Shown here: piece after piece, positions 1 to 35,331 of the stretch
Layout of the letters: every line of letters begins with the position of its first letter
Position numbering within the stretch: the first letter of the stretch is position 1
Origin: a virus
Reading direction: 5' to 3' (one strand)
DNA length: 35,331 nucleotides
IMG/VR virus record: IMGVR_UViG_3300024263_000004
Location: 1-35,331 of that record
Position numbers and translations under genes: made by a program
The notes under the pieces: model-generated
What the model was told of the DNA's origin: nothing
The model's input: the letters and a program-made list of their open reading frames with translations, nothing else
Database searches by the model: none

Positions 1-32
1 CCTCCTTACAAGCAATGCCCACGCAAATAAAA

Positions 33-188
33 CTATGGCTTGATTGATACATGGTCTATCCCTAAACATACTTCAAAACATTTCCCATCGTGGACACATA
101 ATTCATAAGCCCGTCTCTGCATCTCTTTGTTAAGGCGGTGGCGGTCAAACTCAACCACTTCTGCTATCCTTTGTGCGTTAGTTATCAT
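33..188 (-). CDS. Small hypothetical protein (51 aa)
   Basis: Reading the reverse strand from an ATG at 188 gives 51 codons ending at TAG (33-35). The protein starts MITNAQRIAEVVEFDRHRLN and has three Cys near its C-terminus (LCVHDGKCFEVC). I do not recognise it. Its start codon lies inside a 30-nt repeat also found at the start of the next gene upstream (434-463), so the two genes share the same 5' context. The stop of the 198-440 gene lies ten bases before this start, so they are probably co-translated. An SD-like GTAAGGAGG at the window edge suggests that another leftward gene follows outside the window. Confidence 0.6.
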   Translation of the reverse strand: MITNAQRIAEVVEFDRHRLNKEMQRRAYELCVHDGKCFEVCLGIDHVSIKP

Positions 189-463
189 AACTCTATATCA
201 CTCTCTACTTCTAAACCATATTCTATCGCCAGCTACGCCTTCCCCATGGCTTGTCCAAAAGTAACCTACCCAACCCTTCTGATACATTCTCCAAAGGGAC
301 TGAACTATACATCGTATCCACGCTCCGTGCTTTGAACGCAGATTGCTGTCAGTCCAAGCATAAAGGTGAAAGGCAATATCCCATTCGCCGTGGCTTTCCG
401 CATCGCTTAACACTTGAAGTATTCTATCATCTATTATCATAACTTTATATCACTCTCTACTTC
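182..463. repeat. Pair of 30-nt direct repeats at two gene starts
   Basis: Copies lie at 182-211 and 434-463 and match at 29 of 30 positions (one C/T difference). On the minus strand each copy ends with the ATG of the downstream gene (starts at 188 and 440). Each copy could also be read as the C-terminal codons EVESDI(K/E)L followed by a TGA that overlaps the next ATG. This suggests a tandem duplication of a gene junction. Confidence 0.8.
198..440 (-). CDS. Small hypothetical phage protein (80 aa)
   Basis: An 80-aa protein beginning MIIDDRILQVLSDAESHGEW. It has a helical N-terminal half and an aromatic segment (LWRMYQKGWVGYF) that resembles a winged-helix recognition region, but this is only a shape argument. 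The start lies in a 30-nt repeat shared with the gene at 33-188. No strong SD is visible; translation may depend on coupling to upstream genes. It is the next-to-last gene of the leftward arm in this window. Function unknown; a small DNA-binding regulator is one possibility. Confidence 0.55.
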   Translation of the reverse strand: MIIDDRILQVLSDAESHGEWDIAFHLYAWTDSNLRSKHGAWIRCIVQSLWRMYQKGWVGYFWTSHGEGVAGDRIWFRSRE

Positions 464-480
464 ATTGCCCCAACATTTCA

Positions 481-738
481 TCATACTTGTTGAGGCTTTA
501 CTAACTCAGCCACCAACTCTCTGAGTTTCTTTGCGATAATGGGGTATCTTCCCCCACCATTGCTAGAGCAGAACTCTAAACTGTCAATAAATCCCTTCTC
601 AGCATCGTAAAAAGTAACCACCACATCACCATCAGCCTGAACCAGTAATCGCAAACGAGCAGTCTCACCCATATCGCCTTTAATATCGTCTACTACAAAG
701 GATACATTAGCCTCACCGTTCCTATTTTCTATTCTCAT
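481..738 (-). CDS. Hypothetical protein (85 aa)
   Basis: An 85-aa acidic protein starting MRIENRNGEANVSFVVDDIK, with alternating beta-like stretches (RLRLLVQADGDVVVTFYDAE) and a helical C-terminus (IIAKKLRELVAELVK). It starts after a good SD (AAAGGAGAAGGGG). It resembles the small alpha/beta orphan proteins common in phage early regions. I do not recognise a family. It sits downstream of the 775-1047 gene with a short gap. Confidence 0.6.
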   Translation of the reverse strand: MRIENRNGEANVSFVVDDIKGDMGETARLRLLVQADGDVVVTFYDAEKGFIDSLEFCSSNGGGRYPIIAKKLRELVAELVKPQQV

Positions 739-774
739 CCCCTTCTCCTTTCAGCATATATTTTCTGATACTTC

Positions 775-1047
775 TTATTCAAAGAGTTCCCTCACTTTTT
801 CTATTAGGGCTTTAATGTCTGATATATCATCAAGATGGCGTGAAACTGCTGACTGCCAGAACTGTATTGAGGCTCGGTCAAACTCTGTATCGCCTCCCCT
901 TCTATGTTTCTCTATACAATCGGCACACTCGTATATGTTCATGTGGTGTCTTACCTCTTCGCCAGCCAGAAAGGTAACATAAGCCTTTGCCTCAGTCTTA
1001 TTTAGGGTCTCTATGATGACCTTGTGTGTCTTAGGGTCAAATTTCAT
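775..1047 (-). CDS. Hypothetical protein with a CxxC pair (90 aa)
   Basis: A 90-aa protein with a beta-hairpin-like start (FDPKTHKVIIETLNKTEAKAYVTF) and one CADC pair near residue 41, followed by helical segments. The SD GGAGAAG precedes its ATG, and the TAA of the upstream 53-aa membrane protein overlaps the start (TAATG), so the two are translationally coupled. The single CxxC pair could bind a metal only with other ligands such as nearby His residues. Function unknown. Confidence 0.6.
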   Translation of the reverse strand: MKFDPKTHKVIIETLNKTEAKAYVTFLAGEEVRHHMNIYECADCIEKHRRGGDTEFDRASIQFWQSAVSRHLDDISDIKALIEKVRELFE

Positions 1048-1208
1048 TAGCTTCTCCTTATCCCAAACTTAATCCAGTAATATACTTTTATGATGGAATA
1101 CATAACAGCCAAGAAAGAGCAGGCTATTGACACCCACGCTAACTCAAGGGGACTCCCGTTGACCATTATATCCCATAGAGTTTTATCCTCTAATTCTTCC
1201 CAAGCCAT
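1047..1208 (-). CDS. Small single-pass membrane protein (53 aa)
   Basis: A 53-aa ORF from the ATG at 1208, preceded by GGAGGAAATAA. It has a charged N-terminus (MAWEELEDKT) and one hydrophobic segment at about residues 21-46 (ELAWVSIACSFLAVMYSIIK), ending in a basic tail (FGIRRS). This predicts one transmembrane helix. It lies between the SemiSWEET-like gene and the 90-aa gene; its ATG is one base beyond the stop of the first and its stop overlaps the ATG of the second. It may work with the neighbouring PQ-loop protein, but nothing proves that. Confidence 0.65.
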   Translation of the reverse strand: MAWEELEDKTLWDIMVNGSPLELAWVSIACSFLAVMYSIIKVYYWIKFGIRRS

Positions 1209-1481
1209 TTATTTCCTCCTGTCCTTTATAAGCAAAACAAATATTGCCCCATTCGTGCAGAGATTAATTGAATTGGCACAGATAAATACTTCGGCCTTGA
1301 TATAGATGGCGTGGATTAGATAGCACAGCAAGCACAAGACTAAAAAACTATATGTGCCTAGCGATACATCAGCCAATCTCTTGGTTCTAATAATTGAAAT
1401 TAACTGTGGAATAGGCACGCACAAACCCAATGCTACACCACAATATCCAACTATATATCCAGGGCTAAAGTCTGCGAACAT
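1209..1481 (-). CDS. SemiSWEET/PQ-loop family membrane protein (90 aa)
   Basis: A 90-aa protein with three predicted transmembrane helices at about residues 8-26, 41-60 and 65-84. The first ends in the hallmark Pro-Gln motif (CVPIPQLISIIRTKR), followed by the short basic loop and DVSLGTYSF seen in bacterial SemiSWEETs. Length and topology match that family, whose known members dimerise and carry sugars or related small solutes across the inner membrane. SD AAGGAG precedes the start. It lies in the early arm next to a small membrane protein and downstream of the phosphoesterase gene. Substrate unknown. A PQ-loop protein is an uncommon phage cargo. The fold assignment is fairly secure; the transport role is inferred. 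Confidence 0.8.
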   Translation of the reverse strand: MFADFSPGYIVGYCGVALGLCVPIPQLISIIRTKRLADVSLGTYSFLVLCLLCYLIHAIYIKAEVFICANSINLCTNGAIFVLLIKDRRK

Positions 1482-1498
1482 TTAAGTTACTCCTTATG

Positions 1499-2458
1499 CT
1501 ATTCATACTTTTTGCCACCATACACAAATGCCCCACCGATGATAGGTATTTGCTCAACCCAGAACCTTTTGCCAAAGAAGTGAATTAGTGAGAACCCCTG
1601 AACCCAGTTAGGATTTTTAATGTAGTCAGGGTTCAAATCACACAAGCAACCATTTTCCCACCAGCCCCAAGTCCCAAATCTATCCCTCTTGTAAAACGAC
1701 CCCATACGATGGCAATGCCCGCAAATGCCACAACCACCGTGCTTTTCATACATTCTCTTAGCCGTATATCCAGAGTGAATGCTGGCAATGTCGCCGTGAA
1801 CAATAAGGAATAGCCCATTTACCATTAATCCGTGTTCATAGGGGATATGGGGTATTCCGAATTCCCCTAGTCCGAAGAGTTCTGGTATGGTCAGACAGCG
1901 TAGAGAAGAAAGCTCTCGGGCTGAAGTCCATAAGAATTTCTGTAATCTATACTCGTGGTTGCCGTCAAGCCAGAATTTCTTTGTGCGGGGTAATAGTTGG
2001 TCGTGTCTCCGAAGCATAACCTTGACTTGGCTTACATCAGCCTGTAACTCATCTACTCTACTAGGGTTCTTGTCAAACTTAGAAATCTGGTAGAAATCAG
2101 GAATATCGCCAGTGTAAATTAGGTAATCTGGGACTACCACTTCGGCTAAAAACCGTTCTGTCAACCGCACTATACGCTTATCTTGATAGGGTATTTGGTA
2201 ATCATTAGTGATAGCAAAAACAGTATGCTTATTGGATGGCGTATTAACCTCTATTGGAATATACTCTTCAATCTTAGGGGTAGCATCACTTAACCCAACC
2301 TCGTAAACATCCTTAACTGAATGAAGGAATGAAGCCTTACTGGCAAAACTATACCGCTTCCATAGCTCCAAGATTTTCTGAAAGTCTCTAGCTAAAATAG
2401 CATCAATTACTTCTCTACCTTCTGGGCTGTCTTTGTCTGGTAACTTTCTTTCAGGCAT
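1499..2458 (-). CDS. Calcineurin-like metallophosphoesterase
   Basis: About 319 aa. The metallophosphoesterase motifs appear in order: NDYQIPYQD (about 86-93, usual DxH with His replaced by Gln), YTGDIPD (GDxxD), DGNHEY (GNHE), VHGD and GHCH. Together these form a two-metal active site for phosphoester hydrolysis. Phage members with Gln in the first motif are familiar, so the substitution need not inactivate it. The roughly 80 N-terminal residues are helical and could be a separate domain. I chose the ATG at 2458 after GAGGTGAGTG; a GTG at 2461 is the alternative. The substrate (nucleotide, RNA or DNA end) cannot be told. Confidence 0.85.
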   Translation of the reverse strand: MPERKLPDKDSPEGREVIDAILARDFQKILELWKRYSFASKASFLHSVKDVYEVGLSDATPKIEEYIPIEVNTPSNKHTVFAITNDYQIPYQDKRIVRLTERFLAEVVVPDYLIYTGDIPDFYQISKFDKNPSRVDELQADVSQVKVMLRRHDQLLPRTKKFWLDGNHEYRLQKFLWTSARELSSLRCLTIPELFGLGEFGIPHIPYEHGLMVNGLFLIVHGDIASIHSGYTAKRMYEKHGGCGICGHCHRMGSFYKRDRFGTWGWWENGCLCDLNPDYIKNPNWVQGFSLIHFFGKRFWVEQIPIIGGAFVYGGKKYE

Positions 2459-2567
2459 CACTCACCTCACAGAGTATATACTCATTATTTTGAACTTCCA
2501 GCCATATTGCTATCTCGTGGTTGTTGGTGTAAAATATCATATATGTTGTGCTACAATTGGTGTTCAT
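2451..2567 (-). CDS. Possible small protein (38 aa)
   Basis: A 38-codon reverse-strand ORF whose ATG overlaps the end of the 57-aa gene upstream and whose TGA overlaps the start of the phosphoesterase gene. It fills an otherwise empty gap exactly, as expected for coupled genes. The sequence (YTNNHEIAIWLEVQNNEYIL) looks like two beta strands. There is no clear SD; coupling would be needed. Unrecognised and only moderately supported. Confidence 0.4.
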   Translation of the reverse strand: MNTNCSTTYMIFYTNNHEIAIWLEVQNNEYILCEVSDA

Positions 2568-2724
2568 TTTGTTTTCTTTTCTCCTTTGGGGGCTTGCTAT
2601 GCGTTACTAGATACCACGCTATTCCCAGCCTATCCCGAAAGAGTAATTCTAATATATCGCCATAAAACTCTCGCCAATTCCGCCTCGTATATTGCCGTAT
2701 CTTTTTCGCCACCCTATTATTCAT
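2551..2724 (-). CDS. Small basic hypothetical protein (57 aa)
   Basis: A 57-aa, strongly basic protein (MNNRVAKKIRQYTRRNWREF) ending in a Lys/Glu-rich tail. The start at 2724 is preferred over an upstream ATG because it follows GGGGGATAAA and overlaps the TGA of the upstream gene as ATGA. It resembles the short basic proteins with a FRDRLGIAW-like helix often seen in phage genomes; role unknown. Its charge suggests nucleic-acid binding. Confidence 0.6.
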   Translation of the reverse strand: MNNRVAKKIRQYTRRNWREFYGDILELLFRDRLGIAWYLVTHSKPPKEKRKQNEHQL

Positions 2725-3041
2725 TTTATCCCCCATTCTTTTAGCTTGGTTTGCCACTCAAACTCCATTATGAGTAATTCATACCCGACAAGCGTGGAGC
2801 CATTATCATCCGCATCTTTGTAGAGAACATGCTTTCTAGCCTTATAGAGTATCCATTCCACTACTTCCCTTATCCCCGCCCTAAATATCATTTCATAAAT
2901 AGCATCTAACTTTACCACATAGTTCACCATCTCCTTGCCATCTGGCATTCTTTTTATAGCGGTTTTCTCGTCTGGGGCTATTACAAAAAAGGTATCACCA
3001 TCTCCCCAATTGATATGGAACAATGTCTCTTTAGCTTTCAT
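2721..3041 (-). CDS. Hypothetical protein (106 aa)
   Basis: A 106-aa protein with an N-terminal beta segment (ETLFHINWGDGDTFFVIAPD) and helical remainder. It starts after AAGGGGGAAGTAA and overlaps the end of the HNH gene by 11 bases. The N-terminus resembles the 'element whose product modulates a value over time' type of small alpha/beta phage proteins, but no family can be named. Expressed in the leftward operon between the HNH gene and the 57-aa basic protein. Confidence 0.6.
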   Translation of the reverse strand: MKAKETLFHINWGDGDTFFVIAPDEKTAIKRMPDGKEMVNYVVKLDAIYEMIFRAGIREVVEWILYKARKHVLYKDADDNGSTLVGYELLIMEFEWQTKLKEWGIK

Positions 3042-3315
3042 TTACTTCCCCCTTAATATATTTATCAGCTTGTTCGTGGCAACTTACTCTATGGACTATG
3101 TAGCAATTCTCTTTAATGTGTATGTTGTATCTTCTGGGTATGATGTGGTGTCCATCAAGATAATCCCAACCATTCGGGTCTATTCTTTGCCCCTTCTTGC
3201 CACACCATTGGCATATATAGCCCAACTCCCTAGCCCTCTCACCAGTTACTTTCTTCCAGTGGGCATTCTTAATCTTTTGTTTATCACTAACCCTTCGTAT
3301 TGCTGTGCGTTTCAT
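3031..3315 (-). CDS. HNH endonuclease (small, phage recombination type)
   Basis: A 94-aa protein with a basic N-terminus (MKRTAIRRVSDKQKIKNAHW), a Cys pair (CQWCGKKG) and the HNH core LDGHHIIPRRYNIHIKENCY, followed by RVSCHEQ. The His-His, Asn and the two CxxC/CxxH-like ligand positions fit a Zn-stabilised beta-beta-alpha metal finger nuclease that nicks or cuts DNA. Its position in the early arm, three genes from the RusA-type resolvase, suggests a role in recombination or DNA processing rather than mobility. Start overlaps the previous stop as ATGA. The family call is good; the exact substrate is unknown. Confidence 0.8.
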   Translation of the reverse strand: MKRTAIRRVSDKQKIKNAHWKKVTGERARELGYICQWCGKKGQRIDPNGWDYLDGHHIIPRRYNIHIKENCYIVHRVSCHEQADKYIKGEVNES

Positions 3316-3584
3316 TTAATCTCTTCTAATAGGGCTTGCCAGCAATCTTCGCATTGATACCTGTGAATAGGCCACATCTCATTATCATTATGAAAGCCAG
3401 CTTGGCACCATTCCATTCCCCACCCCGCCACCCTCTTTAACTGGGCTTTGGCTATATACCTTGCTTGATACAATGGCTTATCCCCTTCTGTATCGCCCAT
3501 TGCCTGCCCCATCAGCATGCCAGCCTTTCTGAATGCTAACGTTTTCATTATCTCTTCATCAGTAAGTAACATCTGTTTCATCAT
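3312..3584 (-). CDS. Hypothetical protein, paralogue of the 15357-15605 gene
   Basis: A 90-aa protein starting after GGAGGTGTAG. Residues 7-50 (LTDEEIMKTLAFRKAGMLMG onwards) and the last eight (QALLEEIK) match the plus-strand gene at 15357-15605 almost residue for residue, including long identical DNA blocks. The middle differs: here it carries WCQ, FH, IH and CEDC, a plausible metal site, whereas the other copy has a Ser/Asp-rich helix. This points to recent duplication with replacement of the central segment. The conserved part is helical. Function unknown. Confidence 0.75.
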   Translation of the reverse strand: MMKQMLLTDEEIMKTLAFRKAGMLMGQAMGDTEGDKPLYQARYIAKAQLKRVAGWGMEWCQAGFHNDNEMWPIHRYQCEDCWQALLEEIK

Positions 3585-3785
3585 CTACACCTCCCAATAT
3601 ATTCTCTCCCATACAGCCTTGTTCCCAACATAAGCATACTCGGGGTCTTTATCTTTTGTATGATGCATCTCCAATGCGACCCCGCAATTTAGGCAAGTGC
3701 CATAATGGGTGTGCATACGGCAACAATCCTCGTGTTCGCTTGGCAGGAATAGTAAGTTAATAGACTGGCACTCTGGGCACTTCAT
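3585..3785 (-). CDS. Zinc-ribbon protein (66 aa)
   Basis: A 66-aa protein with CPEC at residues 3-6 and CLNC about 30 residues later, plus an intervening CC and several His. This is a typical zinc-ribbon or zinc-finger layout. SD AAGGAGG seven bases before the ATG. It sits one base after the next gene's start in a tightly packed set. Such mini zinc proteins often bind nucleic acid or a host enzyme, but no partner can be named. Confidence 0.7.
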   Translation of the reverse strand: MKCPECQSINLLFLPSEHEDCCRMHTHYGTCLNCGVALEMHHTKDKDPEYAYVGNKAVWERIYWEV

Positions 3786-4126
3786 TTGTTTGCCTCCTTA
3801 ATAGTTATCCACAATTTAGGTTCACCATAGGTTACATCCCCATCTTCCCACCTCATATCTCTATCGTTCACCCCGCTACTTTCTTCAATGGCATCCAGTA
3901 TAACCTTGCTACAGTTACTTAAATCTGGCTGTGAACGCTTGTCTTTGAACTGACCATCTAAGCGAACTTTCAGGGGTAGCTTCCAGTCCTCAATATGAGC
4001 CGTCTTTATCTTCCAGCCCAATAGTTCCATCCAATCCCTGGTCTCTCTCTTGGTAAACCACCTATACTTATAATGATTGACGCTCAGTTCCTTCCCTATA
4101 TAGTCCATCTCTACTGTTACTTTCAT
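3782..4126 (-). CDS. rusA: RusA-family Holliday junction resolvase
   Basis: A 114-aa protein. The segment KRSQPDLSN, then ILDAIEES and VNDRDM, matches the RusA signature in which conserved Asp residues bind Mg2+ (here about D68, D78 and D88/D90). Homodimeric RusA enzymes resolve Holliday junctions formed in replication or recombination. Length fits the family (about 120 aa). I chose the ATG at 4126 rather than one nine codons upstream because it overlaps the ATPase gene's TGA as ATGA. It follows directly after the RecA-like ATPase gene, consistent with a replication/recombination module. Confidence 0.85.
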   Translation of the reverse strand: MKVTVEMDYIGKELSVNHYKYRWFTKRETRDWMELLGWKIKTAHIEDWKLPLKVRLDGQFKDKRSQPDLSNCSKVILDAIEESSGVNDRDMRWEDGDVTYGEPKLWITIKEANK

Positions 4127-5094
4127 TTGTCTATATACCCCACACCCATACATTCCTCACACTCACCCCTAGTTGTATATCCCTTAGCCCAACACTTATT
4201 GCACTTCTTAATTTCACGAATATTATGGAGTTGCGTTCCGCCATTGACGACTTCAAAGCCCCACATTCTACCATCCACAAATCCCTTCTGTGCCTTAGCC
4301 TTGATTACAGTAAGCCTCCTCTGGTAGCTACCCATTGGGTCTATTGAAATATAGAAATCCGCTAAATCAATAGTGGGAGCACCTCCTCGCCCCAGCTTCC
4401 TATCCTCATTCTTTTGGAGCACCGCAACGAGAACACCATTCCCCACCGCTGTCTTCGCACTTTCAATTATCTTACCTATCTTGTAGAAATCCTCTCCCAA
4501 GTTTATCCAGTCTATAAAGTTTATCTTCCCTGGCTCTACCCAAGTATCATAATCTTCCTTAACAGGCATAATGGTAAACTTCAGCTTTCCATTACTATCT
4601 TCCCAGTTAGCCCAATCCATTCTCCGCAACCGCCTGACAAACTTCGGACTCAATTTGCCATCAACCCTATCATACTCATTGCCCATTAAAAGGCAGGGGT
4701 ATTTGTCCATATTCAACGCTAGCATATTTATTACCCAAAGCGTCTTTGCCGAGTTAGAAACACCTGCTATCACGATACAATCCCCCTCATCCATTTCTAT
4801 CAAGTCTTCAAAGCCAAAGGAACTAGCATCCTCGTGTCCATAGGGGAAGATTAAATCAATGGGCTTGTTTTCACTTGCCCCTAACGAAGTGATTGGCTTA
4901 ATCTGCTTTAGCCTCTTGTAAAACCCCCTACCAATACGCTTGAGTAGCTTCTCCTTAATAAAGCGGTTGAATGATGTGTAAAGAACTGAGTTTTCGGGGT
5001 CTATCTCGTGCTTCCTGCGAAAGGTCTCAATGTGAAACTCTGGTTCTTCTAACTCTATCAGCCCCCAAACCTTATCTTTGGTTAGCTCTGCCAT
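4123..5094 (-). CDS. RecA/DnaB-like ATPase with N-terminal winged helix and C-terminal zinc finger
   Basis: A 323-aa protein. Residues 15-60 look like a winged helix (IETFRRKHEIDPENSVLYTS then LLKRIGRGFYK). A P-loop follows at about 111-118 (GVSNSAKT), in which the usual second Gly is Ala. Then come LLMGNEYD and a strand with VLVAVLQKNED, as in RecA/DnaB-type ATPases. The C-terminus ends in two CxxC pairs (CNKC and CEEC, about 296-315) like a DnaJ-type zinc finger. Likely a replication or recombination motor, perhaps the phage helicase; the closest family cannot be fixed without a search. Preceded by a repeat array at 5108-5198 and followed by rusA. Confidence 0.75.
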   Translation of the reverse strand: MAELTKDKVWGLIELEEPEFHIETFRRKHEIDPENSVLYTSFNRFIKEKLLKRIGRGFYKRLKQIKPITSLGASENKPIDLIFPYGHEDASSFGFEDLIEMDEGDCIVIAGVSNSAKTLWVINMLALNMDKYPCLLMGNEYDRVDGKLSPKFVRRLRRMDWANWEDSNGKLKFTIMPVKEDYDTWVEPGKINFIDWINLGEDFYKIGKIIESAKTAVGNGVLVAVLQKNEDRKLGRGGAPTIDLADFYISIDPMGSYQRRLTVIKAKAQKGFVDGRMWGFEVVNGGTQLHNIREIKKCNKCWAKGYTTRGECEECMGVGYIDK

Positions 5095-5107
5095 AGATTA
5101 TCCTTTC

Positions 5108-5198
5108 GTAAGTTTGGTAAGTCTGTAAGTATTGTAAGCCATTGTAAGTTTCCCCTAGCTAATTGGTAAGTTTGGTAAGGATTTAGCTACAAACTTAC
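5108..5198. repeat. Iteron-like array of seven CTTAC 9-mers
   Basis: On the minus strand, seven direct copies of a 9-mer close to CTTACCAAA run into the ATPase start. Plus-strand GTAAG cores begin at 5108, 5117, 5125, 5134, 5144, 5166 and 5175 (steps 9, 8, 9, 10, 22, 9). One inverted core (CTTAC) lies at 5194-5198. The copy nearest the gene merges with its SD (AAAGGA). It fills the widest noncoding gap of the inner left arm. Possible roles are a replication origin with initiator sites, or an operator for autoregulation. Confidence 0.8.
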
Positions 5199-5209
5199 AG
5201 CTCTATATA

Positions 5210-5491
5210 CTATTCTTTCTTATTAGAATACTTATACTTTCGTTTATATCTCCCCAAATGGTCATTAAAGATTTTCTTTAGAGATAGTATTTGATTAGTG
5301 TTATTCTCTATGCTGTGAGCCTGCTTCCCGCTAAGGTTAGAATGAATGTGGTGATATATGATGTGCTGTTCCACTGGTTCGGCTGGCTCTTCTTTTGGTT
5401 CTAGTGGTGGTAAATAACCATCTGGACTTACCCCCCTAAACTTTTGATTATTTCTACCCACATAGAACGGCTGCGTATAGTCCTCACTCAT
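5210..5491 (-). CDS. Hypothetical protein (93 aa)
   Basis: A 93-aa protein: an extended acidic/proline-rich N-terminal half (PPLEPKEEPAEPVEQH) followed by a His-containing helix and a very basic C-terminus (LGRYKRKYKYSNKKE). SD GAGGAATTGAG precedes the ATG. It lies directly upstream of the repeat array and ATPase gene, so its product could be a DNA-binding accessory factor such as a loader or initiator. That is inference from position and charge only. Confidence 0.55.
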   Translation of the reverse strand: MSEDYTQPFYVGRNNQKFRGVSPDGYLPPLEPKEEPAEPVEQHIIYHHIHSNLSGKQAHSIENNTNQILSLKKIFNDHLGRYKRKYKYSNKKE

Positions 5492-5500
5492 CTCAATTCC

Positions 5501-5803
5501 TCACTGAAGCTTGCGACTATCTAAGTCTCTCCGAGCTAATATCGCTTCATACATAGGGTCGCCCTCATAAACAACAAAGCCTCTCTTCTTAATTGGTGGT
5601 TTCATGGCAACATCAAAACCCTTCAGGCATTTCTTGCAGTCTTCTGGGCTTTTCCAATTCTGGCTCTTGAGGTAGGAGATGATTTCACCAGAAAGTTCAT
5701 TGGCCCATTGTTTTATATGTGGTGGGGTAGTGCCATTCCCGACACGACTTCTTACGCATAATTCGGATAAACCTATTCCCAGCCCTTCTTTTATATTACT
5801 CAT
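5501..5803 (-). CDS. Hypothetical protein (100 aa)
   Basis: A 100-aa protein. The central part (HIKQWANELSGEIISYLKSQ) is helical, with CKKC at about residues 57-60, and a basic segment (KPPIKKRGF) follows. It starts after a GGGGGGAGGA-type SD. It is transcribed ahead of the 93-aa protein and the ATPase, so it may belong to the replication cluster. I recognise no family. The lone CKKC does not form a full zinc site by itself. Confidence 0.6.
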   Translation of the reverse strand: MSNIKEGLGIGLSELCVRSRVGNGTTPPHIKQWANELSGEIISYLKSQNWKSPEDCKKCLKGFDVAMKPPIKKRGFVVYEGDPMYEAILARRDLDSRKLQ

Positions 5804-5861
5804 TCCTCCCCCCTTATCCTTTCTATGATAAAAAGATACAAAACGTAAGGTAAATCTAATA

Positions 5862-6665
5862 TCACTTCGGCGTCTCCTGTCTTAATTTATGGTTAGTATA
5901 AGCCCACTGAGGAGCGTAACCTTCAACTCCCTTTGAGTAATCACGCCCTAATAGTGGCTTCAAATTATCCTTAAGAAACACTGGCACACCAGCCTTATCA
6001 CAGGCTCTTACTATCTCAGATACCCACTCTATCTTGGGGGGCTTGTAGGGCTTTGTCTGTGCTCCGATGATTACCCAATCCACATAAGTCACTAATTCAT
6101 CAACCATATCTTGGCAAATGTATAACTCGTGATAAATTCTTTCTAGCATTGGTTCAAGCGATACATACTTAATCTTAGCTTTTATATCTGATAGCCCTTC
6201 TATGGCTTGCTTAAACATCTTTGCGTTAGTAGCCGTTACCCCGACATAACAGTTCGGAGGGAAGGGGCTGAACTTGATTAGGTTCTGTGGTTGCTTGGTG
6301 AGTAGATAGAAGCGGTGCTGAGGATTGCTTTTAATTACATCAAGCACTCGCCTCGTCCACTCTTCAGGGATACCGATACCAAATAGGTCAGACATATCGC
6401 AAACGAATATCCCTTTGGGTTGAACCTTACTAGCCCCACCAACTGTAAAGTGCTTTGATTTCCAAGTCGGGTCTAATTCTCTTACCCTATCTTCCCAGAA
6501 ACGGGGATAGAAGGGGTCATCGTTGGCACTAAGCGATTGGTCGCAAACATTGCTATTAGCTAGATACCCAGACTTCAACCGTCCATTAGCCAGCTTCCTA
6601 GCGTAGCAGTAGGGGCATCCGTTGAGACAGCCAGTAATAGGATTCCAAGTCATTCCCTGTACCAT
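5862..6665 (-). CDS. DUF5131 (phage Gp37/Gp68) radical-SAM-like protein, apparent 5' frameshift
   Basis: A 267-aa ORF with TWNPITGCLNGCPYCYARK at its start. This has the CxxxCxxC pattern of a radical-SAM [4Fe-4S] site (C13, C17, C20) typical of the DUF5131/Gp37-Gp68 family, and YLLTKQPQ, GVTA and YVSLEPM later, also typical. Family members usually begin with an (I)EW...NP...G segment before TWNP. That segment (MNKTLIEWVKNPDGT) is encoded just upstream from an ATG at 6702 with a good SD (GAAGGG), but in a frame offset by +1. The internal ATG at 6665 has no SD. So this is a frameshifted gene, a sequencing or assembly error, or programmed shifting. The chemistry of the family is unknown. Confidence 0.8.
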   Translation of the reverse strand: MVQGMTWNPITGCLNGCPYCYARKLANGRLKSGYLANSNVCDQSLSANDDPFYPRFWEDRVRELDPTWKSKHFTVGGASKVQPKGIFVCDMSDLFGIGIPEEWTRRVLDVIKSNPQHRFYLLTKQPQNLIKFSPFPPNCYVGVTATNAKMFKQAIEGLSDIKAKIKYVSLEPMLERIYHELYICQDMVDELVTYVDWVIIGAQTKPYKPPKIEWVSEIVRACDKAGVPVFLKDNLKPLLGRDYSKGVEGYAPQWAYTNHKLRQETPK

Positions 6666-6703
6666 CGGGGTTCTTCACCCATTCTATAAGTGTCTTATTC
6701 ATT

Positions 6704-6805
6704 CTAACCCTTCTTTATACCTACTTCCAAGCCCACACTAACACCCAAGACATAGATACAGACTATTAAGATAATCCACCACCAGTTTTTATTTAGCCAG
6801 TTCAT
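6704..6805 (-). CDS. Tiny single-pass membrane protein (33 aa)
   Basis: A 33-codon ORF from the ATG at 6805, preceded by GGAGAAGGA. It reads MNWLNKNWWWIILIVCIYVL and ends GLEVGIKKG: a Trp-rich interfacial start, one hydrophobic helix and a basic tail. Its TAG lies one base beyond the upstream ATG (6702) of the DUF5131 gene, so the two are coupled, which also supports 6702 as the true start of that gene. Function unknown; a membrane-targeted host-interaction peptide is possible. Confidence 0.6.
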   Translation of the reverse strand: MNWLNKNWWWIILIVCIYVLGVSVGLEVGIKKG

Positions 6806-6817
6806 TCCTTCTCCTTA

Positions 6818-7000
6818 TTAGTCTTTGGTCTCACCTGGCAGTAGGTGAATAATGGCTTGAGTTCCCATTGGGCGCATACCCTCAACCCGTTTCAGGGCTT
6901 CAATGCCGAGTCGAACTGCTTTATGGTAAGCAGGAGCCTCTTGCCCTGTGGTAAGAATAGGCGTGTCCTTTAGAATTTCAATAGCTTTATCTATGTTCAT
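6818..7000 (-). CDS. Hypothetical phage protein (60 aa)
   Basis: A 60-aa protein starting MNIDKAIEILKDTPILTTGQ, with HKAVRLGIEALKRVEGMR. This two-helix pattern (IDKAIEIL ... AVKLGIEALKR) is very common among small phage and prophage proteins of unknown role. SD GGAGAAAACAG. Located between the DDIPF-tailed protein and the 33-aa membrane protein. Confidence 0.65.
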   Translation of the reverse strand: MNIDKAIEILKDTPILTTGQEAPAYHKAVRLGIEALKRVEGMRPMGTQAIIHLLPGETKD

Positions 7001-7039
7001 TCTGTTTTCTCCTTATATGCTAAAGCTAATTCAACCCCC

Positions 7040-7651
7040 CTAAAATGGAATGTCATCAAGTTCAATTCTATCCATTTTTGCCCTGACTTCATTTTTAAGC
7101 AATGCCTGTTTACCGCTATCCATTGCCTTGATAGCCTTAATATATCCCTGTCCTTGCTTGACAGTTACCCCCAATGTCTTCAATTGCTCGGCTATCCATC
7201 GCTTATCATTTATAGTTTCTAGCGATTTGAGCCACCATTCCTCATCAAATTCTCCTCCCTCTCTATCGCCTTGTCCAAGTCCTTCTCTAGTATCTCGTCC
7301 AGTTTTCTCAGCAGGTATCTTAATAGAAACATCTTTGCCTCCTTTTAGAGAACCATTTGCCCAATCAGTTAGGTAGGCTTCCCGAGTAATAACTAACACA
7401 TCATTGTCTTTGCGTTTTCCCGCCCTCCAGTCTTCCCCAATCTCCATTACAAAAGTTCTTCGGTCAACCTTATCCTCGTCTCTACCCTTATAAGTGGGAC
7501 TTGCTGGCTTTTCCTTTATCTCGGATTTGGGTTCATTACACCACTCGCCAGTAGGCTCGCCGTCCTCATCTAGGATAGGATGGGCATAACCTTTCATTTT
7601 ACCCTTCTTAAACCAAGTCATTTGATGTTCTTTACACCAGTGTTCAGCCAT
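7040..7651 (-). CDS. Zinc-site protein with SSB-like DDIPF C-terminus (203 aa)
   Basis: A 203-aa protein. The N-terminus has WCKEH, a KGKMKGYAHPI segment and WCNE, a probable Cys/His metal site. The middle is charged and likely disordered, with many Lys/Glu/Gly. The helical C-terminal region ends in ELDDIPF, the same acidic-Pro-Phe tail with which bacterial and phage SSBs recruit replication proteins. No OB fold is evident. It may be a replication accessory protein or a divergent ssDNA-binding protein; the tail alone does not prove it. SD GGAGGAACAAA; it overlaps the 61-aa gene upstream. Confidence 0.65.
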   Translation of the reverse strand: MAEHWCKEHQMTWFKKGKMKGYAHPILDEDGEPTGEWCNEPKSEIKEKPASPTYKGRDEDKVDRRTFVMEIGEDWRAGKRKDNDVLVITREAYLTDWANGSLKGGKDVSIKIPAEKTGRDTREGLGQGDREGGEFDEEWWLKSLETINDKRWIAEQLKTLGVTVKQGQGYIKAIKAMDSGKQALLKNEVRAKMDRIELDDIPF

Positions 7652-7829
7652 TTTGTTCCTCCAATAGGTGTTTGTATTCTTCTGTGATTTTATATTTCAA
7701 TTTAGCCTCATATATCTCAGTCCCAACCCTTAAGTCCTCCAACCACTCACCTAGTTCGTTCTGCTTAATGATGTTAGCGTTCATACGCTCAGTTTCATTC
7801 GGGTCATAAGCTATAAATACCTTTTCCAT
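7644..7829 (-). CDS. Hypothetical protein (61 aa)
   Basis: A 61-aa, largely helical acidic protein (MEKVFIAYDPNETERMNANI ... EEYKHLLEEQNG). It starts after ATAGGAGGTTAAT and overlaps the next gene by eight bases, so it is coupled to the DDIPF-tailed protein. Unrecognised. It could be a partner of that protein. Confidence 0.6.
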   Translation of the reverse strand: MEKVFIAYDPNETERMNANIIKQNELGEWLEDLRVGTEIYEAKLKYKITEEYKHLLEEQNG

Positions 7830-7830
7830 A

Positions 7831-7920
7831 TTAACCTCCTATAATATAGATTATCCCAAAGACAAGCCCATAGAGAATACAAATGAAGAACCAGATACCT
7901 GTTAAAATCTTATCTTCCAT
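7831..7920 (-). CDS. Tiny membrane peptide (29 aa)
   Basis: A 29-codon ORF from the ATG at 7920 (SD GGGGGAATA). It is almost entirely one hydrophobic helix: MEDKILTGIWFFICILYGLV followed by FGIIYIIGG. The acidic start and lack of a basic tail differ from the 33-aa membrane peptide at 6704-6805. It sits between two soluble hypothetical proteins with only a base or two of spacing. Function unknown. Confidence 0.55.
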   Translation of the reverse strand: MEDKILTGIWFFICILYGLVFGIIYIIGG

Positions 7921-7930
7921 TATTCCCCCT

Positions 7931-8293
7931 TCAGGGCTTGCTTTCCAGTATTGCTCCATTCGCATAGCCCAGTTTATATCCATCTTCATAGGCGAGCCGT
8001 TTGGCTACTTCTATATCAGGATAGAGGGCTAGGATTTGGGATATGCCAGTTTCACTACTTACTTGTTCTATGGTATGGCTTTCTAGGTATGTTTTTAATC
8101 TCTCCATTTTTACCTCCCTCAAATCAGGTCTATCCAGCCTTTGCTTGAGGACTTTGGCTAGTTGGGCTTCTGCTATGGCTTTATAATCTCCTGTCGCATA
8201 CACACCTCTATCTGCTGGCGACCAGTGGTAGTAAGCCTTTAATGTATCTACTATCTGATTAGGTGTCAGCGACATATCATCCTGTTTACTCAT
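7931..8293 (-). CDS. Hypothetical protein, HTH-like (120 aa)
   Basis: A 120-aa helical protein. Residues LTPNQIVDTLKAYYHWSPAD and the later HTIEQVSSETGISQILALY resemble paired helices of a helix-turn-helix, but no DNA-binding family is certain. It ends AYEDGYKLGYANGAILESKP. SD AAGGAGG and an ATGA overlap with the 54-aa zinc protein upstream. A transcriptional role is possible. Confidence 0.6.
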   Translation of the reverse strand: MSKQDDMSLTPNQIVDTLKAYYHWSPADRGVYATGDYKAIAEAQLAKVLKQRLDRPDLREVKMERLKTYLESHTIEQVSSETGISQILALYPDIEVAKRLAYEDGYKLGYANGAILESKP

Positions 8294-8454
8294 TTAATTA
8301 CCTCCTTTAAGTTTTCTTCAGCCATGTCTCTGAGTTTAGCCCTATGTTTTAGGTAAACGAAGCACTCTGAGCAATATCCTTCCTGACAGAATATGTTCTT
8401 GAATGGACACCACAGCCCCTTGTTATTCTCAGTAAAGCTAAACTTGCGTTGCAT
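8290..8454 (-). CDS. Mini zinc-finger protein (54 aa)
   Basis: A 54-codon ORF from the ATG at 8454, inside the 3' end of the upstream 84-aa gene. Four Cys are arranged as WCPFKNIFCQEGYCSECF, a compact metal-binding core, followed by a basic then acidic helix (YLKHRAKLRDMAEENLKEVI). Its TGA overlaps the next ATG (8293). Small zinc proteins like this recur along this arm. No function can be named. Confidence 0.65.
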   Translation of the reverse strand: MQRKFSFTENNKGLWCPFKNIFCQEGYCSECFVYLKHRAKLRDMAEENLKEVIK

Positions 8455-8692
8455 TCTCTATCTCCTTTAAGCGGGCTTGCCAGTGTGGGTCGCTGATACA
8501 ATGCCAGAGTTGCCCATCGCTATCATCCCTTGCCCTCACTTGCTCAAACCATTCCCGCCACTCTTTGTTGGTTAGTTCCTGTTGGGCTTTTATTGCTTCT
8601 ACATAAGCATCTGGCTTAACAAGGGTTTCGCCCGTTTCTTCGTCTATTTCAAAGATAGCACTATTTAATTCATCGGGTGTTAGCAATCTCAT
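8438..8692 (-). CDS. Hypothetical protein (84 aa)
   Basis: An 84-aa protein with many charged helices (KPDAYVEAIKAQQELTNKEW, REWFEQVRARDDSD) and an acidic N-terminal beta-hairpin (FEIDEETGETLVKP). SD GGGGGGAAATA. It overlaps the 54-aa zinc protein downstream by 17 bases. Unrecognised; no catalytic motif visible. Confidence 0.6.
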   Translation of the reverse strand: MRLLTPDELNSAIFEIDEETGETLVKPDAYVEAIKAQQELTNKEWREWFEQVRARDDSDGQLWHCISDPHWQARLKEIENATQV

Positions 8693-8855
8693 TATTTCCC
8701 CCCTCTATTGTTATCTTCCCCTCTGTTGTATCAGGGAACTGTTTGCAAAAGGCTTTGAAGGCATAGTTAAACATCTTTGACTTAGAAGAGCAGGGTTTTG
8801 CCTTGCCTTTTACTATCCACCCATTCTCTTTCTTTTCATATTCAAACACTATCAT
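8670..8855 (-). CDS. Hypothetical protein (61 aa)
   Basis: A 61-aa alpha/beta protein (MIVFEYEKKENGWIVKGKAK ... FCKQFPDTTEGKITIEGGNN). I use the ATG at 8855, which follows GGAGAGAAGAA, instead of one 11 codons upstream without an SD. It overlaps both its neighbours. Similar KEKNGWxVxG proteins occur in other phages, but no role is known. Confidence 0.6.
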   Translation of the reverse strand: MIVFEYEKKENGWIVKGKAKPCSSKSKMFNYAFKAFCKQFPDTTEGKITIEGGNNEIANTR

Positions 8856-8997
8856 TTCTTCTCTCCTTATCATTCTTAGGAAATACAACCAAGCAGTTGC
8901 GACACCTATAACAACTTACACCATAAGGTTCAGTCCAGTATGACCCACAATGAGGACACTTAATAGGTCTATCCCTTGACTTAATTGCTGTTTTCAT
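8842..8997 (-). CDS. Zinc-ribbon protein (51 aa)
   Basis: A 51-codon ORF from the ATG at 8997, reading IKCPHCGSYWTEPYGVSCYR then CRNCLVVFPKND. CPHCG ... CYRCRNC is a clear zinc ribbon, with a basic N-terminus (MKTAIKSRDRP). It ends inside the start of the 61-aa gene downstream. Probably binds nucleic acid or a host protein; no specific function can be assigned. Confidence 0.7.
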   Translation of the reverse strand: MKTAIKSRDRPIKCPHCGSYWTEPYGVSCYRCRNCLVVFPKNDKERRNDSV

Positions 8998-8999
8998 TA

Positions 9000-9398
9000 T
9001 CACTCCAATAATTCCTTGTTTTCATAGATGTTGCCGATTACTTCACAATACTTTGCCTCAAAATCATTGAAGAGGTTATCTGTATATGGAGTGCTAACGG
9101 CATACCCGCCGTGTTCTAGTGTGAACCTAACACACTTGTAGGTTGGGGGCCACTTCTTTTGGCAGTTATTGTAAGCACCCAAGCGAACTATATCCCCCTC
9201 ATATATATCCTTGCCCTGCTTATCAGGTAAACTAGTGTATTGCCCTATCGTTTCAGGGTCTAGCACTTTAGTTGCTACATACATCCAAAAGGTGGCTAAG
9301 TCTATCTGGCTGGATAGTCGCTTGTCTGGATATAAGCTACCATATAACCACTCACCCGTTTGGGTATGCTTTGCCCTAAACTTTATTTCTCTGTTCAT
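9000..9398 (-). CDS. YopX-family phage protein
   Basis: A 132-aa protein with the features of the YopX family: REIKFRAKHTQTGEWLYGSL at the start, IGQYTSLPDKQGKDIYEGDI centrally and CEVIGNIYENKELLE at the end. Length matches the family (about 130 aa). YopX proteins are widespread in phages of many hosts and form a beta-barrel; their function is unsettled. SD GAGCAGGGATA; it is coupled to the zinc ribbon upstream (stop overlapping start). Confidence 0.85.
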   Translation of the reverse strand: MNREIKFRAKHTQTGEWLYGSLYPDKRLSSQIDLATFWMYVATKVLDPETIGQYTSLPDKQGKDIYEGDIVRLGAYNNCQKKWPPTYKCVRFTLEHGGYAVSTPYTDNLFNDFEAKYCEVIGNIYENKELLE

Positions 9399-9574
9399 TA
9401 TCCCTGCTCCCTATAATTGGTTTTGTGGCACTCAGGACAATCAAAGAACTTCTTACCCTTCTCATACCAGACTGAAGCACCGCAATAATCACAGTTAGTT
9501 ATGAATTTTGGTGCATACTGTCCAACCTCACAGCTTCTTTGCTTTAGACCAGCAATAAGTAATTCACTTGCCAT
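9398..9574 (-). CDS. Zinc-ribbon protein (58 aa)
   Basis: A 58-codon ORF from the ATG at 9574 after GGGAGGTAAATAAA. It has CDYCGASVWYEKGKKFFDCP followed by ECH: two Cys pairs about 18 residues apart, a classic zinc ribbon. The N-terminal helix is MASELLIAGLKQRSCEVG. Its TAA touches the YopX start. Function unknown. Confidence 0.7.
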   Translation of the reverse strand: MASELLIAGLKQRSCEVGQYAPKFITNCDYCGASVWYEKGKKFFDCPECHKTNYREQG

Positions 9575-9601
9575 TTTATTTACCTCCCTATTGATATAGA
9601 G

Positions 9602-9799
9602 CTAACCCTTAACTCTTACTGGTATTCTGCCCTCTTTAATAAACCTTAGGGCGTGGTCAATAGCCTTACCCGATGGAAGTTCCGCCAAAGAATAACCGCC
9701 CCACTTGCCATCAATTTGCTCTCTAATAAATATGCTTCTCTTGTAAAGCGAAATATAATCGCACAAATCCTCAACCGTCTTGACATCTTCATATTTCAT
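9602..9799 (-). CDS. Hypothetical protein (65 aa)
   Basis: A 65-aa protein (MKYEDVKTVEDLCDYISLYK ... GYSLAELPSGKAIDHALRFI) with a helix-strand-helix pattern. Preceded by GGGAG at a rather long distance. Short phage proteins of this general pattern are common, but I cannot name a family. It stands between the 69-aa gene and the zinc ribbon. Confidence 0.6.
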   Translation of the reverse strand: MKYEDVKTVEDLCDYISLYKRSIFIREQIDGKWGGYSLAELPSGKAIDHALRFIKEGRIPVRVKG

Positions 9800-9830
9800 A
9801 TCTTTTCATACTCCCTTTTAACTTGTTGGG

Positions 9831-10040
9831 TTATTTACCCTCTACTTTAGCTAGTGCCCGCTTTGCTGGTTGCGTAGTAAATGAGTCAATATCATAACTA
9901 TCATCATCCACTACTTTGACCAATTCCTTCAGTGCCTCATATAAATCTGGTGCTGACTTATGGAGTGGGCAGTATTCAATGGCAGTAATAACATGTCCAA
10001 GTTGCTTTAATTTACAACCACATTGTCCTGTGTATTCCAT
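9831..10040 (-). CDS. Hypothetical phage protein with APDLYEALKE motif (69 aa)
   Basis: A 69-aa protein with CGCK and CPLH (a probable Cys/His metal site near the N-terminus) followed by SAPDLYEALKELVKVVDDDS, a helix found in many small phage proteins. It ends AKRALAKVEGK. SD GGGAGGCTTGAG. No known function. Confidence 0.65.
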   Translation of the reverse strand: MEYTGQCGCKLKQLGHVITAIEYCPLHKSAPDLYEALKELVKVVDDDSYDIDSFTTQPAKRALAKVEGK

Positions 10041-10054
10041 CTCAAGCCTCCCTT

Positions 10055-10111
10055 TTATTTATATCCCCACCCGAACTTACCATTTCTGCTTCGCCAGCTA
10101 GGTCTTTTCAT
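10055..10111 (-). CDS. Possible 18-aa basic peptide
   Basis: A very short ORF (MKRPSWRSRNGKFGWGYK) with a strong SD, AAAGGAGGCTAAA, in front of its ATG at 10111. The peptide is basic and Trp/Gly-rich. The SD strength and the otherwise empty slot support translation, but a chance ORF cannot be excluded. Confidence 0.4.
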   Translation of the reverse strand: MKRPSWRSRNGKFGWGYK

Positions 10112-10147
10112 TTTAGCCTCCTTTAATACTCTTTAGTGGTGAAGGGA

Positions 10148-10318
10148 TTAGCTACAAGTATGCCGTATCTCAAAATCCTTTATAGCCCTTATCCACTCTT
10201 CGTAAATATCCACTTGGTCACACCAAGATATAGCGGATTGCAACCTTTCAGCTCCTACTATATCCATTAAGGTTATGGATTCATTACAAGTTGGGCATTT
10301 GAATACTAAATTGTCCAT
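10148..10318 (-). CDS. Small protein with Cys pair (56 aa)
   Basis: A 56-codon ORF from the ATG at 10318 after GGAGAAGAGGA. It opens MDNLVFKCPTCNESITLMDI, a half zinc ribbon, and has two further Cys (SWCDQ and HTCS) that could complete the site. The second half is acidic and helical (QVDIYEEWIRAIKDF). Unrecognised. Confidence 0.6.
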   Translation of the reverse strand: MDNLVFKCPTCNESITLMDIVGAERLQSAISWCDQVDIYEEWIRAIKDFEIRHTCS

Positions 10319-10380
10319 TCCTCTTCTCCTTTTATATTTACTTTAACCTTGTCAGTGCTGGCTAATCTTAATTTTTGTTT

Positions 10381-10578
10381 TTATGGATAGTCCTTCATAG
10401 GTTTTAGGGCATCTGCACCCTTTAATGTCTTAAAGTAGTCAATTTCTTCTTGGGTGGCTCGTTCTACGCTATCAACACCACTACGTCCCCATTTTTCTAC
10501 TCCCTCACTATACGCATTCCGCTTGGTGGGAACTTCTACCACAAACCACCCCATTCCAGTAACTTTATATGTTGCCAT
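10381..10578 (-). CDS. Hypothetical protein (65 aa)
   Basis: A 65-aa protein (MATYKVTGMGWFVVEVPTKR ... EEIDYFKTLKGADALKP). The ATG at 10578 lies six bases from AAGGAGG; an in-frame TTG two codons earlier is too close to that SD. An N-terminal beta pair is followed by helices. No family recognised. Confidence 0.6.
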   Translation of the reverse strand: MATYKVTGMGWFVVEVPTKRNAYSEGVEKWGRSGVDSVERATQEEIDYFKTLKGADALKPMKDYP

Positions 10579-10584
10579 CCCCAA

Positions 10585-10774
10585 CCTCCTTGTTGCCTTT
10601 AGTAACTCAATACTGGGCAGGAATTACACGGCAGCCCTTTAACAGTCTTCTTGCCTACCCTATGTAGTCGGTTTGGGGCTTGCTTCACTGTCAAGCAATT
10701 TAATGCCCTACTCCCTTCATCCTAATCTCCCTGCACTCACCCCTGCCCAGTATTCAGTTTGTTAAAGTTCTAGC
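10585..10774. other. Gene-poor stretch with 13-bp inverted repeat
   Basis: No confident gene. A perfect 13-bp inverted repeat has arms AATACTGGGCAGG (10609-10621) and CCTGCCCAGTATT (10742-10754), separated by 120 bp. A reverse-strand 29-codon frame (GTG at 10688 to TAA at 10599-10601) with CNSC near its end has no SD. The arms could close a long hairpin in the leftward transcript, or be sites for a dimeric protein. Confidence 0.6.
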
Positions 10775-11011
10775 CTAACTCTTAGCCTCTTCAGTTGTTT
10801 CTTTATCATTCCCCACTTCATTCGGTGGATTAAAATGTTTGTCACAAGCAATATGCGGTATCTCATAAGGACTGATAGGCTCAGGGCATTCTAGCCCATA
10901 ATGGTCTCCATAGCGTTGCCCACAATAATAGCAAGGTGTATCGTAACTTACTCGGACATCCCCAAATTGGCGTTCCATTTGCCTTAGATATTCATCTCCC
11001 ATTTTACTCAT
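10775..11011 (-). CDS. Hypothetical protein with CxxC motif (78 aa)
   Basis: A 78-aa protein starting MSKMGDEYLRQMERQFGDVR, with CYYCGQRYGDHYGLECPEP and a later CDKH, together a probable metal site. The ATG at 11011 is chosen because it lies six bases from GAGGAGG; an ATG five codons earlier does not. The C-terminus is acidic. It overlaps the GTG-started gene upstream. Function unknown. Confidence 0.6.
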   Translation of the reverse strand: MSKMGDEYLRQMERQFGDVRVSYDTPCYYCGQRYGDHYGLECPEPISPYEIPHIACDKHFNPPNEVGNDKETTEEAKS

Positions 11012-11162
11012 CCTCAGCCTCCTCAATTTCTATACCAAGGTCATCGGCTTCATATTTGCCAGTTCGTAGACTTATCTCAAGGCGGTCAATTAAATTGACT
11101 ACTTCAACCCGTGTCAAGTGGTAAGTATAACCCTTGCCATTAGCCCACTTAATAATTTCCAC
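11004..11162 (-). CDS. Small acidic protein with GTG start (52 aa)
   Basis: A 52-codon frame beginning at a GTG (11162) after GAGGGGGTTTAAT and ending at TAA (11004-11006), overlapping the next gene by eight bases. It reads EIIKWANGKGYTYHLTRVEV and later LEISLRTGKYEADDLGIEIE, ending EEAEDE: beta-rich then acidic. The SD, the overlap and the protein-like composition support it. Unrecognised. Confidence 0.55.
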   Translation of the reverse strand: MEIIKWANGKGYTYHLTRVEVVNLIDRLEISLRTGKYEADDLGIEIEEAEDE

Positions 11163-11174
11163 ATTAAACCCCCT

Positions 11175-11276
11175 CTACTTATAAGTAAACCAACCGTGTT
11201 CTTTACAATAACCTGATATCCTAAAGAACCCTCGTATAATATCAATGGCTCGCTTATTACAGTATGGACACTTCAT
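11175..11276 (-). CDS. Tiny zinc-ribbon-like protein (33 aa)
   Basis: A 33-codon ORF from the ATG at 11276 after AAAGGAGGTTAGAG. It reads MKCPYCNKRAIDIIRGFFRI, then GYCKEHGWFTYK. CPYC plus CKEH gives a four-ligand zinc site in a minimal ribbon. A strong SD supports expression. One of several such mini-proteins on this arm. Confidence 0.6.
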   Translation of the reverse strand: MKCPYCNKRAIDIIRGFFRISGYCKEHGWFTYK

Positions 11277-11348
11277 CTCTAACCTCCTTTGTTACCCTAA
11301 CTCTACCACCACTAACTAATGTCCTCATAGCTGAGCGGGTAAATTGGT

Positions 11349-11675
11349 TTAATGTGGGCAGATTGCCAATCCTTCAGGATAATGCTGGTCGATTGGTTGT
11401 AATTCGGGTTTGACTAGGTATAGCGACCATCCTCGTGGGTCTGACTGGTGATAGGCGATAAGGTTATAATTTTTGGCTATGTTCCCAGCCTGTTCCTCTA
11501 GGCGGTCGCTCCTCTTTTCTTGCCTTCTACTTAATCCCCAGTTACAAGCGCGTTCGTCAAGTTGGTGTAAGCGGTGAGAGATTCGCTGCAAGATTAGGGC
11601 ATCATCTCCATCTATTTTATAAATCTTAGCAATCTCAATAAGGTTGCGTTCTCTAACTTGTCTTAGGCTCTCCAT
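11349..11675 (-). CDS. Hypothetical protein (108 aa), first gene of the leftward arm
   Basis: A 108-aa helical, charged protein (MESLRQVRERNLIEIAKIYK ... LQRISHRLHQLDERACNWGL). Its N-terminal 35 residues could be a helix-turn-helix but lack a firm signature. SD CAGGAGGTTAAAA. It is the first leftward gene after the control region, a place often used by early regulators. Function unknown. Confidence 0.6.
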   Translation of the reverse strand: MESLRQVRERNLIEIAKIYKIDGDDALILQRISHRLHQLDERACNWGLSRRQEKRSDRLEEQAGNIAKNYNLIAYHQSDPRGWSLYLVKPELQPIDQHYPEGLAICPH

Positions 11676-11852
11676 TTTTAACCTCCTGTGCTACCTGCCA
11701 TCTTGGTCAGGGTTTATGCTAAGGTTTGCCTACCCGCCCAGCTATCAAGACATTAGTTTTGTGCCCTCTGCTGTCTCCTAGCTTGCCCCGTTAAGGTTGA
11801 CATCGGGCTAGTGTCTAGCTTCTGGTTATTCAATTCTTAATGTGCTACCCTT

Positions 11853-11880
11853 AGTTTACACCCAATTGATTAGAAGTCAA
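11853..11880 (-). promoter_or_regulatory. Candidate leftward early promoter
   Basis: Minus strand: TTGACT (11875-11880), 16-bp spacer, TAAACT (11853-11858). The -35 matches sigma-70 at five of six positions and the -10 at four of six. Transcription would start near 11846 and give a leader of about 170 nt before the 108-aa gene. Position between divergent arms supports it. Confidence 0.45.
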
Positions 11881-12108
11881 GCATTTTCGGTTGTCTATTT
11901 ACTTGTTGTGAGGGATAGCTTGCGATGGCTATGGCTATATAACTTATTGCGCTGAGACTAAATGCTACCATTATCTCTGTTTTACTCGCCAAAGCTCACC
12001 ATTTTAGATGTCTATCACCATTACAAAGGACTCAAAGGGAAGACGAATAGATGATTTTGGGCTAGGCTATCTATAAAACATAATAAGCTTTTAATTTAGT
12101 AGGCGATG

Positions 12109-12117
12109 TGGTATAAT
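12109..12117 (+). promoter_or_regulatory. Extended -10 rightward promoter (TGGTATAAT)
   Basis: TGG followed directly by a consensus TATAAT (12112-12117) forms an extended -10 element, which can work without a good -35; the -35 region here is only TTTTAA. Transcription would start at about 12124 and run through both hairpin elements into the packaging genes. Confidence 0.5.
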
Positions 12118-12133
12118 TAGAGGGTATTATGTT

Positions 12134-12178
12134 GGGAGGGCGACTCATAGGTATAGGGTTCTATGAGAACTCTCTCCT
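12134..12178 (+). promoter_or_regulatory. Two-stem RNA hairpin element, copy 1
   Basis: Outer stem 12134-12140 with 12172-12178 (7 bp including G-U pairs), small internal loop, inner stem 12144-12151 with 12160-12167 (8 bp), loop TATAGGGT (12152-12159). Copy 2 lies 109 nt downstream. Every base difference between the copies inside the stems keeps the pairing, including two full compensatory swaps. That points to a selected RNA structure rather than a protein-binding sequence. Confidence 0.7.
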
Positions 12179-12242
12179 TAATAAGGGGGCACCTAATGAG
12201 AAGACCAATAATAGGAACTGGGAGATAATAGGGTATCATGAT

Positions 12243-12286
12243 GGGAGAGCATCTTATGGGTATAGAGTCCCATAGGGTTCTCTCCT
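12243..12286 (+). promoter_or_regulatory. Two-stem RNA hairpin element, copy 2
   Basis: Outer stem 12243-12249 with 12280-12286, inner stem 12253-12260 with 12269-12276 (8 bp), loop TATAGAGT (12261-12268), which matches the copy-1 loop at seven of eight bases. The flanking sequence AGGGTAT[TC]ATG is also shared. Possible roles are antitermination, binding of a phage RNA-binding protein, or translational control. Confidence 0.7.
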
Positions 12287-12571
12287 ACCTGAGTCGAGGA
12301 GTGGGTGGGGCAAGGAATACTCAAGCGTAGTATCGTGTAGGCTCAAGTCAAAGACTGTGGGGTGAGGCAAACTTGCTGATTCTACTATGGCAATGATGCT
12401 ACTACAAGAGGCGTGGTGGAGAGACACCAGCCCCATATAGTTCTAGGGTGTTACAAAGGGACTCTAAGTTATAACTATAAGATACTGCGGGCTTTCATAT
12501 CTGCAATTATATAATCACCAAATAACACATTAAACCTATGTTAACTAAATACTAAACAATAAGGTAACTAT

Positions 12572-12910
12572 ATGCCATTCCAATCAGGTAATAAACTAGG
12601 TCAAGGTAGACCTAAGAAAGCCAAGGCTCAAGCTAAAGACTGGGCTGAGGCTCATCCTTATGCTGTAGCTGAACTAATGCAAGTCCTCTATGATGAGGGA
12701 ATAAGGGGAGATATAGATTCGGCTAAGTATGTCATAGATAGAATAAGGGGTAAGCCTAAGATTTCAGTGGACTCTAGGGTTAAGCACGAATTGGAGTTAA
12801 CCGCTGAGGACATATGGGCGATACGTCAGTTATCCGAGCGAGAAAACGAAGCATTTATTTCACAGACTTCGCCATTACAACTAGAAGGGGGTAAAGATGC
12901 CGCAGAATAA
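12572..12910 (+). CDS. Putative terminase small subunit (DUF5681-like N-terminus)
   Basis: A 112-aa protein opening MPFQSGNKLGQGRPKKAKAQ, the F.xGNKLGxGRPK motif seen at the start of many phage DUF5681-type and small-terminase proteins. It continues with helices and AKYVIDRIRGKPKISVDSRV, typical of the DNA-binding and oligomerisation parts of these proteins. Small terminases recognise the packaging site and guide the large subunit. It is the first gene of the rightward arm, ahead of terL, which fits. SD AAGG is modest. Good but not certain call; a general DNA-binding protein is the alternative. Confidence 0.6.
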   Translation: MPFQSGNKLGQGRPKKAKAQAKDWAEAHPYAVAELMQVLYDEGIRGDIDSAKYVIDRIRGKPKISVDSRVKHELELTAEDIWAIRQLSERENEAFISQTSPLQLEGGKDAAE

Positions 12911-13226
12911 GGAAGAGATAAGGGAACAAACTAAGCTACGAGTTCAGCGTTACAGGGACAAGCAAAGAAGCGTTACAAATAGCGGCGATAATGTAACGCA
13001 AAGCCCCGAAAGCGTTACAATCCATCACGATAATGTAACGGGGGATGTAACGCAATATCCAGCCATCGTCTATGCCCTAACCGACCCAGTGAAACGCAAG
13101 AAAATGGAGCAGGTATGTCAATCACTCAAGACACACAAGCAAGTTGAGAATGTCTATTATGGGTATCCTGGGTTAAGTGGTGTTCCCTTTGATGTTATTG
13201 GTGACTTACTAGATGCTACAGCTTGA
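12897..13226 (+). CDS. Basic-helix protein with V-T repeats
   Basis: A 109-aa protein. An N-terminal basic helix (REQTKLRVQRYRDKQRSVT) is followed by five Val-Thr dipeptides in SVT/NVT/DVT contexts, then a helical C-terminal domain. REKT..R.RYR.RQ..VT proteins are frequent in phages and mobile elements; their role is unknown. Within the gene the V-T codons alternate GTTACA and GTAACG so as to build two 28-bp palindromes (12971-13040). SD GGGGGTAAAG; it overlaps the previous gene. Possibly an autoregulator or packaging-site DNA-binding protein. Confidence 0.6.
   Translation: MPQNKEEIREQTKLRVQRYRDKQRSVTNSGDNVTQSPESVTIHHDNVTGDVTQYPAIVYALTDPVKRKKMEQVCQSLKTHKQVENVYYGYPGLSGVPFDVIGDLLDATA
12971..13052 (+). 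repeat. Tandem CGTTACA-N14-TGTAACG palindromes plus half-site
   Basis: Palindrome 1 is at 12971-12998 and palindrome 2 at 13013-13040. Each has CGTTACA and TGTAACG arms around a 14-bp spacer, and the units start exactly 42 bp apart (about four helical turns). A third TGTAACG half-site follows at 13046-13052. They lie inside a coding region near the terminase genes. Likely protein-binding sites. Confidence 0.75.
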
Positions 13227-13251
13227 CAATAACTGACATAATGATTATAGT
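13223..13251 (+). promoter_or_regulatory. Strong sigma-70 promoter for the packaging/structural operon
   Basis: TTGACA (13223-13228, perfect -35), 17-bp spacer, TATAGT (13246-13251, five of six -10 positions). Start expected near 13258. It lies just after the V-T repeat gene and would drive the small membrane protein, the zinc protein, the large terminase and the portal genes. Confidence 0.75.
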
Positions 13252-13422
13252 GCGAACCAAGAGATACGAATTAGACAGGAGGTTGTATGGCATTTGGTGA
13301 TGGCAGGATAGGTAAGGCAGTAGGCAGCATTGTCGCTAGTGTCCTGATAATACTGATGAAGCTAATAATTGTGTTGGCTTGCCTAAAATACCTGCTTTGT
13401 GCGAACCAATAGATACAAGCTA
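13250..13422 (+). repeat. Imperfect direct repeats flanking a small gene
   Basis: GTGCGAACCAAGAGATACGA at 13250-13269 and GTGCGAACCAATAGATACAA at 13399-13418 match at 18 of 20 positions, 149 bp apart. The first overlaps the promoter -10 and start site. The second contains the stop codon of the 41-aa gene. The pair suggests duplication, or insertion of the intervening segment. Confidence 0.65.
13287..13412 (+). CDS. Small membrane protein (41 aa)
   Basis: A 41-codon ORF after AGGAGG (four bases from the ATG). A short polar, basic start (MAFGDGRIGKAVGS) leads into one hydrophobic helix at about residues 15-32 (IVASVLIILMKLIIVLACL) and the end KYLLCANQ. It lies immediately downstream of the strong promoter and between two direct repeats, so it should be the first protein made from that promoter. 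A holin or holin-like role is possible given single-pass topology, but nothing proves it. Confidence 0.55.
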   Translation: MAFGDGRIGKAVGSIVASVLIILMKLIIVLACLKYLLCANQ

Positions 13423-13467
13423 AGGTTATTGAGTAATGAGGCATCGGGTGTGCGTAAGATAAGATGA

Positions 13468-13488
13468 ACGCGCGTGTGCGTGCGCGCG
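13468..13488. other. 21-nt alternating purine/pyrimidine (Z-DNA-prone) tract
   Basis: An unbroken purine-pyrimidine alternation of mostly CG and TG steps, with CGCGCG arms (13469-13474 and 13483-13488) around an 8-nt loop. It is strikingly GC-rich against its surroundings and lies in a gap of about 190 bp before the gene at 13602, near the terminase genes. Candidate packaging or supercoil-sensitive site. Confidence 0.7.
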
Positions 13489-13601
13489 AGGGTGTGTGCG
13501 GAAGTGGGATGGGCTGGTCGGATGGGCGAATGGGATATTGTTAAGTGAAAGTGAATTATTTACCTATTTTAACCCTATTATATTATGTAAAGGGAGTAAT
13601 A

Positions 13602-13745
13602 ATGACTAAGCAAGAAGAGAAAGGGTGGTGTCCTCAGCATGGTTATCCCGAACCTTGTGCTAAGTGTAATGGTATGACTAAGGCTGAGTGGGATAAATTC
13701 TTTGAGAGCCTTGCGAAAGCAGTAGAGCCATTGATTAAGGAATAA
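13602..13745 (+). CDS. Mini zinc-binding protein (47 aa)
   Basis: A 47-aa protein (MTKQEEKGWCPQHGYPEPCA then KCNGMTKAEW). CPQH and CAKC give four plausible zinc ligands. The ATG at 13602 is chosen for its SD (AAAGGGAGTAATA); an upstream in-frame ATG at 13545 lacks one. Its TAA overlaps the terL ATG (TAATG), so the two are coupled. Role unknown; small coupled genes before terL sometimes encode terminase partners. Confidence 0.6.
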   Translation: MTKQEEKGWCPQHGYPEPCAKCNGMTKAEWDKFFESLAKAVEPLIKE

Positions 13746-15376
13746 TGACAAAAGAAGAACTAGATAGAGAGATTATACTCTGTGCGTTCAAGCCCTCTAG
13801 TGAACTGACATCTAAGGAGAAGACGGCTTGGGCGATGGAGCAGGAGTATTGTTCTCGGTCTTTTTTAAGGCTTTTGAGGTGGGCGAAGATAGTTGAACCC
13901 CCTACTCAAACGAACCTTGGGGGTGTTATAGATTTTGAGTTATGGGAGCACTTACAAAAGTTTATCAGATTACTATTAAGTAAACGGTTGATTAGCTTAT
14001 TAAAATCTCGTCAGATAGGGGCTTCGTGGACAATAGCGGTATATGTTTTATGGCACGCTCTCTTTCATACTGGTTCTACATGGATGTTGTTCTCAAAGGG
14101 AGAGGGGGAGGCTATGGAGCTTCTGTCTAAGTGTTACAAGGCATATAATCAACTACCTCAATTTTTGAAGTTTCCATTGAAGCCTGATAGTGCCACGGAG
14201 ATGGGTATTCCTAAAATGAACAGTAGTATTAAAGCACTGGCGGCTACTGAGACAGCGGGAATATCGTTCACCGCTTCGGGTGTGGTTTGTGATGAACACG
14301 AAGAACATCCCTATGCTGACCAAAACTACTTGTCGGCTAAACCCACCATAGATGCTGGCGGTCAGTTTATCAGCATTTTCACGGTAAACAAATTAAAACC
14401 CGACACACTAGCCAAGTCCATATTTAGAGGGGCAGTTGATAAAGTAAATGGCTTTACTCCCTTGTTTTTTCCTTATGATGTTCGTATGGGGCGGGATAGA
14501 GAATGGTATGATGAAACGAAGCGGAACATTCCAGTTAGAGACTTAGCCAAACTCACCCCTGACCTTTATATGGAGCAGAACTATCCCCGCTCCATTGAAG
14601 AGGCATTAAGGGCTACTCAAACAGTCTCGGCATTTGACCTGAAAGTTCTTGATGAGATGGCAGAGGATACGAGAGGCTCTATTAAAATTGATGATATGAA
14701 CATAGACCCCTTGAAAGTTCATATTTACCAGAAGTTTCATATTGGCGAATATTACATTGCTTCCTCAGACACCTCACACGGCATTGGGAAGGATTTTAAT
14801 GTTACTGTTGTTATGAATGTTAAGACTGGTGCTGTTGTAGCTGATATTATGGACAATACTATCTCGCCAGAGGAACTAGCCCTCCATAGCGTTAAATTAT
14901 TAAAATTATATAGAAACCCACTCTGGTTTATAGAGGACAATGATTGGGGTAGGGTAACTATCACTACCGCCCAAAATCTAGGATATAAGAACTTCGGATA
15001 TAGAGATGCCAATAAAACGAAAATTGGCTGGCATACTGAAGAGAGGTCAAGGTTTGATTTATTCGGTGGTTTAATACCCGCAATTAATAATCGGCAAATA
15101 ACAATCTTCAATAGTTCTGGTCTGAAGCAGTTTTATGATATAATAAGGAATATAGAGAAGAATGGTCGCATTGAAGCAATGGGGGCAAGGCACGATGATT
15201 ACCCCGTTGCCGTTGGTATTGCTTGGGCAAAGAAAGACGAAGTCCACACAGAGATGTTTACCAGCAAGCCAATAGAAACACTAACATTCAAAGGCACAGA
15301 CAAAGCTATATCTGGTTGGATAACTGGGGATAATCCTATTGTTAAAGGGAGGGGTGATGATATTACTTACCGATGA
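13745..15376 (+). CDS. terL: Terminase large subunit (ATPase-nuclease)
   Basis: 543 aa. The N-terminal ATPase has the terminase-type Walker A KSRQIGASW (about 87-95; the R-Q-x-G-x-S variant) and Walker B GVVCDEHE (D183, E184). The C-terminal RNase H-like nuclease has its acidic residues in SDTSHGIGKD (D342), FIEDNDWG (E397) and RHDDYPVAVGIAW (about D484/D485). This motor pumps DNA into the prohead and cuts it from the concatemer. Length is normal. Coupled to the zinc protein upstream; the portal gene is three genes downstream, the usual packaging order. Confidence 0.95.
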   Translation: MTKEELDREIILCAFKPSSELTSKEKTAWAMEQEYCSRSFLRLLRWAKIVEPPTQTNLGGVIDFELWEHLQKFIRLLLSKRLISLLKSRQIGASWTIAVYVLWHALFHTGSTWMLFSKGEGEAMELLSKCYKAYNQLPQFLKFPLKPDSATEMGIPKMNSSIKALAATETAGISFTASGVVCDEHEEHPYADQNYLSAKPTIDAGGQFISIFTVNKLKPDTLAKSIFRGAVDKVNGFTPLFFPYDVRMGRDREWYDETKRNIPVRDLAKLTPDLYMEQNYPRSIEEALRATQTVSAFDLKVLDEMAEDTRGSIKIDDMNIDPLKVHIYQKFHIGEYYIASSDTSHGIGKDFNVTVVMNVKTGAVVADIMDNTISPEELALHSVKLLKLYRNPLWFIEDNDWGRVTITTAQNLGYKNFGYRDANKTKIGWHTEERSRFDLFGGLIPAINNRQITIFNSSGLKQFYDIIRNIEKNGRIEAMGARHDDYPVAVGIAWAKKDEVHTEMFTSKPIETLTFKGTDKAISGWITGDNPIVKGRGDDITYR

Positions 15377-15605
15377 AGAGATACTGAAAGCGTTAGCATT
15401 CAGAAAGGCTGGTATGTTGATAGGGCAGGCAATGGGCGATACGGAAGAGGATAAGCCATTGTATCAAGCAAGGTATCTAATCAAAGCCCAGTTAAAGAAG
15501 GTGGATGACGAATTAGCACCATTGGACAGTAATCTTATAAGTAGCTCTGATTTGAGAACTAGTATTAGAAAGCTACGGCAAGCCCTATTAGAAGAGGTGA
15601 AATGA
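15357..15605 (+). CDS. Hypothetical protein, paralogue of the 3312-3584 gene
   Basis: An 82-aa protein starting MILLTDEEILKALAFRKAGM after GGGAGGGGTG. Its N-terminal half and last eight residues are nearly identical to the minus-strand gene at 3312-3584, with long identical DNA stretches. The centre (PLDSNLISSSDLRTSIRKLR) is unrelated and lacks the Cys/His residues of the other copy. It overlaps the end of terL by 20 bases. Helical; function unknown. Confidence 0.75.
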   Translation: MILLTDEEILKALAFRKAGMLIGQAMGDTEEDKPLYQARYLIKAQLKKVDDELAPLDSNLISSSDLRTSIRKLRQALLEEVK

Positions 15606-15982
15606 TGGCAGGGCAAGAAATAGTTACAGCTGACATGGAGAAGGCGACAATTTCGGGAATTTATTCCAGTATCACAATTTGCGGTAATGACCACAAGTCT
15701 AAGGATTGGGTAAATCTAATGCGAAGGGCGAAGCGGAATGAATATAGTCTACTCAAGCAAGTGTTGGTGGATGCTATAAAGGGACAGATAAGAGAAGGGG
15801 GAATATTGCGAAGGAATTATGATGCGGTGTTGGGGATAAGGTTAAAGGATTGTGGGGGCGAGGCGAGTTATAAGACTTGGGATGATATACCCAATGAGAG
15901 TGTTCCCTGCCCTTGTGGCAACCCAAACCATTGGCTTATTAGGTATGAAGATTTAAGAATTGATAGAGGAGGGCTAGGATGA
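15602..15982 (+). CDS. Hypothetical protein (126 aa)
   Basis: A 126-aa protein coupled to its neighbours by ATGA overlaps at both ends. A helical, basic middle (VNLMRRAKRNEYSLLKQVLV) is followed by a C-terminal CPCGNPNHW cluster that may bind metal. Lying between terL and the portal gene, it is probably a head-assembly or packaging accessory, but no family is recognised. Confidence 0.6.
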   Translation: MMAGQEIVTADMEKATISGIYSSITICGNDHKSKDWVNLMRRAKRNEYSLLKQVLVDAIKGQIREGGILRRNYDAVLGIRLKDCGGEASYKTWDDIPNESVPCPCGNPNHWLIRYEDLRIDRGGLG

Positions 15983-17787
15983 GAAAGGGTAGGCCAAGTG
16001 TAGAAGATATTAAAACACTAATTACATCCTGCGATAAGACTTATAGCGAACTTGGGAATAAATATGAGAAGGATGAAAAGTTTTACGAATTGGAGTTTAA
16101 GGAAGACCTGAATATTCCCAAGGAATTTGCCAGTGAGGGAATAGTCCTACCAACGGCAAGGGATATGGTTGATACCTTTGTTGACCACATAGATATTGGG
16201 AACGCTAGGGTTTTCGTCAACCGCAAGGGAACAAGCAACATCTCCTTTGAAGAAGCTGAGATGATGCGTAAGTTTTACCTTGGCTTAATACATCGAACCA
16301 ATGTTGAGTCTGATATATCACCTTGGAGAGTAGGGGCTAAACATTACGCTGCACACGGATTAGCTGTATTTAAGACTGTCTGGGATGCTGATAGGTGGAT
16401 TGATAAGCCACCTCAAAATGATGGAGAAAGCGATGAAGGCTATGCTACAAGAATTGACAAATGGCGTTCTGAGACACACCTGTCCATTCCCATTGTTATC
16501 CAAGCAATAAACCCTGCCAACATAATGCCTGACCCTGGCTATGGTGGTAGGTTGTATATGATTGAGAAACACAAGAAGCTAAGATTTGAAGCTAATAAGT
16601 TGTGGCCTCATTGGAGCAACCCCGAGAATAAAGAGATTGACAAGGAAGTTGAATATATTTCCTATTGGGATAAGGATTTCCGCTGCGATTTAGTTGATGG
16701 CGACCCTGTTTTGAGAGTTAAGGGTGGAGTTATTAATCACAATTATGGCTTTATTCCTTATGTCCTTATTGAGTCAGGATTAGGAAATCTAGCCAAAGAT
16801 GCTGCCCCTGAGAAAAGGTATGTTGGCATTCTCAGGTATATGATGGATTTACTCATTGCCGAATCAAGAGATTTCTCCATATCGGATATTGTCTTGGCGA
16901 AAACGGCTTGGCCGTGGTTTACATTAGAAGGTGAGGGGGCTGAGAATGTTAAGGGAATTAGCCAAAGATTTGGCACAGTGAATAAATTACCCGCAGGGGT
17001 TAAAATTGTTCCCCAACTATCACAGACACCCCCAGATGCATTGAGGGATCATCTATACCGAACATCTGACTATATTGCTGCTCACGCTGCACCTCGCTCT
17101 GTAAGAGGACTATCTGAGGTTGGTGTTCGCTCTGGGGCTGATAGAAGGTTAGTAATCGCCGAGGCAGCTGCTAGGTATCAATATAGTAAAGATGCCTTTA
17201 AGAATGGGGCATCCAAGGTTCTGACTAATTGTGCTCAATTATTGAAGAATGTAATACCTGGGGATATTAGGGTTTGGACTAAAACGCCTACCGATGAGTT
17301 TGATATAGAAATCAAGAAAGACAAAATGAAAGAGCCCTTTACCTGTTATGTGGAGTTTGCCCCGATTTCAGAGGAGGATGAGTATAGAAGGCACGATGAT
17401 TTAGAGAGGTTGGTTACCAGCACAATAGTAACTAAGAATTGGGCAAGAACACAGATGTCCAATGTTGACCCGATAGCAATGGAAGTAGAGGAAGAGAAGC
17501 AAAAGTTAAATGATGACCCTAACATACAAGCCCTTATCTCTCAGTATGTTGGTGGTAAATTGGCTGAGGCAATCTCTAAAAGAGGTGGTGCTGAGGCTAT
17601 TGCTGCTGGGGGTGTGCCTCCTCCACCGATGGCTGGGCAACCAGGGCAAGCAGGACGGCGGTTAGTGTCACCTGTTCCCGAAAGGGCAACCCCAGGTTCT
17701 GCTGGGGCAATGCAAAACCAATTAAAGGGCCTCAGGAGACCACGCCCTACAACTCAACAAGGAATGGGTGGAGGCGGGCAGAGATGA
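15979..17787 (+). CDS. Portal protein
   Basis: A 602-aa protein in the standard slot after terL. It has the look of a portal: helical N-terminus, a wing region with NPANIMPDPGYGG and VINHNYGFIPYVLIESGLGN, a long helical stem/crown part, and a Pro/Gly/Gln-rich C-terminal tail (PPPPMAGQPGQAG, QGMGGGGQR) that is likely disordered. Portals form the dodecameric ring through which DNA enters and where the tail attaches. No single residue signature is decisive; length, position and the NYGxxPxV segment support the call. SD GAGGAGGGCTAGG. Confidence 0.8.
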   Translation: MRKGRPSVEDIKTLITSCDKTYSELGNKYEKDEKFYELEFKEDLNIPKEFASEGIVLPTARDMVDTFVDHIDIGNARVFVNRKGTSNISFEEAEMMRKFYLGLIHRTNVESDISPWRVGAKHYAAHGLAVFKTVWDADRWIDKPPQNDGESDEGYATRIDKWRSETHLSIPIVIQAINPANIMPDPGYGGRLYMIEKHKKLRFEANKLWPHWSNPENKEIDKEVEYISYWDKDFRCDLVDGDPVLRVKGGVINHNYGFIPYVLIESGLGNLAKDAAPEKRYVGILRYMMDLLIAESRDFSISDIVLAKTAWPWFTLEGEGAENVKGISQRFGTVNKLPAGVKIVPQLSQTPPDALRDHLYRTSDYIAAHAAPRSVRGLSEVGVRSGADRRLVIAEAAARYQYSKDAFKNGASKVLTNCAQLLKNVIPGDIRVWTKTPTDEFDIEIKKDKMKEPFTCYVEFAPISEEDEYRRHDDLERLVTSTIVTKNWARTQMSNVDPIAMEVEEEKQKLNDDPNIQALISQYVGGKLAEAISKRGGAEAIAAGGVPPPPMAGQPGQAGRRLVSPVPERATPGSAGAMQNQLKGLRRPRPTTQQGMGGGGQR

Positions 17788-18053
17788 AGAAAACACCATT
17801 TACAAACGCGATTGAAGAAGTGGTAGAACTTAAACTTAAAGCTGCCGATGAGTATATTGATGAAGTCGTAGAGCAAATAGGTGATGTCGGCTCACCAGAG
17901 AAGTTAATAGGTAAAAGGTATGAAGAGTGGACACCGCAAGACTTACAGATGCTATCACAGATTTATGGGATGGAAGAACCCAGCCCCTTAAGCGAACTAA
18001 TTTTTAGAAAATCTTATAAGGAGGTTAAGGAGATGGAGGCTACTGAACTTTAA
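17784..18053 (+). CDS. Small acidic hypothetical protein (89 aa)
   Basis: An 89-aa acidic helical protein (EEVVELKLKAADEYIDEVVE ... SYKEVKEMEATEL), coupled to the portal gene (ATGA) and to the HNH gene after it (TAATG). Probably a head-assembly accessory because of its place. Nothing in the sequence identifies it. Confidence 0.6.
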   Translation: MKKTPFTNAIEEVVELKLKAADEYIDEVVEQIGDVGSPEKLIGKRYEEWTPQDLQMLSQIYGMEEPSPLSELIFRKSYKEVKEMEATEL

Positions 18054-18586
18054 TGCCTATACTGGGTGAGGTAAAAAGAGGATTTGAGGTAAACAAACTT
18101 AGCCAATACCATCAGAGGTTTGCTTGGTCTGCTTGTGAAGATTGTGGCAAAGAACGCTGGGTTTCTGTTAAAGCCAAAAACAATGAGCCAATTCATCCTC
18201 TATGTCCTTCCTGTGCGAGCCATTATAAAAACTTGGGGATAGTTGGTGAACAAGCACCTAATTGGAAGGGGGGAACTTTTAAAGTTCCTTCTGGGTATGT
18301 TTTTGTATATATGAAAAATAATACCGAGTTTTCATGTATGGCTAATTCAAGTGGATATACACAGGAACATAGATTGGTTATGGCTCAACATTTAGGAAGA
18401 CCCCTTTTAAGTTCAGAGATTGTCCACCACATCAACGGTAAAAGGGATGACAACAGAATAGAGAATTTAAAGTTACTTGCTTCTTCTAAAAAACATTTCA
18501 TTGCTGTTTTAGAGGAAAACAAACAATTAAGAGAAAGGATTACAGAGTTAGAAAAAGAGGTTAAAGACCTTGAGGAGAGTGAATAA
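18053..18586 (+). CDS. HNH homing endonuclease 1
   Basis: A 177-aa protein. An N-terminal zinc ribbon (CEDCGKERW ... CPSC, about residues 27-58) precedes an HNH_3-type core (EHRLVMAQHLGRPLLSSEIV followed by HHINGKRDDNRIENLKLL, about 105-145). A C-terminal coiled coil (EENKQLRERITELEKEVKDL) ends it. Free-standing homing endonucleases of this type cut DNA lacking their gene and spread by repair. It sits between two virion genes and is a clear relative of the HNH at 19524-20033. TAATG coupling at both ends shows neat insertion into the operon. Confidence 0.85.
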   Translation: MPILGEVKRGFEVNKLSQYHQRFAWSACEDCGKERWVSVKAKNNEPIHPLCPSCASHYKNLGIVGEQAPNWKGGTFKVPSGYVFVYMKNNTEFSCMANSSGYTQEHRLVMAQHLGRPLLSSEIVHHINGKRDDNRIENLKLLASSKKHFIAVLEENKQLRERITELEKEVKDLEESE

Positions 18587-19521
18587 TGCCGATGGGAACA
18601 TATCAACCGACACCCGAAGAATTAAGACAATGGGAGACGGAAATTAAACCACAAATAGAAGAACGTGTGGCTGGTGGGGCAATGACTCGCCCACAATTAG
18701 AGACTGCTGCTGCGGGTGGTAGTGCTATTGCCCAAGCTGCACTAAAGGCTGGAACTCCAACAGCACCCGTGGGTCCTGAGGCTGGAATAATGGATGTGCC
18801 TCCCCCATCAGACCAATGGCCTGAAGGCTACTATCCTGTTTATGACCCTGCTGCTAATTTTGGACTTGGTGGATATGTTTGGTCGGTATCCCCAGATTAT
18901 ATTTATGGTCCCACGCCAGAAGAGGAATTGCCTGCAGGGATTTATCCCTCACTTGCGGATATACCAGCAGAGTTACTAGAGGGGAACGATGTCAATTGGA
19001 GTAATCAATACGGTGGCTATTTCCTTTTACCTAAAGGGATTTCAGATACAGAGATGTCAGAATGGGAGAAGGAACAAATAGATATACAGCAAGAGCAACT
19101 ACACCTAACCGAACAGGCACAAGCTTGGCAGCAAACCTATCAACAGCAACAGTTAGATGTACAACAACAACAGTATTTATCACAATTAGCTGCCCAGCCT
19201 CGTAGTTGGCTACAATATGCGGGTGCTACTGGTGAAACCCCCGCTGTTCAACCTTGGATGTTACCCCTGATGCCTCAACAGTATGCGGGGTTAGGAGCGG
19301 GTGAAGCAATCCCAGGATATGGTGCAGAATCTATGACTGGAATGCCAGAACTGACCAGACCATCTAGGCAATATCAGGCTCGCTTATCACCTTCGCAATT
19401 ACAACAATATGAGGGTTATCGCCAAGCACGAACGGGGGAGAGACCTGAAGATATTCAATGGCGATTATGGCAGGGGGCACCCCCTGGAGGTGGGTATCAA
19501 GGGCTTAGGCGGGCAAGGTAA
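18586..19521 (+). CDS. Gln-rich putative virion protein (311 aa)
   Basis: A 311-aa protein rich in Gln, Pro, Tyr and Gly, including a helical Gln-rich stretch (QQEQLHLTEQAQAWQQTYQQ and more) at about 166-200 and a Gly/Tyr/Pro-rich C-terminus. It lacks catalytic motifs. Flanked by two homing endonucleases and followed by the giant 1118-aa protein, it is probably a minor virion or internal head protein. Low-complexity composition makes homology inference unsafe. Confidence 0.55.
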   Translation: MPMGTYQPTPEELRQWETEIKPQIEERVAGGAMTRPQLETAAAGGSAIAQAALKAGTPTAPVGPEAGIMDVPPPSDQWPEGYYPVYDPAANFGLGGYVWSVSPDYIYGPTPEEELPAGIYPSLADIPAELLEGNDVNWSNQYGGYFLLPKGISDTEMSEWEKEQIDIQQEQLHLTEQAQAWQQTYQQQQLDVQQQQYLSQLAAQPRSWLQYAGATGETPAVQPWMLPLMPQQYAGLGAGEAIPGYGAESMTGMPELTRPSRQYQARLSPSQLQQYEGYRQARTGERPEDIQWRLWQGAPPGGGYQGLRRAR

Positions 19522-19523
19522 TT

Positions 19524-20033
19524 ATGCCACAATTGGGTAATATCGCAGTTGCCAGAGATATAGGTTATAAAACTGGGAATGGCAAATCTAAATTTATTTG
19601 GTCTGCTTGTGTGGATTGCGGTAAGGAGAGATGGGTTTTACTTTCCCATAAAAAGCCCACAACGTTGAGGTGCCAAATTTGTTCAAGGAAACTAGGTTCT
19701 CGCCCGCAAGGGGGCAGAAGGGAAACAAAAAAAGGCTACATAGACATAAAAGTTCATCCTGATGATTTTTACTTTGCCATGGCCTGTAGGGGTTATGTTC
19801 CTGAACATCGCCTTGTAATGGCAAGGAATTTGGGGAGATGCCTCCATCCTTGGGAGATAATCCATCACAGGAATGGTGATAAGACAGATAATAGATTAGA
19901 GAACCTACAATTGACATTAGCTCCAAACCATAATCAAATTACCATAATGGAACAACGGATAAAATTATTAGAGGGTCGGGTAACTTTGCTTGAGGCTGAG
20001 AATGCCTTATTAAAAATATACAGGGGTTTATAA
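19524..20033 (+). CDS. HNH homing endonuclease 2
   Basis: A 169-aa protein with the same architecture as the HNH at 18053-18586: N-terminal zinc ribbon (WSACVDCGKERW ... CQIC), HNH core (PEHRLVMARNLGRCLHPWEI then IHHRNGDKTDNRLENLQL) and C-terminal coiled coil (MEQRIKLLEGRVTLLEAENA). The paralogues flank the Gln-rich virion gene. The first shared block, WSACxDCGKERW, is nearly identical, so they arose from one ancestor. Predicted to act as a site-specific mobile nuclease. Confidence 0.85.
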   Translation: MPQLGNIAVARDIGYKTGNGKSKFIWSACVDCGKERWVLLSHKKPTTLRCQICSRKLGSRPQGGRRETKKGYIDIKVHPDDFYFAMACRGYVPEHRLVMARNLGRCLHPWEIIHHRNGDKTDNRLENLQLTLAPNHNQITIMEQRIKLLEGRVTLLEAENALLKIYRGL

Positions 20034-20054
20034 TATCCACGCTAAAGGTGATTA

Positions 20055-23000
20055 ATGGCAATCGATACATTCAGGGAGACCGTAGAAAGGTTATCCCCTT
20101 ATCAATTAAATATTTATAAGACACAATTACGCCAACGAGTAAAGTCAATGTCTCCTGAACAAAGGGGGGACTTTCTAGCTCGTATTAGGGGTATTCCTTC
20201 ACTTGCTGATTTAATGGGTAGACCCGCACCGCCTTCTCCGCCTGTTGCGCCAAGGGAGCAAGCACCTCCAAGTGATATATCCTCTTGGCAAGGGAAAGTA
20301 CCAATAAGCGATGTCCAATTTCTTCTTCAGGGCTTACAGCAAGCCGAAACAATGGCTGGGGCTTGGATAACTGCACCATTCCGACCATCACCGAAGGAAT
20401 ATACGCCCCTTGAGAAGTTTGGTAAATATGTTGGTTTCACACCTATGTTTATCCCTGGGGGTAAGGAGTATCAAGAGTATTTGAGGTGGAGACAGAGTGA
20501 AGAGGAGCCCTATATACCCCTTGGCATACCAAGCATTGAGCAGTGGAAAAGGTGGTTTAAGCAAAAACCCCTAGATGCAACTATGGTAAGAGAACCAGGG
20601 GCTTTAGCTCGGGGGGAAGCCGAGGGATATGAAATGGCTCGGTTGGAAATGGGTGATGTCGCTGAGTTTATCCCTTGGATTTTAGCTGCTGCTCCTAGGC
20701 TAGGAATAGGGGCATTAGAACAAGTTGCTAATATGGCACTTAAACATACGGCTAAAGGTGCAACCAAAGAGCAAGCAATAAACCTTGCCTTGAAAGAGGG
20801 GTATAAAAAGGGTATCATTCCCACTGCTAGAGTAGTGAAACCTATAACTGAACCACCTACTAAACCCCCTAAAGTTATGCCTGAAGTTAAACCTCCAATT
20901 AAGCCTGAAGTTCCCATTATTGAACCTGTGGTAGAAAAGCTAACAGGGCTTGTCTCTAAGGCAAAGCCACTTAGACAGGAACTTGAAACAATTAAAAGCG
21001 TTGAATTAGGGAAGAAAATCCCTGAATATACAAAGAAACTAGAAACTGCCAAAACATTTGAAGAGGCTGCGATGGCTAGAGCATCTCTGAGGGGAAAGTT
21101 AATTCCTGAGTCTGGGGATATTATGCCCATTGCTGACCAATTCACGCCAAAAGAGATTGCACAAATAATCCAAAAGGTTAACACATCGGAAGTCTTTGCC
21201 AAACAACCATTGACTAGGGGCAATGTGCTTGATACCCTACGGGCTTTGCTGGTTGATGGTAAACTGCCAACTAAGGGAGAACTTGAGAACATCAGCAAGA
21301 TTTTCCCTGAATTAGCCGAAGCAATCTGGGCAAAACGTCCTTTTTCAGCTAAGGCGTGGCAGTGGTTTTTAGAAATAGCCAACTTACCTAGAGCAGTAAT
21401 AGCCTCTGGTGAACTATCAGCATCCCTCCGTCAAATGGTTATTGTAGCTCCGAGATATCCTGGGAGGGCTGCTGTTGCGACTTGGACTGGGGCTAGGGCA
21501 GCTTGGAGCACGCTTTGGTATAGGGATTATGCTTTAACTATGGACAAGGCCATTCATGCTAGTCCCCTTGCCCCAATTAGGGAACAGGCAAAATTATACA
21601 TAGCACCATTGACAGGCACAGTAAGAATGTATAAAAAGGAAGAGGCCTTTATGTCTAGTGTGCTTCAGCGATTGGCCAGGGATTGGCCTCAATTTAGTTT
21701 ATTAAAGAAGATTGTTACAGCTCCTGCTATGCCCATAGCAAAGCTAACCCAAATATCTGAAGCAGCCTTTATCACTACATTAAATAAAATGAGAGTTGAT
21801 GTCTTTGATAAATATGCTATGCTTTGGGGGCCTAAAGCAACTCAAAGAGAACTTCGGGCACTGGCAGAGGTGATAAACATTGGCACTGGTAGAGGTGTGA
21901 TGCCGAGACCGATTGAGGGAATGGTACCAATATTAAATACTGTTATGTTCTCCTTGAGGTTGCAGCTAGCAAGGGTAGAGGCATTGGCTTGGCCAGTAAC
22001 ATTATGGAAATATCCACCCAGAGTCCGTAGGATGGTTATAGGTAACATAGTTGCTTTTCTTGGAACAGTGGCAAGTATTCTTGGAATATGTGAGCTAGGC
22101 AAGATTGGCACGGTTGAGAAGGATTCTCGCTCCGCTGATTATATGAAGTTGAGGGTTGGCAATACGAGATTAGACCCATGGGGTGGTTTCCAGCAATATA
22201 TCGTTTTGATTAGTAGATTACTTAGTGGTGAACTCAAGACTGCTGGCAAGCGAATTGTTGATATAGACAGAGAGGATACATTGGTTAGGGCTTTAGCAAT
22301 GAAGTTATCGCCTGCCGTTGGTCTTGTTAGAGATATTTTTAGAGGTGAGACATTTCTGGGTGAAGAACTAACAATGGAAGCAGAATCCATACAGCAGCAG
22401 GCTTATGAACGATTAACAATGATGTGGTATCGGGATGTGATTGATGCGGTTAGAGAAGACGGTTGGGTTGGTGGAGTTACAGCAGCCCCAGGATTTTTAG
22501 GTGTTGGCGTGGTTTCATATCCATCAAAGACCTTTGCTGACTGGCTAACACGGATTGAAGAAGTAACGGGCAAAGAATGGACGACACAAGAAATGATTGA
22601 TATACGCCCTGATTATAATGAGGCTGAGGCTAGTTGGCTGGAATACTTTGAGTTGACCACGCCTAGAGCTAGGCAGCTTTATAGAGAAACCAATCCTACG
22701 ATAGAAGCTAATATGTATTTTTGGGGTGAGATTACAACATTATCTACGGCTGCTGCACAAGATGCATTTATGAGGTTAGTTAGACAACACAATCTCCCCG
22801 AAGATGCTTTCCCCATTCGGAAAGAGGAAGAGCCATTTGAGGTAGAGGATAAGACGCAGGAAGAAGTCTTCCAGAAACTTGTTGATAGTGTGCCTGGATA
22901 TATCGCTGATTACATTTGGGCTGATAAGAAAGCGTGGTTAAATAGGGATATGGCACATCTCATAAATGTACTTGAAGTGATGGAGATAAATGACCGCCCA

Positions 23001-23411
23001 TTACTTGATACATACGATAGGGCTACAAAGGGTATGGAGGATGAGTTTAGGCTTGCTTATAGACAGAGCAATCCAGAGATTGATGTAGCTCTTAGTTTTT
23101 GGGGGAGGATACAAACAGTCAATAGTGTTAGGGCGTGGAATCTCTTAATTCTACGAGCAAACCAGCTTGGAATGCCACACAATTTATTCCCTGCACTACA
23201 ACCCTTTAGAGCTATTGAGTGGCAGGTTTGGTCTCAATACCCATCTGAGTTAAAGGAGATTGCTAACCAAATAACTCTTTTAGAGAAGGAAGACCCATAT
23301 CAAGCGGTAGTGCTTTTGAAGCAACATCCTGAAATACTTTATGCTAGGAGACTAATTGCTATGCTTAGAAGGAAGATGCAATTAGAGGAATTAAAAATCA
23401 GGGGAGGTTAA
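20055..23411 (+). CDS. Giant virion protein / large polyvalent-type protein (1118 aa)
   Basis: An 1118-aa mostly helical protein, SD AAAGGTGATTA. A Pro-rich segment lies at about 55-75 and another (KPPKVMPEVKPPIKPEVPII) at about 270-292. A hydrophobic helix (VIGNIVAFLGTVASILGICE) lies at about 664-683, followed by a Gly/Trp segment (RLDPWGGFQQYIVLISRLLS) of the kind seen in phage large polyvalent or internal virion proteins. The C-terminal third has a two-fold repeat (RxxYRxxNPxI...FWGxI, about 871 and 998). Likely packaged in the capsid or ejected with DNA, which is inference. It lies between the portal and scaffold genes. Confidence 0.55.
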   Translation: MAIDTFRETVERLSPYQLNIYKTQLRQRVKSMSPEQRGDFLARIRGIPSLADLMGRPAPPSPPVAPREQAPPSDISSWQGKVPISDVQFLLQGLQQAETMAGAWITAPFRPSPKEYTPLEKFGKYVGFTPMFIPGGKEYQEYLRWRQSEEEPYIPLGIPSIEQWKRWFKQKPLDATMVREPGALARGEAEGYEMARLEMGDVAEFIPWILAAAPRLGIGALEQVANMALKHTAKGATKEQAINLALKEGYKKGIIPTARVVKPITEPPTKPPKVMPEVKPPIKPEVPIIEPVVEKLTGLVSKAKPLRQELETIKSVELGKKIPEYTKKLETAKTFEEAAMARASLRGKLIPESGDIMPIADQFTPKEIAQIIQKVNTSEVFAKQPLTRGNVLDTLRALLVDGKLPTKGELENISKIFPELAEAIWAKRPFSAKAWQWFLEIANLPRAVIASGELSASLRQMVIVAPRYPGRAAVATWTGARAAWSTLWYRDYALTMDKAIHASPLAPIREQAKLYIAPLTGTVRMYKKEEAFMSSVLQRLARDWPQFSLLKKIVTAPAMPIAKLTQISEAAFITTLNKMRVDVFDKYAMLWGPKATQRELRALAEVINIGTGRGVMPRPIEGMVPILNTVMFSLRLQLARVEALAWPVTLWKYPPRVRRMVIGNIVAFLGTVASILGICELGKIGTVEKDSRSADYMKLRVGNTRLDPWGGFQQYIVLISRLLSGELKTAGKRIVDIDREDTLVRALAMKLSPAVGLVRDIFRGETFLGEELTMEAESIQQQAYERLTMMWYRDVIDAVREDGWVGGVTAAPGFLGVGVVSYPSKTFADWLTRIEEVTGKEWTTQEMIDIRPDYNEAEASWLEYFELTTPRARQLYRETNPTIEANMYFWGEITTLSTAAAQDAFMRLVRQHNLPEDAFPIRKEEEPFEVEDKTQEEVFQKLVDSVPGYIADYIWADKKAWLNRDMAHLINVLEVMEINDRPLLDTYDRATKGMEDEFRLAYRQSNPEIDVALSFWGRIQTVNSVRAWNLLILRANQLGMPHNLFPALQPFRAIEWQVWSQYPSELKEIANQITLLEKEDPYQAVVLLKQHPEILYARRLIAMLRRKMQLEELKIRGG

Positions 23412-23413
23412 TA

Positions 23414-23569
23414 ATGCCAGCAGTTAGTAAAAGGCAACAGAGATTTATGGGAGCAGAATTGGGTCGCAAGAGGGCTAGTAAGAGAACCAGAACCCAGATG
23501 ACAGAAAAGCAACTTGAGGAATATGCGGGCACAAAGAGAAAGGGCTTGCCTGCTAGGAAAAAGAAATGA
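23414..23569 (+). CDS. Small basic phage protein (DUF3008-like, 51 aa)
   Basis: A 51-codon ORF opening MPAVSKRQQRFMGAELGRKR, the short basic MPAxSxxQxRFM start of DUF3008-like phage proteins, with a Lys/Arg-rich C-terminus. It begins three bases after the giant gene and overlaps the next gene as ATGA, so it is fully packed in the operon. Function in the family is unknown; the charge suggests DNA or capsid-interior binding. Confidence 0.7.
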   Translation: MPAVSKRQQRFMGAELGRKRASKRTRTQMTEKQLEEYAGTKRKGLPARKKK

Positions 23570-23955
23570 TAGAAACAACTATTTCAGAAGTAGATGGTGT
23601 TAGATTTTATAAAAATGTCAAAGTATTAGAACCTGATGATACGGTGGGTGGTCTGGGTGTTCATCTGATTTCTTGGAGGCTAATAGACCGAGCCCCTGAA
23701 CTTATACAGGTAATTAAGTTATTGGGTCTTAGAAAAGTTGGCGAGGTTCTCCCTATGGGTGCTGACCAATATGCACAATTCCCTATGCCATACCTCTTAA
23801 TAAGGGTGGTGCAATTTACCCTTAGAACCTATTGGGCAACTATCCGCTGGCTGTATGATAATGCTCGGTTTTTTAAGCAGATACCTCCCCCCGAATTATT
23901 CTCTTGGAGATACTTTACTCCCTATGTTTGGTATAGGGAACTGATTAAGAAATGA
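23566..23955 (+). CDS. Hypothetical protein (129 aa)
   Basis: A 129-aa protein with an N-terminal beta segment (VDGVRFYKNVKVLEPDDTVG) and an aromatic, basic C-terminal half (TLRTYWATIRWLYDNARFFK). This could be an amphipathic or membrane-associated helix. Coupled to both neighbours by ATGA overlaps. Unrecognised; likely virion-associated or assembly factor from context. Confidence 0.6.
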   Translation: MIETTISEVDGVRFYKNVKVLEPDDTVGGLGVHLISWRLIDRAPELIQVIKLLGLRKVGEVLPMGADQYAQFPMPYLLIRVVQFTLRTYWATIRWLYDNARFFKQIPPPELFSWRYFTPYVWYRELIKK

Positions 23956-24131
23956 TAGACGAGAACAGATACCTACGTTGTGATAACTGTAACACTATTC
24001 TAGGCAGAAATCTATCTGGAAGGGTAGAGATAATCTGCTATAGAAGCAAGTGTCGCCGAAACAATGTATTTGATACTACGCCTAAACAATATGTAAGCCA
24101 TAAAACAGTTTCACTTGAAAGTAAGATGTGA
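23952..24131 (+). CDS. Com-like zinc-finger translational regulator (59 aa)
   Basis: A 59-codon ORF with RYLRCDNCNTILGRNLSGRV then EIICYRSKCRRNN: CxxC, a spacer, and Cys(4)Cys followed by basic residues. This resembles the Com zinc finger of phage Mu, an RNA-binding activator of mom translation, and related small phage zinc fingers. The second Cys pair is spaced wider than usual. No mom gene is seen nearby. The ORF is immediately upstream of the capsid leader, a plausible RNA target. Function inferred. Confidence 0.6.
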   Translation: MIDENRYLRCDNCNTILGRNLSGRVEIICYRSKCRRNNVFDTTPKQYVSHKTVSLESKM

Positions 24132-24144
24132 TTTGTGCTATAAT
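24115..24144 (+). promoter_or_regulatory. Strong promoter for the capsid operon
   Basis: TTGAAA (24115-24120), 18-bp spacer, TATAAT (24139-24144), with an extended -10 TGC before the TATAAT. Start expected near 24151. It lies at the end of the Com-like gene and about 130 bp before the scaffold gene, so it gives capsid proteins their own strong transcript. Confidence 0.75.
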
Positions 24145-24184
24145 GGTAATGGTACTTTAACAACTTAATAATTAGAGCCTTTAG

Positions 24185-24235
24185 GAGGCCACTTTTATGA
24201 GCTTTTAGGAAGCCGTGAGAGTGGCTTTATTTTTT
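24185..24235 (+). terminator. Intrinsic terminator/attenuator in the capsid leader
   Basis: GCCACT (24188-24193) pairs with AGTGGC (24220-24225), extended by A-U and G-U pairs, and is followed by TTTATTTTTT (24226-24235). It lies between the strong promoter and the scaffold gene, so it acts either as terminator of the upstream transcript or as a regulated attenuator. Its 5' arm overlaps the SD of a three-codon ORF. Confidence 0.6.
24197..24208 (+). CDS. Minimal leader ORF (Met-Ser-Phe-stop)
   Basis: ATG AGC TTT TAG placed eight bases after a consensus AGGAGG (24183-24188), inside the capsid leader and inside the terminator loop. If translated, initiating ribosomes would cover the terminator's 5' arm. 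Such minimal ORFs act in attenuation elsewhere; here the role is inferred. Confidence 0.35.
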   Translation: MSF

Positions 24236-24275
24236 GGGGGAATCATATAGATTTCAATACTAATAGGAGGACAAA

Positions 24276-25010
24276 ATGGCGGGCGAGAAGGTCGTTCAAG
24301 CAGAAGAAGCTTCCACAGAGGAGCAGACTTCAACTGAGACTCAAGAGTCTCAAGCTCAACCTTTGACTGAGGAAAGGATAGCACAAATAGTAGCCGAGCA
24401 AGTCGGGATAGCAACTGACAAAGCTAAGGGTGAAATTCAAAGTGTGAAAGATAAGGCTCGGGTAGAGGTTGAGAGGGCCACAAGGAGAGCCACAGAAGCT
24501 GAGGGGGCTGTAGGTGCGTATAAGAGCAAGCTATCAGAGGTTGACTCTGAGACGGCAGCTACTTTGCGTTTGGCAGAGTTAGAGGAGAAGGAGAGGTTTT
24601 ATAAGGGCAGGGATGCAACGGAGGCACAGAGGACACAAGCTACTCAATTTGATAATGCCTTTGTTGACAGCATGAACCAATTTATCACCAGTATGGGATT
24701 AGACCCGACTGACAAGAGGATAGATTGGGGAACGGATGCTACTGACTACCTTTCCAAACAAGGTAAGATTTTAGCTTCGGTAAGTAAAATCAGTAAGGAG
24801 ACTGCTAAAGTGGCTGAAGAGAAATTAGACCAGAAGCTGAAAGATGAGATTGCTAAAACTCGCCAAGACTTAGGTCTTGACTCAGTGGATACTACCACAT
24901 CTGCGGGTGTGGGCAGTGACTCCGATGCCAAGTTTATAGAGGACTTCAATTCAGGAGCACTTCCATATAACAAGGCAAACAAAGAACGAGCAGAGAAATT
25001 AATGAAATAA
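24276..25010 (+). CDS. Capsid scaffolding protein
   Basis: A 244-aa, highly charged, helical protein directly before the major capsid gene. The N-terminus is disordered and Glu/Thr/Gln-rich (EEASTEEQTSTETQESQAQP), the centre is coiled-coil (AKGEIQSVKDKARVEVERAT), and the C-terminus has a short charged capsid-binding-like helix (NKANKERAEKLMK). All fit phage scaffolds, which guide prohead assembly and then leave. Strong SD AGGAGG. No protease domain was seen, so scaffold exit probably needs no fused protease. Confidence 0.8.
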   Translation: MAGEKVVQAEEASTEEQTSTETQESQAQPLTEERIAQIVAEQVGIATDKAKGEIQSVKDKARVEVERATRRATEAEGAVGAYKSKLSEVDSETAATLRLAELEEKERFYKGRDATEAQRTQATQFDNAFVDSMNQFITSMGLDPTDKRIDWGTDATDYLSKQGKILASVSKISKETAKVAEEKLDQKLKDEIAKTRQDLGLDSVDTTTSAGVGSDSDAKFIEDFNSGALPYNKANKERAEKLMK

Positions 25011-25022
25011 TAGGAGGCTAAT

Positions 25023-25895
25023 ATGGCTTCAGGAACTACGACTACCATTGACCTTGCTGATAGTCTGCCTAAACTTTTAATGGCGGCAAGAATTATCAGG
25101 GAGCACGAGGGGGTTATGCCCCAATTGGTAGAAAAACAAACTCTCGGTGAAGGTGTGGGCTTACATTGGAACGAAATTTCACTAGACCAATTGACCGCCC
25201 TGAATGTCACTGAGACTACTGTACTAAATAATCCACAACTAATTACTGACAACATCTTTACTGTTACTCCATTTGTTGTGGGTATTGAAACATTAATCAC
25301 CGATAGGGTGGCAGCTAGAATATCCAAGAATGCTTATGCCAAAATTGGCTCATTAGCACAGAACGCAATACAGCGCAAGAAAGACGAGGATGGCTTAACT
25401 GTTCTGGATGGCTTTGGCAACTCGCATTGCGGGGCTGGTAATACTTTAACCAGTGGACATATATCAGCATCCGTAGCTCGGATTAAAGGTAATGCTACTG
25501 AACCTGGCAACCCTCCATACCGATGCGTCTTACATCCTTACCAGATAAAAGACATTGACGATGAAATCGTATCGGGTATAGGTACTTATGAGGTGACTGA
25601 GGGATTAACGGCGAGAGTATTCACTGAAGGTTTCAGGGGTATGATTGCTGGTGCCCAAGTCTATCCTGATGGAAACATTACTGTAGATGGTTCGGGTGAT
25701 GCTAAGGGTGGAGTATTTGCTCAGGAGGCAATCGTTCTGGTTCAAGGGCGAGCACCTAGAGCAGTGGCAGTGAGGAAAGAAGAAATCGGTGGTGGAGCAA
25801 ATGCGATATATCACTATGACGAATATGCCTATGGTGAAAGGGCTGACCACTGGGGTGTAGAAATCTATAGTGATGCGACTACTCCGACCTCATAA
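25023..25895 (+). CDS. Major capsid protein
   Basis: A 290-aa protein following the scaffold gene with a strong SD (AGGAGG). Segments such as GVGLHWNEISLDQLTALNVT, ISKNAYAKIGSLAQNAIQRK and YRCVLHPYQIKDIDDEIVSG, together with the late-operon position and a size near 30 kDa, fit a HK97-fold capsid protein. This includes a long spine-like helix and later beta-rich P/A-domain-like parts. It builds the icosahedral shell. Call rests on context and general pattern. Confidence 0.8.
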   Translation: MASGTTTTIDLADSLPKLLMAARIIREHEGVMPQLVEKQTLGEGVGLHWNEISLDQLTALNVTETTVLNNPQLITDNIFTVTPFVVGIETLITDRVAARISKNAYAKIGSLAQNAIQRKKDEDGLTVLDGFGNSHCGAGNTLTSGHISASVARIKGNATEPGNPPYRCVLHPYQIKDIDDEIVSGIGTYEVTEGLTARVFTEGFRGMIAGAQVYPDGNITVDGSGDAKGGVFAQEAIVLVQGRAPRAVAVRKEEIGGGANAIYHYDEYAYGERADHWGVEIYSDATTPTS

Positions 25896-25916
25896 ATAAC
25901 TAGACTAAATTAACAT

Positions 25917-25945
25917 CCAGTTAGCGTACGAAAGAGTACGGCTGG
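25917..25945 (+). promoter_or_regulatory. Hairpin just before an SD
   Basis: CGTAC (25925-25929) pairs with GTACG (25936-25940) around GAAAGA, flanked by CCAG/CTGG arms. The stem ends directly at a GGAGGAGG SD for the lectin-like gene. It may protect the capsid mRNA or tune translation. Confidence 0.5.
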
Positions 25946-25955
25946 AGGAGGAAAA

Positions 25956-26642
25956 ATGGCAACGGATACAAGTTTTGGAAAAGTTCGTGAGTTTTACGAT
26001 TTTAACGAAGGGATTATAGACGTAACTGTTATGGGATGGTCCATTGACTCAGACGCAGGTGGCACCTGTTTTGCTATCAAAGAAGAGGAAAACGGTGTTA
26101 TCACAGGCTATGTAGATGGCACTGATGGCGACCTTACCAATCTGTTTAGCCACCAAATATGGGAAGCCAATGATGGTGGCCCGCTAGTATTGGAAGTTAG
26201 GGCTAAGACTATTACAAGCGTAGCAGATGGAGAAACCTTCATCGGCTGGACTGACCAGGATGACGCTGATGAGAACCCACTTTTGGTAAGTACAGCAGAT
26301 GTTTTAACAAGTGCTGCGACAGATGCTGTTGGCTTTATGTACACAGGTGCTGGAACGGCCAATTGGAAATTTGCAGGCAGTAAGAATGGTGCCGACACCG
26401 CTGTTTCAACGGCCAACACAGGAGGGGCAACTACACCAGTTGTTGGGACATATCAAACATTTCGCATTGTCCTAGATATACTTGGTAATGCCGACTTCTT
26501 CATCAATGGTGTATACCAAGGTCACATAGATAGCTGTGTAACTGCTGGCACCCAGTTGGGTTTTGGTTGCTGTGTTCAGGCTGGGGGTACGGCTCGGTCA
26601 CTTGATATAGATTATATCTATATGGAGAAAGGGCGAGCATAG
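25956..26642 (+). CDS. Lectin-like (concanavalin/LamG type) virion protein
   Basis: A 228-aa beta-rich protein whose second half (TYQTFRIVLDILGNADFFIN followed by GVYQGHI) matches the jelly-roll pattern of LamG/concanavalin-like modules, where FxINGxYQG is a typical edge strand. Coming right after the capsid gene, it is likely a decoration or head-fibre protein that binds glycans. No signal peptide. The fold is inferred from strand pattern; a search is needed to name the family. Confidence 0.55.
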   Translation: MATDTSFGKVREFYDFNEGIIDVTVMGWSIDSDAGGTCFAIKEEENGVITGYVDGTDGDLTNLFSHQIWEANDGGPLVLEVRAKTITSVADGETFIGWTDQDDADENPLLVSTADVLTSAATDAVGFMYTGAGTANWKFAGSKNGADTAVSTANTGGATTPVVGTYQTFRIVLDILGNADFFINGVYQGHIDSCVTAGTQLGFGCCVQAGGTARSLDIDYIYMEKGRA

Positions 26643-26644
26643 TA

Positions 26645-27403
26645 ATGCCATACCCTACACCAAGGGCAACCTTGTGGATGATGGCCTATTCAGGGATAAG
26701 TGTTTTAACGCATAAGTGTGTACTAAAGGAAATTAAGGCGTGGCCTAATCTCTCTTATTTTGTATTAAGTGGGAGTAGTGCCCTTCCCCGTAGCAGAAGC
26801 CAAGCAGCTTCCAACTTCTTGGCCAAATCAAGGGAGGAGGCTGGGGATGTTTTCCTTATGGTAGACACTGACCAAGGTTGGGAATGTGGGGATTTAGCCC
26901 ATATTGCTCGTAAAGCCTTAGAGTGCAACGCTGTTATAGGCGGTATTTATACCATGAGAGCCTTTGGGATGGGGGTGGTTCAAAGGTTTGATGATGAGGG
27001 GCGATACAAAATGGGTTCTGATAAACTTCTGCGAGCAACTCGCCTTGGAACAGGCTTCATTGCTATCCCAAGAACTATCCTTGAGGCCTTGTCGGAGAAA
27101 TTGATTTGGATAAAAGCAGGCCATAGGCCTCAGACGCAACCAGATTATCAACCCTTCTTCTTACCAATGATACATGAGATAAAGGATGATGGTGAGCCGT
27201 ACAATGTACTTCTTTATGATGACTGGAGTTTCTGTCAGAGGGTATTAGATTGCGGGTTTGACATCTTCGCTAGCCTGAAGCCCAAAATCACCCATGAAGG
27301 AACTTGGACATATCGGCTTACTGATGCTTATTCTAAACCTCTGCCTGACGAAGATATGGAAATAAAACTAGAAAAAATTAAGAAGGTTTCGGGGGTTTCC
27401 TGA
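26645..27403 (+). CDS. Glycosyltransferase (GT-A like)
   Basis: A 252-aa protein. An Arg/Asn-containing N-terminal segment (SRSQAASNFLAKSREEAGDV) leads to FLMVDTDQGWE, a DxD-type metal/nucleotide-sugar site at about 77. AVIGGIYTMR follows, then YDDWSFCQRVLDCGFDIF with an ED/DD-like acidic pair. This layout recurs in small GT-A enzymes carried by tailed phages. It would transfer a sugar to a virion protein or host glycan. It is placed between virion genes, suggesting capsid or fibre modification. Confidence 0.7.
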   Translation: MPYPTPRATLWMMAYSGISVLTHKCVLKEIKAWPNLSYFVLSGSSALPRSRSQAASNFLAKSREEAGDVFLMVDTDQGWECGDLAHIARKALECNAVIGGIYTMRAFGMGVVQRFDDEGRYKMGSDKLLRATRLGTGFIAIPRTILEALSEKLIWIKAGHRPQTQPDYQPFFLPMIHEIKDDGEPYNVLLYDDWSFCQRVLDCGFDIFASLKPKITHEGTWTYRLTDAYSKPLPDEDMEIKLEKIKKVSGVS

Positions 27404-27424
27404 AATAACCCCCACTAAGATTCA

Positions 27425-27445
27425 GGTGCTGACCTGTTCAGCATC
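27425..27445 (+). promoter_or_regulatory. Hairpin just before the beta-helix gene SD
   Basis: An 8-bp stem: 27425-27432 (GGTGCTGA) with 27438-27445 (TCAGCATC), including one G-U pair, around a five-base loop. It lies about three bases ahead of the AGGAGG of the gene at 27462. Possibly an RNA processing or stability element. Confidence 0.5.
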
Positions 27446-27461
27446 TTAGGAGGAAAATTTA

Positions 27462-28433
27462 ATGGCTTTAAATATATCAGCCGCAAAGCGGGGATTTCTT
27501 TACAATCCCGCATCAAAGAGCTTGGGAATCTATGTAGATGGCGTTAAGGTAGCCGACTATGTAGCCAATATAGGTAGAACTTACTATGTAAATAATATAC
27601 TTGGGAGTTCAGGTGCTGATGGCTTATCGTGGGGTTCTGCGATGGATGAGGTAAGCACAGCGATAACTGCTTCAGAAACCTATAGACAATTAGGTGGTGT
27701 TGCTGGCGGTGCTGCTGTAACCACAAACGACTATGTTGCTAACACCATCGTGATTCAAGGGACAAGTACAATTTATACGGGCATTACAGACCTTGGGGAA
27801 CGATGTTACATCATCGGTAATAGTGCTGGTCTAATGAGGGATGGTGGTTCTGGACAAGTTAGGATTGGTGCCACTGATACCGATGGCTGTGATGATGCTA
27901 CTAATGCTAGGGGAAACACTGTCTACAATGTTCAATTTCTGGGTGGTGGGAATAATATGTATGCCTTTAGGAATACCGCTTGGATACAGCGTTCCCGCTT
28001 TCAAGATGTTACCTTTATGCAGGGTGGGGGCGACTTAGAGGGTTGCTTTTATGCACAATCTATGTCTGGCACAATAATAGAGAGATGCCACTTTGCCAAC
28101 AACTCTGCTGGAACGGCAGCTTTGTATGGCTTGCAAGTAGGTGCACAGTTTAGTGACAATCTTATCACAGATTGCACATTTGCAGTAGGGTCTACCGCTC
28201 TATTGCATCTTGCCAACAGTATCCAAACTAACTCTATAATTGAAGGGAACTACTTTGTGGGCGATAGTGCTGTTGGTGCTTACAATTTAACTTCTGGTGG
28301 CAGTTGTGCTGCGTTGATGAATAACACTTTCCTTGTAACAACTGTTCAGACTGACCGCATTAACTGGGCTAACAGGGGCAAGGTCTCAGGGAACTTTGCG
28401 GCGAAAGCCTACATTGACAGTGCAACGGAGTAA
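27462..28433 (+). CDS. Beta-helix virion protein
   Basis: A 323-aa protein. Residues 40-70 (YYVNNILGSSGADGLSWGSA) resemble the start of right-handed parallel beta-helix fibres. Later turns such as NTVYNVQFLGGGNNMYAFRN, IIERCHFANNSAG and LITDCTFAVG have the repeating N-x-[VI]-x-x-C-x-F ladder of a beta-solenoid. Likely a spike, head-fibre or receptor-binding protein; enzymatic depolymerase activity cannot be seen. SD AGGAGG after a hairpin. Confidence 0.65.
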   Translation: MALNISAAKRGFLYNPASKSLGIYVDGVKVADYVANIGRTYYVNNILGSSGADGLSWGSAMDEVSTAITASETYRQLGGVAGGAAVTTNDYVANTIVIQGTSTIYTGITDLGERCYIIGNSAGLMRDGGSGQVRIGATDTDGCDDATNARGNTVYNVQFLGGGNNMYAFRNTAWIQRSRFQDVTFMQGGGDLEGCFYAQSMSGTIIERCHFANNSAGTAALYGLQVGAQFSDNLITDCTFAVGSTALLHLANSIQTNSIIEGNYFVGDSAVGAYNLTSGGSCAALMNNTFLVTTVQTDRINWANRGKVSGNFAAKAYIDSATE

Positions 28434-28435
28434 AT

Positions 28436-28708
28436 ATGCCATTATATGAATTTAGGTGCGAGTGCGGGGATGAGGAGGAGATACTACTTCCCTTTGAGCA
28501 TCCCGAACAGATATGTAAATGTGGGAAGGTTATGCAACTCAAGGTGTCTCACTCTAACTTCACAATGAAACCTACTGGCAATCAGATGGCATTAGACTCA
28601 CTTAATTCCAAAGGTAGTGGATTCCCTCTTAGAGAGGACGGCTTGAGGGCTAAGGGAATACGAGATACCTTTGCAGGAACACAAAAACCACCACAGACTG
28701 TGTGGTAA
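28436..28708 (+). CDS. FmdB-like zinc-ribbon protein (90 aa)
   Basis: A 90-aa protein starting MPLYEFRCECGDEEEILLPF and carrying CKCGKVM: the YEFxCxCG ... CxCG pattern of FmdB-type zinc ribbons, here with shortened CxC pairs. The C-terminal part is polar and likely flexible. FmdB-like proteins occur widely in phage structural operons; their role is unclear. It directly follows the beta-helix gene. Confidence 0.75.
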   Translation: MPLYEFRCECGDEEEILLPFEHPEQICKCGKVMQLKVSHSNFTMKPTGNQMALDSLNSKGSGFPLREDGLRAKGIRDTFAGTQKPPQTVW

Positions 28709-28751
28709 ATAGCCTGCCTTTGAGAGCAGGACAGAAAAGAAAGGAGGGTAA

Positions 28752-28805
28752 TGGTGAAACTTAACAATGAGAGGGTGATAAGTGTAGAAGATGGATGTTG
28801 CTAAC
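28752..28805 (+). pseudogene. Orphaned 5' end (MVKLNN) of an interrupted gene
   Basis: A 17-codon frame (MVKLNNERVISVEDGCC) with a strong SD (AAGGAGGGTA). Its first codons match the start of the gene at 29215 (MKLNNGEIFTAREPL). It looks like the original start region, cut off when the LAGLIDADG gene inserted. Confidence 0.55.
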
Positions 28806-29213
28806 CTAGCTTATACGGCAGGGATTATTGATGGCGAGGGTTGCATCGGTATCTATGCTCAACTTAGAACCCCAAAAAACAAAAAGGGTTATCAGGTTAG
28901 GGTCTCCGTTAATCATACTAATGGTGATTTAATGCATTGGTTGGCAAGAACCTATGGGGGGAAAGTATATTTTGAGGCTCGTAATAACCCTAAATGGAAA
29001 CATCGCTGGGCTTGGATTTTAACAGGTAAGGGTGTTTCGGTTTTCCTTGAACTAATTTATCCGTATTTGAGATTAAAAAAAGCTCAGGCTGAGTTAGCTC
29101 TAAAGTTTCAGGGGAACAGAAGGGGGAAGGGTTATCCTCTTACAGAAGACGAACTTAATTTAGATAAGATGCAAAGAACGCTAATGAATGAATTAAATAG
29201 AAGGGGGAAGTAA
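28791..29213 (+). CDS. LAGLIDADG homing endonuclease
   Basis: A 140-aa single-motif protein with AYTAGIIDGEGCIGIYAQ near the N-terminus, the LAGLIDADG helix with its catalytic acidic residues, followed by a beta-rich DNA-binding half (YGGKVYFEARNNPKWKHRWA) and SVFLELIYPYLRLKKAQAEL. One motif means it should act as a dimer. It is free-standing and split the 5' end of a neighbouring gene: relic start at 28752, replacement TTG start at 29215. It spreads by site-specific cutting of DNA lacking it. Confidence 0.85.
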   Translation: MDVANLAYTAGIIDGEGCIGIYAQLRTPKNKKGYQVRVSVNHTNGDLMHWLARTYGGKVYFEARNNPKWKHRWAWILTGKGVSVFLELIYPYLRLKKAQAELALKFQGNRRGKGYPLTEDELNLDKMQRTLMNELNRRGK

Positions 29214-29214
29214 A

Positions 29215-29625
29215 TTGAAGCTGAATAATGGGGAAATCTTCACGGCTAGAGAACCACTGGCAAAGCTCTTGGGGGAGAAGTTCCCAGTCAAAGTTGCCTA
29301 TGGATTGGCAAAACTTGCTAATAAACTGAACGACCAACTCAAGGTGATTGATGATGTGAGGAACGGCTTAATCAAGACTTATGGCGAAGCAGACCCAGAT
29401 AATAAACAGCAAATCAGGGTTAACCCTGAAGGCGAGAATTTCGTTAAGTTTGCTGAGGGGCTGAATGAGCTATTTGCCAAAGAGGAAAACATAGACATCC
29501 AAGTGGTTAAGTTACCCGAAAAAGTAGCTGCGACCTGCGACAAGTGCAATCACAATATGGATAAGATGCTGGAGATTGAGCCCAGTATCTTGATGGTACT
29601 TGAGAAGTTTGTAGAGGTAAGCTAG
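29215..29625 (+). CDS. Conserved phage protein with TTG start (136 aa), interrupted 5' end
   Basis: A 136-aa helical protein (LAKLLGEKFPVKVAYGLAKL ... KVIDDVRNGLIKTYGEADPD) with a late CDKC pair. It starts at TTG (29215) after GAAGGGGGAAGTAAA, which lies in the end of the LAGLIDADG gene. The first codons repeat the MVKLNN relic upstream, so the endonuclease insertion probably brought a new start. Helical proteins starting KLNNGEI.xAxEPL are found in other phage structural operons; function unknown. Confidence 0.65.
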   Translation: MKLNNGEIFTAREPLAKLLGEKFPVKVAYGLAKLANKLNDQLKVIDDVRNGLIKTYGEADPDNKQQIRVNPEGENFVKFAEGLNELFAKEENIDIQVVKLPEKVAATCDKCNHNMDKMLEIEPSILMVLEKFVEVS

Positions 29626-29686
29626 TCGCTTCGGCGGCTAGACATTACCCCCTTTAAAGCGGGGGGAGCTTAATACCTCTCCCCGC
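29622..29686 (+). promoter_or_regulatory. UUCG hairpin followed by alternative GC-rich stems
   Basis: First stem: 29622-29629 with 29634-29641 (8 bp) closed by C(UUCG)G; it includes the stop codon of the previous gene. Second: 29659-29668 with 29677-29686 (10 bp, one G-U) around CTTAATAC. The G-rich arm can instead pair with CCCCC (29648-29652), so two structures exclude each other. An AAGGAGG SD follows at once. No U-tract, so it is not a standard terminator. Confidence 0.65.
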
Positions 29687-29702
29687 CGTGTAAGGAGGTG
29701 GT

Positions 29703-29849
29703 ATGCCTACTTACGACTATTGGTGCAAATACTGTCATAGAAAGTTTGAGATGTCAAAGTCTATGGAGAAAAGGCACACTGCTAGATGCCCTAAATGCAA
29801 TGCGAAAAGTAGGCTAATTCCATCTGCCTTTGACTTTAGGGTGAAATGA
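29703..29849 (+). CDS. FmdB-like zinc-ribbon protein (48 aa)
   Basis: A 48-codon ORF after AAGGAGGTGGT: MPTYDYWCKYCHRKFEMSKS, then CPKCNAKSRLIPSAFDFRVK. YxYxCxxC...F...CPxC is the FmdB-type zinc ribbon. It overlaps the next gene as ATGA. A second FmdB-like protein lies at 28436-28708. Role unknown; the hairpin region before it may control its translation. Confidence 0.75.
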   Translation: MPTYDYWCKYCHRKFEMSKSMEKRHTARCPKCNAKSRLIPSAFDFRVK

Positions 29850-30187
29850 GACTGCGATATGGTACTCACTATGTAGCTGAGGATGAACCTTGTCTGGGAT
29901 TGTATGAGATGAATTTACAATCTCCAGGGTCAAGGGGATTTCACAGATACCAGATTATCTATGTTATGCGGGGCAACAAACCCGCTGAATATAGGAGGGA
30001 TATGGGATTGGCAAAGGACTTCAAGGCTGACCAACTGCGTATTCTAGGTGGAGTTAAAGATGATGTTACTCAAAGGTTCTACATAGAGCATACAGTTGGA
30101 GAATTGAGGGAGATTGCTGACCAACGGAGGGGGAACAGTCTGTTTGATAAAAGAGAACTCGTTCAAGTAAATAATATAAAGGAGTAG
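29846..30187 (+). CDS. Hypothetical protein (113 aa)
   Basis: A 113-aa protein, coupled to the zinc ribbon before it. It has a beta-rich middle (SRGFHRYQIIYVMRGNKPAE) and a basic, helical C-terminus (YIEHTVGELREIADQRRGNS). Not recognised; lying in the structural operon it may be a head-tail or appendage assembly factor. Confidence 0.55.
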   Translation: MRLRYGTHYVAEDEPCLGLYEMNLQSPGSRGFHRYQIIYVMRGNKPAEYRRDMGLAKDFKADQLRILGGVKDDVTQRFYIEHTVGELREIADQRRGNSLFDKRELVQVNNIKE

Positions 30188-30191
30188 AACG

Positions 30192-30770
30192 ATGGAGAAA
30201 ACTGAAACAGAAAACCAAGCACTAATTGAGGAGATGGTAAAAGAAGCCGAGAAAGTCGGTGAGCCTGGGGAAGTAACAAAAGGTGGGGTTATTCACGCAG
30301 GTAGTGATGATGTGCCTTCTCCGATGATAATGTCGGAGTTGAAAAGTGCTGGGCATACCTACATCTACAACACTAGAACTGGAGACCAGAGCATAGTCAA
30401 TTTGAATATGCTACGGAGAAAACTCCAGCTAAAAAGGGCTGATAACTCACCTGTATTCACTACGGTAAAACCAAAGGTTCTTCCCAAGTTGGGGGAGTAT
30501 AAATGCCTCTTACACCCAAATGACCCCAACAGAAAACACTACGATGAACTGGGTCTAGCGGTATGCCCAAAGGCTCACCTGAACTCACCCTATCAGGTAA
30601 GACGACATATGATGAAGAAGCACAGGATGGAGTGGGATGCTATTGAGCAGGAACGCATAGACAGGGAGAAGAAAGAAGATAGGGAATTTCAGAAACAGCT
30701 TATGAGTAGGGCTACAGAAGAAAAACCCCCGCTCTATGTTTCTGATAAAGATAAAGCAAAAACTAAATAG
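30192..30770 (+). CDS. Hypothetical protein with C2H2-like finger (192 aa)
   Basis: A 192-aa protein. The acidic N-terminal half is followed by YKCLLHPNDPNRKHYDELGL, then AVCPKAHLNSPYQVRRHMMK KHRMEW, a C...C...H...H arrangement that resembles a C2H2 zinc finger (VRRHMMKKHRMEW helix). The C-terminus is highly charged and probably disordered. SD AAGGAGTAGAACG. C2H2-like modules of this kind appear in some phage proteins; the ligand is unknown. Confidence 0.6.
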   Translation: MEKTETENQALIEEMVKEAEKVGEPGEVTKGGVIHAGSDDVPSPMIMSELKSAGHTYIYNTRTGDQSIVNLNMLRRKLQLKRADNSPVFTTVKPKVLPKLGEYKCLLHPNDPNRKHYDELGLAVCPKAHLNSPYQVRRHMMKKHRMEWDAIEQERIDREKKEDREFQKQLMSRATEEKPPLYVSDKDKAKTK

Positions 30771-30813
30771 ACATAAATAGCCAACACAAAACGAATAATA
30801 AGAGGAGGACAAG

Positions 30814-31542
30814 ATGGCTAAATCAATGTATTCCGTGCCAGTAAGCGAGGTGTTTGGCGAGGATGAAGCACTTGCTACTACACTTGCTTTTGGCGACATC
30901 ATAAATGTAAGAAGTGGCTTTAAGGGCTTGCAGTTTTACTGTGCTAGTGCCTTTGAGTTTCTTACTACCCCACGCATAGGTAAGGTCATTCTCTACGATG
31001 CTAGTACGGCGACTTACTATGACCAGACTACTGCTGCAATAGATAATGACGCAGACACAGAAGTCAATCTTGGCACTATGACCACAACCGATATTCTCTA
31101 TGTCGGAGCTGTAGATGTATTTCTCGGGCTAAGTATAGATGTGGGTACAGTCAATGCCAACACAGTGACAACCCTTACCGTTGAATATTGGGATGGGGGT
31201 GCGTGGGTGGACTTCTCTGGTGAGGATGATGGAACTGACGCTGCTAATACCTTGGCACAAGATGGACTCTACACCTGGACATTACCTACAAACTGGCACA
31301 CGACATCAGTAAACGGTAGTGTTCCACTTTACTATATGCGATTCTATCCAGCAGGTACATTAACGGCTGGTACAAGCTTTGACCGCCTCATAACCATTAA
31401 CAAAGGGACGGACTACGCATACTTCGCTGCTGCCATGGTACACGATTTCAATTTTGATGAAGATGTGGTTGGTGGATTACAGTTCCTATCTAAATCGGGG
31501 ACACCAACACTTTTTGTCAACCACATAAAGTATAAGGGTTAA
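30814..31542 (+). CDS. Beta-sandwich virion protein (242 aa)
   Basis: A 242-aa beta-rich protein after a strong AGGAGG SD. Segments such as TVTTLTVEYWDGGAWVDFSG and GLYTWTLPTNWHTTSVNGSV resemble carbohydrate-binding-like sandwich modules often found in phage fibre or baseplate proteins (EYWDGxxWVxF). No catalytic site seen. It precedes the 687-aa fibre-like gene by 12 bases, so the two may form one appendage. Confidence 0.6.
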   Translation: MAKSMYSVPVSEVFGEDEALATTLAFGDIINVRSGFKGLQFYCASAFEFLTTPRIGKVILYDASTATYYDQTTAAIDNDADTEVNLGTMTTTDILYVGAVDVFLGLSIDVGTVNANTVTTLTVEYWDGGAWVDFSGEDDGTDAANTLAQDGLYTWTLPTNWHTTSVNGSVPLYYMRFYPAGTLTAGTSFDRLITINKGTDYAYFAAAMVHDFNFDEDVVGGLQFLSKSGTPTLFVNHIKYKG

Positions 31543-31554
31543 GGAGGATATAAA

Positions 31555-33618
31555 ATGAGAGGAAGTCCAATAAGTTCAAGTGGAACAAACACATTAGTTT
31601 CTACTGCTGCATACGATATACCAGATAATATTCTCTTTACTCTTGGGAACGATAGTGATATAGCCCAAGTTCTTTCTACCAGTGCGATAACCGCTGATGC
31701 AACATTAACTGGTGTTATTGAGGGAACGGCAAGGCATCTAGCAACTGCTGTCAATTCCCTTTTAATTTCCAATGTTACCAACGATGGTGATATACAATTC
31801 TTAGTCAGTGATGGTGGACACTCCTGGGGAATGCTGACTTTTAACGCTGATGACCATTCGGCTCATTTCGGACAGAGTGATTGGGGCGTGGATGTTAAAT
31901 TTTGGGGGGCTACTGCTAATTACTACCTGTTGTGGGATGAAAGTGGAGATGATTTAATTCTCGCTGGTGCCAATGCTACTTTTAGTATAGACGCTACACT
32001 TGATTCATCCAGCACAACCACTGGCTCCTTTCATACAGATGGCGGTGTTGGTATCGCCAAAGCCCTCTATGTGGGCGCCAGAATAGATTTGAGTAGTGCC
32101 ACCCTGAATGTAGCAGATAACGATGTTTCCTTTATTAACATCGGCAGTTACGATGCAGCGTTAGCTAGTACAACTCAGCCGACAGTCAATACTTTTGGCA
32201 CTTCCTTACATATTAGTCATGCCACCGATGCTACTGGAGATGTGTGGCTGACAGGTAGTTACGAAAAATTAAGTATAGTTACCAATAATCAACCCCACAA
32301 CAGTTTTGTTACCAGTATGGTGAGGATGGATATACAAGAGGAAGTTGACTCTGCTTATGGCATACAATCCCACGTTAAATTTAGCACCGATGGTGCTGTA
32401 GCTACTGATGGAGAGGTAATTGGCATATCGGCTATGCTTTATGGTGCAATAGCTACAACTAGAGGATTACAGTGGGCTTTCAAAGCAGACCAGAGGGCAA
32501 CTGGGGCGGGAACTGGGAGAGGTAACTCTGCTGCTATCTTTGGTGTAACTACTGAAGATACAGGGGCTATTGTTCGTCTTGAGAACTTAACTAATACAGT
32601 TCAAGATGGCATAACAATTCAGAACTCTGGAACTATGACTAATGGGATTTACTTTGTTGGCACAATGACCACGGGTATAGACCTTGGTGACAACTGTACT
32701 ACTGGTATTAGTATTGGCACGTGTACTACTGGTATCAGTTCAGCTGCCCCAATAATAGTTGGTGCTAGTGATACTGGTTACGATGTAAAGTTCTGGGGAG
32801 CTACTGCTGACCACTATATGCTTTGGGATGAAAGTGCCGATGAGCTAGTTATCAAAGGAAGAACTTACTTCCTTGAAGATACAAGCAGAACAGGAGAGGG
32901 AACCTATCTTTTTGGGGATGGTGGTGGGAGTGGATTGAACATAGGTATGGCTACTCCTGGTGACTGTCAGGGCATCAAAATGGAGTTTAAGTATGGAGTA
33001 TCCCCAACATTAACTGGTGGCGGAAAAAATGTTCACGGAATGGATATCAAGATGACTATGGACCAAGACTGGGATTTCAATAGTGCTAATCGTAATGCGA
33101 CTATCAGGGGTGGAAGAATTCAGGGTTGGAGTCAGGATGATGTTGGGGGAAAGGTTATGGGAATTTACTGCAATGCCCGTGCAGAAGGAACATCAAAGAC
33201 AGTAAAGGGGATTATTGGTGGAACGGATGATGGTCCTGGAATAGTAAGCCTTGAGGCAAGGACGGAGTTGGGTTCAAGTGCTACGATTACATCTCCTGCT
33301 ATTGTTGGTCTTGAGGTTTGGCATAACTCAAAGACTGGTGCAACCTTTGATGGGGCTTATAGGGCGATTAACATTCATCAACCTTTAATGCCAAGTATTA
33401 CAGGGAATATGTACGGCATCTGGTTTGGTGATGACCACAATACTGGATATCCCTATGATTATGCCCTCGGATTCTCTTCAGAGCTTGATTTAGACCAAGT
33501 AGCCCATCATAATGCTGGTTTTAGTACAACTGGAAGTGGTGCTGTTGATGGTTGGATTAAAGTAGAGGTTGACGGCAATCCACTTTATATCTACCTATGG
33601 AATACCGCACCAAGTTAA
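31555..33618 (+). CDS. Fibre-like virion protein (687 aa)
   Basis: A 687-aa protein rich in Gly, Thr, Ser, Asp and Ala. Beta-strand repeats dominate, with two clear copies of DVKFWGATAxxYxLWDES (about residues 112 and 409). A repetitive Thr-Gly-Ile segment (GTMTTGIDLGDNCTTGISIG) lies in between. This is the texture of phage tail or head fibres and receptor-binding proteins, which fold as trimers. No chaperone or protease motif was seen at its C-terminus. SD AAGGAGGATATAAA. Confidence 0.65.
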   Translation: MRGSPISSSGTNTLVSTAAYDIPDNILFTLGNDSDIAQVLSTSAITADATLTGVIEGTARHLATAVNSLLISNVTNDGDIQFLVSDGGHSWGMLTFNADDHSAHFGQSDWGVDVKFWGATANYYLLWDESGDDLILAGANATFSIDATLDSSSTTTGSFHTDGGVGIAKALYVGARIDLSSATLNVADNDVSFINIGSYDAALASTTQPTVNTFGTSLHISHATDATGDVWLTGSYEKLSIVTNNQPHNSFVTSMVRMDIQEEVDSAYGIQSHVKFSTDGAVATDGEVIGISAMLYGAIATTRGLQWAFKADQRATGAGTGRGNSAAIFGVTTEDTGAIVRLENLTNTVQDGITIQNSGTMTNGIYFVGTMTTGIDLGDNCTTGISIGTCTTGISSAAPIIVGASDTGYDVKFWGATADHYMLWDESADELVIKGRTYFLEDTSRTGEGTYLFGDGGGSGLNIGMATPGDCQGIKMEFKYGVSPTLTGGGKNVHGMDIKMTMDQDWDFNSANRNATIRGGRIQGWSQDDVGGKVMGIYCNARAEGTSKTVKGIIGGTDDGPGIVSLEARTELGSSATITSPAIVGLEVWHNSKTGATFDGAYRAINIHQPLMPSITGNMYGIWFGDDHNTGYPYDYALGFSSELDLDQVAHHNAGFSTTGSGAVDGWIKVEVDGNPLYIYLWNTAPS

Positions 33619-33631
33619 CAGTAGGGGATAA

Positions 33632-33841
33632 ATGGCTAAGATAGTACACACTAATGTTGGCGTAGGAATAGAAACACTTGGTGAGTGGATGGGCGAAGAC
33701 ATTCACGAAATCGTTGAGGGTGGTGAGCTTATATCATCTGCTCCGCCCAGTGGCTATCATAAAATATACGGCATTTATGCCAAGAAAGTTGGAACACAAT
33801 ACCACCTTATTATGGTGGTAGAGACTGAACCTGAATCATAA
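33632..33841 (+). CDS. Small hypothetical virion-region protein (69 aa)
   Basis: A 69-aa protein (MAKIVHTNVGVGIETLGEWM ... VGTQYHLIMVVETEPES) that is beta-rich. It follows the fibre gene by 13 bases, with a weak GTAGGGGATAA SD. Likely an appendage subunit or assembly factor by context; unrecognised. Confidence 0.5.
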   Translation: MAKIVHTNVGVGIETLGEWMGEDIHEIVEGGELISSAPPSGYHKIYGIYAKKVGTQYHLIMVVETEPES

Positions 33842-33853
33842 AAGGAGGAAGAA

Positions 33854-34144
33854 ATGGCGAAACAAACAGTGGAAGTAATCACACCTTCGGACTTGGATGG
33901 ATTACCAGATGGCACAACTTATAAGAGGATGTCAACAACGGAGCAGTCCAAGCTAGGTGCGGTAGAGGAAAACGCCACTACCGACCAGACGGGTACTGAA
34001 ATCCAAACAGCAGTTGAGGGGCTTTCTGATGCTGACCGTAACATTATGGTTAGCGACCCCCAGACTGGTGAATACAAGATACACGGTGCTCACCGCAATG
34101 CTGCTGGTAATTTAGAATATGACTATGACGATGTAGCTGAGTAA
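33854..34144 (+). CDS. Small hypothetical virion-region protein (96 aa)
   Basis: A 96-aa protein after AAAGGAGGAAGAA. It contains MSTTEQSKLGAVEENATTDQ TGTEIQ-like text: the EQxKLxxVExNATxDQT motif known from repeat modules of phage tail-fibre and hinge proteins. The C-terminus is acidic. It shares its first residues (MAKQT) with the gene at 34156. Probably a fibre accessory. Confidence 0.6.
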   Translation: MAKQTVEVITPSDLDGLPDGTTYKRMSTTEQSKLGAVEENATTDQTGTEIQTAVEGLSDADRNIMVSDPQTGEYKIHGAHRNAAGNLEYDYDDVAE

Positions 34145-34155
34145 GCGAGGGCTAA

Positions 34156-34386
34156 ATGGCTAAACAGACAGAGGAAGTGGCTGCTGGCGTAAGCCAAGTA
34201 ACCTTTGATGCTCATACGCATAGTTATCGCAAGCTAACTCAAGTTGGGGCTGACTCTACTAAGACCTATGCCACCCCAGATAGAACAGATGTTGTGGATG
34301 ATTCAGAGGTATTTGCTGCCGATAATACAGATATGGAGGCGGTAGGTGTTACTGTGTCCACCCAACCAACGGGGGTGCCAAGCTAA
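34156..34386 (+). CDS. Small hypothetical virion-region protein (76 aa)
   Basis: A 76-aa protein (MAKQTEEVAAGVSQVTFDAH). The HTHSYRK segment resembles the DHxHxYxK/L pieces found in phage fibre and baseplate proteins. It ends AVGVTVSTQPTGVPS. Begins nine bases after the previous stop region with a weak SD. Its N-terminus is like that of the 96-aa protein, so the two may be related by partial duplication. Confidence 0.5.
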   Translation: MAKQTEEVAAGVSQVTFDAHTHSYRKLTQVGADSTKTYATPDRTDVVDDSEVFAADNTDMEAVGVTVSTQPTGVPS

Positions 34387-34610
34387 TGCCTAAAGGTAAG
34401 TTCCCTTTAATATTCCCATGGAAGTTTACAGAGTTTGATGCACGATTTGTTAAGTGTATAAATGTTGAGGATACCCTTGCGTTCTCCGATAAAAGCGATT
34501 CGCTGATGTTTAGAGATGTAGGGGATAGCCTTGCCTTTAGCACGATAAGGGATAGAACAGTATTTGGGAATATAGAAGATACAATAACATTTACTGAGGT
34601 GAATATATGA
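34386..34610 (+). CDS. Small protein with five ~10-residue D[ST]LxF repeats (74 aa)
   Basis: A 74-aa protein. After MPKGKFPLIFPWKFTEFDAR it runs EDTLAFSDKS, DSLMFRDVG, DSLAFSTIR, DRTVFGNIE, DTITFTEV: five short beta-like repeats. Repeats of the DSLTFSD kind are seen in other viral and bacterial surface proteins and suggest a small beta-solenoid. ATG overlaps the previous stop. Virion role inferred. Confidence 0.55.
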   Translation: MPKGKFPLIFPWKFTEFDARFVKCINVEDTLAFSDKSDSLMFRDVGDSLAFSTIRDRTVFGNIEDTITFTEVNI

Positions 34611-34900
34611 GTGCACCTTATTACACTGGGGATGGTGTCCCATTAAAGTTTATAGTCTCAGATGCAGATGGGGATGTGAGCCCAACCGCCTGCGAAGTGA
34701 CAATCTTGGGACCAGGCAACACTATTTCTGAAGGCACGGCTACAATTGACGACAATGAGGTAAGCTGCAATGTGCCTGGAAGTGTTACCTGCGCTGAGGG
34801 GCTTTATAAGGTTTACTTTGTTTTAACTCTACCAAGTGAATTAGAGAGAACACACAAGATTGAATTTAATGTGATAATTAACCCCGAGGTGAATAAATGA
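34607..34900 (+). CDS. Ig-like virion-region protein (97 aa)
   Basis: A 97-aa all-beta protein (GVPLKFIVSDADGDVSPTAC ... GSVTCAEGLYKVYFVLTLPS) with the strand rhythm of an Ig-like or baseplate-upper-type module: VPxKFxVxDxDG, then EGLYKVYFVLTL and HKIEFNVIINP. Coupled to both neighbours (ATGA). Likely an appendage or neck protein. Confidence 0.55.
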   Translation: MSAPYYTGDGVPLKFIVSDADGDVSPTACEVTILGPGNTISEGTATIDDNEVSCNVPGSVTCAEGLYKVYFVLTLPSELERTHKIEFNVIINPEVNK

Positions 34901-35331
34901 CTACGACATTGAAAGATTGTAGGATTTTATTATCTAAAGAAATGGGCGATTACTGGGCAAGTGAATCAACCACCCCTAGCCTTGCGGCTACAACAACCCT
35001 TACTGATACCCAATTAGCAGCTAAGGCTAATGACTGGATAGATGGTGATAGAGAGATGTATGACCTGATAACCGATGCTGATGTCAACGAACATGAGGAA
35101 CGCAAGCTCTCCTCTCTAGCCAGTGGGGTTTTAACTATGATTGCCCATACTTCCAATAATGATGCTGGTGTAAGCTACGAAGTTCACAGGTTATTTACTG
35201 CATCTGAAAAGAGGCGAGCCTTAATTCACGCAGCCAAAGCCGTGTATCCTCATTTATTTATAGAAATCAGGGATGAAACCAAGACATCTGGGACTTGGGG
35301 AATCAATGGTTGTTTTACTAATTGGGCTAGC
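34897..35331 (+). CDS. Hypothetical structural protein, truncated by the window end
   Basis: An open frame from the ATG at 34897 to the last base (145 codons, no stop). It starts MTTTLKDCRILLSKEMGDYW, is helical and acidic, then has EVHRLFTASEKRRALIHAAK and AVYPHLFIEIRDET. The latter segment recalls phage neck or fibre-associated proteins, in which a short helical region leads into YPxLFxExRD. The rest of the gene is outside the window, so length and function cannot be judged. Confidence 0.65.
   Translation, partial: MTTTLKDCRILLSKEMGDYWASESTTPSLAATTTLTDTQLAAKANDWIDGDREMYDLITDADVNEHEERKLSSLASGVLTMIAHTSNNDAGVSYEVHRLFTASEKRRALIHAAKAVYPHLFIEIRDETKTSGTWGINGCFTNWAS

Follow-up and report, generated by a model that had tools for sequence, protein, structure and literature searches.

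Does the pair of hairpins that precedes the packaging genes of a phage represent a conserved RNA, and on what would such an RNA act? The question is raised by an intergenic region in the window analyzed here, a 35,331-base virus record from IMG/VR; the region lies between the leftward genes, which fill positions 1-11,675, and the packaging and structural genes, which run rightward from 12,572 (Table 1). The original prediction described in this region two copies of a two-stem hairpin with compensatory changes; its coordinates, stems, loop, and listed substitutions were all found to be correct by sequence inspection and folding.

Table 1. Features of the packaging leader and the first packaging genes in the window
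Feature	Position	Strand	Remarks
Probable extended -10 promoter TGGTATAAT	12109..12117	+	Consensus match; predicted transcription start near 12124
Copy 1, unpaired 5' flank AGGGTATTATGTT	12121..12133	+	Common to copy 2, L042, L126, and L149
Copy 1, hairpin: 7-bp outer stem, internal loop, 8-bp inner stem, loop UAUAGGGU	12134..12178	+	
Copy 1, alternative three-way junction	12144..12200	+	Predicted; 12144-12152 pairs with 12191-12200
Copy 2, unpaired 5' flank AGGGTATCATGAT	12230..12242	+	Repeat of the copy 1 flank
Copy 2, hairpin: 7-bp outer stem, 1x1 mismatch, 10-bp inner stem, loop UAUAGAGU	12243..12286	+	
Remaining non-coding leader	12287..12571	+	No conservation or unusual structure (z +0.56)
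First operon gene, 112 aa, probable small terminase subunit (terS)	12572..12910	+	Weak family match, phrog_15261, E 8e-4
Large terminase subunit, terL	13745..15376	+	phrog_2, E 5e-23; Pfam Terminase_6N

Two hairpin copies in the packaging leader

On sequence grounds, the TGGTATAAT box ending at 12117 is a probable extended -10 promoter; its -35 element is weak, the default promoter scan did not list it, and it has GTGGTATAAT in common with a site just upstream of the terS-like gene in a related contig, L036. If the predicted start is used, part of the copy 1 flank is absent from the RNA of this promoter. The first gene of the operon, whose product has homologs upstream of terL in four relatives (L003, L010, L013, and L017), is probably terS, judging by its position. 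Comparison of the leader between copy 2 and this gene with the relatives gave no similarity except for a short chance-level match.

The two copies have the following features: (i) the repeat unit is longer than originally described, as it also includes a 13-nt unpaired 5' flank, AGGGTATYATGWT (12121-12133 and 12230-12242), the complete units being 12121-12178 and 12230-12286; (ii) the copy 2 hairpin is the strongest 45-nt fold on either strand of the 35-kb window (-25.5 kcal/mol, z -5.3), and the copy 1 hairpin ranks 12th (-18.8 kcal/mol, z -2.8; model score 78.6 bits); (iii) copy 2 has two extra pairs adjoining the internal loop; and (iv) the 15 shared pairs comprise 10 identical pairs, 3 pairs with one-sided changes, all between G-U and Watson-Crick, and 2 pairs changed on both sides. 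None of the 15 pairs is broken between the copies, which agrees with the original prediction. In a longer transcript, copy 1 is predicted to be bistable, the three-way junction and the hairpin being isoenergetic (-25.0 versus -25.0), and in the growing chain the hairpin is predicted to form before the junction. The surroundings of copy 1 in the window are not unusually structured (z +0.6 and +0.8).

The covariation between the two copies is weak by itself, because all seven stem changes are transitions. The probability that all pairs are kept is 0.0003 under uniform substitutions, 0.004 if 67% of the changes are transitions, and 0.056 if only transitions are allowed. Thus, homologs were sought in other phages, and it is these homologs, not the two copies, that are the real proof of a conserved RNA.

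Several other features of the window were noted. The non-coding leader of the leftward operon (11691-11847) has 73% identity to positions 2387-2530 of L036, and part of it matches positions 149-178 of L005; the proteins encoded near this leader are not similar to those in L036 and L005 despite the leader identity. A 28-nt inverted repeat (11314-11341 and 11731-11758; 89% in the blast match) flanks a 108-aa ORF at 11349-11675. Two strong hairpins not followed by a T run are located at 29622-29696, between the ORF at 29215-29625 and a possible zinc-finger-like ORF starting from about 29704. The stretch 24115-24235 holds a good promoter (TTGAAA-18-TATAAT with TG) and, within the next 45 nt, a very stable T-run hairpin 40 nt before the gene at 24276; similar sequences are present in L016 (9456-9524) and L022 (10592-10673), and the arrangement looks like a conserved attenuator before capsid genes.

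Homologous elements and their covariation

Relatives of the window phage were collected via the large terminase, with terL as the anchor gene, and the portal proteins, yielding about 100 related IMG/VR loci. The covariance model of the two copies, a check proposed with the original prediction, found nothing beyond the window itself in the first 36 sources; it then identified one clear match, a third copy, in L042 (2082-2141, E 4e-6), a contig whose terL matches that of the window at 58%. We also used a DNA pattern in which the flank and the loop were fixed and part of the 5' arm was specified only as purine. This pattern matched 43 IMG/VR stretches, which were scored with a refined three-member model that includes L042. 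L042, L126, and L149 stand out with scores of 52-75 bits (74 bits for L126 and 52 bits for L149) and folding energies of -24.6 to -29.5 kcal/mol, against -13.5 kcal/mol or weaker for the remaining 40 stretches; the structure is therefore not a product of the DNA pattern. By blastn, copy 2 and the L149 element are 81% identical over 54 nt. The set of full members thus comprises copies 1 and 2 and the elements of L042, L126, and L149, those of L042 and L126 being near-identical.

Two further contigs contain partial copies. The degenerate copy in L090 (1200-1249; 27 bits) has a shortened loop, has lost the flank, and is followed by the T run TTCTTTTT; it could itself be a terminator. In L086, only the inner hairpin is present, identical at 28 of 29 positions to that of copy 2, within a non-coding stretch of about 640 nt in an early operon far from terL. 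A second match in L090 and a match in L025 (18 bits) were treated as chance.

Other searches gave no additional members. The exact long DNA pattern had no match in IMG/VR, and a second DNA pattern had two matches there, both lacking the hairpin and one lying inside a coding frame. Against GenBank phages, the window leader DNA had no match, and the leaders of L126 and L149 had none or chance-level ones. The small terminase protein used as a search probe gave no matches, and the genome collection searched with the portal alignment contained no relatives, so that no host was assigned.

The five full members retain pairing with covariation. With correct gap placement, a hand count gives 73 of 74 paired cells kept and two-sided changes in 7 of the 15 pairs; in the model alignment, the tool counts two-sided changes in 6 pairs and 9 cells. 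Standard pairs make up 98.6% of this alignment versus 88.2% in shuffles (0 of 500), the covariation score is 0.527 versus 0.311 (0 of 500), and pairing falls to 44-64% when the partners are slid. The sole mismatch of L042 is an intact pair in the near-identical L126, and the one outer base pair lost in L149 is lost from both arms together. Homologs with broken pairs, which would have contradicted the original prediction, were looked for, and a single broken cell among 74 was found; its description of the hairpins as a functional RNA is therefore strongly supported.

The element is about 58 nt long and consists of the flank and an irregular hairpin of 15-18 bp. Its unpaired parts are conserved in sequence, with the consensus RGGUAUYAYGWU in the 5' flank and UAUWGRRU in the loop. 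The minus-strand fold is weaker (-17.6 versus -26.2 for copy 2), and together with the G-U pairs this identifies the plus-strand RNA, not the DNA, as the conserved molecule; the G-U pairs also rule out a DNA palindrome. A protein-coding repeat was rejected, as L042 and L126 have ACG in place of the flank ATG, indels occur inside the hairpin, and the substitutions are not codon-like. Against Rfam 15, the window, L042, L126, and L149 had no match at the gathering threshold, and window positions 11680-12600 had none up to E 5. The element is a previously undescribed small phage RNA family with a clear consensus.

Genomic context and candidate functions

In all four contigs with full-length elements, the element is on the terL strand, upstream of terL by about 1.6 kb in the window, 0.4 kb in L042, 0.5 kb in L126, and 1.0 kb in L149. 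L042, L126, and L149 have one unit each, and the window has the tandem pair. The downstream terminases belong to different families: phrog_2/5989 in the window, phrog_5902/2 in L126, and phrog_979 with a phrog_51 TerS in L149. In L042 and L126, the element is inside a 134-nt block of 98.5% identity, while their terminases differ; the identity runs to an inserted 140-aa gene, after which the sequences diverge. Outside the element, no sequence is clearly conserved among all members. The element is exchanged horizontally between phages. It is also optional in this phage group, since the relatives L005 and L036 have an equivalent promoter close to the terS-like gene and lack the element.

Individual contigs show further features near the packaging promoters. 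In L149, a consensus promoter, TTGACA-17-TATACT (2316-2344), lies about 370 nt upstream of the element, and in L010 and L013 terminator-like hairpins, in place of the element, follow the late-operon promoters. A 22-nt operator-like sequence, CTCGCMAAWGCTCACCATTYTA, at window positions 11985-12006 resembles L149 2276-2297, in both cases upstream of packaging promoters of phages with different terminases. The 140-aa ORF of L126 (5330-5757) lies, by comparison with L042, between the element and a 25-codon ORF and has TTAAACTAA on both sides; this is a possible insertion site for cargo genes. L042 contains a structured RNA of about 240 nt (1500-1809; z -3.6) with a closing 9-bp helix, followed by a tRNA-like sequence just under the Rfam cut-off. 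In L149, a structured RNA with a tRNA-Leu-like start, GUGGCGGAACAGGUAGACG, is located directly before the element (2570-2725; z -3.1) and is recognised by neither ARAGORN nor Rfam.

Its own transcript is the most likely target of the element. Tentatively, at a probability of about 0.35, we regard it as a mobile cis-acting leader RNA that is read by a host factor and aids elongation in an antitermination-like manner. The element is read as sense-strand RNA in the leader of the DNA-packaging operon and would act in cis on this RNA. As the downstream terminases are of different families, a terminase is an improbable reader of the element, and a host protein, the simplest partner common to all carriers, is more probable; as the element is at the head of a long operon, the transcription complex is the first candidate partner. 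By position, the bound factor would be RNA polymerase during elongation or a factor that travels with it, and transcription of the long structural operon would then continue past pauses and terminators. Close downstream of the element, the terminator scan of the window found no T-run terminator; farther on in the same operon, the terminator-like hairpin at 24185-24235, which has a T run, is a candidate target. A phage protein shared by the carriers may instead be the reader, since L042 and L126 are short fragments. Against the elongation reading are the lack of a T-run terminator close downstream in the window, the dispensability of the element in L005 and L036, the inner hairpin in the early operon of L086, and the T run in L090.

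Control after transcription is a close rival, only slightly less probable than the elongation reading. An RNA-binding protein of host or phage, or a nuclease, would read the flank and the loop and thereby set the stability, processing, or translation of the packaging mRNA, the simplest form being a 5' hairpin stabiliser. Such a role is suggested by a stable hairpin with a conserved unpaired flank and loop, by its location in the packaging operon at, or close to, 5' ends or junctions between genes, and by the predicted switch fold of copy 1, which would cover a possible start at 12197. However, this switch fold has no apparent counterpart in copy 2, and the distance to the start codon and Shine-Dalgarno sequence is inconsistent: 285 nt of leader follow copy 2, compared with about 10-20 nt in L042, L126, and L149.

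A somewhat less probable, though still close, rival is that larger phage non-coding RNAs contain the hairpin as a sub-domain or 3'-end signal, which in the window would survive as a bare tandem pair. The structured stretches upstream of the element in L042 and L149, one of them with a weak tRNA match, the T run after the L090 copy, and the long non-coding stretch around the L086 inner hairpin are consistent with this explanation. On the other hand, copy 1 of the window starts at the predicted transcription start in surroundings of ordinary structure, and clear conservation among all members is confined to the element.

A site acting at the DNA level near the terminase genes, such as a pac site, a replication origin, an operator dyad, or a recombination hot spot, is very unlikely. 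The element adjoins terminase genes in four phages and has mosaic joints nearby, as seen between L042 and L126, but the G-U pairs and one-sided G-U changes fit only plus-strand RNA, and the inner-hairpin copy of L086 lies far from terL. A pac or cos site specific to one terminase lineage was rejected, as the same element precedes terminases of different families. A selfish palindromic repeat of the REP or MITE type, serving no phage function, is highly improbable: it would account for the horizontal spread, the patchy presence (including absence from L005 and L036), and the tandem copies in one genome, but not for the same strand and position before packaging genes in 4 of 4 full-length contigs, the conserved unpaired flank and loop, or the compensation that preserves pairing.

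To our knowledge, few phage RNA elements act by themselves on transcription, put of HK022 being an example. The present element has real covariation support, precedes packaging genes from different families, and has a size that permits a direct reporter test. Action on RNA polymerase would make it an independent example of elongation control by RNA only; without such action, it still represents a new phage RNA family whose consensus is clear. The more specific claim, that it constitutes a second, unrelated family of protein-independent antitermination RNAs outside lambdoid phages, a module passed among unrelated phages of one host group and acting via the host RNA polymerase, is distinctly unlikely.

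Comparison with known systems

Like intrinsic terminators and attenuators, the element is a strong GC-rich hairpin close to a promoter; unlike them, it has no T run after the hairpin in any of the five full members, and its flank and loop are conserved. The absence of a T run after both window copies led us to reject an intrinsic terminator.

The lambda nut site consists of a linear boxA and of boxB, a 15-nt hairpin with a 5-nt loop. The likeness to nut is one of layout only: in the element too, a conserved linear stretch lies 5' of a hairpin whose loop is conserved, but boxA differs in sequence and boxB in size.

The put RNA of phage HK022, about 70 nt long, forms two adjacent stem-loops, binds the zinc-binding domain of the beta' subunit, and is found in early operons (PMC9378689). 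The original prediction considered the two hairpins comparable in layout to the paired put RNAs, and kinship with put is unsupported. Model R3 found nothing in the HK022 genome and model R1 found only noise in 6 kb of HK022, both being one-way tests with models built from the present element. The layout also differs: each unit has one irregular hairpin with a conserved single-stranded 5' flank and stands before packaging genes, and membership in the put family was rejected, because in place of two adjacent stem-loops the window has units separated by 64 nt and each of the other contigs has a single unit. The element resembles put in being a phage RNA with irregular helices in a promoter-proximal leader, in having no obvious protein dedicated to it, and as a candidate for acting directly on the transcription complex.
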